A stretch of 64,000 nucleotides of DNA from Telopea speciosissima (lineage: Eukaryota > Streptophyta > Magnoliopsida > Proteales > Proteaceae): contig NC_057925.1 in NCBI RefSeq assembly GCF_018873765.1, forward strand, positions 6,149,568 through 6,213,567, in the 5' to 3' direction. The notes below the pieces were generated by a model, which worked only from the letters and a program-made list of their open reading frames with translations, did no database searches and had not been told where the DNA came from. Each line of letters opens with the position of its first letter. Within the stretch, counting starts at the first letter, position 1. Below are positions 1 through 64,000 of the stretch, in pieces. Position numbers and translations under genes: made by a program.

Positions 1-200
1 TTGGTTAGAATTGGCCCCAAATCTTTAGTGATTTAAATTCAATATAAGTTTTATTGATTTTATGTTATTTTACAAATTAAAAGAAGAAAACAATGGCCAA
101 AATGCAAATCATATTTTAATGAAACTAGAGCGACTCAAAAGAGAGTTCACGAAAATCAATAGGATTCAGTATCGGATGCTTTCTTTCAAGTTCTTCTTCT

Positions 201-436
201 TCGTTTTTTTTTTTTGTTTTTTTTTTTTGTAGACAGGAGGGGTATCCGACTTTAGGCCGACTAAATCCCCCCGGGCTCGTACATGATCCCTGCGCCACGC
301 ACGAACTGGGAGCTTCTGGGCCCTAGTGAGCCTCAGGCGGGTGGCCCCAAGAAATTATGGGGCGACGAAGGTTTGATCACGAGACCTCGCTTCCTGAGAC
401 GGAGTCTCATGTCCCCTCCAAGCCAACTGCACTAAC
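201..436 (-). mobile_element. tRNA-derived SINE, minus strand
   Basis: Read on the minus strand, the segment begins with a tRNA-like head (A-box-like word near 419-436, degenerate B-box-like word near 371-389) and ends in a long A run, seen as the T-rich stretch at 201-230. The body matches a second copy at 6818-7048, including the words around CCCAGTTCGTG and the catgtacgagccc-type motif, so the two belong to one family. Target duplications were not resolved for this copy. Confidence 0.7.
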
Positions 437-495
437 CCCTTCAGAACTCCCTTATCCGACTTCTTAAAGACAAAAACCCATGAAAACTACTAAAA

Positions 496-678
496 GGATT
501 CTGTCCAGCACCTTGTCCGGGCTGCATGTGCAGCGTCGAACTTGGTGAGGTATGAAAAGACCGGCTCACCCCTGCTCGGGCAAGGCACTCGGACAGGGGT
601 GAGACAATCTTTTTACGTCTCACTGTGTCCGGCATTGCACAAGCAGCCCGGGCAGGGTGCTGGACAGGAGCCGAGTCC
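496..678. repeat. Hairpin (foldback) element
   Basis: Two arms of about 75 bases pair with each other (ctgtccagcac on the left, gtgctggacag on the right). The centre carries the core seen in the other hairpins of this window: a CACCCCTGCTCGGGCAAGG-type word facing its inverse. No protein is encoded. Confidence 0.7.
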
Positions 679-689
679 AATCTTTGATT

Positions 690-1289
690 ATATAACTCTA
701 GTGTAGACTCTAGCAACTCATCTCGACAATCTACAATTTGAAAATACTTGAACATATTGTCCATATCAAAAACCGGATATACTAGTTCATTGGGTCTATG
801 ACAGGGAATGGGGAGTAAACTAAGGATAATTCTACTTTAGAGGGTAGGTCCTCCTAGAAAGAGAGAATGAGAAGGAGATATTAATTCTTCATGTCCATTC
901 ATAACTACGTATGGCGTATATGTAGCTTTTACAGATCAGTGTCTTCTAGATAACTCTATATTATTATAGCTGGCATCATTCCCTTAAACCTCAACCGAAA
1001 TAACATGACTTTCCCACTTTCCCAAATCCTAACAGAAATCATACAAAGTGTGTGAGCTTGGTTGATCGTGTCCTTGCTCTGATTCTCCTGCGAAGAGGTG
1101 CATTCGTGGTGTCCCCACCAGCCACCTCAGCTCTGCTTAGATCAACAGCTGGCATCATATCAGTCTAGGTTCCATGCATGCCCAATCCCAATCCCAAGCC
1201 CAAGCCCAAGCCCAGCCCAACCCATTTACTAATTATATAAAGGGAGTGTTGAATGACATCTTGTAATTATCCCTTTTTTATTCCCAAAA
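690..1289. other. Intergenic, nothing recognised
   Basis: No ORF of note. A short run of CCCAAG/CCCAAT words lies near 1190-1226. Otherwise it is unremarkable AT-rich DNA. Confidence 0.5.
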
Positions 1290-1497
1290 AATCTTTAAGA
1301 TAGGAGTATGTTACGCTATTGTAAATTTAATTCTAATGTTTTAGTACAAGGGTAAAATAATCCTTTTACACCAATAATTAACAATAGACTAACACCGTTA
1401 CGGTAAAGGGGGTTGATTTGAGTTTTTAAAAAAATCAGGGGGTGATCTAATTTTTGTTTGAAAATCAGGGGGAGACGTGTAATTTATCCTTTTCAAA
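1290..1497 (-). mobile_element. One-ended remnant of a 30.2-kb-type MITE
   Basis: On the minus strand this matches the left two thirds of the MITE at 30165-30507: the terminal stretch with repeated ATCAGGGGG words, then gtaacggtgttag, then the aaaacattagaattaaa stretch. The other end is missing, so this is a truncated copy. Confidence 0.6.
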
Positions 1498-2294
1498 AAT
1501 AAGTTAAAAGTGATATATCATTGTCATGCACATTTATCAAGGACACATGAAATGACATTATTATCCTCGTTTGAAAAAAAATTGTGTGTCATACTAAAAG
1601 ACCAAAAAAAAAAAAAAAAAAAACTAAGATTATAAATTAATTGACACCTTAAGGGATGTCTGTTAGGCACTTGACTAATATGCCAAAAGCTCTAGAGTTG
1701 ATAGAACGCATTAAATCAAGCCTTTTAACCTATCTCATACTAGGCTGACCCAATTTAGTTCCTATACATTAGAGTGGGCTCCATAGGCACCTAATAAATC
1801 ACCATGCTTCCGTAGTTATCATCCTCGACGGCTCTTACTCTAGGCAGCTTTTACTCTGGTGATAGATAGCTCTTTCCAAGCAACTCCACTCTGCCTCCAA
1901 TTGCTATCAATTTTGAAGAGATTAATTGGATTTAGTTATTATATATGTTTGGTGGCCAAAAAAAGAAAAGAAAAAAAAATAATAATAATAATGATACAAT
2001 GATTGATTTGCGTGTCTATCTCTTCTCAAATTTCAAAAACAAAGACAAAAATCATAATTGATTTATGTTTGACTGTTTATAGTTATCTCTCCTCTCATGT
2101 GTTTGTCTTAGTTACTTGGAACTCTTGCCCTTATTTTAAATCTGTTTTGTTTTGTGTTTTTTTTTTTTTCTCTTTTTTGGTAAGAAATTTTAAATATGTT
2201 TTGTGAAGTCTTAATAGGAGGTGGATTTTATATCCGCCATTCCACGGTTCTAAAAGTCGGTTAACCTTATGGGATTGGTGTGTGGTTTGTGTGA
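1498..2294. other. Intergenic, low-complexity tracts
   Basis: Contains A-rich runs near 1600-1622 and 1958-1992 and a T-rich run near 2158-2172. No gene or element recognised. Confidence 0.4.
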
Positions 2295-2303
2295 TTACAC
2301 TTT

Positions 2304-2725
2304 GGGAAAATTACATGAGTAGCTACTTTTGGGTTTTCATTTACAAAACTGATCACTCTATGTTTGAGTTAATAAAAATAGACAAAAACAAGTTTAGTTT
2401 TACAAAACTAGATAAAACAGTGACTCTCCTTCCTTCCTCGGCAGTTCTCCTCTGAAAAAATCTCTTTTTTTCCCTCTATTACTTGGGGTAGCAGAGAATG
2501 ACGGTGGCTGGGACAAGGGTAGGGTTGCAAGGAACGGAGGATGCCTGGGCAAGAAGGCAATGACAGTGGTAAAAATGTCTAAAAAAGTAAGTGTGGGAGG
2601 GAGAGACATTATTTTGTCCAGTTTTATAAATCTTAACTTGTTTTTATCTATTTTTGTTAACTCAAACATAGGGTGGACAGTTATGTAAATGAAAACCCAA
2701 AAGTAACTAATCATGTAATTTTCCC
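2304..2725. mobile_element. Mutator-like MITE with perfect 9-bp TSD
   Basis: Terminal inverted repeats of about 140 bases begin GGGAAAATTACATGA on the left and GGGAAAATTACATGAT when the right end is reversed. The element is flanked by the exact 9-base direct repeat TTACACTTT (2295-2303 and 2726-2734). Long inverted ends plus a 9-bp duplication are the Mutator signature. The 422-bp body encodes no transposase, so it is non-autonomous. Confidence 0.88.
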
Positions 2726-2734
2726 TTACACTTT

Positions 2735-3475
2735 CATCAGTAAAAAAAAAAAAAAAAAACAGAAAAATAAAGGAGGTGGATTTAAGGTCAATGGATTGTT
2801 TTATATTACTAGCTAGGTTAGGTTTGTGCCCCGCACCGTAGACCATATATATTATTTGTTAGAAATAAAAGCCATTTGACTGCAAATGTTTTCTACAATT
2901 CCTACTACTGAAATTGCAGAATCCAAGTTTCATAAAAAAATGATTGCTCTATACAAAGAAGATTTACATCTTCATTCTAAATCTTCCTCTCGTACTATTG
3001 AATAAATCTAGGATACAATCTTTTTCAAGATTAAAAATAAAATTCTTCATAATTGTGCTGCTGGCCTTGACATTGAGAGGAATAGGTATCTTGCAGCTCG
3101 TTCGACCTCTCCTTTTTTCTTCCCATCCAACCTTGTTTTATTGTATCATCATCTTCTTTTAATGGTTGTTTTGGTGTATTCCCCATTCTTGCATGGTTGT
3201 TTTGTCCAACCTTCTGTTTTTTCTTTGGTAAGTTGTGACCTCATTTTATATTGCTTTGTTAGTGTCTTTTCCTTCAGTTAGCCTTCTTGGCTCTTGTCGT
3301 GTATTTTTTTTCATTTTTTAATATGTATTTGTATTCATCCAAAAAAAAAAAAAACAAAAGACCTAGGCTCTAGTTTAGGTTGATTTCATCATGTGTATCA
3401 ACTATCTTATATGGGAAAGATAGATTATTATATAAGCAATAATATATAAGCAATAATTTCAAATGAATCGCCAAT
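2735..3475. other. Intergenic, nothing recognised
   Basis: A-rich run at 2742-2759 and short ORFs without recognisable content. No gene called. Confidence 0.4.
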
Positions 3476-3670
3476 GAAAATTTTATGGGAGAAGAACACT
3501 ATTTGGGCGCGTGCGGTGTACATGAAATGACTGCCGCACCCCCTTGAAAAAGAGGAAAATCCCAGAGATACAATGGTTTTATCACGTGTCCCAGTGTTTG
3601 GGTGCAGGGGCGGACAGCACACTGCACGCACTGACTTATCACGTAGCATTCTTTCTCCCATAAAATTTTC
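3476..3670. mobile_element. MITE with about 20-bp terminal inverted repeats
   Basis: Begins GAAAATTTTATGGGAGAA and ends with its reverse complement. The interior is more GC-rich than the flanks and has no coding capacity. I found no convincing target duplication, so the superfamily is left open. Confidence 0.55.
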
Positions 3671-4169
3671 ATGATTTGGTTTGTTATCAATCTATTGGTT
3701 CAAATCAAACCAAGACAAATCAATTCTAATTATCCTTCAATGGGCCAAATCGAAACGGTTAAAAAACCGCTTAGTTGAGTGAGGAAAACTATTTTGGATA
3801 GTTTTGAAAACCCATATCTAAAATTGTATACTTTTCTTAATTGAAATAATGAATTTTGTGAGAGCAAACATGATTTTATTTTTCCCTAGGTATTTTGTGT
3901 ATTTGGAGATTAGGATCCATCCGCTAGAAGCACGAGTCAATTCCCAAACGGGAAGGGATCATCTGCAGCCCTACTCCATTTGTAAATGATAAAAATAGGA
4001 CAAGTGGTTGCCTCTCACATGGTGCAGGTACATGCAAAGGAACCAAACTGTTCGCCAAAAACACCAAATAGAAATAATGTTTGAAAAGCCCACTCCCAAT
4101 ATATTGGGAATAGTCTGACAACTCTGACCTTGCGTTATCTCTCCACCTGCCATGCTTCTACAAGTAATT
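3671..4169. other. 5' part of array unit 1
   Basis: Mostly non-coding. The stretch at about 4060-4110 (aataatgtttgaaaa..., ccaatatattgg) resembles the block before copy 2 at about 7795-7850, so it is part of the repeated array unit. Confidence 0.4.
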
Positions 4170-4502
4170 GATGACTACGGATCCAGATCCTCTACTGCTG
4201 AGCTGCCCGGCAGGACCGTGCTGTCGAGATACAGTGAGGTACGCAATGACCACCTTACCCCTGCCAAGCGCCTTGTCCGAGCAAGGGTAAGGCGGTCATT
4301 ACGAGTCTCACCGTGTCTTGGCATCATGGTCCTGCCGGGCAGCTCATCATGGTCCTGTCGTGCTGCGCGGACATAGTAAGATGGGAAATGATCGCCTTGC
4401 CCAAGTGACCTTACCCCCACTTGGGCAAGGCACTTGGGCAGTGGTAAGACAGTCAATCACGCCTTGCTGTGTCTGCGCATCTCCGCAGTAGAGGATCCAA
4501 AT
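4170..4502. repeat. Compound hairpin element upstream of copy 1
   Basis: Outer ends are inverted (gatcctctactgc on the left, gcagtagaggatcc on the right). Inside are two successive hairpins. The first pairs gagctgcccggcagg with its inverse near 4350. The second pairs words around cttgcccaagtg and cacttgggcaagg. Each has the ACCTTACCCC / GGGGTAAGG type core. It looks like two related foldback elements nested or fused. Confidence 0.7.
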
Positions 4503-4674
4503 TGCAATTGTTGCCATTGGAGTCTTGGACAGGACAGAGTCCAGGGTGGCTGGTGGTATTCTTAAATCTTTGAAAAAACCTGAAAGAAATCATCCAAAGT
4601 TAGATTCCTTCCTTCCTCCCCAAGTTGCACAAGAAACCTACCAATGAAGAAACTGTCGCCAAGTATTGGACCCA

Positions 4675-4740
4675 TTAGTGTTGACCTCACGAACTTGCTC
4701 GCCAAGCCAAAGCTTATCATGTTTATCCGGTCAAAGTGAA
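4675..4740 (+). promoter_or_regulatory. Conserved upstream block with W-box cores, copy 1
   Basis: This block (gaacttgctcgccaagcc, then GTTTATCCGGTCAAAG) recurs before several array copies. It holds TTGACC at 4681-4686 and GGTCAAA at 4729-4735, both W-box cores of the type bound by WRKY factors. Function is inferred from motif and conservation only. Confidence 0.5.
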
Positions 4741-4789
4741 ATGCCCATCTCTTTTGCATCAATATTTTAATATCATGGGTTGCTTTTTC

Positions 4790-4802
4790 TATATATATAT
4801 AG
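4790..4802 (+). promoter_or_regulatory. TATA box, copy 1
   Basis: An uninterrupted TATATATATATA tract lies about 175 bases before the start codon, at the position where the other copies have TATAAATA. Confidence 0.55.
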
Positions 4803-4975
4803 TATTAAGGTAGTATAGATTCCATCTCAGGTGATCTCACACTCATCCAACTCTCTCAACTCTCAACATTCAAATTTTCGGTTCTCATCAAACACTTTCA
4901 GAGATTCCAAAGTCTGAACTCCGAACCAGTCAAATCTCCTCTCTGTTTGTTTCTGAAAAGTAAGTAAATCAAAAA

Positions 4976-5182
4976 ATGGCCTTGATGTCAGCCCTATTCA
5001 GCTGTTTTGGGCTTCCTTCTTGTCGCATCTCCAATGACTTAATGGAAGCTGCAGATGATCACCAAAACCAGAAGAAGGGTCCATCTGATCAGAAAGAGAA
5101 ATCCTTCAAAGCAAAGCCAAAGTCTGGAGCTCCAATTCCAGTTTCTTACTTCCCACTCAACTCAAACCTCTCTCGCTTATAG
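4976..5182 (+). CDS. Small array protein, copy 1 (subfamily A, 68 aa)
   Basis: First of eight tandem copies of a small gene whose function I do not recognise. The 68-residue protein has a hydrophobic N-terminus (MALMSALFSCFG) with Cys10, a Ser/Asp segment, a Lys-rich middle (DQKEKSFKAKPKSG) and the C-terminus IPVSYFPLNSNLSRL shared by the whole family. The start is the ATG after an A-rich leader, as in copies 2 and 3. The hydrophobic stretch is short for a signal peptide; membrane tethering through the cysteine is possible but unproven. A second Cys (LPSC) is unique to this copy. Conservation of the reading frame and C-terminus among all copies is the main evidence that it is real. The stop codon TAG overlaps a GTGAGT donor-like word. 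Confidence 0.82.
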   Translation: MALMSALFSCFGLPSCRISNDLMEAADDHQNQKKGPSDQKEKSFKAKPKSGAPIPVSYFPLNSNLSRL

Positions 5183-5340
5183 TGAGTGTCTCTCTGTTAG
5201 TAATTGTTGATCATCAAACACAAACTGAAGAAATGAAAGACCCACAAAAGAAGGGATATCTCAGGCCACCTCTACAGGCTCCTGCGTCGATGATACGGGG
5301 GCAACTTGAGAGCCCTGAGTGTTAGCTCTGGTGGCACATT
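5182..5340 (+). other. 3' UTR of copy 1 with conserved GGCCACC element
   Basis: After the stop comes a stretch ending ATCTCAG at 5264, then a block (GGCCACCTCTACAGGCTCC, GATGAT) that recurs at the same place after copies 2-4 and in weaker form after copies 5 and 6. The interval 5182-5264 has GT...AG ends and may be a small intron. Confidence 0.5.
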
Positions 5341-5399
5341 CCAGCATGCTTTGATCATTTGTACAATCTATTGTTGGTGTATATTATATATATTGATTA

Positions 5400-5929
5400 A
5401 GTTAATAAACAGGGGACTGGTACTCCATTAAATCCAAAACCTGGTCTTTTAATTATGGGTAAAAGCTCAATTTCTCCTTTATCAGCATAGGTTTTTCATT
5501 CCTGAATACTACCTTTGGATTTTATACTTTTATTCAAGGTTTCTAGCAGAATATATGTTTCATTAAGATTAACTTTTCAACTACTAGTTACTTGTAACCA
5601 ATTTTTGTTTTCTTTGTTGTTCTCAATTCTAAACTATTCTTGTCAAAACATAAGAACAATCAGTGTTTCAAAGACATTAGACAAGCGAGTGGTTTGTTGT
5701 CCTTACCAATATGTTTTAGGAGTGAGTCCCCTTTTTAGGTTTTAGTTTTCTTTGCTTTTAGTCTGTCTTTAGGCTTGTTTGCCTCTTTTTTAATCTTCAA
5801 TAAATTTTTTATTTAAAAAAAAAAAAAAGACATTGGACAGGCTAATAACCTGACAATACTGACCATTTGAACTACATAGACCCCCCCTTTTTATTTATTT
5901 ATTTATTTATTTTTGGCATAGAGGCCTAA
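5400..5929. other. 3' flank of unit 1, shared with unit 2
   Basis: No gene. The text from about 5457 (gtaaaagctcaatttctc) to about 5860 matches 9625-9830 closely, and part of it matches 31770-31910. It is therefore duplicated array flank. Confidence 0.6.
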
Positions 5930-5935
5930 TTTCCC

Positions 5936-6800
5936 ATGGAGCACAATCGTAAGGTCATATCTAACGATGGTGTACTTCTTACTAATCCTACTGTTTACCG
6001 TCGCCTTGTCGGACGCCTACTATACCTCACCATTACTCGACTAGATCTGGTGTATTATGTAAATGTCTTAAGTAACTTCATGACCACACTCTTTGTGTTG
6101 TTTGCTACATTAAATCTGCTTGGGTATTGGCATATTTTTCTTTGTCACTAGCCTGCTAGTTTTAACAACCTACTCTGAGCACTCAATTTGGGTTGCTTGT
6201 TCTACTACATGACGATCCATCATAGGTTATTGTACTTTTCTTCATACAAACCCTATATTTTGAAAGTCTAAAAGACAACATACAGTCTCACGGTTCTTTG
6301 TCGAAACCAAATATCGTTCTATGACGGTCTACAACTTGTGAAATCACTTGACTTCAATAGTTTATATTTGAACTCCGCATTCCACACCATACCGCTATTC
6401 TTTACTGGACAATTAGACGACTCTACATATTGTTTAAATCCTATCTTCTACGAGAGAACAAAACACATCGAAATAGATTGTTATTTTATCCCTGGACAAA
6501 ATTATTTCTGCATGGTCACTTCAAGACTTTCTTCCGTGCCTTCCAAACACAAAGTTGCAGATGTTCTCACCAAAACCTTGGAAAGATATAACCTTTACAC
6601 TTACAGGCTCGTATGCAAGTTGGTGCATGATCTCCACTTTTCAAATTTAGGTAAAGTATTGGACATATTTTTCACATGTGTACATGTCTTCCATTGTAAT
6701 ATTTTCATATATATATTTAGATTCAATTTTTGTTGTAAATATCTTAGTTATGAGAAATCTTCTCCATCTCTTTTGTATTTAAACATATATAGACAATGAA
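5936..6800 (+). pseudogene. Ty1/copia pol remnant, copy 1
   Basis: Translation gives the region between reverse transcriptase and RNase H of a copia polyprotein (YRRLVGRLLYLTITRLDL), followed in shifting frames by RNase H remains (KTKHIEIDCYF-like and a KHKVADVLTK motif). Several stops and frameshifts break it. The same remnant occurs after copy 2 at 9885-10920, so it was present before the two units duplicated. Confidence 0.8.
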
Positions 6801-6817
6801 ATAAATCAAAGGAGTTT

Positions 6818-7048
6818 TTTATTTTTATTTTTTTAGGAACTAGAGGTGTCCGGCCGTTGGCCGACTAATTCCCTCAGGGTTCGTGCATGACCCCACAACA
6901 CACACGAACTGGGAGATACTAGGCCCCCATGCTCACCAGGGAGTTTTCTCTAAGGCGGATGACCCCAAGGGGGGAGGCAGAGTTGAACTCAGGACCTTCA
7001 GCTTCCTTAGGCCTTCTCCTTTACCAATTGCGCTGCCCCTTGAAGTTA
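6818..7048 (-). mobile_element. SINE, minus strand, with about 15-bp TSD
   Basis: On the minus strand it has a tRNA-like head (A-box word agcgcaattggtaaagg, B-box-like ggtcctgagttcaactc) and an A-rich tail. It is flanked by AAATCAAAGGAGTTT (6803-6817) and AAATCAAAGGAATTT (7049-7063), 14 of 15 identical. The matching place in unit 2 (about 10928) is uninterrupted, so the insertion followed the unit duplication. Confidence 0.85.
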
Positions 7049-7069
7049 AAATCAAAGGAATTTAAAATT

Positions 7070-7313
7070 AAACTGATTAAAGGAGTACCAGATCCCGATT
7101 TATTAATTTAATCAACAGGCAGTGTACATCAACAATAAATTGTACAAATGATCTATAGATGCACAACAAGAGGCCATGCAGTTATAGGTTTTTATACTGT
7201 CAAAGTGCGCCAGCAGAGCCAGCCAGAGCAGGGGTGGCCTGAATTTCCCTTCTTTTTCTTCTTCTACAACAACCCAAAAAATCATAAACATACTATATAT
7301 GTTTGGCTTGCCA
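7070..7313 (-). pseudogene. Inverted, gene-less relic of the array unit
   Basis: Read on the minus strand, 7070-7265 matches the 3' flank of the small gene (gaaattcaggccacc, tttgacagtataaa, atcatttgtacaat, attaataaa, ctggtactcc). Directly beyond it, 7298-7311 holds ggcaagccaaaca, a piece of the upstream promoter block. The coding part is missing, so this is a collapsed unit in opposite orientation. The same relic lies in unit 2. Confidence 0.65.
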
Positions 7314-7329
7314 CTTTAATTGGATTATT

Positions 7330-7690
7330 ATTTTAAAGAAAAAGGCTGCAACCTCGTCCCGCTACTCAGCTACAAATGTTGACACGTGGTTGAGGTGTCA
7401 ATCGAACGATACCCTTGAGCTGGGAATAATGCACATCGCATGGACATGTTCATACGATCATTCTCAGCTCTGGGATATTGTTCCAGCAAAAAAAATTTGG
7501 CTGCTACCCTACTGCCCCCAATAGTAGGTACTAACTTGGAATAATCCCTTTTTCCTTTGGGTTTACAAATACTCTCTTAGGTTTTTGTATTTTCTAAAAT
7601 ATCCTTCTAGATTCCAAATTGATGCCTACAAAAGGGGCAGCGGGATATAGCGACAACCTGGGCATCATCCAATTTTTGTTCACACCCCAT
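7330..7690. repeat. Nested inverted repeats
   Basis: A hairpin around 7385-7490 pairs words such as gagctgggaataatgc with its inverse, and a similar hairpin lies at about 13320-13420. The right-hand stretch 7490-7690 (caaatactctcttagg, ccttctagattcc) matches arms of the larger foldback at 13135-13713. Confidence 0.5.
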
Positions 7691-8090
7691 CCACGTGTCA
7701 ACATCTGCCCCGCATCGGATGATGTCAAGCTCGAGGGTGCGCTGGAGAGGAACCCAATCCATGAAGCACCGGGCATGCAGTATACAAAAATAATCACAAG
7801 GAAATAGTGTTTGAAAATTCCACTCCAAATATATTGGAAAATTATCTCTCCACGTGCCAGGATTGTAAACTTATATTCTAGTCCATCCATGTGTACTTTC
7901 TATTAATCTTAATAAAACGATCTTTCTATCCAAAAAATAAAAAAAAATATCACCACGTGCGGATTCTATAATAATAAGGACGACGCAGCAATCATCCAAA
8001 GTAGGTTCCTTGCCCCCCAAGTTGCCCGAGACATCTACCAACGAAGAAACTGTTGCCAAGTATCCACAGCACATCAGCGGACCATTGAAA
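7691..8090. other. 5' part of array unit 2
   Basis: Non-coding. Contains the ccaaatatattgg block and the text caacgaagaaactgttgccaag that precedes other copies as well. No gene. Confidence 0.4.
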
Positions 8091-8119
8091 TAATGTTATC
8101 AAATCATGTGGGGCTTGGA

Positions 8120-8228
8120 CCCAATATTGGTGACCACATTAACTTGCTCGCCAAGCCCCAATGCTTAACATGTTTACCCGGTCAAAGCGAAAGAAATATC
8201 ATGGGGTTGCTTGCTTCTTCTATAAAAT
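8120..8228 (+). promoter_or_regulatory. Conserved promoter block and TATA box, copy 2
   Basis: Carries aacttgctcgccaagcc, then CCCGGTCAAAG with a W-box core (GGTCAAA at 8180-8186), then TATAAAAT at 8221-8228, about 190 bases before the start codon. The spacing is the same as in copies 3 and 4. Confidence 0.55.
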
Positions 8229-8420
8229 GGGCACTTGGTAGTATAGATTCCATCTCAAGTGGTCTCACACTCATCCAAGTCTCTCAAGTCTCAACTCTCA
8301 AATTTTCGGTTTTCATCAAACACTTCAGAGATTCCAAAGTCTGAACTCCGAACCAGTAAAATCTCCTCCTTTGAAGTTATCGTTTCTGTTTGTTTCTGAA
8401 AAGTAAGTAAATAAAAAAAT

Positions 8421-8642
8421 ATGGCCTTGATGTCAGCCCTCTTCAGCTGTTTCGGGCTTCCTTCTTCCCGCATCTCCAATGACTTAATGGAAGCAGCTGC
8501 TGCAGATGATCACCAAAATCAGAAGAAGAGCCCGGTGCTGCCATCTGATCAGAAAGAGAAAGCGGTCAAAGCCAAACCAAAGTCTGGAGCTCCAATTCCA
8601 GTTTCTTACTTCCCACTCAACTCAAACCTCTCTCGCTTATAG
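8421..8642 (+). CDS. Small array protein, copy 2 (subfamily A, 73 aa)
   Basis: Second copy, 73 residues, the longest of the set because of extra Ala (EAAAADDH) and a PVLP insertion in the middle. The family layout is complete: MALMSALFSCFG with Cys10, acidic/polar segment, Lys-rich KEKAVKAKPKSG, and C-terminal APIPVSYFPLNSNLSRL. The start is the ATG after an A-rich leader. The leader differs from copy 1 mainly by small indels. Length changes in frame in the variable middle, with unchanged ends, suggest selection on both termini. Stop TAG overlaps a GTGAGT donor-like word. Function unknown. Confidence 0.83.
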   Translation: MALMSALFSCFGLPSSRISNDLMEAAAADDHQNQKKSPVLPSDQKEKAVKAKPKSGAPIPVSYFPLNSNLSRL

Positions 8643-9120
8643 TGAGTGTCTCTCTGTTATTGTTGATCATCAAACACAAACTGTAGAAATGAAAGACCCC
8701 AGCAGGCCAGGCGACGGAGTAGACTTCCACACGCAGAGTGTTTTCTGTGTTAATTTGCGATACATCAGCAATGGTGGTTCAATTACTTTCAGGAATACTG
8801 GCTTTCTTTAACTAAGAAAGAAAAAGAAGGGACATTTCAGGCCACCTCTACAGGATCCGGCGTTGATGGTTCAGGGGCGATTTGAGAGTCCTGCTTGAAG
8901 GCTCTGCTGGCACACTCTAGCACACTTTGACATGGTCTCTGATCGCATACCTATAAATAAATAAAGGCTCCCACCACTGCAGGGTCTGAGGAGGGTCATA
9001 ATGTAAACAACTTTACCCCCACTTCGAGAAGAGGCTGTTTTCAGACCGCGTATACATATAAATCATTTGTACAATCTTTTATTGGTGTATACTATCTATT
9101 GATTATAAATTAATAAACAG
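8642..9120 (+). other. 3' flank of copy 2
   Basis: GT...AG-bounded interval 8642-8840 (gtgagtgtc to acatttcag), then the conserved GGCCACCTCTACAGG block. Further on comes the tail region with atcatttgtacaat and attaataaacaggggact. No coding capacity. Confidence 0.5.
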
Positions 9121-9884
9121 GGGACTGGTCCTCCCTTAATTATTCCTTTTAAATGTGATTTCCGTCGGCTTTGTTTAGTACTTTCGATCAGTATTGGTAA
9201 TTTTTTTTCTTGGTCGCTAGACAAGGGTCTTATTTATGCCAACACATGGCATCATATTCTGCCTTATTTTGTAGATATTTTTGGAATGTATAAGTGTATA
9301 ATATTTGAATTTGAATTGTACAGTTACAATACATTAACCTAGGGAATTTTAGGGAATCCTATCCCCCAGATTAGGGAGGCAATCATGCCACCATATCCTT
9401 ATTATTTTATGTATAAATAGCCTATTATCTATCAATGGAAAGACAAACCATTTTAGCCTCATATCTACATGTTACCAAATTAACAAAGGGAAAAGAAATC
9501 CAATTTATCACAGAGTCTTTGGTGAATAAATATGACTTGCCTACACTCGTTACTGACCTGGACGAGTCCCAAGGTTTGAGGTAGGGAAGTCGAGTCTAAA
9601 AACCTGGTTTTTTTTTTATTTAAGGGTAAAAGCTCAATTTCTCGTTTATCAGCAGAGGTTTTTTATTCCTGAATACTACCATTGGATTTTATACTTCTAT
9701 TCAAGGTTACTACCAATTTTTGTTTTCTTCGCTGTTCTCAATTCTAAGCTATTATTGTCAAAATATACCAGCAATCAGTGTTTTAAAAGACATTGGATAA
9801 GGCAATAACCCGAGAATTCTGACCATTTGAACTACACTGATGCCTTTCCCCCCCCCCCCCCCCTCATTCGTAGAGGCCTAATTT
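9121..9884. other. Duplicated 3' flank of unit 2
   Basis: About 9625-9830 repeats the text after copy 1 at 5457-5860. A C-run lies at about 9848-9863. No gene recognised. Confidence 0.5.
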
Positions 9885-10930
9885 CCCATGGAACCCAATC
9901 TCAAGCTCACATCTAACAATGGTGCCCTTCTTATTGATCCTGCTATTTACAATTGCCTTCTCAGATCCCTACTATACCTCACCATCACTCGACTAGATTT
10001 GGCATGATCTGTAAATGTCTTAAGTCACTTAATGAGAACACCACTTGAGCCTCATTAGCAAGTGACTCTTTGTGTTGTTCCCTACATTAATTCGAGCCCC
10101 TAGTACTATTGGCATATTTTTCTCTATCACTAACCCACCAGTTTTAATGGCATACTCTGAGTACTCAAATTGGGCTGCTTGTTCTACTACACAACGATCC
10201 ATGACATGTTATAGTACTTTTCTTGATACAAACCTTATGTCTTGGAAGTCCAAAAAACAACTTATAGCCTCACGGTCCTTTGCTAAAACCGAATATTATG
10301 CTATGGCGTCTGCTACTTGTGAAATCACTTGGCTCCAATAGTTGCTATTTGACCTCCGTGTATCATGTCATACCCCTATTCTTTACTGGACAATTAGACG
10401 GCTCTACATATTGTTTAGATCCTATCTTCTACAAGAGAACAAAACACATCGAAATAGATTGTTATTTTATCCGTGACAAAATAATTTCTTGCCACATCAA
10501 GACTTCTTTATTGCCCTCCAAACATAAAGTTGCCGGTGTTCTCACCCAAGCCTTGGAAAGATCTGACCTTTACAGTCTTGTATGCTAGTTGGTGCGTGAT
10601 CTCCACTTTTCAAATTGAGAGGAAGTATTGGACATATTTTTCACTTGTGTACATATCTTCCATTGTAATATTTCCATGGGGCGTTGTTCTTTGTGCCACA
10701 ACGCAGCCTGCGCCCAGGCACATCAGGGTGGGCGCTATGACCACCTTGCCCCCCTGCATATGCTGCCCATGTGCTTAGGCGCAGGCTGTGTTGTGGCAAA
10801 GCGGTAACATTCTCCCTATTTCCATATATGTTTAGATTCAATTTTTGCTTTACATATCTTAGTTACCTTGCATTGGAGAAATTTCTTCATCTCTTTTTTA
10901 TCTAAACATATGTAGACAATGAAATAAATC
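9885..10930 (+). pseudogene. Ty1/copia pol remnant, copy 2
   Basis: Homologous to the remnant at 5936-6800 and better preserved. It contains an RNase H stretch readable as SWKSKKQLIASRSFAKTEYY and a KTKHIEID-like end. Stops break it, for example ...TWLQ followed by TAG. A hairpin element (10678-10816) is inserted near its 3' end. It encodes no functional polyprotein. Confidence 0.82.
10678..10816. mobile_element. Hairpin element with 9-bp TSD and empty paralogous site
   Basis: The 139-bp palindrome (ggggcgttgtt... against gggagaatgtt... reversed; arms share gccacaac and cagcctgcgcc) has a GACCACCTTGCCCCC core. It is flanked by TATTTCCAT at 10669-10677 and 10817-10825. In unit 1 the same place (about 6692-6720) has no insert, which fixes both borders. 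Confidence 0.87.
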
Positions 10931-10939
10931 GAAGGAACT

Positions 10940-11003
10940 TAAAATTTAAACCGATTAAAGGAGTACCAAATCCCAATTTATTAATTTAATCAACGGTCAG
11001 TAT
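10940..11003 (-). pseudogene. Inverted 3'-flank relic, first part
   Basis: Minus-strand text attaataaattgggatttggtactcc matches the end of the small-gene 3' flank. It continues after the LINE insertion at 11478. Confidence 0.6.
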
Positions 11004-11477
11004 TTTTTTTAATTTTATCTGAGACCCGGGGAAGACCCTAAAATTTTATTAAAAAATCTCATTAAAAACAAGTTACAATGGGGGGGGGGGGGGTATGATC
11101 CGCCTTACCCCAGCCCAAAGATACAAAATAAATGGTCTCACAACTCCAAGGCAACCTAATCCAAAATTCCTAAAGGGGAGAACCAAACCATCAACTAGAA
11201 ACGGAAGACCGGTAAACCAGCCTTATCTTCTATAATAATGCGGGAGAGGTCCAAAGGAAGCTCCCCAAGCGCCTGGAATAAAGTACTAAGTTTTAATTCA
11301 CCGCCCAGTTAGCCAGAAAATCAGCCGTGCGATTGCTCTCTATAGGAAAAATACACGTTCGCTTCCAGGCTATCGATCAATTGAATGATTTCATGTTACC
11401 AATACCAACATTTCCATAATAGGCAGGATCTCGTAGAGATGAACCGAACAATAGTTTTCAAGTCCAAATTAACATGA
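11004..11477 (-). mobile_element. 5'-truncated LINE, minus strand, with 16-bp TSD
   Basis: Read on the minus strand it ends in an A run. Upstream of the tail it encodes remains of a plant LINE RNase H/C-terminal region (SNRTADFLANWAVN). It is flanked by AATCAACGGTCAGTAT (10988-11003) and AATCAACAGCCAGTAT (11478-11493), 14 of 16 identical. Unit 1 lacks this insert. A G-run lies at 11080-11092. Confidence 0.8.
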
Positions 11478-11650
11478 AATCAACAGCCAGTATACACCAA
11501 CAATAAATTGTACAAATGATCTATAGATACACAACAACAGCCCATGTAGTTAATTACAGGTCTTTATACTGTCAAAATGCACCAGCAGAACCAGCCGGAG
11601 TAGAGGTGGCCTGAATTTCCCTTCTTTTTCTTCTTCACATTTAATAGATT
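11478..11650 (-). pseudogene. Inverted 3'-flank relic, second part
   Basis: Continues the relic split by the LINE. The minus strand shows gaaattcaggccacc, ttgacagtataaa and atcatttgtacaat, the order of the 3' flank of the small gene. It parallels 7070-7265. Confidence 0.62.
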
Positions 11651-12310
11651 CCGAAAGGAAAAACATATATCGTTGGAGACACGGGAGGATGGAGGGGAGA
11701 GACACCCAAAGAGGGTTGACAACAAGAAGACCATTTTTTGATTTACAAGCTCTCAAAGACAAACAAAAATAAGAACTGCACACAGGCTTTACTAGTTTGG
11801 AGTTCAGCTAGAGTTTGAATAATCTCTGATATGAGTTGAAACTTGAGACTGAAAATATTTACTGCCAGATCCCTATTTATAATCTATAAGAAACTTTTGA
11901 AAACGAAACTTAATACGATGCAGAAAAGAATAGAAATCGCAAACAATAATCACACAATAAACACAAGGATTTACGTGGTTCGACAAAATTACCTACATCC
12001 ATGGTGAGATGAGACCTATTTTAATATCAATAGACAATAGGGTTACAGTCACTCGTCTTCATACCTCTCTCAGATTTCGTTACAGAGAAAGAGCCCTCGC
12101 TAAATATTTATAATGAAATCTTATACATGAATTTTACCGAAATATCCATATAATCCTTAAAAGTATCTTGCAGCCCCCCAAACCCCACATGAACCCGTTG
12201 GTTTGTGGAAATCCCATCAAAATCAACTCACAAACTAAACGAGGGAATACAAGACATCATAACCCAATAGAATCAACCCAAAAAAATCAAAGATGGCTTT
12301 TGACTTTAAT
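11651..12310. other. Intergenic; gene body absent from relic unit
   Basis: This is where the coding part of the inverted unit would be expected, but no family motif is readable on either strand. The stretch at about 12110-12180 resembles 31590-31660, so it is a dispersed repeat. Confidence 0.4.
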
Positions 12311-12380
12311 CAATGACTATACTATGTTTGGCTTGCCGAGCAAGTTCATGAGGTCACCAGTGGCCCCATATGGTTTGAGA
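12311..12380 (-). promoter_or_regulatory. Inverted relic of the array promoter block
   Basis: The minus strand reads TTGACAATTTCTCAAACC, then the tgacctcatgaacttgctcg and gcaagccaaac words, the same order as the promoters of the live copies. With 11478-11650 it marks a decayed unit on the minus strand. Confidence 0.6.
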
Positions 12381-12514
12381 AATTGTCAATAGTACTCTTC
12401 CTTGTGGTCCTTCCAAAATTATCTCCTCCATTTCCCTAGTTCCTCTAAGAAGGGCGGTGGACCCCATCCAGACAAAGTGTTCGGGCAGGGGTGGATGGTT
12501 CTTCTCAATTTGGA

Positions 12515-12692
12515 TCTTCTATTGCCAAACTGTCCGATAGGACCGTGCTGTCTAGACACGGTGAGGTGTGTAATAACTACCTTACCCTTGTCCGAACGCC
12601 TTGCCCAAGTGGGGGTAAGATGATAATTGCACGTCTCACCATGTCTAGGTAGCACGATCCTGCCGGGCAGCTCTGCATAAGAGAATCTGAAT
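12515..12692. repeat. Hairpin element
   Basis: Arms pair over about 75 bases (ggatcttctattgcc... against ggattcagattctc... reversed; shared gtgctgtctagacacggtgag). The CTACCTTACCC core is the one seen in the 4170-4502 element, and the arms are also related to that copy. Confidence 0.7.
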
Positions 12693-13134
12693 CCGGTCCT
12701 CATATGCCATGTGCTGTAGATGCTTCACGACTATTTCGTAGTTTGTAGCTTTTGTGGGCTTTCTTAGGGGATTTTCTAGTTTCAAGTCGTCCGTCTTTCT
12801 CCAGTTGATTTATACGAAAATCGGACGGAAAGTCATGGGATTTCAAATTCCTAGACTTTCCTTCTTTCGTATGTTTTTTTGATATAAATTTTCTTTCTTT
12901 CGTCCATGGCAATAATTGAGACTTCAAGAGTGGTATTTCGCTTGTTTCCATCAGCATCATCAGCATCATTGCGTGTTGGACATGAAGTCACGAACCCACG
13001 TTTTCAGCAAAGCGGTGCATGCATCTGGTTTAGTTTTTCGTTTTGGTCACTCTATACAAACACATCAAAACTGTTAAGAGTTGGACTGGGGAGGTCTCCA
13101 ATTGCCGCCAATTTGGAAGATTGCCTCTATCACG

Positions 13135-13713
13135 GACAAAAATTGGCTGTTGCTCCGGTTGCAGTTATGTTCCTACTGCCCCAATTGTAGGCGTCGATTT
13201 GAAATCCAGAATGATATTTTGAAAAATACAAAAATTCTAAGAAGGTATTTGTGAACCCAAAGGAAAAAGGGATTATTCCGGGTTTGTGCCTAGGAATATG
13301 GCTGCAACTTGGATGCCGATTGAACGGCACCCCTGAGCTAGGAATGATGCACGTCGCATGGACTTTGATGGACATGTGATATGCATCATTCCTAGTTCGG
13401 GATGTCGTTCCATTGAAAAAAAAAAATTGGCAGCTGCCCGAATCGTTATCTCCTCCAATTCTTCTAATTCCTCACATGAAGATGAAAATGACCACTCTAC
13501 CCCTGTCCAAAAACGCTGCCCAATATGGGATCCACTCCCCCTATTAGAGGAATTGGAGGTGCTCACTTGCTGCCCCCAATCGAAAACACAAACTTGAAAT
13601 AATTCCTTTTCGCTTTGGGTTCACAAATACCTATTTCCAAAATACCGTTCTGGATTTCCTACAATTGGGACAGCAGGACATAGCTGCAATCCCGACAACA
13701 ACATTTTTGTCGG
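13135..13713. repeat. Large nested foldback element
   Basis: Outer arms of about 125 bases pair across the element (gacaaaaattggctgttg... and its inverse near 13713; shared ccaattgtagg, gaaatccaga, gtatttgtgaacccaaa). Two smaller hairpins are nested inside, about 13290-13430 (ctaggaatgatgc/gcatcattcctag) and about 13450-13570 with a GACCACTCTACCCC core. The lower copy at 7330-7690 is a partial relative. Confidence 0.65.
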
Positions 13714-13911
13714 TTTTATTGGCATCCCCTTCGTCCATGTGTCGACATCTGTCCTGCACTAGACGATATCGACGATGATGTACGCTGAAAAAAAGCCCAA
13801 TCCAAGAAGCACTGGGCAGCATGCAAAAATAACCAACGAAGAAACTGTTGCCAAGCATCCACAGCACACCAGAGGATCATTGAGATAATGTTATCCAATC
13901 ATGTGGGGCTC

Positions 13912-14090
13912 GGATCCAGATCGTCTACGGCGGGCCTGCCTGTAGCGGTCAGAGTAGCGCACTAATAAGGCACGGCGTAATGATCGCCTTAACCCTGCCT
14001 CAGTGGGGGTAAGGCAGTCATTGCACCACACTCATTAGTGCACTGCTATGGCCACTACAAGCAGCAGGCCGTAGACGATCCCGATTGGGG
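13912..14090. repeat. Hairpin element upstream of copy 3
   Basis: Ends gatcgtctacggc and gccgtagacgatc are inverted. Arms share gcggtcagagtagcgcac against its inverse near 14035. The core is GATCGCCTTAACCCTGCC. It interrupts the upstream text that in copies 1 and 2 runs directly into gggcttggacccaat. Confidence 0.72.
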
Positions 14091-14100
14091 GCTTGGACCC

Positions 14101-14200
14101 AATATTGTTGACCACGTTAACTTGGTCGCCAAGCCAAAGCTTAACATGTTCACCCGGCCAAAGTGAAAGAAATATCATGTGTTGCTTGCTTCTATAAAAA
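14101..14200 (+). promoter_or_regulatory. Conserved promoter block and TATA box, copy 3
   Basis: TTGACC (14108-14113) and the gccaagccaaagcttaacatg block are kept. The second W-box position reads GGCCAAA instead of GGTCAAA, so that core is lost here. TATAAAAA lies at 14193-14200. Confidence 0.5.
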
Positions 14201-14388
14201 GGTGCACTTGGTAGAATAGATTCCATCTCAGGTGGTCTCACACTCATCCAACTCTCTCAAGTCTAAACTCTCAAATTTTCGGTCCTCATAAAGCATATTA
14301 GAGATTCAAAATTCCAAACTCCGAACCAGTAAAGTCTCCTTTGAAGGTATCGCTTCTGCTTGTTTCTGAAAAGTAAGTAAATAAAAAA

Positions 14389-14607
14389 ATGGCATTTTTG
14401 TCAGCCCTCTTCAGCTGTTTCGGACTTCCTTCTTCCAGCATCTCCAACGACTTAATGGAAGCTGCTGCAGATGAGCACAGAAACCAGAAGAAAGGCCCGG
14501 TGCTGCCATCTGATCAGAAAGAGAAAGCCGTCAAAGCAAAGCCAAAGTCTGGAGCTCCAATTCCAATTTCTTACTTCCCCCTCAACTCAAACCTCTCTCG
14601 CTTATAG
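14389..14607 (+). CDS. Small array protein, copy 3 (subfamily A, 72 aa)
   Basis: Third copy, 72 residues: MAFLSALFSCFG with Cys10, DLMEAAADEHRNQKKGPVLP, Lys-rich KEKAVKAKPKSG and C-terminus APIPISYFPLNSNLSRL. It has one Val-to-Ile change in the C-terminal motif and LM-to-FL near the start, all conservative. Start and A-rich leader are as in copy 2. The transcript unit is followed by the GTGAGT-overlapping stop and the conserved GGTCACCTCTACAGG block. It is closest to copy 2 by the shared PVLP insertion. Function unknown. Confidence 0.82.
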   Translation: MAFLSALFSCFGLPSSSISNDLMEAAADEHRNQKKGPVLPSDQKEKAVKAKPKSGAPIPISYFPLNSNLSRL

Positions 14608-15292
14608 TGAGTGTCTCTCTGTTATTGTTGATCATCAAACACAAACTGAAGAAATGAAAGACCCCTGCAGGCCAGGCTACGTACGTAGTAATTGTTGGCT
14701 CAATTACTTTCAAGAATACTTGCTTTCTTTAACTAAATTTGATGAAGAAAGAAAAAGATGGGATATCTCAGGTCACCTCTACAGGCTCCGGCGGCGTCGA
14801 TGATTCGGGTCGAGTCAGATACCCTTGCGTGTGGGCTCTGCTGGCATCCTTATTGCATATCTATAAAAAGTCAAGTCATTTGTAGAATCTATTATTGGTA
14901 TGTCTATGATATCTGTTGATTTAAACAGAGGACTACTACTCGCTTAATTATAAATCCTTGAAATGTGAACTTATTCCATCCAGCTTTTTATAGCTTCTCT
15001 TGACCACTTGTGTGGTGTCTCTTGACTCTCTTATTGATAGATTGGTTAATTTAGATAACCTAATGTATTAATCCTATGGCACAAATCTTCGACTTTAGGG
15101 CACACTTGACATCTATCTCTTCTTTCCAACAGATTCCCCTCCTTTTTTGTGAGAAACTACAATTTGGAATACCCAAATCCGAACTAAAATGATCGAAGTT
15201 ATATGACCATTTAAAATTCCAAGGGCAAAACTGTAATTTTAAGACTATTTTGGTGACATGGGGAACGTCACTACTTAAAATCTTGCTAGATA
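14607..15292. other. 3' flank of copy 3 and intergenic DNA
   Basis: A GT...AG-bounded interval 14607-14771 precedes the conserved 3' block. After about 14960 the sequence is unremarkable and non-coding. Confidence 0.45.
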
Positions 15293-15550
15293 TAGGGGTG
15301 TAAATGAACAGCCGAAATCCATTTCCGTATCTGTGCTCATATCCATTCAACACTATCCGAATCCATCCGTAAGCTAAACGGATGCGGATACGGATAGACT
15401 ATAGCTATCCGAAAAGCTATATTTACATATAAATGGATAAAATATCCGATCCGTATCTGTTTACCACTATCCGAATCCATCCGAAAACTAATCGTATGTG
15501 GACGCGGATATAGCACTATTCGAGCCGAATCCGATCCGTTTACATCCCTA
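15293..15550. mobile_element. hAT-type MITE with 8-bp TSD
   Basis: Starts TAGGGGTGTAAATGA and ends GTTTACATCCCTA. The interior is made of CGGATACGGATAG-like words. Flanked by GCTAGATA (15285-15292) and GCTAGATC (15551-15558), 7 of 8 identical. TAGGG ends with an 8-bp duplication fit hAT. A second copy lies at 43529-43798. Confidence 0.82.
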
Positions 15551-15698
15551 GCTAGATCACGCCTCACAAGATTGTCAGCAATCATTATGACCGTCAGATC
15601 TAAATAATATTCCTTGCACAACGGATGATAGCCGTAAAATCTAACAGCTTGGGTAAGATATAAAGTGATGCATTTAAATCCAACGAAGGGGAATCTTA

Positions 15699-15803
15699 GG
15701 CTGTGTTTGGTATGCATTCTTGGACAATAAAAACTTGTTTTTATCACTGGAGAATGCAAAACCGACCTAGAATGTATTCCAAGAATACATACCAAACACT
15801 GCC
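15699..15803. mobile_element. Tourist-like MITE (TTA duplication)
   Basis: A 105-bp element with inverted ends GGCTGTGTTTGGTATGCATT and GGCAGTGTTTGGTATGTATT (right end reversed), flanked on both sides by TTA. The 3-bp TTA target and the tgtttggta terminal word are typical of PIF/Harbinger-derived MITEs. Confidence 0.72.
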
Positions 15804-15809
15804 TTAAAG

Positions 15810-16180
15810 ACCGTGTAAATACTCTACATTTAATTGATTCTTACCTTGACAGTTTATTGCATGTGACACTGCATAGGAAAGCATCAATGCAAGGCTAATT
15901 AAAACCTCCAAATCGAATCTTGAGAAATGGATTTTGATCAATAGAAGTCTGCTTATCGAAGCATCCCAACACCCAACCCATCAAATCACACGCGCTAGAA
16001 CTTGACGAACCAAGTTAATCACGTGCCAACCAAACGGAATAAAGGCTGATGTGGCCTAATCTAGGCCCTTCCTTTTGAAATCACCGAACTTCTTAAAATT
16101 GTAGAAAGCCGCTCTGCCTTTTTACATATATTATTAGGGCTTCCTGAATTTGTATAAAAGAGATTAAAGAGACATGTTCT
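15810..16180. other. Intergenic, nothing recognised
   Basis: No ORF, repeat arm or motif that I can support. Confidence 0.4.
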
Positions 16181-16181
16181 C

Positions 16182-16310
16182 CACACTAGAGGCGCAGGAT
16201 TCACCCAGACACATTGGGGGTGGGCGAAATAACTACCTTGCCCCCTTAATAGTTAAAATGATAACGATACCCTGCCCCATGTGTCTGGGCACAACCTGCC
16301 CCCGAGTGTG
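16182..16310. repeat. Hairpin element
   Basis: Arms pair cacactagaggcgcagg and cacccagacacat with their inverses near 16305 and 16283. The centre again holds a CTACCTTGCCCCC core. Confidence 0.6.
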
Positions 16311-16319
16311 ATACTGGGC

Positions 16320-17270
16320 AGAGAAAAGCGCCCCAAAAATGAAACCCATGCAGACCATAGATGTTCCAGTAACTGATTAAGAGAAAAAGCAATGAAAATA
16401 TTCTAAGTCCTGAACTTATGCCTGATTGCTCGAGTGCTATGCACCAGGGGCCATGGCTGGCATACCCCACGCATGGGGGACCTCTACAGGCATGCCACAT
16501 TGCCACCCAGCACACGCGGCTGCCTAGCCATGTGCCTACTGGTGCCCAAACTGCTGGCTAAGTGCACCCTTGGCGCTCATGCGTGCAGAGCTGGCTATGC
16601 ATCCAAGCACCATTTGAAGCTCCACTTAGCTGCAACTCCAACCAGCTGCTACTCCAAAAGCCATGTGGCCCTGCACGCTAAGTGGGGCAACCACATCACT
16701 TGCCACCTCAAACCTCGACTCTTGCCATCTCAATGGCATGATATCAACCAACCTCAGCCCTTGGTGGGCCCCACACCAGTATAAACACAAAACTCATCAC
16801 TTAGCCACTACCATGCATCATCTCATGAAAACTACATACCGAATGCATCCAAAACTCATCAACAATCATCTATGATTAACAAAGCACATCATTTACCATA
16901 TTAGGCCTAATGCAAAATTTAAAAAAAAAATGTCATTAGGCATCAAAACACGTCAAACTCATTGTGCACAATTATTAAAACATCCTTGGACTTCCCAAAT
17001 ATGCCAATTAATCACCTTTCAAATACCATCATTAATGTACTATTGCCAACAATGACAACATATATACCTCAAACTCAATAAACATTGTCAAACTATGCCA
17101 CAAATCTAACTGAACCACATAGAGGCCAAACAAGTAATAACAAGAGAAGGCACCTTTTTTTTTGTTGGTAGTAGAGAAGGCAGCTTACAATACTCTCCAA
17201 GATCCAAAAAATAGTTCTTACAAACTATCGATCTATAGTAGGAATTATTTGTTAGCTTTCTTTCTATCGT
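16320..17270. other. Intergenic, locally GC-richer
   Basis: A C-rich stretch at 16430-16790 reads open on the + strand, but the predicted peptide has no recognisable domain and an odd His/Cys/Leu-rich composition. I treat it as decayed repeat DNA. The rest is AT-rich and featureless. Confidence 0.35.
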
Positions 17271-17280
17271 GTGCGCCCTA

Positions 17281-17358
17281 GACACAACAAGGCAACAAAA
17301 AGACCGTTTTACCCCTGCTCGAACGGGGATAAGGCGGTCTTTTTCGCCTTGCTATATG
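17281..17358. repeat. Small hairpin
   Basis: Arms acaaggc...aaaagaccg and cggtctttttcgccttg pair, and the core reads TTTACCCCTGCTCG. It is a shortened member of the hairpin group. The words gaggatccagatcc follow at about 17393. Confidence 0.55.
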
Positions 17359-17589
17359 TGGAATACACGGAAGTATTGACAGCTCGGAACTTGAGGATCC
17401 AGATCCATACTTCCAACTCTTGAAGGGGCTAAAGTAGTAGTTGGATGGTCTTGCCGGCATAGAGAACATCAACCCTATTAAGTTGAAGGGGTCAGGAAAT
17501 GAGGCAGATAAAAACCGTTGAAATGACCGTTAAGTAAAGTTGAAGGGGAATTGTGACTTCATGTCCAACACGCAAAGGTGCTAACGAAA

Positions 17590-17715
17590 ACGCATCTGGC
17601 TCCTGTGCATCTGGGCAACCGGGCTGCATGTGCAGCGCTAGATTCAAGGCGATGCATTTTGACCACCTTACCCCTGCCCAAACGCCTTACCCGGATGCAC
17701 AGGATCTTTTTCGCT
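17590..17715. repeat. Hairpin element inserted in upstream region of copy 4
   Basis: Ends gctcctgtgcatctggg and ccggatgcacaggatc are inverted, with a GACCACCTTACCCCTGCCC core. It splits the upstream text (caacacgcaaaggtgct... before; aagccaaagctaccgacg after) found contiguous before copy 6. Confidence 0.55.
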
Positions 17716-17799
17716 CGAAAACAAGCCAAAGCTACCGACGGCGAAGAAACTGTCAAGAAGCATCCACGAAACACCAGAACACCATTTCAATGACGTTGT

Positions 17800-17894
17800 C
17801 AAACCATCTGGGCTCATTGACAACACCTCTTGAACTTGCTCGCCAAGCAAAACATTACATGTCTACCGGTCAAAATTCAAACGTTGTCCTCATT

Positions 17895-17896
<2 letters not shown>
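17800..17896 (+). promoter_or_regulatory. Conserved promoter block with W-box cores, copy 4
   Basis: Contains caaaccatctgggctcaTTGAC, aacttgctcgccaagc and GGTCAAA at 17868-17874. These are the same elements as in copies 1 and 2. Confidence 0.5.

Positions 17897-17952
<56 letters not shown>
17897..17952. repeat. (AT)n microsatellite in the copy 4 promoter
   Basis: About 28 uninterrupted AT units lie between the W-box block and the TATA box. Copies 2 and 3 have ordinary sequence here. The length may vary between individuals. Confidence 0.9.
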
Positions 17953-17954
<2 letters not shown>

Positions 17955-17975
17955 TGGTGGGTTGCTTCATCTTTC

Positions 17976-17983
17976 TATAAATA
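17976..17983 (+). promoter_or_regulatory. TATA box, copy 4
   Basis: TATAAATA about 146 bases before the start codon, aligned with the TATA box of copy 6. Confidence 0.6.
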
Positions 17984-18128
17984 GGGACTCGGTAGTATAA
18001 GATCCTCAGGTCTCACTCTCCAACTCTCAAGTCTCTCGACTCTCAAACTTCCCATCTCTACACCCCAAACCAATAAAGCCCTTGTGCAATCCTTCTTTGT
18101 TTTCTGTGTGTTTGTGAGAAAATAAAAA

Positions 18129-18344
18129 ATGGTTTTGATGTCAGCCCTCTTCAGCTGTTTCGGGCTTTCTTCTTCCCGTGTCTCCAACGATTTAATGGAA
18201 GCTGAAGTAGATGATCACCAAAACCAAAAGAAAGTCCCGGTGCCGTCTGATCAGAAAGAGAAATCCGTCAAAGCAAAGCCAAAGTCTAGAGCTCCAATTC
18301 CAGTTTCTTACTTCCCCATCAACTCAAACCTCTCTCGCTTATAG
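18129..18344 (+). CDS. Small array protein, copy 4 (subfamily A, 71 aa)
   Basis: Fourth copy, 71 residues: MVLMSALFSCFG with Cys10, SSSRVSNDLMEAEVDDHQNQKK, Lys-rich KEKSVKAKPKSR and C-terminus APIPVSYFPINSNLSRL. The leader (gtgtttgtgagaaaataaaaa before the ATG) is the type shared with copy 6 rather than copies 1-3. All landmarks are intact, so I consider it functional. A Mutator-like element (18658) lies about 310 bases past the stop, and the hAT element lies about 2.4 kb downstream. Function unknown. Confidence 0.82.
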   Translation: MVLMSALFSCFGLSSSRVSNDLMEAEVDDHQNQKKVPVPSDQKEKSVKAKPKSRAPIPVSYFPINSNLSRL

Positions 18345-18648
18345 TGAGTGTCTCTGTTATTGTTGATCATCAAACACAAACTGAAGAAATGATAGACCCC
18401 TGCCAGGGTAGCAGCAGGCAGGCTTCAATGAAGAAATAAAAAAACGAAAGGGAAATCTCAGGCCACCTATATATGGCTCCGGCGTGGGTGATTCAGGTCG
18501 ACTCAGACCGTGCGAGCTGGCTCTGCTTGCACACATACTTAATTTGACAGTATAAACCTGTAACAACGCGATCTGGTCTCATATGTATATCAATCCATCA
18601 TTAGTTTGCATAATTTATTATTATTGTTGTATATTAGGTGTTTGATAA
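18344..18648 (+). other. 3' flank of copy 4
   Basis: GT...AG-bounded interval 18344-18461 (gtgagtgtc to aaatctcag), then the conserved GGCCACC block, gacagtataaacctgtaa, and the gtttgataaaatta word into which the next element inserted. Confidence 0.5.
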
Positions 18649-18657
18649 AATTAATAA

Positions 18658-19739
18658 GGAGAATCATTAATGTAACAAGGGTTTGTTATTTATCCAAACA
18701 TAACAAGACACTAACTACCTTCTTAAAACTGAAGTAAAGGATGTGTTTAAAAACAAATTTATAGGATAGTTCAGTGAAATCACATTCACGGTGGGAAATA
18801 GAAACAAAAAAATTGAATAAAATCTAGAATTTAACGGAATTTCTAATAAAGGATTAAACCGTAATTTACACAACCCATCTTCCCCAACCCCCAACCCCCT
18901 CTCTTCGTTGGCCGGTGAATCCTCTGTTCACTCCGGATTTCCTTTTCCACACGTCTCTCTCGTTTTTTCTACCGAAAACCTTCTTCGCTATTTTTCTCTC
19001 GTTTCTGACAAGGGTTTAGGTTGTTGATTAAATCCGATATCAGAATTCTAGGTTTTGGCTACATCGCTCTCTTTGACAGCAAATGTTATGCTTACTAGTC
19101 GGTTTCTATGCGAAGAAACCCCAAACACTAATACGTAGGTGTAGCGAAGCATGGTTTTTCCATTAGAACGTTTATTATTGTATTTTTTTCACTCTTTACA
19201 ATTTGTGTTCTCCATCAATGACTCAGACAAAATTTCCTTCTGGATTTTGTTGGAACTGATCTATGGTTTGCCCATATTAGTGTTTCTACTTCTTGGGTAC
19301 TTCTTCAATACAGTGCCAAACGTGTAAAACCCTAATGTTTTGTGATTTTCTTTTAATCACCAGCTCTGCGTCTCTGCTTTCACCGAATAACCTCTCTCCT
19401 TTGTCTTCCCAGTGGAAGTTGCAGCAAGGTTTTGATGTGAGAGAAGCAGAAATAACAAGATGACTAACGAGCAGTAAAGTGGATTAAAGGACATCAAAGA
19501 CCCACTTCAAGAGTGCTTCCTTTCGGAAACGAGGGAGACACAGGGAGGGAAAGGGTAATTGTGAAAGACAGAAATGTCAATTTACAAATTAGTCGTGAGA
19601 TGCTAATAAAGGAAAATGAAATGTCTAAATTATCCTACGTAATTCATCCTTCAATGTTCCATTTTTTACTGTATTGATCTTTTCGCCATTTTGTTATTTT
19701 TTCAAGCATAACCCACCCTTGTTACATGAATAATAATCC
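18658..19739. mobile_element. Mutator-like element with perfect 9-bp TSD
   Basis: Ends GGAGAATCATTAATGTAACAA and GGATTATTATTCATGTAACAA (right reversed) are inverted over about 55 bases. Flanked by AATTAATAA at 18649-18657 and 19740-19748. The 1.08-kb interior has no transposase. Its middle (18900-19440) has the C/T-rich look of a plant 5' UTR plus intron, so it may be a captured gene leader, but I cannot name the source. Confidence 0.83.
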
Positions 19740-19748
19740 AATTAATAA

Positions 19749-20318
19749 AAAGAGTTTTTTTTTTTTTTTTTCGTCCTTGTGTTTCCTATAATCTTCTTAC
19801 CATTATTTCTCAAAAATTTATTCTTTTTTAGATTTTCTGCATCCTTGATTCTTTATCATGTCTTAAAATTAAATTTCTTTATCTTAATGACTATTTGAAC
19901 CTCATTATTCTACCACCGAATCTTCTTAGAAGGATGACGTTTTTCTTTCGTTTCCTATAGAATAACTTTAGCAATCTTCCTAATATAAATAGGCATCTCG
20001 TTTGATATCGTATTAGTTTCACTTAAAGTTTAATTACTTTTTCAGTAAATGAAATCAAAATATCTCTTTCTAATATATTATTTATTTCACACTGGAAAAA
20101 AAATAAAAATACCGGAGTCCATTAACATTCCTGCTACCCTGGTGACAATAAAATTTCGTTCAGATGAAGGATAAACTAAAAAAAAAAAATAAAAAGCTAA
20201 AAAAGAAAGCCAAGGATAAAATGTCTGACATGATGGATGGAGTTACCGTACACTCAATGACTAAAACGGTAAAACCATGTAGACTGATCTGATCTTGGCT
20301 CATCTTCATTTCTTTCTA
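19749..20318. other. Array flank shared with 31.3-32.5 kb
   Basis: The text 19780-20000 (gcatccttgattctttatcatg, ttagaaggatgacg) matches 31400-31570. The stretch 20270-20318 ending catcttcatttctttct matches 32495-32535. No coding sequence. Confidence 0.5.
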
Positions 20319-20327
20319 TTAGATTAC

Positions 20328-20518
20328 GGACCCTGATCTTCTACTGCCGAATTGCCTGGCACGATTCTACTGTCAGTCAAGACACAACAACATGGTAAAT
20401 TACCACCTTACCCTTGCTTGATCGCCTTACCTGAGTAATAGTAATCAGTGATTTACGGTCTTACTGTGTCTTGACAGTAGAATCTGCCGAACAACTCAAG
20501 AATGAAGGATCCAAATTG
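20328..20518. mobile_element. Hairpin element with 8-of-9 TSD and empty paralogous site
   Basis: Begins ggaccctgatcttctactgcc, and arms share ttctactgtca with its inverse. The core is TTACCACCTTACCCTTGC. Flanks are TTAGATTAC (20319-20327) and ATAGATTAC (20519-20527). The matching place in unit 6 (about 32536) reads straight through tgctagattaccc, so the insertion is defined by comparison. Confidence 0.82.
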
Positions 20519-20527
20519 ATAGATTAC

Positions 20528-20709
20528 CCAGAGCCAGACAGGGACGACGCAAGTAGAAACCGTTGGAATGACCATTCTTTAATAAGCAAAACAGGGGTTG
20601 AGGGGAATTGAGACTTCGTGTCCAACACGCAAAGGTGCTCACGGAAAAGAGCGGAACACACTCTTCTTCAAAGTGTTGCCATTGACATGGACAGGAAGGA
20701 GAAGATGGT
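20528..20709. other. Upstream unit text before copy 5
   Basis: Contains gtgtccaacacgcaaaggtgct and agcggaacacac, repeated at 32790-32840. It is the part of unit 5 upstream of the hAT insertion. Confidence 0.5.
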
Positions 20710-21228
20710 TTTAAATAGGGGTGTCAATAATACCCGGCTGGCCCGAACCCGCCCTGAGCCCGGCCCGAACCCGACCCTGATCTGCTAGCCCGAAGGGCGG
20801 GTCAGGGTTGAGATTTTGGCTGACCCTGGCAGGGTCGGGTCGGGTCGGGCTCAACATGGCGGGCCTAGCCCGGCCCGGCCCTGACCCGACCCTGAATTCT
20901 TTATAAGCCTTTATATGGCTGAAAATACCAAAATACCCCTAAGAGTGATAAATAACCCTAATCCCATATGGCCATATTCCCTTTTTGTTTTCACTTTTCA
21001 CATTTTCAGTCTTCCCATTCTTCTTCTTCATCCACGAGAAGCTGAGAAAGCCGCCGCTCGACGACTAGCAGCCTTCTTCTTCCTCGGTTCCTCCTTCCCA
21101 AATTCGCATCAAGGAGTCAAGGACTCAAGGTATGTTCTAATATTCAGCACTTCATTCTTATTTGGGTCTTTCCCCATCCTCGCAACAGTGCTGCTAGTAC
21201 TCAAAATCAATTTATTGTCTTCAATGAA

Positions 21229-21480
21229 TCATGATTGAGAAAGAAAGTAGACCTGAAGATGTAGATTGTAAAACACTACTGCCCCTGATGAAGCAAAGGC
21301 TGAAACATTAGACACTTCAAGGCCCTCTTCTTCCAAATTAAGCAAAACCTCTGACAGTGAACTTCTCATGTTCTGACTCCCACATATCTGAATCATTACT
21401 TCTCTTTCTTCAATTTGACTCACCGAAACACTTGGTAATGATCTTCGAACAATCCCATAATTTACTGTTTTAGCAATTAA
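21229..21480 (-). pseudogene. Captured 3' exon of a group Ib bHLH gene
   Basis: The minus-strand translation reads RRSLPSVSVSQIEEREVMIQIC, then LSEVLLNLEEEGLEVSNVS and VVFYNLHLQV. This is the C-terminal part typical of plant bHLH subgroup Ib proteins (ORG2/bHLH38 type, iron-deficiency regulators). No bHLH domain is attached; its N-terminal piece lies 2.2 kb away at 23583-23736 in the same orientation, with the lectin kinase fragment between them. It is an orphan exon inside the hAT element and cannot make a working factor. Family identification is from remembered conserved wording, not a search. Confidence 0.7.
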
Positions 21481-21817
21481 TTTAGATTGTGTTGTACTTT
21501 GAATCTTTTACTACTTAAATAATCAATTCATGGGTGCATATTAGACTGTGCCATATATAGATCTGTTGCTTTAAGAATGAAAGTTGTTTAATTTCATTTT
21601 AATGTCTATGTTAAGGTTTCAGGAACAGGAAGTGATGAGGGAGTAAAAGCTAGTAGTAGTAGTAGTGGTATTAGATTGCTGTGGGACAGAGCAATGAGAG
21701 TAGTAGCTAGCTAGTGATCATGGGATCCAAAGGATCACTTTTGGATTAAAAATATTAATGATCTCCTGTTCTGTTTGTTATAAAGGATGTTTCATGATTT
21801 TTAACTACTTAATCAGT

Positions 21818-22379
21818 TCATACTACAGAGAGGGGCGAACGGGATTCCAATTTGCTTAATCCTGCAAAGTGTGCAAGGTGCCATATAAGATTATTAATGT
21901 CATGAATGCCAATGTGTGAGATTATTTTGAGAATGGAAGAAAAATGAAAGGGGGGGGGGGGGGGTGAAGCAGGTAATAACAGGATGTTATATGTCAGATG
22001 GGGAGAGAGTCGAATAATCGATCTCTCCCTGGACTTAGGCCAGCGCTCTACTACAGTGGCAGCCACCACCACGCCAAGAGGCTCTTAGCATAATGGATTA
22101 CTGTAGGACTGGATCAAATTGGAGCTATATATAAAGACTGTTCCACCTTCTTTTTATGGACTGAGGATCTTTCCTTAGCAACAAATCACTGTCAGCCTGC
22201 CTTAGTAGACCATTCAACCGATTTATCTTAAGTCCTAAGCTAACTAACACAATTGAAAATTTTAAAACAGTATATTGATATAGAAAGAAGGCTGATTTCT
22301 CTTTCATAAAATTATTAAAAGGAAAGGAATAAGTGAATGCCCCTACCTTAGAAGAACACAGAAAAATAACTGGTATACA
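21818..22379. other. Unassigned intron DNA between captured fragments
   Basis: No gene motif seen. A G-run lies at 21951-21964. Confidence 0.4.
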
Positions 22380-23530
22380 ATGTTCCTCAAATTTGCGGTT
22401 TTGTTCCTACTCCTTAGGAGATCTGTAGCATCACAACAAGAAGATGTTGAGTTCACCTACAATGGATTTGGAGGAGTTGACTTGAGCTTGGACAGCTTAG
22501 CTCAAATTACAAACAATGGCCTCCTTACGTTGGTAAACACCACTATGCAACAGAAGGGTCATGCCTTCTACCCTCATCCGCTTCATTTCATGAATTCTTC
22601 CACAGGTAATGTTTTCTCCTTCTCCACTGCCTTTGTATTTGCCATGTATTCTGAGTTTACCACAGTAGGTGGTCCTGCAATGGCGTTTGTAATTGCACCT
22701 TCAACAAACTTCTCAAGTGCTTTACCAAGCATTTATGTAGGCCTCTTCAATAAGACCAACATCGGCAATTCATCCAACCATCTCATAGCAATCGAGATGG
22801 ATTGCATCCAAAATTTGGATTTCAATGACATCGATGGCAACCATGTCACAGCTGCTCCGGCTTCTTTTTTTAGTGATCAAGAGAACCGATATGTGAACCT
22901 GACCCTCTTCAGTAGACATGCCTTGCAACTTTGGGTGGAATATTCGGGTGAACTAAGGCAACTTTAGCTCCAATTGAAGTTCCTAAACCAAAGATCCCCC
23001 TCTTGTCCTTGAACATTGATCTTTCCCCAATCATAGTGGATCCTATGTTTGTGGTTTTCTCCTCAATAACTGCTGTCATAAAAGCACCTCATTATGTGTT
23101 GGGGTGGAGCTTCAAGATGAATGGACAAGCAAAAGCTCTGTCTCTAACTCAACTTCCTAAGCTTCCTCGAACAGGGCCTAAAACACAATCTAAAATTTTT
23201 AACATTGGATTTCCTGTGATCGGTGCTAGTTTATTGTAAATGTCGATCTTCATCATCCAATTAATTGTTGGAAGGAAGAAAAAATTCGCAGAAGTTCATG
23301 AAGATTGGGAATTTGAATATGGACCTCAGAGGTTTAAATATAAAGATCTCTACATTGCAACCAGAGGATTTAATGAGAAGGAGCTTCTTGGTATAGGTGG
23401 CTTTGGTAAGGTCTACAGAGGTATATTACCCAATTCAAATGAAAAAGTTGCAGTGAAGAGAGTATAACATGATTCAAGACAACGGGTGAGGGAATTCATT
23501 GCTGAGATCGTCAGCATCGGTAAATTGCAC
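22380..23530 (+). pseudogene. Captured L-type lectin receptor kinase fragment
   Basis: Reads as the 5' half of an L-type lectin receptor kinase: signal peptide (FLKFAVLFLLL), legume-lectin domain (FTYNGFGG, ...GHAFYPHPLHF, AFVFAMY, VEYSGE), LAPIEVPKPKIPLL, then HYVLGWSFKMNGQA, a spoiled transmembrane segment, and the start of the kinase ([51 protein letters not shown]). It stops there, before the catalytic loop. Breaks: a frameshift/stop at about 22967, TAA at 23237 in the membrane region, TAA at 23465 after VAVKRV. Such receptors sit in the plasma membrane and act in defence signalling. This piece lies in the intron of the hAT element and is not functional. Confidence 0.9.
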
Positions 23531-23582
23531 CCAAACCCATATCTTGAGACTTTGAGACTCAAAAAGAGAAATGATGGGAAAA

Positions 23583-23736
23583 TCGAGGCAATAAATTGAA
23601 CATAGAGAGTGTTTAATTTCTTGCGGCGATCACGTTCGCTGGCATTATGATTCAGCTTCTTGATTAAGGATGGATCAATATTGGTAATGGCACTAGGCTT
23701 AGGTACCCTTTGTAAATGGGAAGGATGCAAGAACAT
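23583..23736 (-). pseudogene. Captured bHLH domain exon (group Ib type)
   Basis: The minus strand encodes LIKKLNHNASERDRRKKLNTLY, the basic region and first helix of a subgroup Ib bHLH factor, with the DNA-contact residues H-N-A-S-E-R-x-R-R in place. It then runs into unrelated sequence at the border with the lectin kinase fragment, so loop and second helix are lost. It pairs with the C-terminal exon at 21229-21480. Confidence 0.8.
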
Positions 23737-24302
23737 TTGAAGTATTTATTTGGATCCATTGCATAGCAGCTCACGAAATGGAAAGAGCTTTGAATGCATA
23801 AAAAATAAATGAAAACTCATCAACTTTCTTTTTGTGTCCCTTCTCTCTTCTAGCTAACTGCCTCTTCTTGTAATGTTATGAGCTACCTTTCTATGTATAG
23901 TTGAAGATTGAAGGTAAACCTCTCTTTGGAGGTTGCAAACATTGCCACTCCTATGAATAGATATACTCTTAGATGATAGATATAGAGTCAAAGTATCAGA
24001 CTTTGGCACCACTTTCTAGTGTTTAGTAGTAAATTTACACTAGTAAATTAATTTAACTTAGGGAAAATTACATCCCCTCCCCTGTACTTTGTCTTAATTA
24101 CACGTTCTTCCCTTTGATGTATCAATCTGAGTGGGAGCAAGTCTCCTTCTTCTTCATTAATGTATCAATCTGAGTGGGAGCTCATCACTCACACCATGTA
24201 TCAATCATATAGAGCAAGTCTCCTTCTTCTTCACTATTTTCTTCAACTTATTGTTTCAAAGATCTTACACATGTCTGAATTTTTGAATTTGTACAGATCT
24301 CA

Positions 24303-26560
24303 ATGAAGGAAAACTCAAATCCAAGGCAGCCAAACTCAAGTTCAAATCATCCAAATTCAAATCCAGTTGAATCAAGCTCTAAGGATCCTGTGACAAGCTC
24401 TACAAAGGCACAACCAAACTCTAATGCGTCTGAGGTATCTTCTAATCCCCTCACTATAGGGTCATCTAGTGTTTGGAATCACTTCACTAAAGTTATACCT
24501 CCTAGTGGTTCAAAAGCTACTAAGTGTACATGCAAGTATTGCCACAAGGAATTTGGTTGTGCAAGTGAACATGGTACTAGTTCACTAAAACGACATTTGG
24601 ATAGATGTCTTCTGTGTCCAAGTAGTGAAAAAAATAAGAAGCAAAAACTTTTGGATTTTAAAGTTGACACGAGTGATGGTAAGAGTACAATCACTAGTAT
24701 CTTAGCTTGGAAATTTGATTATGAATTGTGTAGAAAGGCGCTTGCTCGCATGATTATTATGGATGAATTACCATTTATATTTGTAGAGCGGGACGGGTTT
24801 AGAGATTTTTGTAAGGCTTTACAGCCTAGGTTTAATACTTTGACCCGTAATACTGTGGCACAAGATTGCTTGCAATTGTATCTGGGGGAGAAAAAGAAGT
24901 TGCAAGATTTGTTTAAGAGAACTGCTCAACGGGTGTCCCTCACCACAGATATGTGGACTTCTATCCAAAATCTTGGTTATTTGTGCCTCACAGCACATTA
25001 CATTGACCAAAATTGGAAATTGCAAAAGAAAATCATTAACTTTTGCGTAGTCCCATCACCACATACTGGTGAAGCAATTAGTAATGCCCTTGAGCTGTGT
25101 TTGATTGATTGGGGGTTGGATAAACTGTGTAGTATTACTGTGGACAATGCAAGCAGTAATGATGTTGCAATTCGAAATTTAAAGAGAAGATTTAATAAGA
25201 AAAATGGGTTATTGTTGGGTGGTGAGTTTTTTCATATGAGATGTGCTGCCCATATTTTGAATTTGATTGTCAAGAAAGGTCTTGAGGATTGTGGAGATGT
25301 TGTAAGTAAAGTTCGTTCTGTAGTGAAGTATGTAAGGAGTTCACCATCAAGGTCACAACAGTTTAGATTGTGTTATAAGCAAGAAAAGATTGAGTGTAAG
25401 AAAGCTTTGAGTTTAGATGTTTCTACTCGTTGGAACTCTACATATCTTATGTTGCAAACTGCTTTGGAGTTTCAAAAAGCTTTTGAATGTGTAGAAGATA
25501 GAGACCCAAACTTTACTATGGAGTGCAAGGATGGGGTCCCAACTACTCAAGATTGGGAGAGAGCTAAAGTTTTATGCAAGATGTTGGAGTTTTTTTACAA
25601 TGCAACTACAAGATTGTCTGGGTCTCTTTTTACTACTTCAAATCTTTACTTCAAAGAGATTAGTGTGATTGAATCACAGTTGAACAAGTGGTCAAGAAGT
25701 GAAGATGACATGATTCGGGATATGTCATTGGCAATGAAAGAAAAATTTGACAAATATTGGGGTGGTAGTGGCACTGACAAAATGAATATTATGTTGATTG
25801 TTGCTCGTGTTCTTGATCCACGATTTAAGTTGAGATATGTGAAATATTGCTATTCAAAATTATATTCTCAACATGAGGTGGAAGAGAAAATTGAGAGGAT
25901 TAAAAATGTCATGGATCGTCTCTTGAGACATTACCAAATGCAGGGGTCGACAAGTAGTACAGTGAGAGTTGATTCATCTACAACCTCTTTTGATGGTTCA
26001 TCAATAGATGATGATGACAGTGAATTTTCAGAAAGGGGTTTTCATAATGCATTAGAAGAGGAGGAGCGTTTCCATGTGACATCTGACTTAGACAAATATT
26101 TGTTGGAAGGTATTGAGAAGGAGGATGAACTCAATTCTTTTGACATCTTGAATTGGTGGAAGGTCAATAGTACACGATTTGTGGTTCTAAATAAGATGGC
26201 AAGGGATGTTTTGGCGATTCCTGTCTCAAGTGTTGCTTCAGAGTGTGCTTTTAGCACCGGTGGTAGGATTTTAGACCAGTTCCGTAGCTCTTTGACACCT
26301 ACGATGGTAGAGGCATTGGTATGTACACAAGATTGGCTACGACAGACACCGGTTTCAATTGATGTTGAAGAGAACTTAATTGACCTTGAGAAGATCGAAT
26401 CAGGTAACAACCTTTTAAATTCCCTTATATCATTTAATTACAATAATAATAATAACATTATGAATGATGATTAAGTTTATTGATTTGTTCATTTGTTAAA
26501 TGTGTTTTTTTTTCAGCTACTAACAATGATTGTGGTGATGCAACTATAACTTTGACTTGA
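24303..26560 (+). CDS. hAT transposase (BED zinc finger, RICESLEEPER/Ac type), 714 aa
   Basis: Two coding exons, 24303-26403 and 26517-26560. The splice gt aacaac ... tttcag replaces the read-through tail after IES with a short end, ATNNDCGDATITLT. Ser/Asn-rich N-terminus; BED-type finger with C77, C80, H98, C102; RNase H-like core with D216 (TTDMWTS) and D281 (VDNASSND); hAT dimerisation region (LNWWKVNSTRF) and E647 in SVASECAFS, as expected for the third acidic residue. No stop or frameshift. It cuts and pastes elements with matching ends. Presence inside perfect terminal repeats shows it is the element's own transposase, not a domesticated gene. A further small intron in the 3' UTR is likely (gtaagg near 26595 to ttttccag at 26700). 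Confidence 0.93.
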
Positions 26561-26719
26561 TGGATGATAATGCATACTTATTTGGCGTGAACTGGTAAGG
26601 ACTTGTATCCAAACAATAGTTCTTATTAGCTAATATTTTCTTTGACATCTGTTTGTATTAATAGAGTTTTTCCCTCATTTTGGGCATTTTTTTTTCCAGG
26701 AATCCCAGATTCAAGCATA

Positions 26720-27000
26720 TCATGGAGATGGATCATGGATGCTGCTGTGATTGATGGTTGATTGTGGCAGTATTTTTATTCATGGATGATTGTAGCAGTA
26801 GTATTTTTATGGATGTTTGTGGCAGTATTTATATGGATATTTGTGGTAGATTATTATGGATGATTGTGGTAGTATTTTTATGATGTTTGTGGAAGTATTT
26901 TATTTATGGATGTTTGTGAGAGTATTTTTATTTATGGATGTTTATGGTAATATTTTTATTTATGGATTTTTATAGATGTTTGTGAATTATTTTTATTTAA
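26720..27000 (+). repeat. Degenerate tandem repeat in the hAT 3' region
   Basis: The words tggatg(a/t)ttgtggcagtatttttat recur about eight times with small changes. It is part of the non-coding 3' side of the transposon. Confidence 0.7.
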
Positions 27001-27099
27001 ATTTACAAGTCCCTCTCTCCCTCTCTCTCCTTCCCATCTTATTCTTATTATTTACAGAATTTTTCAGGTTTTTTTTAGATATATTCTTTGATATATATC

Positions 27100-27340
27100 A
27101 ATCAGGGTCAAGACAGGGTTAAAACAGGGTCAAGACAGGGTCAATCAGGGCCGACCCGACCCTGCCCGACCCTATCAGGGTCAGGTCGGGTCGGACTAGA
27201 GAAAAACCCTGGTAGGGTCGGGTCAGGGTTAAGGGTTTCTTGGCCCTGCCAGGGTTGGGTCAGGGTCAGGGTCAGGGTCAGGGTCAGGGTTTAGACCTCT
27301 AGGGTCAGGGTCAGGGTTTTGGTAGGCCCGGCCCAACCCG
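27100..27340. repeat. hAT subterminal repeat cluster
   Basis: Many copies of CAGGGTC and GTCGGGTC-type heptamers, in both orientations, adjoin the right end. A matching cluster lies at 20735-20900. Such clusters are where hAT transposases bind. Confidence 0.75.
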
Positions 27341-27357
27341 ACCCATTGACACCCCTA

Positions 27358-27902
27358 GTTTTAAATTGCCGAAAAAAATATAAAAAGAAATCGAAAGTAA
27401 CTCTCCCCTGACTGAGAATCTGAGATTCATTTCTCCTAGACGATCTGGACAAAGATGGGGAATACTGAGAACGGAAATCCCCAGGGGTGATTTTTTCGTT
27501 TTTTTCAAAAAGAAAATCCCCTAAAGAAACCCGAAATGTACGGACAACGAAACTGTCGCGAAAAACCTCCACGACACGACACACCAGAAGAAGACCCATA
27601 TTCTTCGTCCCTTAAGTTGTCAAACCATCTGGGCCCATTGATTGACAACAACACCTCTTGAACTTGCTCGGCAAGCCAAACATTGCATTTCTACCCGCTC
27701 ATAATTCAAATTCAAACGTTGCTTTACAGATATGTATATCTGGAGCACCGTAGTATGGAGCCTCAGGTCTCACTCTCCAACTACACTCAAGTCTCTCGAC
27801 TCTCAAATTTCCCTTCAAAGTTATCTCTAAACTTCAAACTAGGGAAGCCCTTGTGGAATTCTCCTTGTTTTCGCGTGTTTTGGAGAGCCAATAAATCAAA
27901 AA
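27358..27902 (+). other. Promoter side of copy 5, decayed
   Basis: Continues the unit after the hAT insertion: cgatctggacaaaga, aactgtcgcg, caaaccatctgggcccattgattgac, gaacttgctcggcaagccaaac. The W-box position reads CCGCTCATAA and no TATAAATA is present (gatatgtatatctgg instead). The promoter has lost its main landmarks. Confidence 0.5.
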
Positions 27903-28093
27903 ATGGCATTGATGTCAGCACTCTTCAGCTTTTTCGGGCTTCAATTTTCCAGTGTCTCCAACGATTTAATGGATGCAGAAACGAAGGATTGCCGTCTGAT
28001 CAGAAACAGAAACCTGTAGAAGCCAAGCCAAAATCTGGAGCTCCAATTCCAGTTTCTTACTTCCCAGTCAACTCATACCTCTCTCGCTTATAG
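27903..28093 (+). pseudogene. Small array gene, copy 5, frameshifted
   Basis: From the ATG the family N-terminus is readable (MALMSALFSFFGL) with Cys10 replaced by Phe. The segment that should encode DDHQNQKK is partly deleted and the frame changes near 27985, giving a stop at the TAG near 28017. The proper C-terminus (APIPVSYFPVNSYLSRL) is present only in another frame, up to 28093. With loss of the TATA box, the W-box and the cysteine, this copy looks dead. Its C-terminal NSYLSRL matches copy 6, its nearest relative. The long open frame that spans 27683-28093 is an artefact of the shift. Confidence 0.85.
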
Positions 28094-28316
28094 TGTCTGT
28101 CTCTGTTATCGCAATGTGTTTCTGTGTTGATATACAATTCAACAATGGCGAGGTTCAATGAAGAAAGAAAAAAATCTCAGGCCAACTCTGGTCCGGCGTG
28201 GATGATTCTGGCCGACTCGAGACCTGTTCGTGCTGGCTCGGCTAGCACACTTCGAAAGTATAAAACTGTAACTACTACGTGGGTGACTCCTCATATTGTA
28301 CATCACTAGCTTTTGA
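28094..28316 (+). other. 3' flank of copy 5
   Basis: Keeps the AAATCTCAG/GCC junction and the conserved block (ggtccggcgtggatgattc), but the donor-like word after the stop is GTGTCT rather than GTGAGT. Confidence 0.45.
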
Positions 28317-28325
28317 TAAAATTAA

Positions 28326-29934
28326 GAGAAAATTTCAGACTCCCTCTAAAAGTATTTAATATCTCAGAAACTTACCATACTTGGTCAAAATGTCACAGAC
28401 ACCTTTTACTTTATAATTTTATCTCAATTTAGTCCACTCCGTTAGATCTATACAGTTAAATCACTGTTAATTGTTTTACAATAACAAAATTATCCTTACC
28501 ACAGGATGAACTTCCCATAATACCCTTAAAGGTAAAACACAACTCTCTTGCCAGATCTGATCAAAGGGGGAGATCTGGAAATGGGTCAAAATAAGATGGC
28601 GTCGATTGCCTGGAGAAGTTCCCTGTTCTTGCCGTAGGAGAACTGGAAATGGATCAGACCAAATTGGTGGGGTTATTGAAGTTTCGTTGTTAGAGCGCCT
28701 TATAATTGGTCTTATTTATTAAGCGACTGAGAACCCAACCCTCCTCTCTCTCCAGCGGTGGCAACCTCTCCTCTCTGCAACTTCATCTTTTAATTGCAGG
28801 TTTTTTTCTAGTAAGTGATCGTTAATACCGAAACCCTTCCAGGAGAAGTTATGACTATTTCAAGAGATGTCAATCTTCACCCCAGATCTCTATGAGCTGC
28901 GGCAGAGACCACGCATGGTGAGAAGTCTTAGGAGCATCACAATCTATCTAGCCATCAGTAATTAAAACAATCAATAAATGATTCCACACAAGTCGGTGTT
29001 CCAATGATAATCAGAAACATTTTGCTTCTAGTCAAGTATGCGGCAAACGACGAAGAACTTATTTTTAATGTCATGAAGAAAAAAATCATCACCGATCAAA
29101 GCCCAAAATACCCAGTAATCATGAATTTCACGGCGAAAAAAGTGTAGGAAATTAGGGCAAACTAGTAATCTCGATTTCTGTTCTTGAAGAATTTGATCTT
29201 ACATCTAAAACTACACCACCACCACCAAGAAACAGCTTCGCAGAAAGAAAAGAAAACCCTAATTTCAATGCCTCCTTTTCATGGCCGGAGAGTATCTATA
29301 CACAAAGATCTGATCTCCAAAAAAGAAATAAGGGAAATGAAACAAAGAAAACAAAAAAAAGATAAGCAAAAAGAGAGAAGATTAGAGGAAATCAGTAGAG
29401 AAAGAGCAGAGGAGCTGTTCAAGGTCTCTAGTTTCATCTCCATCTTTCAACGCTTCAAGAACTCGTTTGAAGATGAGGACACAACAGGGGATCCTAAGCA
29501 TGCCTTTCTGCTCGTAACCATATTCTTGAGCTGATTTCTTGAGTAGTTCAACGAAGATCGGTTGATGCAAGAACTGACAACGAATCGCTCCATCTCTTCA
29601 CCGACGTACACAGGTAGTAGATCATAGATGCCCTTGAGGAACGCCTGATCAGCGATCTCTGGCGTTTCTGAACGATTCGTACCGGCGATTTCATGAGGCG
29701 GTTCGTGATTCCGAACGGGGAAGACAGTACTGCGAGGAAGTTGCAGAGAGGAGAGGTTGCCGCCACTGGAGAGAGAAGAGGGCTGGGTTTATTGAAATTA
29801 CTAAGGGATAAAATGGATATTTCACCTTTGGGTACTAACTGCGCTTAACGTTTGGTGTGTCTGTGACATTTTGACCAAGTATGGTAAGTTTCTGAGATAT
29901 TGGATACTTTTAGGGGTATCCGTGAAATTTTCCC
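28326..29934. mobile_element. Pack-MULE with perfect 9-bp TSD
   Basis: About 85-base inverted ends begin GAGAAAATTTCAG and GGGAAAATTTCAC (right reversed) and share aagtat, tctcagaaacttaccat and ggtcaaaatgtcacag. Flanked by TAAAATTAA at 28317-28325 and 29935-29943. The 1.6-kb body holds a SAUR gene fragment and other gene-like text but no transposase. It inserted just past copy 5, at nearly the same paralogous position as the element after copy 4. Confidence 0.9.
29400..29766 (-). pseudogene. Captured SAUR gene fragment
   Basis: The minus strand encodes VPVYVGEEMERFVVSS, then after a frameshift PIFVELLKKSAQEYGYEQKG and MLRIPC, then VLIFKRVLEALKDGDE. These are the conserved core and end of a small auxin-up RNA protein. 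The frameshift and the missing N-terminus make it non-functional as it stands. It lies inside the Pack-MULE. The + strand reading frame over the same bases (29184-29534) is its shadow plus unassigned sequence. Confidence 0.85.
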
Positions 29935-30039
29935 TAAAATTAATTAACAAAGATGATCTGGTACTCCCTTAAATTTGTTTTTAAAATTTTAAACACGATC
30001 CGACATTGTTTGGTTACTCTCGACCAGTTCGGATCATGG

Positions 30040-30640
30040 TTTTAGGTATCGGATCGAATCGATCGATTTTGGTCGGATTAGATAGGTATCAGCCGAGACC
30101 GATTCCAATATCGATCCGATCCAATTGTACGAAAAGGCGTAAAAGTGTAAAAAATTAGATTTTTGGGTAAGTTATACGTCACCCCTTGATTTTTGAAAAA
30201 CTCAAATCACCCCGTCTACAGTAACGGTGTTAGTTATTGGTGTGAAAGGACTATTTTACCCTTATACTAAAACATTAGAATTAAATTACAATGCTACCCT
30301 TCCTTCATCTTCAACATTAGTCAAAGGTAGTTTAGTAATTTAAATTTATTTAACTGCTTGACATCATCACTTAACAGCATAAAACTAACAGAAATGATTA
30401 ATTTGTCATATTGAGGTCTAAAGCAGGGGGTGATTTGAGTTTTTTTCAAAAACTAGGAGATGATTTGAGTTTCGTTTGAAAACCAGGGGATGATGTGTAA
30501 TTTACCCTATTTTTTTTTACAAAAAAGAAGGAGCAAAAGTGTCATATTTGCCTGAATTTGGGCGATCCCAATCCTTATCGATCGATCCAATCCGATCCAG
30601 CCGATACCAAGATCACGAACCATGGTACGAATCAAAAGAA
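30040..30640. repeat. Foldback repeat of ggtatcggatcg type, interrupted by a MITE
   Basis: Left part (atggttttaggtatcggatcg) and right part (gatccagccgataccaagatc, gaaccatgg) are roughly inverted. The MITE at 30165-30507 sits between them. Similar foldbacks lie at 32279-32506 and 54118-54317. Confidence 0.55.
30165..30507. mobile_element. Mutator-like MITE
   Basis: Ends GGGTAAGTTATACGTCACCCC and GGGTAAATTACACATCATCCC (right reversed). The arms repeat aaaaactcaaatcaccc. Flanks TAGATTTTT (30156-30164) and TATTTTTTT (30508-30516) agree at 7 of 9, so the duplication is probable but eroded. The remnant at 1290-1497 is a relative. Confidence 0.7.
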
Positions 30641-30720
30641 ATCCAAGGGGACTTGCGGATTGGGAATTTAGGCGAAAGGAGAGCTTTCAAATTAAAAGTA
30701 CTCCTTGAGATAGAAGCCTT

Positions 30721-31060
30721 GTGATGAGGTTGAAATATTTATCCACATGCCAAAGATAGGGATGAGCGCAACATAAGAGAACCTCGTCACGCTTTGCTAT
30801 GGTTTCAGGCATTCTGGAGTAGAAGAAAAGGGTTCAGGGTTTTGAAAAATGAATCAGGGATCCAACCGGTCAGTGTTGAATCTGATCTGAACTGGCTGGA
30901 ATCGATCGGAATCGACCGGATTACATCAAAAATGGATAAGAATCAGCTGAAATTGTCACGCCCGATTCTGATCCAAATACGCCGATTCAACCCGTCGGAT
31001 TACAATATTCGAAATTATGGGAAGGTTGTCAATATTGATAACAACAACAACCCTTACCAG
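30721..31060. repeat. Dispersed repeat shared with 40500-40770
   Basis: Words gaaatatttatccacatgccaaag, ggttttgaaaaa, ccggtcagtgttgaatctgat and gggaaggttgtcaa recur in the same order near 40520-40740. Probably a second copy of one unclassified element. Confidence 0.6.
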
Positions 31061-32278
31061 CTTTGTCACCCCTCTCCCAAAAAAAAAGAAAAAAAATTTT
31101 TAAAGGTCAATTGCTATCACTTTGCTATACTCGGAATTTGAATAATGTATTTCATGGGTATGCTATATGTACGGTTATGTGATGACATTTATCCTTTTTG
31201 CTTTCATAAATGTCCTTATGCATTATCTAAATTGTGTAGCTCTCTATCACCTAGAGTAATTGAAGATTTCTAATCCATTCCTTCCTTCATGCTATAGATA
31301 GTTTTTTTCTCTTTGTGTTATAAAGATCTTCATATTTTTTTACCCTTATTACGTTTCTTCTAATTTTCTTGGATTTATTTCTTGTAAAATATACATTTTT
31401 AGATCCTCTACATCCTTGGTCATTTATCATGTCTTAAAACTAGTTTTCTTAATTGTAATGATTGCTTAAATCTCAACATCCCACCATCATCACCAAATCT
31501 CCTTAGAGGGATGGCATTTTTCTTTCTTTTCTCCTTGGACATCCCTAGCAACCTTCTTGATACATGTTTATAGCAAAACTCTATACAAGAGATTTACTAA
31601 AATACCCATATAGTCCTTAAAAGTTTTCCTCGAAGATTGCTGCCCCCGAACTCCACCATACCCCATGATAGTCCGAGGCGGGTCCAACATGTGGACCCAC
31701 GTAAGCTCTACATAGTAGTCCATCATCAGAAATCAAGATACCCAAACCTCAACAATTATGTAGTACATCAAGATTAACTTTTTTTTAACTAATTGATTAC
31801 TTGTAAACAAATTTTGCCTTCCTTTCTATTCTCAATTCTATGCTATTTTTGTCAAAATACAACAACAATCCGCATTTTAAAATACATTGGATAAGACAAC
31901 CTAACCATGGTTGGTTAGACCATTTGAACCACATAGACGCCTATACTAGAGTATAATTGATTGAATGGAAAATTAGAAGAAGTTTGATCTAGGTTAGTTT
32001 GTTAGGTTTTTACTTAGATGAAACAATAAACTAGTCGGCGGTTGAACAAGAACATATATTTTATAAATGTTAGAACATTAGGGTATTTTGATTATTTCAT
32101 GGTCAAACGAATTTCTTGAATGTTGGATACTTGGAGTATAATTGACCAATTTTTTCCCCATTTTCTTTTAAAGAACAAAAAAACTTTACTGAAGTTCATT
32201 CAAAGTAGGATTACAATTACATTTCTTCTACTAGGCTTTTGGTCAACAATCGAAAGCTAAAGTGTTAGCTAGATGTCC
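31061..32278. other. Array flank of unit 5, no gene
   Basis: 31330-31570 matches 19780-20000, and 31770-31910 matches the 3' flanks of units 1 and 2. The rest is unrecognised AT-rich DNA. Confidence 0.5.
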
Positions 32279-32506
32279 ATGGTTTTAGGTATTGGACATG
32301 TATTGACTGTATGGGGTGATTCATATCAGTATCGGTAATCAGATATTCATCATACGGTACAGATTAGGGGAATTTTTTTCAAAAAACTCAATTTTAAGAA
32401 AAATCAAGGACAAAACTATCCGACTTGGCCTATCCATGCTGATCTATGATGATACCTGATCAATGCTAATACCCAATCTGATACCATACAGTAAAACCAT
32501 GTGGCC
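32279..32506. repeat. Foldback repeat, catggtttta ends
   Basis: Starts catggttttaggtatt and ends gataccatacagtaaaaccatg. The arms are loosely inverted. Same group as 30040-30640. Confidence 0.55.
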
Positions 32507-32592
32507 GGCCCTAACTCATCTTCATTTCTTTCTGCTAGATTACCCGACAGCCAAGAGAGGGGACGAGGCAGCTAGAAATCGTTGGAATGACC

Positions 32593-32775
32593 ATTCTTTG
32601 AGACACACTGCCCTGTCCTGCCTATGCTGCGCAGACACTGGACCGTGTACAATGACTGCTTTACTTCTGCCCAAGCAACTTGTCCAAATAACAGTAAGGC
32701 AATCATTACGCGCAACCCTGTATCTGCCCAGCACAGACTGAACGGACAGCTGCGCTATAGAAGATTTGGATCCAA
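32593..32775. repeat. Hairpin element upstream of copy 6
   Basis: Arms share cagacactggaccgtg against its inverse near 32725. The core GACTGCTTTACTTCTGCCC is an eroded form of the group core, and the right end reads gatttggatcc. The unit 5 text lacks it here (gaccattctttaataagc). Confidence 0.6.
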
Positions 32776-33059
32776 CACTAGTGATTTTGTGTCCAACACG
32801 CAAAGTACTCCTCACGGAAACAAGCGGAACACACGGCAACACGTGATAATAAAAGTGTGTTCCGCTAAGATTCATTTCCCGTAGACGATCTGGACAAAGA
32901 CGGGAAGACTCGAGACTGAGAACTGGAAATCCCCTAAAAGGCTACCAACAAAGAAACTGTGGGCGAAGCATCCACGACACCCCAGAAAGACCCATTCTTC
33001 CCTTACGTTGTCAAACCATCTGGGTCTATTGACAACAACACCTCACCTCATGAACTTGC

Positions 33060-33119
33060 TCGGCAATTCAAGTAGAGGATCCAAATTCTATCATGTTGGG
33101 GTTGCTTCTTCTATAAATA
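33060..33119 (+). promoter_or_regulatory. Promoter of copy 6: TATA box kept, W-box replaced
   Basis: gaacttgctcggcaa is followed not by the conserved GGTCAAAG stretch but by gtagaggatccaaatt, the end of a hairpin element as at 4486 and 41400. TATAAATA is at 33112-33119. The change looks like an element insertion followed by deletion. Confidence 0.5.
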
Positions 33120-33292
33120 GGGGCACGGTAGTATAGATTCTATCTCAGGTCTCACTCTCCAACTCTCTAGTCTCAGACTCTCAAATTTCCCTTTTCTACT
33201 CTTCTGATCTTCAAAGTTATCTCTACATTCTAAACCAGAAAATCCCGTGGTGGAATTCTTCTTCTTTTCGTGTGTTTGTGAGAAAATCAAAG

Positions 33293-33505
33293 ATGGCTTT
33301 GATGTCAGCCCTCTTCGGCTGTTTCGGGCTTCCTTCTTCCCGTGTCTCTAACGATTTAATGGAAACTGCAGATGATCACCAAAACCAAAAGAAGGGTCCG
33401 TTGCCGTCTGATCAAAAAGAGAAACCGATAGAAGCCAAGCCAAAGTCTAGAGCTCCAATTCCAGTTTCTTACTTCCCAGTCAATTCATACCTCTCTCGCT
33501 TATAG
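33293..33505 (+). CDS. Small array protein, copy 6 (subfamily A, 70 aa)
   Basis: Sixth copy, intact, 70 residues: MALMSALFGCFG (Gly before Cys10), SSRVSNDLMETADDHQNQKK, DQKEKPIEAKPKSR and C-terminus APIPVSYFPVNSYLSRL. The ATG at 33293 is chosen because it aligns with all other copies; an in-frame GTG seven codons upstream is not a likely start. NSYLSRL is shared with dead copy 5 only. Stop TAG is followed by TGTCT, so the donor-like GTGAGT of copies 1-4 is weakened to GTGTCT. Function unknown. Confidence 0.82.
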   Translation: MALMSALFGCFGLPSSRVSNDLMETADDHQNQKKGPLPSDQKEKPIEAKPKSRAPIPVSYFPVNSYLSRL

Positions 33506-34090
33506 TGTCTCTCTGTTATTGTGAGTGGATGTCGTTCATCATCAATCAAAACTGAAGAAATGAAAGAACCCACGCCAGGATAGCAGGCAGGCTTCCGCAA
33601 AGTGTTTTTGTGTTCATTTGCGACTAAGCAATGGCGGTTCAATGAAGGGAAATTTCAGGCAACTTCTCTGGCTCCGGCACTGATGGTTGTGGTGGTTCAC
33701 TTTGACAGTATAAACCTGTAAATCATTTGTACAATTTATCATTGTTTGTATACTAGTTGTTTGATAAAATTACTAAACAGAGAACTCAATTAATTAGATT
33801 TAAAAATTTGAATTCCATCCGGCTTTGTTTGATTGCTCTCGACCAGTACTGATCATGTTCGAAAAGAAATCAGAGGGGAGAATGAAGCTAATTAATAGAT
33901 CAAAGTTTGTGATAGATCCAAAGTTGAATTTGGGATTGAAGATACAATGTTGTAGTAAAAAAGCTGATACAAAATTATCTTAAAACTTAAGATTGGTGGG
34001 AAGTGCTTGCATCTTAGCACCATCAGCTCACCACCCGAACAAATAGGGACAGGAAATTTGGAGAAGGGTGAGTGTTGCCGCTAGAATCTG
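33506..34090. other. 3' flank of copy 6, then intergenic
   Basis: Conserved features up to about 33800 (gaaatttcag/gcaac, gacagtataaacctgtaa, tttgataaaattac). The last word is the uninterrupted form of the site where elements inserted after copies 4 and 5. Beyond, nothing recognised. Confidence 0.5.
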
Positions 34091-34091
34091 A

Positions 34092-36118
34092 TCTGCCATG
34101 TTGGATCCCAAGACTACTCGTTGCTACTTTATCAGCTACTCAGATCATTCGAAGGGATATAAATTTTATAATCCCTGCGGAGGCGCTAGGATTGTGGAGT
34201 CACAGACAGTGAAGTTTCTGGAATTTGATATAGCTGAAAAGAATGACTGTTCTTAGACCGTTCAAGATAGTCTCCTGGTTGGTACATCGGTACCTATTCG
34301 TCTACCTATTCAGACGGATGTGGGGCATACTGTGCCATTGGTTACACCTGCTGGAGTTCAGGAGCCTGATATTGATACTGTCCCCGACATTCATGTAGTA
34401 CCTGATGAGATTCCTCTTATTCAGGATGCGGTTGAGGATCCTATCATTGATGCAGTTCCAGCTGAGATTCCTCAGATTCAGGTTGAGGCAGTAGTGGCAC
34501 CATTACGGAGATCCACCAGGGAGAGAATGTCAGCTATATCACCTATCTATGAGGTCTATCTAGGAGAACATGACTATGACATTGGTTGTGTGGTCGATCC
34601 AATTACTTATTCAGGCGCTGTTTCTAGTCCTCAGTCAGCTTTGTGGATAGATGCGATGAGAGATGAAATGCAATCGATGAAACAAAATGATGTTTGGGAG
34701 CTTGTTGATTTACCTAAAGATTGTAAGCCCATTGGTTGCAAATGGGTGTATAAAACCAAAAGAGATTCCAAAGGAAAAGTTGAGAGGTTTAAAGCCAGAC
34801 TGGTAGCCAAGGGATTCACTCAGAGAAAGGGAATAGACTACAATGGGATTTTTTCTCCAGTCTCCTCGAAGGATTCTTTCAGGGTAATCATGGCATTGGT
34901 AGCTCATTTTGTTATGGAGCTGCATCAGATGGATGTTAAAATCGCCTTTCTCAATGGCAATCTTGATGAGGAAGTCTATTTGGTTCAGCCTGAGGGTTTT
35001 GCAGTGGTGATTCAAATCATCTTGTGTATAGACTCAAGAAGTCTATCTACGGTCTCAAACAAGCTTCTAGGCAGTGGTATCTGAAATTTGAAAGTGTTGT
35101 GACTTCGTTTGGTTTTATGAAAAACAAAGTGGATCAGTGTATATATCACAAGGTCAGTGGGAGCAAATTCTGTTTTCTCATTCTGTATGTGGATGACATC
35201 CTGCTTGCAAGCAGTGACCTAGGGATGTTGCATAATACAAAGCAACTTTTATGTAGGGAATTTGACATGAAGGATCTTGGTGAGGCCTCTTTTGTTCTTG
35301 GGATTGAGATCCATAGGAATCGTTCTCGCCGTTTATTAAGTCTTTCTCAGAGGGCTTATGTTGATCGTGTTCTGGAGAGGTTCAGTATGCTGGATTGCAA
35401 ACCTGGGAATGTTCCTGTTCTCAAGGGTGACAAACTGAGTTCGACACAGTGCCCGAAAAATAAAGCTGAGAGGGATGAAATGAAGAAGGTGCCTTATGCT
35501 AGCGCACTTGGTAATATCATGTATGCTCAGGTCTGTACCAGACCGGATATTACTTTTGGGACAGGACTTCTTGGCAGGTATCAGTCAGATCCTGGTCTTA
35601 GCCACTAGGTTGCTACCAAGAAAGTATTGAGGTACTTAAAGGGGACAAGAGATTATATGCTGACTTACAGACACGTTCCTGAACTCAAGCTAGTGGGGTA
35701 TACGGACTCTGACTTTGCTGGCTGTGAGGATGACAGGAAATCCACATCATGTTATGTTTTCTTGATGACAGGAGGGACAGTATCATGGAAGAGTAAAAAG
35801 CAGACATTGGTGACCACTTCGACTATGCAGACAGAGTTTGTAGCATGCTATGGGGCTACTACTCAGGTTATTTGGCTCAGAAATCTCATAAATGAGTTGA
35901 CTATTATAAATTTTGTGGATAGACCCATCCAGATATACTGTGATAACAGCTCTGCTGTGTTGGTTATAAACAACAATAAAGGACTTAGAGGGTCTAAACA
36001 CATGGAGGTCAAGTATTTGACCATAAAGAAGAGAGTAAAAGAAGGTGACATTGCAGTCGAACATATTGGTATAGCTGATATAGTTGCAGATCCCCTAACC
36101 AAAGGTCTACGCCCTTGA
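34092..36118 (+). pseudogene. Ty1/copia pol, 5'-truncated and broken
   Basis: Starts within the region after integrase (YKFYNP-like, then LRRSTRERMSAISPIYEVYL), followed by reverse transcriptase (CKWVYKTKRDSKG, ARLVAKGFTQ, DVKIAFLNGNLDEEVYL, KSIYGLKQASRQWYLKF, LYVDDILLA) and RNase H (GYTDSDFAGCEDDRKSTSCY, SWKSKKQ). Breaks seen: stop near 34254, frameshift near 35007, TGG-to-TAG type stop at 35607. The protease and integrase parts are missing. It belongs to the same rearranged element as the LTRs and gag to its right. It cannot make a working polyprotein. Confidence 0.93.
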
Positions 36119-36862
36119 GTTTTTGAGAGACATGTCATGAGCATGGGCTTAGTTGCATCATGGGATGTGATTAGTTAGTGGGAGTTTGTTTTATTTTATT
36201 TCATTGTAATTTAAAGTTTCTTTTCATCTGTATTTTTATCTTATGGTAAACTTTGATTTATATATATATCAGGTGTCATTGCATGCAGTTTCTTTTAAAC
36301 ACATGAGTGTTTTATTTATTGACATGAAGTATATATTTTTTTATTTTAAAGTCTTAAGGAATGTGTTAACCTTAAGCAAGGCTGGAGCATTAAGTAGTTA
36401 GCCTAAAGGTATGTCTTGTAACACATAAAGTATAACTCGAGTTATTTCTAATGAGACATACAGATTTATTAGAATCACAAAGTTTATTTCTCTAGTGAGC
36501 CTGTGCCACTTAAAGAAGAGAAATTTTGAACTGATAAATGGATAATACATAAGGAATCACTATGTGAGTATTATCTCATTGCCACACTACAACATTGCAT
36601 CCATGTTAGTAGAGTTGAGGGGTCTCGTGATCATGGAAGGCTCTGTGTCACTTAATCATAGATGCAGTTACCGCCATGATTCGATGTCTAAAACTCTATG
36701 GGATAGGACTGACTTTCTAATATGACCTCTAGACTAATTTATTTTAAAAATTGTGCACATAAAGTTTTCTTAAAGAGTTGTTAGCCTGTGATTTGTTTTG
36801 GTCAAAACTGTTTTTAAATCTTTTTAAAAATAAAGAATTTAATGTAAATCCCAGTGGGAGAA
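36119..36862 (+). other. Copia 3' untranslated region and polypurine tract
   Basis: Non-coding stretch between the pol end and the LTR. It ends with cccagtgggagaa, the polypurine tract that primes plus-strand synthesis, directly before TGTTAGAA. Confidence 0.65.
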
Positions 36863-37102
36863 TGTTAGAATTTTAGTTCTAATAAAATTTCATATGGACA
36901 TAATTAAATCCCTAAACCAGGCTAATTAGGATTTTGGTCTAATAAAGTGGGGTCATTAAATTATATTAGAAGTCTAATGTGGACTGGCTTAGTGTGGGCC
37001 AGATAGATTCCTATTGAGACTGTGATGAGTCAGACCCTATAGGGATTACTATATAAGGAGAGCTATGTCCCCCCTCTACCCATCAAAAAAAATTATTATT
37101 CT
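36863..37102 (+). repeat. Partial copia 3' LTR, plus orientation
   Basis: Begins TGTTAGAATTTTAG and matches the first about 240 bases of the complete LTR at 38970-39492 in opposite orientation, with only about ten differences. It contains ctatataagg and then breaks off at aattattattctc, where it joins the reversed gag. Confidence 0.88.
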
Positions 37103-37715
37103 CTTTCTTCAGTTTCTCTTCCTCAGACACAACCCTAGAAATTAGGTCATTAATGCTCCAGACTCCATCTTGGGAAATATAGATGATTTTTATGATGCCA
37201 AATTCAGAAGGTAGGGTATTTAAGGCTTGATGGACAATTAGGGTATCTGGAAGAGGAACGTCTAAGGCCTTGAGTTTAGTTTGGTAATCAATCATCCTAA
37301 TAATGTAATCCCTAACACCCCCAGAACCATCATATTCCATATTAAATAACCCTTGCAGAAGTGTCCCAATCTCAGCATTCGATGAAACTTTGTATCTCTT
37401 GGAGATTGCATCTAGTAATTCCCTGGCAGTACATTTCTCAGGCATACCACTTTTTAGGTGTTTCGGTATCGACCTCTTTATGGACAGTATACTGAGTCGA
37501 TTACTCTTTTGCCATACAGCATGCACAGACTTTTCATCCTCAGTACTATCAACAGTTAGATCCATTGGTGTATCCATAACAAGGGACGTGTGCACATCTG
37601 TCATTCCCATAGCAAACATAATGTCCTCTTTCCACTTCTTAAAGTTTGACCCAGTGAGGAACTCAATAGTAACCATGTTATTATTGACAGAGAAGGTGAC
37701 TGAAAATTTAAACAA
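37083..37715 (-). pseudogene. Copia gag fragment, minus strand
   Basis: Minus-strand ORF with the standard copia gag start (MVTIEFLTGSNFKKWKED, the likely Met at 37676) and UBN2-type text (ELLDAISKRYKVSSNAEIGTLL, MEYDGSGGVRDYIIRMIDYQ, LPDTLIVHQALNTLPSEF, ISRVVSEEEKLKK). The zinc knuckle and all of pol are missing. The ORF ends ENNNFF exactly where the reversed LTR begins, so the end is a junction artefact. Gag would package element RNA. Confidence 0.88.
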
Positions 37716-38954
37716 TGAATAGTATAATAATTAAAATGATGCAAGTACAGCTTGAAAACTTTATAAGCTAATGAGAATTTTACACACATCATTGTGAAAA
37801 CACCTTTGGGCTTAATTCTCAATATGCAATTGTAAAAATCCCTACTTACCAGTGGTCATGGGAATACAGCTCAACTTTCAAAATCCATCACCTTTGGGTG
37901 TGCAGAATTATAGGGTCAGCCTATTCACATGCATACTGTATATGTACCCCTTCAAGTACCAATACATGATCACCATCTTTGGGTGTATGTCCACACATCA
38001 GAGTTGAAGGACATCCCACAACTATATAAGACCGATGTTTCACAAATCCAATAAGGAAGGTCGCTTTGGCGGCTGCATCCTGTCGAAAACATGAAACCCT
38101 CTTTTGGAATTTTCTAAAATTACTTACATCCTTAAACAATGTGTTATTTTATAATTTATGAAAAGGGACTTTAAATGTCTTAAAATTAACACAAAAATAA
38201 TAATAATTTTGTTCATCAAGGTAGGTATTCCAACAAATCAGAAATTGGTTCGGTTCCCAATAGAACGAACTGATAAATTACATAAAAGAGCATGCATCAA
38301 AAGAATACCAAAAATATTTAAAATATGTATATCTGATCAAAACAGAGGGCACCACTCTGTAGAGCACAAAAAAACAGAGCCAACGCAAAAAACGAGACCC
38401 TAAACGGAGTCTCGTAGCCCCCAGAAAGCCCGGTCAAAGTTTAAGCCCAAATCCAATTGACTGTAGTGGTCAAATCGGTCTGAAAAATCAAACCAAATCA
38501 ATTTGGTTCAACCCTCGGTTCGAGTAAATCGGCTCAGACCCCAGACAACCGGGTTCGGGTCAAGTTTGACCGGGTCATAATTCTGGTTAACGGTTTGAAA
38601 AATGGGTCAACCCGGCCCGACGGCGCACATTAGCAGTTCTATGTATCTGGCAGGGGCGCACGATAGCAAAACCCCAGATTCCTTTTTTTTTATTTTAATA
38701 AACCTGACAGCGCGTGAGAGCACGTCCGGCGGCGATCCACCCGCCAAAATTTCTGAAATTTTGTGATCTACGCACCCATATGGTCAGATTCTGTTTTCGC
38801 CAGCTTAAAAAATCGGCAGAATGCCAGTATCCATACAAGTTTTTTGGAAAACTGAAAAAACCCTAAAAACCTTGATTCGAATCAAAAAAATTTTGATTCC
38901 CTTATTATGTTCTATTATTTTGAATCCATATAGGTTCAAGAACGGATCTATGGA
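37716..38954 (-). other. Copia leader between 5' LTR and gag
   Basis: Non-coding on the minus strand. Runs from the primer-binding site to gag. A cluster of cggttcgggtcaagtttgaccgg-type words lies near 38460-38600. No gene. Confidence 0.5.
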
Positions 38955-38967
38955 GGCTCTGATACCA
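38955..38967 (-). other. Copia primer-binding site
   Basis: The minus strand reads TGGTATCAGAGCC two bases after the LTR end, complementary to the 3' end of initiator methionine tRNA as in most plant copia elements. Confidence 0.88.
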
Positions 38968-38969
38968 CA

Positions 38970-39492
38970 TGTTAGAATAAATCGATCCGAATAGGGATAA
39001 AATCCCAAAAACCAGGATCTCCATAGGGCGTTCAAGAACACAATCATATAAATAATAGAAAATAGGAATAGAACCACTGACCTTGTTTCGCATCCATAGT
39101 GATGATGATTGCAGCGAAAAATAAAGAACAAAGATCTAGGTGCTTCCCTTCTATTCCCAAAGTAACTAGCTTGATGAGAATACCGAATGCGCAGGGACGA
39201 CGAACACTGAATATCTCCCTCTCATTCAAGAATGCATTCCTCAATAGCAATTGAGAATAATAATTTTTTTAATGGGTAGAGGGGGGAGCTAGCTCTCCTT
39301 ATATAGTAATCCCTATAGGGTCTGACTCATCACAGTCCCAATAGGAATCTATCTGGCCCACACTAAGCCAATCCACATTAGACTTCTAATATAACTTAAT
39401 GACCCCATTTTATTAGACCAAAACCCTAATTAGCCTGGTTTAGGGATTTAATTATGTCCATATGGAATTTTATTAGAACTAAAATTCTAACA
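38970..39492 (-). repeat. Complete copia 5' LTR, minus orientation (523 bp)
   Basis: On the minus strand it starts TGTTAGAATTTTAG and ends TTATTCTAACA, with TG...CA ends and a terminal inverted TGTTAGAAT. A TATA-like ctatataagg marks the promoter. The primer-binding site follows directly. Confidence 0.92.
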
Positions 39493-39517
39493 GGGAGACC
39501 TACACAATACAAGATAC

Positions 39518-40321
39518 GTATAGAGCAAGAGAGAGGGTCAAAGCTGGCTCCGAGGTGGACTTTCTGATGCTAAAGTCAGTAATTTGAACAACATTGAGAG
39601 TTGAGAATTGATTGAGTAGTTAGGTAAGAGTAATGTAGTTAGGTGAGAGTAATAAATGCAATTAAGCATCCTGATACCATTATGTATAGGTGTATTGCAG
39701 TAGAATTGGGTATCGTTTCAATGAAGTCAAGTAAGTTCTCTAGTGGAAGGTCCCTTGTCACAACAACGGTTATATGATCCAAAGGCTTATGCTTAGATGG
39801 ATGACAACAATATTCATCTTAATTTTTCACTTTGATTGAACCTCAAGCCATGTGTCAAAGAACCATAAGGAAAGAAGTAGACTAGGTAGACGATCGAGAC
39901 TCACCAAGGCTAAGTGCGAAGCTATAGCCAAGAAAGCCCTGTTCTCCAGCTCCTCTACTTCGACTAGTTTACCAATCTTAAGCATTTCAAAGGACTTTTC
40001 ATCCTCCTCATCAAGAGGATTTTTCATAATATTGTTGTTATCCATCTAACTATAAGCCTTTGGATCATATATCTGTCGTTGTGATAAGGGACCTTGAACG
40101 AGGGAACTTACTTTACTTCATTAACACAATACCCAATTCTACTGTCATACACACTATATATGAGGGCATTGTACAAGGTAACATGATGCTTAATCATATT
40201 TATTACTCTCATGTAACTACTCACTCAGTTCCTATCTCTCACTACTATTGCTCGGATTACTGACTTTAGCATTGGAGAATCCACCTCGGAGCCAACTTCG
40301 ACCCTCTTTCTTGTTCTATAC
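39518..40321. repeat. Long inverted repeat, arms about 295 bp
   Basis: Arm 39518-39813 pairs with 40029-40321 at roughly 80 percent by eye. Shared words include gtatag, agggtc, ggctccgaggtgga, atgctaaagtcagtaat, gtagaattgggta and tatgatccaaaggctta. The loop of about 215 bases has a short acidic ORF on the minus strand without recognisable content. No target duplication seen. It may be a foldback transposon, and it lies 25 bases from the copia LTR. Confidence 0.75.
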
Positions 40322-40930
40322 TCACCCTGTGGAGTGCAAGTCTCTCCACTTATATGATAGATCAGATTCTGGTACTAACAGAGAGCATTTTAAGCCTCCT
40401 TGAGCCAAGAGGTGAGGAAGAGGAGAATTATGTAAGCGTGATAAATGGAGGATTTTAGGAAGAAAGAGTAAGAGGTGGGTAATAGAGCTACAGATAGAAG
40501 TGTTGTGGTGAGGGTGAAATATTATCCACATGCCAAAGATAGAGGTGTGAGCGTAGGGTTGGCGTAGATGAGAAGGTTCTAGGTTTTGAAAAAGTGCAAT
40601 CAGGCTCGAACCAGTCAGTGTTGAATCTAATCTGAAATAGTCAGAATCAGACGGAATTGATCAGAATTGGTGGGAATCTGCTAAAATCATCAAATTCAAC
40701 TCATCTGAATCTGATTTTTGAAACAATGAGAAGGTTGCCAACGTTAACAACAACATGAAAACCACCCTTAATGGGTTTCCCGAGTTTGAATAAGAATATT
40801 TTTCCATTTAAATATTAGAAATTATGGTATTTAATCATTTCAACATCACATGTTGGCTGTTTGGATACTTTTTAAATGTAATTTATTATTTATTTTCTTT
40901 CCTTCAAAAAAAATCTGGACGGCTCTGATT
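40322..40930. other. Intergenic with dispersed repeat
   Basis: 40500-40770 resembles 30721-31060 (see there). No gene. Confidence 0.45.
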
Positions 40931-40949
40931 CTAAACTTCATTTCTTCTA

Positions 40950-41250
40950 CTAGGTTCGAAAGGACAAGGGGGACGAGGCGAGTAGAAACCGTTTAAATGA
41001 CCGTTGTTAATAAGTAAAAGGATGAAGGGGAATTGAGACTTCGTGTCCAACACGCAAAGGTTGACACACTTTGACAGTATAAACGTGTCTTCTCAAGGAC
41101 AGCAAATTTCTTGCCTGTAACTTCATGTTCTCATATTGTATATCATTATATGATTTGCACAATTTATTATTAATAAACAGGGAGAATAAATCTAATTAAT
41201 TTAAAGTTTGTGATATGTATTCATCCGGTTTTGTTTAGTTAAACTCGATT
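40950..41250 (+). pseudogene. Gene-less relic of the array unit
   Basis: Upstream text (gagtagaaaccgtttaaatgacc, attgagacttcgtgtccaacacgcaaagg) is joined at about 41060 directly to 3'-flank text (gacacactttgacagtataaac, gatttgcacaatttatta, aataaacaggga). The promoter, coding part and stop are gone, as expected from recombination that deleted the gene. Confidence 0.7.
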
Positions 41251-41263
41251 ATTAATCGGATCA

Positions 41264-41412
41264 TGATCCTCTACGGCAGGGCAGGCCTCACTCACACAGG
41301 CAGGGGTAAAATGACCGCCCCACCCACTGTCTGTGTGGGGTCCACTCCTTGTCTGTGTGAGACCGTACCATGGTCATTCTCGGCTGCCTGCCTGGCCTAG
41401 AGGATCCAAATT
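41264..41412. repeat. Hairpin element
   Basis: Ends gatcctctacggc and gcctagaggatcc are inverted. Arms share ctcacacaggcagg/cctgtctgtgtgag-like words, and the core contains ATGACCGCCCCACCC. Confidence 0.68.
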
Positions 41413-42600
41413 GTCAATAATATGAGGGGAGAATAAATCTAATTAATTGAAAAAAATTTGTTTAAGGGGTTATTTATTACTATCACTTCCCTAGATGTCA
41501 ATGAATATTTGAAAATCCATATTATTGCATACGTGTGAGAGAGATAACCATTTGTCCAAGAAGAGAAAATAGTATTAATGAAAACTAAAAACGACAAGTT
41601 TTTTAATGTTGGCAAAGGAATGGAATACAAACCTAAATTCGAATGTCATGTTGTTCCCCACGGTTCTGCAAGTAAAGTAGTTCAAAGCTTATTTGACTTA
41701 TGCCATTTGCGTGTGAAAGTATTGATTTTGTCATATTATATAGCAGATTTTGTTAAATCTGTTTCTGATGAATACAAGAAATTCATAGTTTTTATTTTAC
41801 TTTTTTTTTTTTTTATCAATTTGGTGGGATTTGGATAGCAAAAAGATGAGATTTTGAAGTACCACAAGATGTCCCTTAAGTTTTTATAAATTCCTCACCC
41901 CAAATTAACTAAACAAGATTGGGGTAGAATTTTGAAATGCCACATTAGTATTTTCCCACCCTAATTCTCCCACCTCACCAAAGTCCTTTCTATCAGAGTG
42001 AGCATGGACTTAGACTTGTGGAGCTCTGGCCAAAGAGAACTTCTGTAGTCAAATTAGAGTATTAAAAATCACATTGAATCGGTTCCACATCAACATTTTT
42101 CCACCCCCAATTAACCAAACAAGATTGAGGTGAGATTTTGAAATGTCACATCAGCATTTTCTCATTCCAATTCTCCCATCGCACTTAAATCCCCTCTATT
42201 GAGCATGGACTTGGACCCGTGGAGCTCTAAGTAGAAGACTTCTGTAGTCAGATTAGAGTATTAAAAATCAGATTGAATCGGGCCGGAATCGGCCAATGCT
42301 GATCCTGAGTCCCTGATCGGGTTTGGGTCACTTCTGTACCAGAAAAATTAACCTAGATACTTAGAACATACCAATTCCAGGATCAATCCAAGCGATCCAA
42401 TCGGATCCCGATTTCGGATTTTTAAATCTGGATATCAAGAAAATACTACTCTCTTTTTCACTTAAACAAGTACATAAATCATTTTCTTCTTATTAAACAA
42501 TTATATACCCTATTCTATTTTCATCTTTGGGCAGCTAATTAAATATGCAGCTTTGAGATTAGATAAGATTTTTTTAATTAAGAACTAAGGAGCAAGAACC
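41413..42600. other. Intergenic, internal duplication
   Basis: 41875-42060 and 42105-42270 repeat each other (ccaaattaactaaacaagattg, gagattttgaaatgccacat, gagcatggacttaga). No gene recognised. Confidence 0.5.
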
Positions 42601-42639
42601 AAGAAAAAAAAATTGTTAATTAAATGAAGAATAACCCAT

Positions 42640-42823
42640 TAGGTACCATATGTCCATATGTGCTGTGCTGTTCAAGAAAAACTTGCTCTGCAAGACAAAG
42701 CCAAGCTTGCTCTGCAAGCCAAAGCCATACAAGCTTACCATTCAATGTCTTTTTTTTTTTTTTTTTTTTTAAATTTATAGAACCATTCAAAGTCATTTGG
42801 GTCTCTTCTTCTATTTATAAATA
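42640..42823 (+). promoter_or_regulatory. Promoter of copy 7 (subfamily B)
   Basis: Contains two runs of acttgctctgcaag(a/c)caaagcc, related to the promoter block of subfamily A, then accattcaaagtc and TATAAATA at 42816-42823. A T-run of about 22 bases lies in between. The A-type W-box is not present in recognisable form. Confidence 0.5.
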
Positions 42824-42964
42824 AAGGATATGAGCACCATTATATTTTCATTCATCAAAGTCTTGTGAGTTCTCAAAACACTAGTAACTCCAGTCCTGAG
42901 GTGTCCAAGGTGTGTATTAGTGAGTGAAGCCCTCTTAATTCCAGTTCTCTTTGTCTGTGACAGA

Positions 42965-43174
42965 ATGTTTTCTACCATCTTCAGCTGCTTTGGCCTTTCT
43001 TACTTTCGCAGCTCCAACGAAATGGATTCTGGTGATCATCAAAACGAAAAGAAAGTCCAAACCAAAAACCCAATTGATCAGAAAGAGAAACCCACCAAAG
43101 CCAAGCCAAAAAAGTCTGGACCACCCATTCCAGTATCTTACTTCCCCATCGGCTCAAATCTCTCTCGCCTCTAG
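42965..43174 (+). CDS. Small array protein, copy 7 (subfamily B, 69 aa)
   Basis: Subfamily B member, 69 residues: MFSTIFSCFG (the initial four residues of A are replaced), then YFRSSNEMDSGDHQNEKKVQ, the Lys-rich DQKEKPTKAKPKKSG, and C-terminus PPIPVSYFPIGSNLSRL. Compared with A it has an extra Lys and PP for AP but the same frame layout. The ATG is preceded by tctgtgacaga. A GTG 15 codons upstream would add MSEALLIPVLFVCDR, which copy 8 also keeps open, but a GTG start is unlikely. The stop region lacks the donor-like GTGAGT. Function unknown. Confidence 0.8.
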   Translation: MFSTIFSCFGLSYFRSSNEMDSGDHQNEKKVQTKNPIDQKEKPTKAKPKKSGPPIPVSYFPIGSNLSRL

Positions 43175-43520
43175 TCCTGTTTCTACTTCTTAAACCCAAG
43201 AGACTTATCTTCACCTGCAGAAGGTGTTTGATTTTGTGTGTCAAATCCTTATCAAATTTGCAGTCCCTGTTTTGGAATCCTGGAGTGGAGTCATTTGGGT
43301 GAGTGACCAAGTTGGGTTCGAAGTAAAACCGTTCAAGTCAGAGAAAAACAAAAAAAAGTGATTGATTCAGAAGGCCTACTCTGCTTCTCAATGCTGCCGG
43401 TGATTGCTTTAATCAGGTCCGTCAAGTGGGGGAATTCCGTTGCTTTAATCAGCTCCTAATTCATGAAGCGGAATACGTTAATGTGTGATCAGTATAAGCA
43501 CTCCCACTTTTAGATTAAGG
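43175..43520. other. 3' flank of copy 7
   Basis: Non-coding. Shares ggagtggagtcatttgggtg and cagaaggcctactctgcttctcaatgct with the flank of copy 8. The GGCCACC block of subfamily A is missing. Confidence 0.45.
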
Positions 43521-43528
43521 ATTAAGAG

Positions 43529-43798
43529 TAGGATTGTAAACGGATCGGATTCGGCTCGGATAGTGCTATATCCGCATCCGCATCCGATTAGCTATCGGAT
43601 GGATTCAGATAGTGCTAAATGGATACGGACATGGATACGGATCGGATATTTTATCTGTTCACATGTAAATATAGTTTGTCGGATAGCTATAGCCTATTCG
43701 TATCCGCATCTGTTTAGCTTTCGAACGGATTCGGATAGTGCTAAACGGATATAGACACGAGTACGGAAACGGATTTCGGCTATTCATTTACACCCCTA
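43529..43798. mobile_element. hAT-type MITE with perfect 8-bp TSD
   Basis: Starts TAGGATTGTAAACGG and ends TTCATTTACACCCCTA. The interior is cggataC/Gg words like the copy at 15293-15550, in the opposite orientation. Flanked by ATTAAGAG at 43521-43528 and 43799-43806. Confidence 0.88.
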
Positions 43799-43806
43799 AT
43801 TAAGAG

Positions 43807-44802
43807 CAGAACACTACCCTCTCTCTCTCTCTAAATTTTTTTTTTTTGTTTTTAAAATTTTAATTCAATTCCCTCGTCTTATTAGTTATTAATCTCACTC
43901 TCACTCTCTCTTTCTCTTTAATTTTAATTTTTTATTTAATTCTATTGTACCCAATACTAATTAGATACATTACCGATCCGATATCAATTTGATTCCGATC
44001 CATGTCGATTGGCCATGGCTCTAATTTGTTTTGACAATCTAGTGCTATAGTGATTTATTACTATGGCGCTATGACACAATGGCGATCTACTGCTGTGGTG
44101 CAATGACGATATGATGTTATATCTTAATACAGTTTTCGAATGGTATGTTTCAGTCATCTTCCCCATTTAGTAAAAGTGAACCATCGATTGAAGTACAAGA
44201 TACTATTATTATCGTTTGAACAATCCAATCAGTAATCACAACGACCCAAATGCAAGAGTGGCACTCTACCAATTGAACTCTATACTCCCGAGTCAAATGG
44301 AACTTACATGAAGGAGTTGTTAGATGCTTATTCTATTCCTTTCCTTGGCCCTATTGTGCCATCTTGGACTTGAACCAAAGATCTTGTTGGTGAAGTGAAT
44401 CATCACACCTATGATCCAAATACTGGAGATCTACCGCTATGGTGTTATGGCAATTTGGCGATATGACGTTATGGCAATCTTGCACATAGCGACCTACCAC
44501 TATGGCGATATGGTGATCTACCGCTACCAATTCGGCCAATCTAATTACAAGAACCATGTCTTCATCGGTCATTTCAATGTCCCGTATCGGATTGGTGATA
44601 TGGATCAATCGATAAAACCGATACTTCATACCATATCAGTGCCATGTATTGCATCAGTATCGGTATCAGTATCGACATCAGTGTTGGCCAATACTGATCT
44701 GATTGTGCCAAAATGATTTTAAAATAAAGAAAAATTAATGTTGAATAAAATTTTAAGATAGAAAAAGATGTTGAAAAGGAATAAACTAAATGGAAATGAT
44801 GA
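43807..44802. other. Repeated flank shared by units 7 and 8
   Basis: (CT)n, T-rich and aattccct words are followed by ctattgtacccaatac, repeated at 49590-49890. The stretch 44400-44660 (gatctaccgctaccaattcg, catgtcttcatcggtca) matches 50028-50160. Many ctatggcgatatgg words occur. No gene. Confidence 0.55.
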
Positions 44803-44811
44803 AAAATAAAA

Positions 44812-46637
44812 GGAGAAATATCATCCCCTCCCCTCTAATTTTCCTTAATATCAATTCAATACCCAACTTTTGAAAAAATGATAATGCCCTTTCTTACTTT
44901 TTAAATATTCTATCAATCGTACCCTAACCGTTAAAAAATGCCATGTAAAAATTTCTAAAACCCCAAAATACCCTTAATATAATTTTATTCCAATTTTGCC
45001 CTCCCTTACTTTCCCTTCGGCATCTTTTTCTCCCATTTCCTCTTCTTCTTCTTCTTCCGCCAGCACCGCCATCATCGCCATCACCCCCCCTGCAACCCCT
45101 TTCTCCACCATTCCTCCACAACGCACCACCATACCTATCGCCAGAACCCCCTCTGCAACCCCTTTCCCCACTATTCCTCTACAACGCCCCAGAGCAGGTT
45201 GCAGTAGCTGCAACACTCATCTTCCCATGGACAATGCACAGGAACAGGATCGTTTGAGAGCATCTTCTCCGGCAAGACAGTGAAGAAAAAGAAGAGCGAG
45301 AAAGAGGTTCAAACAGAAAGTTGGTTTGGAATTGACGTTGTTTCTTCTTGTATCTTCCTAAATTTTCTCATTTGGACCAAATCACAGGCTATAGTTTCTT
45401 CGTAATCGTGTTCTTCAGCCATGGGTTCCTTATGGAGCAGCTTGGCACTTACAATTCCCTACCTCATCTCCTTCATTGCTTTTCTGATCGTATTGGAGCA
45501 AGTCAGCTACTTGAGAAAAAAGCGAACCCTCCCAGGTCCTCTGCTTGTGTTTCCTTTTCTGGGTAACGCAATCTGTCTGGTTTGTAACCCCACAAAGTTC
45601 TGGGACCTCCAAGCATCCTTCGTTAAATCAAGCCCTCTGGGTGTCTCAGCAAACTACATCATTAGTAAGTTCATCGTCTTCATTCGAAGCTCTGAGCTTT
45701 CTCACAAGATCTTCACCAACGTTCGCCCTGATGCCTTCCATCTCATCGGCCATCCGTTCGGTAAAAAGCTGTTTGGTGAGCAGAATCTCATCTACATGAT
45801 GGGCCACGATCACAAGGATCTTTGCCGTCGGATTGCCCCAAATTTCATCCCAAAGCCATCTCAACCTACATCTACTTGCAACAGAAGATCATTTTTGAAC
45901 ACCTAAAACACTGGCAGTCTCTCTGCTTGTAATCCTTCTAAGCCCATAGCTCTTTGTCTCCTCTGTTGTGACTCGTGACATGAATCTCGAGACTTCTCAG
46001 ACTGTCTTCGTGGTCCTTACTTGAGTGCCAAAGCTCGGGTGGGTTTCAATGGGGATTACAGTCTATTCAATGCGGGGTTGATGATACTACCGATCGATCT
46101 CTCTGGATTTGGGTTTTACAAGGCGAGATTCACCGTCAAGAGGCCTTGTGAAACCCTAGTTGTTTGTGAAAGTCGGAGCAAAAGCAAAGATAATGAAGGG
46201 AGAAGAACTCTCCTGTTTAGTTGAATCCGGCTTCGACATCGTCTCTGTTAAGGGCTGCCAACAATTAATGATTCACACCCTCAGCCAACTGTAACGTCGT
46301 ACTTGGGGCGGCAGTGCAGCGTAAGGAGAGAGGCAGTTTACAGTGGGTGGGGAAAGGGGTTGCAGAGGGGAGGTCTGGGAAAAGGGCCGGTGGTGGGGAA
46401 AGGGGTTGCAGACAAGCGGTTTTACTTTTTTTATCTGTCTAAACAAGTGGTTTTACATTGAATGGTTAGAGACAAGGGTAATATCGTCTTTTCATATGCT
46501 TTTTTTAATGGAGTTAGTCACTTAGGGTACGGTTGATAGTTTATTTAAAAAATAGGAGAAGGAATTATCATTTTGCAAAACTTGGGTATTGGGTTGATAT
46601 TAAGGAAACTTAGAGGAGAGGGGGATGATAATTCTCC
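44812..46637. mobile_element. Pack-MULE carrying a CYP710A fragment
   Basis: Inverted ends of about 120 bases begin GGAGAAATATCATCCCC and GGAGAATTATCATCCCC (right reversed) and share ttccttaatatcaa and caatacccaa. Flanks AAAATAAAA (44803-44811) and AAAGTAAAA (46638-46646) match at 8 of 9. There is no transposase inside, only a broken host gene piece. Confidence 0.83.
45421..46170 (+). pseudogene. Captured sterol C-22 desaturase fragment (CYP710A type)
   Basis: Reads as the N-terminal half of a CYP710A P450: ER anchor ([18 protein letters not shown]), [71 protein letters not shown], and in other frames [28 protein letters not shown], and LSAKARVGFNGDYSLFNAGL. The haem-binding C-terminal half is missing. 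Frameshifts near 45853 and 46015 and stops between them break it. CYP710A enzymes make the C-22 double bond of stigmasterol in the ER; this piece cannot. It lies between Mutator-like ends. Confidence 0.9.
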
Positions 46638-46646
46638 AAAGTAAAA

Positions 46647-47517
46647 TAACAAAATGATAGAATATTAAATAAACAAATTGGAGGAAGGAATTAAATAAAA
46701 ATGGAGAGAGAGAACTACCACACGGGAACCCAAGATAAGGTCCTCGTACAAGGACCTGATCCGGGCTCTTAGGTCACCAGGATTCAGGTAAGGTTGGGGT
46801 TGAGAACATTGCTGCTCTTAAGGTCTTGTGCTTTATTGGAGAGGTGTAAAAGATCGAATACGAATCATATGTGATCAGATCTAGATATTTTCTGATCGGA
46901 TACGAATACCCTTAAATGGATACAGATGCAAATCGAACTGAATCCGGATTTTCGATTATCTATTTACTTTTCTAAGTTGTGCAACCCAGGCTTTCCTCCC
47001 CTAGGCAAATATGAGTCTTTCAACTAGTCAAATCTTCAACAAACTCCATGATCATTATATACTTAATTTTTTTAATTTTTTATTATTAATTAAATATCTA
47101 TTTGAATGAGATAGATTATGTTCTGGATTGTTTGAATTCAAATCCAAATACCTCTGAAAGGATACCCTAAATGGATATAGATGTGAATTGAATTCAAATT
47201 TTTTACTATCTGTTTAAATCCCTACTTTGTTGATATTGACATCCAAGTGCTGCCTAACTGATAGTGATTCATATTTACTTGCCACAGACCTTATAGGTTG
47301 GGATTAGTAGAGTCCCTTGACAACCATTGAACGTCTTTGGATCATCTAGATCAATGTTGGATAAGGCTTTTGTTGCACCATAAGATCCACCACCAATCAT
47401 AGAAAATGCAGTAAAACATAAAACAGAGGTAAATCACCGTTTGGCTTCACTAAATAATAGAGAATGACAATTCCTACTATTTCCCAAACCTGAGACCAAG
47501 AACTCTCTACATCCTTA
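46647..47517. other. Intergenic, decayed repeats
   Basis: 46846-46970 resembles the cggatacg-type hAT MITEs but is eroded. No gene. Confidence 0.4.
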
Positions 47518-47965
47518 TGTTGGGGTTCCACGTTGTAGGAGGAAAAATAGTCCCACATCGGATATGAATAGGAATGTGGGTGGGTTAATAGGTACTTGGA
47601 CATCCTCTCCTTTTCTCCTTACTGGCTAGCTTTTAAGGTTGAATTCTACTCAAGTCCCTAACAAGTGGTATCAGAGCCAAGGTTGTGACAGGACCAAGGT
47701 GTAGCAGGGCCAAACTTGGGGTAAAGCCAGGGCGTGTAAACACGGTGTAATCTTAGAATGGTTCCATGTGGAGGGGGAGATGGAGATAATCTTGATAACT
47801 CCCACGTGGAGGGAGAGATTGTTGGGGTTCTACGCGGTAGGCAAAAAAATAGTTTCACATCGGATATAAATGAAAATGTGGGTGGGTTAATAGGTACTTG
47901 GGCACCATCTTCTTCTCTCTTTAACAGCTAGCTTTTAAGGATGAGTTCTACCTAAGTCCCTAGCA
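47518..47965 (+). mobile_element. TRIM (miniature LTR retrotransposon), 448 bp
   Basis: Two direct 146-bp LTRs, 47518-47663 and 47820-47965, start TGTTGGGGTTC and end CCCTAACA/CCCTAGCA. The primer-binding site TGGTATCAGAGCC is at 47666-47678 and a purine tract (gtggagggagagat) precedes the second LTR. Flanks cctta and cccta agree at 4 of 5. The 156-bp interior encodes nothing, so it depends on other elements. Confidence 0.9.
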
Positions 47966-48480
47966 CCCTAACTAACCCTTCTCACTTCTCAGACCCTAGT
48001 CATGAAACTCATTCTTCCTTAACATCATCACATAGCAATTTTACGGGTATGAAAATGGACACCACCAAAAAATCCTAATTTGTCGATCGGTCAATATCAG
48101 ACAGCCTTCACCAATGGTTGGATATAAAATATTTTTAAAATAATTTTAATAAATAATTGTATATATATAATAATATTTTAAAACACTTTGTAAACAATTT
48201 ACAAACTACAATATCAGAGAGTCTTCATCCACGGTTGAATATAAAACATTTTTTTAATAATTTTAATATATAATTGTATATTTATAATAATATTTTAAAA
48301 CACTTAGTAAACAATTTACGAACTACCCTAGTACCGAAATTTTTGTCTAATCAGAGTCAGACAATTCTCTCAAGATGTTCTTTCTCCGAAAAATGGATAC
48401 TTTATTGAGCATCTCATCCATCAATTGTATATTAATTATGCGTCATGTACATCGATATATAGCTAGTGTAGACATCGTCC
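47966..48480. other. Intergenic, small duplication
   Basis: 48110-48190 and 48215-48310 repeat each other (acagccttcaccaatggttgg..., aataattgtatat, ttaaaacactt). No gene. Confidence 0.5.
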
Positions 48481-48617
48481 AAGGAAAACTTGCTCTCCAA
48501 GTTAAAGTCATACAAGTTTACCATTCAAAGTCTATTTTTTTTCATATATATACATATAATTAATAGAACCATTCAAAGTCAAAGACCAATTTGGGTCTCT
48601 TCTTCTGTTTATAAATA
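48480..48617 (+). promoter_or_regulatory. Promoter of copy 8 (subfamily B)
   Basis: aaaacttgctctccaag, accattcaaagtc and TATAAATA at 48610-48617, in the same order as copy 7. Confidence 0.5.
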
Positions 48618-48768
48618 AAGGATTTGAGCACCATTATATTTTCATTCATCAAAGTCTTGTGAGTTCTCAAAACACAACTAACTCCAGTCCAGACTCCAGA
48701 GGAGTCCAAGGTGTGTATTAGTGAGTGAAGCCCTCTTATTAATTCCAATTCTCTTTGTCTGTGACAGA

Positions 48769-48978
48769 ATGTTTTCTACCATCTTCAGCTGCTTTGGCCT
48801 TTCTTCCTTTCGCATCTCCAGCGAAATAGAAGCTGGTGATCACCAAAACCAAAAGAAAGCCCAAACCAAAATCCCAACTGATCAGAAAGAGAAACCCACC
48901 AAAGCCAAGCCTAAAAAGTCTGGACCACCAATTCCAGTATCTTACTTTCCCATCAGCTCAAATCTATCTCGCCTCTAG
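48769..48978 (+). CDS. Small array protein, copy 8 (subfamily B, 69 aa)
   Basis: Last copy, 69 residues, close to copy 7: MFSTIFSCFG, SSFRISSEIEAGDHQNQKKAQ, DQKEKPTKAKPKKSG and PPIPVSYFPISSNLSRL. Differences from copy 7 are single substitutions with no indel, and the C-terminal motif is kept, which suggests that both are under constraint. The leader from about 48650 is nearly identical to that of copy 7 (caaagtcttgtgagttctcaaaac). Start at the ATG by alignment with copy 7. Function unknown. Confidence 0.82.
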   Translation: MFSTIFSCFGLSSFRISSEIEAGDHQNQKKAQTKIPTDQKEKPTKAKPKKSGPPIPVSYFPISSNLSRL

Positions 48979-49287
48979 TACTCTTTCTACTTCTTAATTA
49001 AATAACTCTCTCAGTGAAATGAAACAACCAAGGTGATCGAGTTGTCTTCACCAGCAGAAGTTGAAACTTTCAAAAGTCCTTGTTTTGGAATTCTGGGTTA
49101 CTTGAGGGAAAGAAGAAACGTTTCATGCCACCTCTGGGTTCTGGCCTTGATGATTGCTATTGGAGTGGAGTCATTTGGGTGGGTGAGTGGCCAAGTTGAG
49201 TTCGAAGTTGAACCGTTAAAGTCAGAGCCAAAAAAAAAAAAGTGCTTCATTCAGAAGGCCTAGTGTGCTTCTCAATGCTACCGGCTG
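48979..49287. other. 3' flank of copy 8
   Basis: Retains a weak form of the A-type 3' block (gccacctctgggttctggccttgatgatt), preceded by tttcat instead of a cag acceptor. No coding. Confidence 0.45.
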
Positions 49288-49464
49288 GGGATCTTTATCC
49301 TTTCAATTACACTGTCCGTACTTGAGTCAAGTACATCTAACAGAGGAGGCAGATATGACTATCCTACCCCCTGCCCGAACACACTGCCCGAGGTGGGATC
49401 CACCTCCCTCTATTAGATGTATTTGACGATCAAATACGGACAGTGTAATTGAGAGGATAAAAAT
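49288..49464. repeat. Hairpin element
   Basis: Arms pair ttatcctttcaattacactgtccgta with its inverse near 49440, and the core is ACTATCCTACCCCCTGCCCG. The arms are unrelated to those of the 4170 or 13912 elements. Confidence 0.7.
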
Positions 49465-49704
49465 TCGCCGGGGATTGCTTTAAACAGCTCCATCGAGAGG
49501 GACACGTACTGATGAGTGTACCTGCGGAACCGGACTCCATGGCATCACCTTGTAATGTAACTCTGGTTGTTGTGCTGTACTATGATTAATTTGTTGCTCT
49601 CTCTCTCTCTCTCTCATTTATTCTTCCTCATCAATTTTTTAAATTTTTTTCCAATTCCCTCTCTTTATTTTAGTTATTAAATCTCATTCTCTCTCTCTCT
49701 CTTA

Positions 49705-49850
49705 TTTTTTATTATTTCAGCTATTTATTTATTTTAATTTTTTATTATTTCAATTATTTATTTATTTTAACCTTTTATTATTTCAATTATTTATTTATTT
49801 TAACTTTTTATTATTTCAATTATTTATTTATTTTAACTTTTTATTTAATC
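49705..49850. repeat. Tandem repeat, about 33 bp x 4
   Basis: Unit attatttcaattatttatttattttaa plus a short variable word, four times, within the duplicated flank of unit 8. Unit 7 has only one such segment. Confidence 0.85.
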
Positions 49851-50798
49851 CTATTGTAACCCAATACCAATCTGATACATGACCGATCCAATAGCTGTAG
49901 TTTTGGAAGTAAACGGTTAAGGTATCAGAGAGTCCGGGCAACGGTAGGATGATCATTCCAGCCCCCCCTTGTTAAAGGAACTGGGGAATTGGGCTGAACA
50001 GGGAACTGGAGGGGATAAAGATCCGGTGATCTATCGCTACCAATTCGTTCGATCTGATTACAAGTACCATGTTTTCATCGGTCATGTCAATGTCCCGTAT
50101 TAGATTGGTGATATGAATTGGATGATATGATCGATATTTCATACCGTGTCGAATTGGTATCAGTGTCAATTGCTACAGATCCGACTATGTTGAAGTGGGA
50201 TTAAAATATAAAAAAATGAAGGACAAAAGATCACTGCTTGGTAGCGTAGTCCCTGCATAAACGTGGAGGGCAATGAGAGTGAGTGCAGAGACATCAACAT
50301 GGATTGGATTTTTTATTCCAAGAGGGGTAGGGTAATAATTTTATGCAATCCAGTGTCTAGTAGTCTGGGTGCAGGAATCATACGACCAAGCAACATTTCT
50401 TTTTTTCCCAAAAATGAATCTTTAATAAAAATTATACAACAAGAAATAAAAAATGAATAGAACAAAAAGAAAATAATGATTCCTATGCTAGATCTGAAAC
50501 CAAATCAAGAATCGGTTTTGAAATCCGATACTCAAACCTAACCAATCGGTCTTGTTTTGATTTCGGTTTTTTTTCAATTTGTATTTGACACCCTTAATAT
50601 GAAAAGTATATAATTGAATTTGAGGCTGAAATTTGATATGCGATCAATGTAAACATTAGATATCCAATTATGAAAATTATCAAATCACCCTTCTTCTTTC
50701 TTTTTTCTTTTCTTCTCTATCCATTTTTTCAAAAAAAGAAAAAAACACAGTTAATCGAATATGGGTTTATAACTTTCCTATTCAAAGATACAAGGGCT
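49851..50798. other. Flank shared with unit 7, then intergenic
   Basis: Up to about 50170 it repeats the text of 43930-44660. A T-rich/A-rich region follows. No gene. Confidence 0.5.
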
Positions 50799-50808
50799 GA
50801 AGATGTGA

Positions 50809-50994
50809 GAAATGTTATCCCCTCCAATTCGTTGTCCGCTCGAATTCCTCCAATTTCTCACATAGGAGCTGAAATGACCACCTTACCCCCTACCTGAATA
50901 CACTACCCATGTTGGGTAGGGTGGTCATTTTCGCTCCTATGTGAGGAATTTGAGGAAATTGGAGCAGGCATCGAATTGGAGCTGATAATTATTC
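50809..50994. mobile_element. Hairpin element with perfect 10-bp TSD
   Basis: Inverted ends GAAATGTTATCCCCTCC and GAATAATTATCAGCTCC (right reversed); arms pair aattcctc and cacataggagc; the core is ATGACCACCTTACCCCC. Flanked by GAAGATGTGA at 50799-50808 and 50995-51004. The duplication length is Mutator-like. Confidence 0.87.
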
Positions 50995-51268
50995 GAAGAT
51001 GTGATCGGAGTCGACTCGTGTCTTGTCTTTAACCAAAGAGGGTGAGAGTAGGGGTGTCAACTGATCAGGCTCGGTCAGGTTCGGTCAAGCCTCATGGTTT
51101 ACACTGTGACCCCCCATTTAAGTATTCGAGCCGGGACTGGTTAGACTTCGGACTATAATTGGGTAATATAATCGGGCCTTAAAGGGTGTAGAACCGGGCT
51201 ACGGTCAACATAAATATAAACATGCTTTAAAAGGTACAACCATTTTTTTTTTTTGAAAGGTACAACCT

Positions 51269-51560
51269 ATTAAAATTGAATATTTTAATTTATTTTACAA
51301 AGATGTGTGCTATCTTGCCACATCTTTTCTGTCTTTTCCTATTAAAATTGAATATTTTAATTTTACAAAGATGTGTGCTATCTTGCCACATCTTTTTTAT
51401 CTTTTCCTATTAAAATTGAATATTTTAATTTTACAAAGATGTATACCGTCTTGCCACCTCTTTTTTGTCTTTTCCCATTAAAATTGAATATTTTAATTTT
51501 ACATAGATGTGTACCATCTTGCCACATCTTTTCTGTTTTTTCCCATTAAAATTGAATATT
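51269..51560. repeat. Minisatellite, about 68 bp x 4
   Basis: The unit attaaaattgaatatttt... ttacaaagatgtgtgctatc... ttgccacatcttttctg is repeated four times plus a fifth partial copy, with a few substitutions. Confidence 0.9.
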
Positions 51561-51702
51561 CCAATTGTTTGAACATGGTTAATTCATTAGAAATAGGCTG
51601 AAATAATGCAATTCCTATTGGCCCATGTCCCATGATATAAATTTAAGTTAAAAAAATATCATAAAAATATATCCAATATATCAGGCCTAGCCAATCTGTG
51701 GA

Positions 51703-51899
51703 TTATTATCCTCTCCAATTCCTAAAGTGTGGCAGGGCGGCACTGCTAGGTGGAGATGTCAACACCTGGCAGCTGCCACATCCAACGGTCCAATCTCATT
51801 GATATGGATCGTTTGGATGCAGCAACCGCCAGGTGTCGACATCTCCACCTAGCACTGCCGCACTGCCACACTTCAAGGAACTGGAGAGGAGAATTTTCC
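51703..51899. repeat. Hairpin element nested in the hAT-like element
   Basis: Arms of about 80 bases pair almost perfectly (ctctccaattcc, aagtgtggcagggcggcac, aggtggagatgtcaacacc against their inverses). The loop lacks the ACCTTACCCC core, so it is a separate hairpin type. Confidence 0.75.
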
Positions 51900-52236
51900 T
51901 AGAAAGTTAATATCATAAACAAATATACCCAATACATCAGGCCCAACCCAACAGAAAGTTAATGTCATAAACAGATTTGGGCCAACAAATCAACTAGGGC
52001 CCAAGCTCACAACAAAGCTTACATGTTAAAGGGTTGGGCTAGGTCGGGCATGGAATCGGTGGGTCTGGTTGGACTCCCGATGGGCTAGTACCCTAAACTG
52101 GGACCGCCCGGTTTGTAAGCATGTCGGGCTTAAGCTTGATACATTTCGTAAGCAGACCTAGTGGGGCTGGGCTTTAATCGGACGGGCTCAGTGGGTCTAC
52201 CAAGCCGGGCCTGAAATTGATACCCCTATGTGAGAG

Positions 52237-53066
52237 GATTGCTGAGCTAGGCCTGGCTCACTTACATGGAACTAGGTTGAGTTGGACCTACTTTTGTCTA
52301 GCCTAGCCCAGCCTGTCGGCATTCCTTATAGTTAAACAGTTCGGTTCGGTTTGGTTTAGCATGCTTACAAGTAGAAACCGAAACCAAATGGTTTCAACAA
52401 TGAAACACGAACCGTTTATTAAATTGTTTCCGTTAAACGGTTTATTAGGTTTTTTGTAATTTTTATTCAACCAGCTTCTTTCTTTTTAAATTTTTTATTG
52501 AAACGTTGTAAACTTAACATTCAATTGAATTATTTATTTTTAAATATTTTCTTTTAATAATTGTAAAATTATAGTTGTTTATATATTTTTAATAATTGTA
52601 AAATTATAATTGTTTATTGTTTATTCTAATCATGAATGATTTAACTTACTATGCAGATATTAATAGGTTTTAAAAGATTTATCGTCGGTTTAAACCGTTT
52701 AACTAAACAGTCTCAATTTTGAAATCAAAATTGAACCATTTATTAAATGATTTCACAGTTGAGATTCAACCGGTTCAATTCTATTTGTGGGTGATCATCA
52801 CCTAAAAGTTTTCGTGTAATGACTTCATCTGCTTACTTAAATCTTGGTTTCGCTTTAGGCTCATAGCAAAGGGTCTAGTCTTGAATCAAGTACACTCTTT
52901 CAACAGGATCTGCATTTGCTTAGGTCTTTTGCGATGGCATAATTTTTTCTTTAGTGGACATTGATTCGAAGCTGGGCTATAAAGGCAAAAACAACATCAT
53001 CTTTAGAGTAGTAAACGACTTGCTTGTGGAAGGAGGCTTGTTTGTGAGAGCGGTAGGATGACTAGT
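52237..53066. other. Intergenic, decayed repeats
   Basis: 52330-52800 holds cggttcggtttgg and accgtttaaac-type words of an unclassified repeat. No gene. Confidence 0.4.
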
Positions 53067-53075
53067 GTGGGGTAA

Positions 53076-53264
53076 ACAATTCAGATCGTCTATGGTGCCC
53101 TACCCAGAGCGGCCTGAGCGGTGCACAAAGAGGGGGCCCTGCAATGATCACCTTACTGTTGCTCGGGCAAGGTGCTTAGGCAGGGGTAAGACAGTCATTG
53201 CAGGGCTCCTGTATGTGCGCCGCTCAGGCTGCTTTGCCCATAACACCGTAGACGATCAAGATCC
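53076..53264. mobile_element. Hairpin element with perfect 9-bp TSD
   Basis: Arms pair agatcgtctatggtg and gcggcctgagcggtgcac with their inverses. The core is GATCACCTTACTGTTGCTCGG. Flanked by GTGGGGTAA at 53067-53075 and 53265-53273. It has the same gatcgtcta end words as the element at 13912 but quite different arms. Confidence 0.87.
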
Positions 53265-53273
53265 GTGGGGTAA

Positions 53274-54452
53274 ATGGTTTCAATTTGATTTTGACACCCT
53301 TACTTCAAGGAGATTGTCAAGTGAAGTGCTATACTGCTATGTGGTCCATAGACCATACAATACAAGGACGGGTCACAGTGCACGGCTACAATCGCAGCTG
53401 TCATTTCAGAATTTCCCACTTGTTAAATAAATAATCACAAGCATGACACAAAGTGCGGGGACCAAGACTTAGAGCCTCTTCCTTTTGACCTCTCGTGCCC
53501 TCAAAGGTCCAAAGTCGAAAGGCCAACTAAGCTGCTGTGTTCAATTTGGCTCGGATTGACAGATCTGGGTTGGAATTGGGCTGATCCCGTCTCTAGTCGA
53601 TCAATAAACAAATTTGTTTGTTTTGGTAGAAAAAAGTTTAATTTTTATTCATTCGAGAGAAGTACAAATTCAGAGATACAACCGTTCTGAATCCACGGAG
53701 GGAACAAGGGCCAGACTTTTCGTCTCGACACGGAGAGGGTTTTCGTTGCCCGAGTGTCAGCCAAGCAGCCAAACTGTTACAAGTGCTCTTGATGACCATG
53801 GAAATGATTTCTCCACCTTGAAAATCTAGCTTTTTAAAAAATGATATCAAAGCAGATTGTTAATGCACTAGACATGAACTCATGTAATTGAAGCAGTGAG
53901 TGCATTTCATTATCAAGAATCAGAGTGATTATAGTACCACATTGATCGGATAATATGCAAATGTAGGGCATACGATTTTAGAAATGGTCTCTCCATAATC
54001 CATACTGAAGCTTGGGCTTTTAGGTTGGATGAAAGAATCTGACATGTTCCAATCGATTCTTAACCAATTCAAATTGATTGGTATCAAATTTGAATGAGAA
54101 ATTGTGTTGACATTATCACATAGTTTTAGCTACCGGTATTAGATCGGTCATTTTTTCAAAACACCTAAGCATCAGTCATTTTCAGGGCAAAATTGTTCAA
54201 TCCGATCTGATGCAATTGATTCATATCGATATCCACCCGAGACTGATACAGGTACCAATTCATATTGATATCGGTATCAGATCCCGATACCGAGTTATCC
54301 ATCGTCCAAAACTCCAAATGAATCTGCCCAAATCCACATCACACAACTCACAATCCAAAGAAAGCCACTCTTGACTGAACTTTTCAGCTCCCCAAACACC
54401 ACCTCAACAAAGCCGCCAGTCATCTTTACTCTTCTTCCCTCCTCTGCGTAGG
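53274..54452. other. Intergenic upstream of UPM1
   Basis: 53640-53850 on the minus strand resembles the tail of an L1-like LINE but is too eroded to call. A foldback of cggtatc type occupies about 54118-54317. No gene seen. Confidence 0.4.
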
Positions 54453-54460
54453 TATAAATA
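54453..54460 (+). promoter_or_regulatory. TATA box of the UPM1 gene
   Basis: TATAAATA 80 bases before the start codon, followed by a C/T-rich leader (cctttctctcttcg) typical of plant transcript starts. Confidence 0.65.
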
Positions 54461-54539
54461 TGAATCCTTTCTCTCTTCGTTCGATTCTGTGTTTGTTAAT
54501 TCCCTTCTTAGTCTCACTTTGGTTTCGATTTCTATAGAG

Positions 54540-56263
54540 ATGGCTATCGTCAATCGATTCTCATCTTTCTCTGCTTCTCATTCATCATTCCGGTCTAGAA
54601 AACCCAGAGATGTTAATCTGCAGCAACCCTCTTGCTCCTTGTCCTACACACCTCCCTCCTCCTCCTCCTCCCCTTCTCCTTTCACAGAAAAACACTCTAT
54701 GGAGAGATATCAAAGAGATAGGTGGTTATACAATGACCCATCTCTCAATGCTTCTTGTTCTCTCCCATTTGATCCGAATTCAAGTTCCATTAGAGAGAAC
54801 GATATAGCTCTGCAATTACCCGAGTTGAAGAAGCTGCTTCAGATTTTGAGGGAGAAACGAGAGAATGAAGGGTCCGACGGAGGGAATAGAAGGCTTGGCA
54901 ATGTGTTCTTGATTGGGACTGGTCCGGGAGATCCTGAACTCTTGACGCTGAAGGCTTTTAAAGTAATTAAAAGTGCTGATCTTTTGTTGTACGATCGGTT
55001 GGTGTCGAATGATTTGTTGAATATGGTGCGACCAGAAGCCAGGCTTCTTTATGTTGGCAAGACTGCTGGTTACCATAGCCGTACTCAGGTCCTTTTTTCT
55101 CTTCCTAAAATTTCTTTTCCTTGTTGGGCATTAAAATTAAGTCTTTCTGTGACTGCAAGTGCGGGTTTTTACTGATTTTAAGTTTGTTCAGAAATTTATT
55201 TTATGTTGCCAAAGAATTTGGTTGGAGGTACATATGTCTTTAGAAGTTTTAACATTGACCTTTCAATTGGAATTGGTTTTGCAGGAGGAGATCCATGAGT
55301 TGCTTCTGAGTTTTGCGGAAGTTGGTGCTACTGTTGTAAGGCTAAAAGGAGGGGATCCATTGGTAAGTTTCTACCATGACATGTTCATGGAAATAATTTC
55401 CTAAGCAAGAGGAATTAGATTAAGAATGCCTTGTGATTTCCCAAAATGGGTAAAATATGAAATTTTTATTTGGGTTGCTAGGTGTTTGGGAGGGGTGGAG
55501 AGGAGATGGATTTCTTGCAACAACAAGGGATTCAAGTCAAGGTTATTCCAGGTACAACATAGTAAAATAGTTTCCCTTCATTTAACTGTAATTGAAGTAG
55601 AAACCACTTATGTTCCATACAAGCTTGATCACTGGAGTTTATATCGTGCAGGCATTACTGCAGCTTCAGGGATTGCAGCAGAATTGGGAATTCCATTGAC
55701 CCACCGGGGTGTTGCAAATAGTGTTAGATTTCTGACAGGGCACTCAAGGAAAGGAGGAACAGATCCTCTGTATGTGGCAGAGCATGCAGCGGATCCTGAT
55801 TCAACCTTGGTTATTTACATGGGCTTGTCCACCCTCCCATCTCTTGCTCTGAAGCTGATGCATCACGGTCTACCACCTGATACACCAGCTGCTGCAATAG
55901 AACGAGGGACTACCCCTCAGCAACGGGTGGTGAGTGCGCATGAATGATAGTTTTCATTTGTCTCAACTGTGTGTGCATGATAAGTACTGCAGGTTCCCTC
56001 TATAGTTTACTTTATCTATCCACTATATACTTGTTAGGTGTCCATTTTACTGTCAATTACTCACTGAGTACTGGGTAATAATTAATTTCACATCTATTTG
56101 AACCTTAATGTAGGTATTTGCAGAACTTAAGGATCTCATCGATGAAGTTACTTCTGCAAACTTGGTTTCACCAACACTTATCATCATTGGGAAGGTTGTG
56201 GCACTCTCACCGTTCTGGCCTCAGTGTTCTAAAGAAGCAGCCGTTTTGGTGGAGTCTCAGTAG
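54540..56263 (+). CDS. UPM1: Uroporphyrinogen-III C-methyltransferase (SUMT), 374 aa, 5 exons
   Basis: Transfers methyl groups from S-adenosylmethionine to uroporphyrinogen III, the first step from the tetrapyrrole pathway to sirohaem, cofactor of nitrite and sulfite reductases; plastid-located in plants. Exons: 54540-55088, 55285-55362, 55482-55551, 55652-55929, 56114-56263, all GT...AG, giving one clean frame of 374 codons. The Ser-rich first 50 residues fit a transit peptide. The glycine loop GTGPGDPELLTLKA is at residues 126-139, followed by LLYDRLVS, VGKTAGYHSRTQ, VRLKGGDPLVFGRGGEE, GITAASGIAAELGIPLTHRG, and VSPTLIIIGKVV near the end. The length is close to that of Arabidopsis UPM1. The ATG at 54540 is used; an upstream in-frame GTG is not credible. 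No defect seen. Confidence 0.95.
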
Positions 56264-57170
56264 TCAAGTGAAGAGACCCAAGGAAAAGGAATGAGTGTAT
56301 TCATGTTTGAAACATGGCTCTAACTGAGCCTTTCTAAGTGTCGCGCACTCCTACTCTCGATGGATGAACAATCAGTGTGGGTACTCGTACTTTGTGGAAG
56401 CACATTGATCTGGTTGTCTTCTAACTGTTTATATTAGAGCTGAGTGGAACTGCTATTACAGTTAGAATTGGACATGGTCTGGTATTTTGGTTACTGTCAT
56501 CAAGTGGCCTATTATCCATGTTGCCTGACTTGCCTCCACTATATGGAAGAAGGAACCTCATCAATTCCATTGATATATGGAAATTCACTAAACTGCAGGT
56601 CCGCAACCAGGGGGAAAGGGAGTTGGGGGGGGGGGGGGGGGGAGAAAGAAAAGCAAGTATCTGGAAGATAGCATGTCTGATTTTACGGATGGATGTCCTT
56701 AAGACTCAAGATAGCATGTCTGATTTTAAGGATGAATGTCCTTAAGACTCCCATCGGTTCCATCTCTTTGCTTTGTATGTGAGATTTCCTCTGTCAGTTC
56801 CATTAGGCTAGGTGTTGTTATAGAATATGATCACTGTATCAAATTTTTGTGAGAATTGCATTAATTTGTGCTGATTCTGTTTAGCAGAAGTACCATTTTT
56901 CAATAAAGCGTAATTTAGTTCTGTTTCATTAAGAAGGAACAGTTTTTGTTTTAAGGCTTCATGTGATATGTTCAATTGCTGTTACCATCTGTCACCAAAT
57001 CAATTAAAATGCTTTCCTATTCACTATATTCATCCAACTGTATTAAATCTATTTGGAATACATTTTCTATTACAATATATGAAACATAACCGGTTTATTC
57101 AAAGTACCGAGACCATGATACTAACATATCCTGATTGAAAATAGGCTACTTTAATCTATAAAAATAATCT
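56264..57170 (+). other. UPM1 3' UTR and downstream DNA
   Basis: Possible poly(A) signal caataaag near 56900. A G-run lies at about 56625-56642. The words agatagcatgtctgatttta(c/a)gg and gatgtccttaagactc are duplicated (43 bp x 2, about 56665-56750). Confidence 0.5.
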
Positions 57171-57174
57171 AAGT

Positions 57175-57235
57175 TTCAACAACAAACTCAGCCTTATCCC
57201 AACTAAATGGGGTCGGCTACATGGATCCGTGCAAA
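57175..57235 (-). mobile_element. 3' end of an RTE-type LINE, minus strand
   Basis: The minus strand reads catgtagccgaccccattt, agttgggataaggc, then a ttgttgttg tail. This is the conserved 3' terminus of plant RTE elements with a GTT-type tail. Only the end is present. Confidence 0.7.
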
Positions 57236-57239
57236 ATAA

Positions 57240-57671
57240 AGTAGGGAAAACTGAAGTCCATACAAAAGTAGGGCAATGAAAATAAGAGGAATGAAGAAAT
57301 GAAGAAATGATAGCTGAGAAATGAAAGTAAGAGGAAAGAGGCAACATCCAATTACATGCATCTCCTGCTAGAACATAGAAAGGAATGCTCTACCAACTTT
57401 ATTCCTTCCAGACATCCAATATTCACTAGAGTTCCCAAAAGATCTGATGATTTTCTTTCTCTTCTTTGTCAGAAGATACTCTCTTCTGTTCCAATTTTTT
57501 TAATTTAAGAAATAATTCTATCCATCATTGGTCAAACTATTGTTAGGGTTTTGGCTGTTTTTTTAGGTGTAGTAACTTTATTTCCAAAATACAGAAAAAG
57601 TGAGTTCTTATACTATTCATTTCTTTTTCCCAAATGGTGCAGCATTCTAATTTGTGATTTATCTGTCACAT

Positions 57672-57710
<39 letters not shown>

Positions 57711-58250
57711 AACACGTACAAACCTTCTGTGTTATTGTTTTGTAACTTTCCTGACTTGTAGGCATTTGAAGTTCCTGAGAAATTATTGCATATTTGTAAT
57801 GCAGTTCAATCTATCACTTTTGCAGTTCCTCAGGAGATGGAATAGACAGAGTTCACCATTTGAACCTCTTTATCAAATGTAGGAGAAATTGTAGGTTGCA
57901 CTGTTTTATATCCAAAGATGAAATGGCAACAGTTAGTATCATGTCATTAATCAACAGAGTGTACTCTCTCTCTAATTTGTTTGTTATACTTAATTGATCA
58001 CAAAAATATTACAAGAGTCCAGAGAACTTCGTTTGCATCCCAAAGCCATAATAAGGGTGATCAGGTGAGAGATATGGACAGGATTGTCCAAGGAATGGAT
58101 AATTTGGATGCACTAACTTCTTGTGTTGGTCTGAAATAAGCATTCAAATACATCCCGATTCTTAAATAGTGGAATTTGCAGATTTAGTAACCTTTGGAAA
58201 ATGGATGAACACCCCCTAAATTCAGTGAGAAAATATCATTGAGCTTTCTG
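57240..58250. other. Intergenic, one microsatellite
   Basis: (CT)n(CA)n tract at about 57674-57712. No coding sequence recognised. Confidence 0.45.
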
Positions 58251-58253
58251 GCA

Positions 58254-58403
58254 TAGTTATCATGGCGTCTAGGCAAACCAAGGCGTTGGAGGGGGCCTAG
58301 ACGCAAGGCGACCAAAACACCCACCTAGGTGACCAAGGTGACAATAGTTCCTAAGTGACCTTGGTCAACTAAGTGACACCTAGGCGACGCCTTGACAACT
58401 ATG
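58254..58403. mobile_element. Foldback MITE (catagttgtcaaggcg type)
   Basis: Ends catagttatcatggcgtc and, reversed, catagttgtcaaggcgtc. The interior pairs cctaggtgacc-like words. Flanks ctttctgg and ctctctgg match at 7 of 8. Confidence 0.7.
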
Positions 58404-58754
58404 CTCTCTGGTTCTTCAGTCTTTTTCATAGTTTAGAAGGATGTAAGAGACAAATATTCTACTGCAAGAGGGAAACTTTCATCCATGGCTATAACTTGTT
58501 TTTAAAAGAGTGTTTTCCCTTTGTATTACTATCATGTCCGCTATCCATGAGTTCTTTTAGCAGACAGAGAAAGCAGACTTTCTCCACATCTGCATTTGCA
58601 TCCCCAATCTATGGATGATTGCGAAGAATATTTTTCTCTGTTTCTTGTGGCAACACCCTTACGGCTGACATTGAATAAAAAGATCTGACACAGAAAAGGA
58701 AAGAACAGACAAGAAAAGCTAAGAGCTAGACACATGATCAAAGAACCATGGAAT

Positions 58755-59400
58755 GGAAAGAATGGCTACAGCTTACAGCATGAAAATACTTCATAGTAAA
58801 GCAGGAAAATAAATTAAGGCATCACAGAAAACCCAAATGGGAACTTGTGTCAACTAGATCAAAATCAGGAGCAGTAGCTTTTAACTACAAATGTCTTATC
58901 TGGGTAACTTAGATGGGCATAAATGAATGAACAATCTCAGGCTCCGATAAATTATTTTCGACAGACAAAGCAGGCAATGTCTTCTTACTTGCATAGCCAT
59001 TGAATATATATCACTGTCAATAGTAAACATTAAAATGGTAAAGGCATACAAAAGATCGAACAAAAGATTAAGGCATCACAGAAAATACTTCATAGGAAAG
59101 CAGGAAAATAAATTAAGGCATCACAGAAAACCCAAATGGGAACTTCTGTCAACTAGATCAAAATTAGGAGCTCTAGCTTTTAACTAAAAATGCCTTATCT
59201 GGTAACTTAGATATACGGCTACAGCTTACAGCATGAAAATACTTCATAAGAAAGCAGGAAAATAAATTAAGGCATCACAGAAAACCCAAATGGGAACTTG
59301 TGCCAACTAGATCAAAATTAAGAGCTCTTGCTTTTAACTACAAATGCCTTATCTGGGTAACTTAGATGGGCATAAATGAATGAACAATCTAAGGTCCAAT
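58755..59400. repeat. Threefold tandem duplication, about 190 bp
   Basis: The block gctacagcttacagcatgaaaatacttcat ... aaaacccaaatgggaactt ... aacttagat occurs at about 58765-58920, 59080-59212 (5' end altered) and 59217-59375. The 58915-59000 stretch also recurs at 59370-59490, so the repeat grew by unequal events. Confidence 0.85.
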
Positions 59401-59489
59401 ATTCAGGCTCCAATAAATTATCTACCTTTTGACAGTTAAAGCAGGTAATGTCTTCTTAATTGCATATCCATTCAATATCTATCACTTTC

Positions 59490-60600
59490 AATAATAAAAC
59501 ATTAAAAGAAAAAGGGCAAACAAAAGATAGAACAAAAAAGACCAACTTAATAACAGAAGAAATGGTGAAGAAGAGGAGAAAAATAAGAGAAGTGGAGAAG
59601 TGCTAACAGAAGGTGACAAATCAATCTCTGCAACTTCGCCATCTTTGAACTTTTCCAGTAACTCTGAGCTGGCACAATAAAAAATGAAGAATGTGAGAGG
59701 ATTTTTTCTTAAGCAGCAGCGGACATAGATACCTTATACATTGTGTTTAGGGACTAAATACCTTATATATTGTCTTTAGGGGCTTTTCCAGTAAAAGTCC
59801 CTGTTTAGGGATAGTGTCATATTTTTAGGGTGTTCTCATTAATCGCCACTACAATAGATTTCTAGGGGCGTGTATTCTGTAAAGGATTCATGAAGGAACA
59901 ATGGCTCACAATTTTCGTGTAGACTGGAATTACTAGATCTTATTCTGTCACTGAGGCTTGTAACAACTTAATCCTATTTCTTTGGTTGTGGAGAAAACAT
60001 TGTATGCACTTATATTCTGCAAAAAGTCTGGCTAGGGTTATGGCAGAAGTTGTTTCTTACCTCCTTTCTTCTGCCTAATTTAATTTACTTTTGTCTCTTG
60101 TTTTCTAGTGTTGGAGCTTGTTGTTAGAAATTTACAGGTAGAATATTCTGATATGATGCTAGTGCTTCGACTTTATGTCTAGTTCTTTTATTACATTAAT
60201 TTTTTTTTTATTGGAAGTGATAACTTTTCAATCCAGAGCTGTAGTTAGCTTACTTAATGAGAACTGTCTTCTTCTCAATGTCATTACTCTTTAAACAACC
60301 TAGTGCAAAGTGTGATTGTTCTTCATTCAATGCAGTGATGAATTTTGGTTCTTCAACTTATTTGTTCAGAAAGTCTTTTCTTTTGTATCATTGGTCTTGC
60401 AGTAGCTTAATATTTCCCAAGTGTTCTTTGTTCACATCCATTTTTTTTTGGGAAATTTTGTCTATACTGAATTTTAATAGTCATTACCCACTTCCAAGTA
60501 TTTTGCATAAGGATTAGAGATGGAGCTAGAATCCAATACCTCAAGTGTATAATTATGCAAAGCTATGGATTGTCAAACACATTTTCTGAGTGAGATTCCA
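59490..60600. other. Intergenic, nothing recognised
   Basis: Short ORFs without recognisable domains. No repeat arms identified. Confidence 0.35.
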
Positions 60601-60635
60601 ATGAACTGATATAGAATAAGTGAGAACATTGAACC

Positions 60636-60790
60636 GGATAGGTGCCTCTAGTGGCTTCAGAGTTCAAACCGGATAGGTATGAGGATAATTAAGTGAGATT
60701 CCAATAAACTATTTGTGACAAATCAGGTGCCTCTAGTGGCTTCAAAGTTCAAACCGGATAGGTATGAGGATAGTTAAGTGAGAACATCGA
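60636..60790. repeat. Tandem duplication
   Basis: The text aggtgcctctagtggcttca(g/a)agttcaaacc ggataggtatgagg occurs twice, about 93 bases apart. Confidence 0.8.
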
Positions 60791-61158
60791 GGTACTGACA
60801 TATATCAATTACGTCCTTTTTTTGTTTTGAATCTATAATTGAATCTTTTCTTTTTGATTCATGGTTGGCCAATTGGTTTCTCTTTCTTTGTTTAAGAAGC
60901 CATGGATTTTTATCCAGAAACACCGATTCTCTACTGTTTCTTCCTTCTACTTCTACTTCACACCTTTATTTACCATTACTGTTGACCTTTTTGAGTTTGC
61001 ATTAGTTGGAACAGAAACTCTTTATTGCTTATGGATAACCCTTATAAATTTTATTTTTTTTTGTTAGATGATAACCCTTATAATTGAAGGGTGTGGATTT
61101 AACTTGCAGGGATGGACTGGTAGTGGTTGTTTCACAATTCAAAAACTAATATAGAAAA
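60791..61158. other. Intergenic, nothing recognised
   Basis: No supported feature. Confidence 0.35.
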
Positions 61159-61909
61159 TAGAGTTAAGAGCAAATTACTAAGACCTCCCCTGACCTTTCT
61201 TACAATTCAGAGAATCTCCCTGTCCTTCTGACAACTACACAGGCCTCCCTTACTTTTCAATCTTCGTTTCACTTAACCCATGTCTGTTAGTATTTTAACA
61301 TCAGCTAACGGATAAATTTGAAAAACCTAAGAAATCTGATAATTATACCTATTTTCCATTTAAGAAATTACCCTAGTACCCTTACACCTTATCCCTTTCT
61401 TCTTCTTCTTCTTCTTCCTCTCCTCCTTCCTCCTGCAAACCCACCTGCTCCAACCCCTGTGCAACCCCATCCACAGAAGAATAGTAATCGACGCCCTTGC
61501 GCCACTCTATACTGGTCTAGAGATTGCGAAGAGTAGAGATGTGATACGATCACTCGTGCATGGCAAGCTGACTTGGCAGGGCAGGCTGACGAGGCATAAC
61601 AGATCGAGTTAGAAGTTATCGTGTTTGTTTATTCCAGCATTGAGTTAGAAGAGTTAGAAAGTTAGTGGGAGTGATATGATTAATAGAAGTTGGTTGTTAG
61701 TAGGTGTCCACTTTATGTTAGGGATAGTCTATCTCTATGTTACGTAGTCCATGCTTATTCTGTTTGTTTTGTCACCTTATATATTGGTGAGTTGATATTA
61801 ATAAGGGACCAGTCTTGAATATTAAAGTTAATTGCGTTCTCGCGAGGTTTCCCTCCAGAAGTGGGAATTTGGTCTATTCTTCGTCTTCCCAAGTATTGTT
61901 CTTATCAAG

Positions 61910-62145
61910 CTATAAGAAGATCTGATGGTATCGACAACAACTGTGGAGGCGTCGATTCGTAAGATCCCATTGGCGATATTGAGATTTTCAGGAACAGAGA
62001 AGAAACAAAAATCGCCGGAGTTGCAAGAAGCACGGCTAGCCGTGACAACGTAAGCGAATCGAAGAAGGAGAATAGCAACGGGAAACAAAAGCATTCTAAC
62101 CAGTATGTTTTTCAAGGGGCTTGATTTCCCAGTCGTAGGCACCAT
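61910..62145 (-). pseudogene. Captured 5' part of a membrane-anchored methyltransferase-like gene
   Basis: The minus strand encodes MVPTTGKSSPLKNILVRMLL, a membrane segment (FPVAILLLRFAYVV) and CNSGDFCFFSVPENL. I recall this as the start of plant proteins annotated as methyltransferase-like, with a short N-terminal anchor. Identification is from memory of family wording. The ORF then runs into unrelated sequence. A downstream piece of the same kind of gene lies at 62840-63010 in the opposite orientation. Confidence 0.6.
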
Positions 62146-62659
62146 GACTCCGTGAGAGACTCTTTCTTTCTCTTGAGAAAAACAAAATAAGAAGATACAA
62201 AAAAACAAATCCCTTGATATAATTCTTTACAAATTATTGGCCTTCCCATACATCAAAACTGACTATTTAAAGGGTAAACAAAAACACTTCTCCAATTAGC
62301 ACAAATATCTGCACTCTGTACATAAATTCTTTACAAGTAGAAGCTTAGGTTGCAAATCCTTTGCTATTTTCAATCAATCTACATGTTGTTTCCACGTAAC
62401 TATTGTTTTAATATCCTCATAAGCCATAGGCTCAATGTAATGGTTGCAGGAAAGCAAACCCATAATTTTCTGCTCTATTGACTTAATCCTAATTCTTTGG
62501 CACTGCAAAACCTCATACAAACCTAGCAATTTTTTTGAATTAAGCAAAACTCTTAAGCTAACAGACAGAGGAGGTGTGGAACAATCCCTACAAGGGTCTG
62601 AAATAAAGAAATCCTTGATATCAGATTTAAGATGTGATCAACAGAGGCAGTTCGGATTT

Positions 62660-62830
62660 AAAAAAGCAGGGAAATCCAATTTTTTTGTCCACATCCACCT
62701 GGGTGACATGGAGGTGGCCACGGGCTCTCTAGCCATCGCCTTCGCTAACATCACTGGCTACTCTGTCCTCTTTGGCCTCGCCTTAGGCATGGAACCTCTC
62801 TGTTCGCAACCCTTTGGTGCAGATCTGATC
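62660..62830 (+). pseudogene. Captured MATE transporter fragment
   Basis: Encodes [20 protein letters not shown] and [22 protein letters not shown], the region of the second membrane segment of plant MATE (DTX) efflux proteins. Only about 50 residues remain of a protein of roughly 480. It is fused in frame-shifting fashion to the next captured piece. Confidence 0.85.
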
Positions 62831-62839
62831 GTTGAAGGC

Positions 62840-63010
62840 TACCTCTAAAGCTTTATGCATCGAAACCCCAACCGGACAAGACGTATTCTCTCTGAAGGCG
62901 GTGTTCACGATGCCATCGGAACTTCCAAGAAAAAGTCTCCTCCGTTGGTGGTTTCCGATTAGGTGGTTCGTCAGCCATTCCATGATAATACTTTCGATTG
63001 CAAAGGGGTG
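62840..63010 (+). pseudogene. Captured central part of the methyltransferase-like gene
   Basis: Reads [18 protein letters not shown], then in another frame HDAIGTSKKKSPPLVVS and QPFHDNTFDF, the S-adenosylmethionine-binding part of the same family as 61910-62145. At least one frameshift and one stop occur. Its orientation is opposite to the N-terminal piece, so the two were rearranged after or during capture. Confidence 0.62.
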
Positions 63011-63251
63011 GGATCAAGTGGGTTTGCAGGAGGAAGAAGAAGAAAAAGAAAGGGAAAGGATGCATTGGCCTTTATATGTAAGGGCATTTTGGTCACAACA
63101 TGTATTTTACTAACACCGTTAACAGACTCGGGTTAAGTGAAACCAAGATTGAAAAATAGGAGAAATCTGAGTAGTTGTCAGAAGGACAGGAGAGGTTCCC
63201 TGAATTGTCAAAAAGGTCAGGGGAGATTTAAGTAATTTGCTCTAGAGTTAA

Positions 63252-64000
63252 ATGTCGACATTTTTACCGAAATCACTGACGATGTTCCTGAGATCAAATT
63301 TGATTCTTAGAATTTGTATATTACATTTCATGTTTGTAAATTTGAAACTTTGTTGGTCCATTTATTTCATGGTTATAATGCTATACAGTTGGAGTGTGAT
63401 CTGAAGGTGCTGCTCTGCTTAGTATGATTTCATCTTCTAAATGAAGCTTCATTGATCCAATCATATTACGCATTTATCAGTTTAAGCACCAAGTTTAACT
63501 GGTTTCTATCATACTCGAAGTCCCAAAAAAAATTTCTGAATTTGATCACCCCTATAGCTCTTTAGTTGGAGCCTAGAGGCCCTCTATAGAAAGACTAACT
63601 AGAACATCTCTCTTTGCTTCCTATTTTCTGGCATTTTCTTTGGTTCCAACATGTAAAAAAGGCTCTGCTGTATAGATGCATAGAAGTCTGAAGCTTTGAG
63701 CTTTGAACTTTGAAGAGAAAAATACTCATCGACCAACATTCTTCCCTCCTTCCCCTCCAACATGACACTGTAGATGGAGCTGGAGCTGGAGCTAAGAGAG
63801 GGAGGGAATGGAGGAGGGCAAGGGACTTTGGATGCCAGGGTCATTTTGGTCATTTTCACCCAGCAAAACCCTGGTTTTCTAGAAAAGAATCACCTTTGCA
63901 GCAAAACTCTGGATTTAGGATAAATAGGATAAAAACACATCCATCTTAAGAATTTTTGGTCAATTTTGAAAAGGTTTGGACACAAAAGCGGTACTAGGGG
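63252..64000. other. Intergenic to the window end
   Basis: A minus-strand ORF at 63599-63859 is Ser/Pro-biased and matches nothing I know. No supported gene. Confidence 0.4.

Follow-up and report, generated by a model that had tools for sequence, protein, structure and literature searches.

Layered capture of host DNA in a predicted 5' leader intron of a transposase-encoding hAT family of Telopea

A hAT element of Telopea speciosissima carries host gene pieces in addition to its own transposase gene, which raises the question of how a complete element acquires such DNA and tolerates it. The element lies at about 6.170 Mb of C10, in a stretch of 64,000 nucleotides of contig NC_057925.1 (hereafter the window), and its features are collected in Table 1. 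The initial annotation claimed perfect 13-bp ends and a perfect target duplication, and both are present in the sequence; the start it gave, 20718, is 2 bp off and should read 20716. The window copy thus has the short terminal inverted repeats (TIRs) and the 8-bp target site duplication (TSD) of the hAT superfamily, all of them perfect. On its + strand, the window contains the 8-mer GTTTTAAA four times. Near 17.5, 32.5, and 41 kb lie paralogous repeats that lack the element and align to parts of its flanks; they have been rejected as an exact empty site within the window because the target itself is not conserved in them. No RNA families or tRNAs were found in the 64-kb window.

Table 1. Features of the element and of its captured DNA (positions within the window).
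Feature	Position	Strand	Remark
hAT element, 6642 bp	20716..27357	+	Ends and TSDs common to family copies
Left TSD GTTTTAAA	20708..20715		
Right TSD GTTTTAAA	27358..27365		
5' TIR, 13 bp, TAGGGGTGTCAAT	20716..20728	+	
3' TIR, 13 bp	27345..27357	-	Exact reverse complement of TAGGGGTGTCAAT
5' subterminal repeats	20736..20895	+	GGGTC/GACCC-rich; 8 motifs within first 260 bp
3' subterminal repeats	27100..27340	+	18 GGGTC/GACCC motifs within last 300 bp
5' leader exon (predicted)	20716..21129	+	Conserved splice donor GGACTCAAG/GTATGTT
5' leader intron with captured DNA (predicted)	21130..24296	+	Acceptor TTTGTACAG/
Captured ORG2-like bHLH piece, second exon part and 3' flank	21198..21458	-	97.7% to C7 donor L033
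Captured 2.1-kb block with LecRK pseudogene	21457..23591	+	From C9 (L041), 99.1%
L-type lectin receptor kinase (LecRK) pseudogene fragment	22380..23533	+	N-terminus, lectin domain, kinase start
Junction patch CAATAAATTGA	23589..23600	+	Filler, perhaps templated
Captured bHLH piece, first exon part with basic region	23601..23694	-	98.9% to donor L033
Block X, first 265 bp	23695..23958	+	From C9:18661159-18661870
Transposase main coding exon	24303..26403	+	zf-BED, RNase-H-like, hAT dimerisation
Transposase last coding exon (predicted)	26517..26560	+	Splice consensus

The two transposase exons, when spliced, give an open frame of 714 aa, in agreement with the unbroken transposase described initially, with D216 in LTTDMWTS, D281 in ITVDNASSN, and E647 in SSVASECAFST. 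In an alignment of 48 sequences D216, W218, and D281 are invariant and E647 is conserved in at least 90%. Pfam finds the BED finger, the RNase-H-like DDE core, and the C-terminal dimerisation domain of hAT transposases in the unspliced reading (zf-BED 5e-8, hAT-like_RNase-H 6e-28, Dimer_Tnp_hAT 4e-30). The sequence matches Hermes with an E value of 2e-12, chiefly via its C-terminal part, and the 11 best Foldseek matches are all Hermes. The window copy has what defines an autonomous element, an open transposase gene between intact ends, and it would on these grounds be autonomous now or until recently.

The 5' end of the element matches at least 40 places in the genome (42 rows; 40 of 1023 candidates scored), and 21 copies have been compared, namely the window copy and the 20 best of the 39 other places. 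TSDs are readable in 17 of the 21, the window copy included; 16 are perfect and one has 7 of 8 positions. Since the paired ends with 8-bp duplications can be read in 16 further copies, the paired ends of the window element are not due to chance. This is unlike the domesticated genes DAYSLEEPER and RICESLEEPER, which are single copy without TIRs or TSDs. The splice consensus of the predicted leader intron is kept at the donor in all 21 copies and at the acceptor in 20.

The 3' (transposase) halves of the copies are 97.0–99.5% identical to the window copy, while the cargo of the 5' leader intron differs. Five copies carry a LINE-like fragment (type A, which we take to be such from endonuclease- and reverse-transcriptase-like motifs), two carry A2, two carry B, and five carry a 91-bp LecRK piece. 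The bHLH-bearing cargo comprises the whole bHLH gene (three copies), bHLH with block X (two), and bHLH with block X and LecRK (two). Each of these combinations is found on two chromosomes, six in total, with perfect 8-bp TSDs wherever they are readable. Copies with and without the captured genes, which the initial annotation had suggested looking for, are therefore both present, each kind with both terminal repeats. None of eight open reading frames in the other cargo blocks reaches the Pfam gathering score.

The donors of the captured DNA, also proposed as a check, have been located elsewhere in the genome. The C7 locus L033 is collinear over ~2040 columns with copies L011, L012, and L021 at 96.5, 96.2, and 94.7% identity, intron included. 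The captured bHLH gene measures ~2.03 kb and consists of the promoter side, two exons, and the intron. The initial annotation saw two bHLH exons on the - strand of the 5' intron; these pieces are real, but the capture was of a whole gene that was damaged later. In a protein search, the bHLH pieces match best an ORG2-like bHLH of Telopea (97%); in Pfam the first piece reaches HLH at 7e-4, short of the cut-off, and nothing is matched by the second. Sister copy L011 holds an intact bHLH frame, and its two bHLH exons agree at 100% with P0241, a database protein, which makes this database gene transposon cargo. The captured bHLH shows 12 differences in 732 bases (dN 0.014, dS 0.025), too few to judge selection.

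The LecRK fragment on the + strand of the intron was recognized correctly, and its immediate source is the dead pseudogene block on C9 rather than the C5 gene cluster. The fragment is broken by a single frameshift, by two stop codons, and by a deletion of ~10 aa, all of which the C9 donor has as well. Its pieces match Lectin_legB in Pfam (1e-42 and 8e-11) and Pkinase below the cut-off (5e-4), and the best protein match is a LecRK IV.1-like protein of Telopea (87%). Pieces of two host genes were originally reported, and a third captured piece, at 23695-23958, had been missed. This block X is found at full length outside the elements only at C9:18661159-18661870, with 94% identity (15 of 15 candidates scored), apart from twelve weaker matches of short length. 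C9 thus provides two of the donors (18.66 and 21.19 Mb, 2.5 Mb apart) and C7 the third, and any of them may have been close to the element at the time of its capture. Donor genes flanked by the same ends would, according to the initial annotation, have pointed to an unrelated insertion; no hAT ends within 2 mismatches occur in the bHLH (L033) and LecRK (L041) donor stretches.

The order of the captures can be read from the joints, which have been scored across the 21 copies at no more than 2 mismatches. The right bHLH/LINE joint is found in L011, L012, L021, L009, L027, and L013 and is deleted in the window copy. The left joint of X is found in L009, L027, L013, and the window copy, and both LecRK joints are found only in L013 and the window copy. 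None of these joints occurs in the remaining 14 copies. Only type C shows the joint on the left side of the captured bHLH. As the joints are shared, they order the captures on one lineage: judged from these sequences, the bHLH gene came from C7, X then interrupted it, and the 2.1-kb LecRK block then replaced its middle. By the same reading, the window copy is the last (LecRK) layer, trimmed. Each capture also lost part of the earlier cargo.

The tree of the 3' halves of the 21 copies is at odds with the cargo types. The other 20 copies contain 206 frameshift indels, and 27 four-base bins are each struck in at least three copies, where random placement gives 3.0 such bins on average and 8 at most in 500 draws. 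Many of the recurrent indels lie at homopolymers or CAG/CTG, and these we take to be long-read errors. We think that the mismatch between tree and cargo is caused largely by assembly errors, and in view of the recurrent indels an exchange between the cargo and transposase halves of different copies, which may still have contributed, has been set aside. The window copy is the only one of the 21 with an open transposase. The broken transposases of the others are probably in part assembly errors as well, and for this reason the status of the window copy as the sole open copy has not been used as proof.

The joints show overlaps of CACT, GGCTG, and AT and the fillers CTCAGCCA and CAATAAATTGA. The patch CAATAAATTGA has one other occurrence in the element, on the reverse strand in the bHLH flank, and is absent from the C9 stretch. 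At the X site the native sequence reads GCGTGGAT/CAAATC and the captured copy reads GCGTGGAT/TAGGGGTGTCAATAATACCCGGCTG/TCCATG. The overlaps of 1–5 bp and the one 11-bp patch are modest evidence for repair.

Taken together, we consider it probable that this is a transposase-encoding hAT family whose long 5' leader intron serves as a cargo bay in which captures were layered by repair. Each capture would start when the element is broken, most likely because a copy has been excised; during repair, copying would switch to other DNA as its template and so bring in host sequence, and the joints would keep overlaps of 1–5 bp or short fillers as traces of the switches. The overlaps and fillers seen here would favor such template-switching repair. 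The intron would tolerate the captures, since splicing would remove its contents and neither the transposase frame nor the ends are disrupted.

An unlikely alternative is composite mobilization, in which host DNA lies between two neighboring hAT copies, their outer ends work together, and the inner ends decay, so that the host DNA comes to lie inside. Such a model has been published for Pack-CACTA and other Pack-TYPE elements, hAT included (PMC8903248). It would account for block X, a 0.7-kb C9 piece whose end within L009 and L013 is exactly a hAT 5' end, represented by its first 25 bp (with one mismatch also in L027), and in the X donor stretch (L042) two sites resemble hAT ends, with 2 and 3 mismatches, against a shuffled mean of 0.28. 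However, an internal hAT end has been observed next to X alone, and there on a single side. The bHLH donor stretch has one site with 3 mismatches, for which shuffling gives a mean of 1.0, and no such site occurs in the LecRK donor stretch. The three blocks, from C7, C9 18.66 Mb, and C9 21.19 Mb, are moreover nested in one another, and each capture removed part of the earlier cargo.

It is still less probable that another transposon, already carrying the LecRK piece, entered the captured bHLH gene, and yet another brought in X. The LecRK block does exist as a unit in C9, and part of it (21457-21530) also matches C2, C3, and a second place on C9. Its edges in C9, however, have no TIR-like ends, the best comparison scoring 7 of 14 against a random median of 8, and the sole TSD candidate, AAGGAA, is offset by 3 and 1 and does not convince. 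In addition, ~297 bp of bHLH are missing from the element where the LecRK block sits, and the joints have no duplication. That the arrangement is an assembly artefact made of chimeric joins between unrelated repeats is very improbable: the copies do contain many recurrent single-base errors, but the joints are shared unchanged by 2 to 6 copies that lie in different places, and 5 of the 7 bHLH-bearing copies have readable, different, and perfect TSDs. Capture from RNA, as described for histone H3 in a fungal hAT family (PMC6710886), has next to no likelihood, since the bHLH intron, present with the promoter side and the 3' flank, refutes a retrocopy of that gene, and the C9 block extends beyond the LecRK reading frame on both sides.

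Layered capture by repair can be compared with several known systems. Gene capture by full-length hAT elements had initially been called less well known, but a transposase-bearing case was reported in 2008 in grapevine (Hatvine-6; Benjak et al. 2008, PMC2528002), in which the transposase and 13-bp TIRs are common and the rest varies, often matching genic sequence, introns as well as exons. The Telopea family, compared with Hatvine-6 by its description, likewise combines a conserved transposase and ends with a variable genic interior. It differs in its TSD (8 bp, against 9 bp in the Hatvine-6 table) and in that, within one leader intron, three captures can be placed in succession and traced to their donors; capture order, joints, and a whole mobilized gene are not described in the sections of that account available to us. 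The gene fragments in maize Ds2 and Ds-l4 likewise stem from DNA copies of sequence on other chromosomes and retain introns, but these are non-autonomous Ds or Ds-like elements (Du et al. 2011, PMC3260210). Pack-hAT and other Pack-TYPE elements have hAT ends around host coding DNA and a variable interior as well; they are non-autonomous by definition, and the published pipeline calls any transposase-matching element autonomous (Gisby and Catoni 2022, PMC8903248). The Telopea element, with captured host coding DNA between its TIRs and an open 714-aa transposase, works like a Pack-hAT yet is not one by definition. The hAT of Pseudocercospora fijiensis is also full-length, with a transposase domain, a captured histone H3, and amplification, but its source was a transcript or retrocopy, only one gene is involved, and it is RIP-mutated (Dhillon et al. 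2019, PMC6710886). Animal Pack-TIRs share breakpoint microhomology, for which gap-filling and template-switching models exist, and differ in belonging to animal families and in preferring donor sequence that lies nearby (Tan et al. 2021, PMC8277862).

This kind of event is therefore already known; what is unusual here is that order, donors, and joints can be read. The before and after states, donors, and joints in a recent lineage, whose transposase seems intact, allow a test between the repair model and the composite one. A wider reading, which we put forward tentatively, is that autonomous hAT elements may act as serial gene-capture vehicles, piling up harmless layers of intron cargo and mobilizing an entire regulatory gene of the host together with its promoter; copying would then sometimes run through hAT ends, as at block X. 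If this were true, the ORG2-type bHLH in L011 would be a working, newly dispersed host gene.

The hAT element in the window has perfect 13-bp terminal inverted repeats (TIRs) and a perfect GTTTTAAA duplication on both sides, as described in the initial annotation. GGGTC/GACCC motifs number 8 in its first 260 bp and 18 in its last 300 bp, against 9 across the middle 6.1 kb. The transposase, noted earlier as unbroken, does read through 714 aa given one inferred splice and has BED, RNase-H-like, and dimerisation domains. Its likeness to Hermes is seen in sequence comparison, and the 11 best PDB matches of its predicted structure (pLDDT 78.5, pTM 0.73) are Hermes (top E 1.8e-17). Liquidambar and Tasmannia supply the database transposases that score best against it, at ~52% identity. 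The best protein matches of the LecRK and bHLH pieces are from Telopea speciosissima.

Coordinates of the element, related loci and other repeats, and cargo types among the 21 copies compared
Feature	Location	Size or copies	Description
Window	C10:6149568-6213567		
hAT element	window 20716-27357	6642 bp	window copy
LecRK block	window 21457-23591		captured DNA
L041	C9:21.185-21.187 Mb		LecRK donor
L042	C9:18660700-18661950		stretch holding block X donor
Block X match	C9:18661159-18661870		sole full-length match outside elements
L033	C7:17892851 (17.89 Mb)		bHLH donor
L011	about C3:18826317-18832490		element carrying complete bHLH
L039	C2:22214629		bHLH paralogue
L040	C11:15154128		bHLH paralogue
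Cargo type A		5/21	LINE-like fragment
Cargo type A2		2/21	
Cargo type B		2/21	
Cargo type C		3/21	whole bHLH gene
Cargo type D		2/21	bHLH interrupted by block X
Cargo type E		2/21	bHLH remnants, X and LecRK block (window, L013)
Cargo type F		5/21	91-bp LecRK piece and 1.15 kb other DNA
hAT-like element	window 51049-52228	1.2 kb	non-autonomous; internal tandem repeat 51266-51566
Inverted repeat pair	window 15293-15550, 43529-43798	~270 bp	83% identity
Eight related segments	window 4666-5243, 8110-8912, 14088-14846, 17950-18426, 27575-28109, 33089-33595, 42703-43193, 48486-48997		
Copia-like ORFs	window 34257-36118		polyprotein, more than one frame

Other repeats have been observed in the window. 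The smaller hAT-like element runs from TAGGGGTGTCAAC to ATTGATACCCCTA and is flanked by GGTGAGAG and TGTGAGAG. The inverted pair has TAGGGGTGTAAAT at one end and may represent a MITE belonging to a related hAT. In the array of eight segments, two ORFs, at 27662 and 33137, end alike (PIPVSYFPVNSYLSRL), and one segment has the hAT element immediately upstream. The Copia-like ORFs have motifs that we take to be of reverse transcriptase and RNase H type.

In a search of 822,943,500 bases of the genome, the 5' end of the element gives at least 42 rows in at least 40 places, a lower bound with 40 of 1023 candidates scored. The best 20 of the 39 places besides the window (L009–L028) have been compared with the window copy. 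Target site duplications are readable in 17 of the 21 copies and perfect in 16, with 7/8 in L010; they are unread in L021, L025, and L026, whose left side lies outside the stretch compared, and in L027, whose right TIR is damaged. The 3' halves are 97.0–99.5% identical to the window copy; identity is lower at the 5' ends, mostly 89–98% and 84% in one 61-bp piece. In the 3' half (~3.1 kb), the window copy carries 13 substitutions relative to the majority base of each column; 12 are C>T or G>A, and there are no transversions. The copies share roughly the first 440–490 bp and the part from ~24,193 to the 3' end, and diverge between these, within the inferred 5' leader intron. Copies with and without the captured genes, the comparison suggested by the initial annotation, are both present. 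Most of L009–L028 have single-base frameshifts at recurrent positions in the transposase half, and the recurrent indel sites are often at CAG/CTG or homopolymers. These are probably assembly errors, that is, uncorrected long-read errors in repeats. As a result, neither the death of the other copies nor the uniqueness of the window copy is established, and trees built on these sequences are weak.

Donors of both captured genes have been found outside the elements. The bHLH donor L033 is collinear with L011, L012, and L021 over ~2040 columns (96.5, 96.2, and 94.7%), spanning ~480 bp upstream of the ATG, two exons, the intron, and the 3' flank. The initial annotation had also considered that donor genes might be flanked by the same ends; no hAT end with ≤2 mismatches is present in the 3.25 kb scanned at L033. 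The neighbours of this locus are the paralogue L037 and a third match at 70%. A genome-wide bHLH search (18/18 candidates scored) gives 19 rows, of which 7 fall within family elements (window, L009, L011, L012, L013, L021, and L027) on six chromosomes. The other 12 are the native locus, L037–L040 (checked as paralogues), two further matches at 70% (unchecked), and five rows confined to the neighbouring C9-type block. L011 carries a full bHLH reading frame, whose 243 aa are all identical to those of the database protein P0241 ("transcription factor ORG2-like"). The contig listed for P0241 matches C3, the chromosome of L011, in length, so this database gene is hAT cargo.

Several features of the bHLH copies have been seen in alignments. 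The tail VYFLSQS of the L011 gene model is absent from the Macadamia and Protea relatives aligned. In L033, the closest non-element copy, Leu replaces a basic-region Arg (RDRLKK) that is invariant in eight aligned sequences; the captured copy retains RDRRKK. L039 and L040 are 97–98% identical to the captured exon over just 87 bp, and their protein match to P0241 stops at about aa 197.

The LecRK block aligns with L041 at 99.1% identity across 2136 columns, of which 3 contain gaps, and the flanking DNA at L041 is unrelated on either side. Among the matches listed (40/84 candidates scored), the next best is C5:69513347 at 91%, within a run of LecRK matches at C5:69.42–69.60 Mb. The C9 pseudogene has all the lesions of the captured LecRK (the frameshift, the two stops, and the ~10-aa deletion) and one additional frameshift of its own. 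Because of these common lesions, we read the captured LecRK DNA as dead before capture.

The joints of the captured blocks have been sought in the 21 copies with ≤2 mismatches, and 14 copies contain none. The right bHLH/LINE joint is found in L011, L012, L021, L009, L027, and L013; the left X joint in L009, L027, L013, and the window copy; and both LecRK joints in L013 and the window copy only. The window copy lacks the right bHLH/LINE joint because ~1.3 kb, including the remaining X, is missing. This nested distribution indicates that bHLH was captured first, followed by X and then LecRK. The LecRK block replaces ~297 bp of bHLH, and ~974 bp of the block is missing from L013.

Break repair with template switching, which would copy other DNA into the element, is the favoured mechanism. 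Overlaps of 1–5 bp (CACT, GGCTG, AT, and one single base) and short fillers occur at the joints, and the filler CAATAAATTGA is found once more within the element. Every step also removed some of the older sequence, and the present-day donor loci lie on two chromosomes; together, these features argue for repair. The main rival is that composite mobilisation produced the captures, and block X is the observation best suited to it. This 0.7-kb block splits the first bHLH exon in the D and E copies, and its full-length C9 match (15/15 candidates scored) is 94% identical. The native C9 edge reads GCGTGGAT|CAAATC, while in L009 and L013 GCGTGGAT runs into the hAT 5' end, of which the first 25 bp are present, and then into bHLH, with GGCTG shared. 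We infer that the X template already bore a hAT insertion at the time of copying. On the + strand of L042, hAT-end-like sites lie at 370 (3 mismatches) and 895 (2 mismatches), against 0.28 expected from shuffles.

Gene capture by full-length hAT elements had initially been regarded as less well known. Capture by hAT elements is already on record, however, for Hatvine-6 (PMC2528002), which resembles the present family in having transposase-bearing hATs with variable genic interiors, for Ds elements carrying gene fragments (PMC3260210), for Pack-hATs (PMC8903248), and for a fungal hAT with histone H3 (PMC6710886). As far as our searches of the open-access literature go, what is new in the Telopea family is that the layers, donors, and joints of the captures are resolved.
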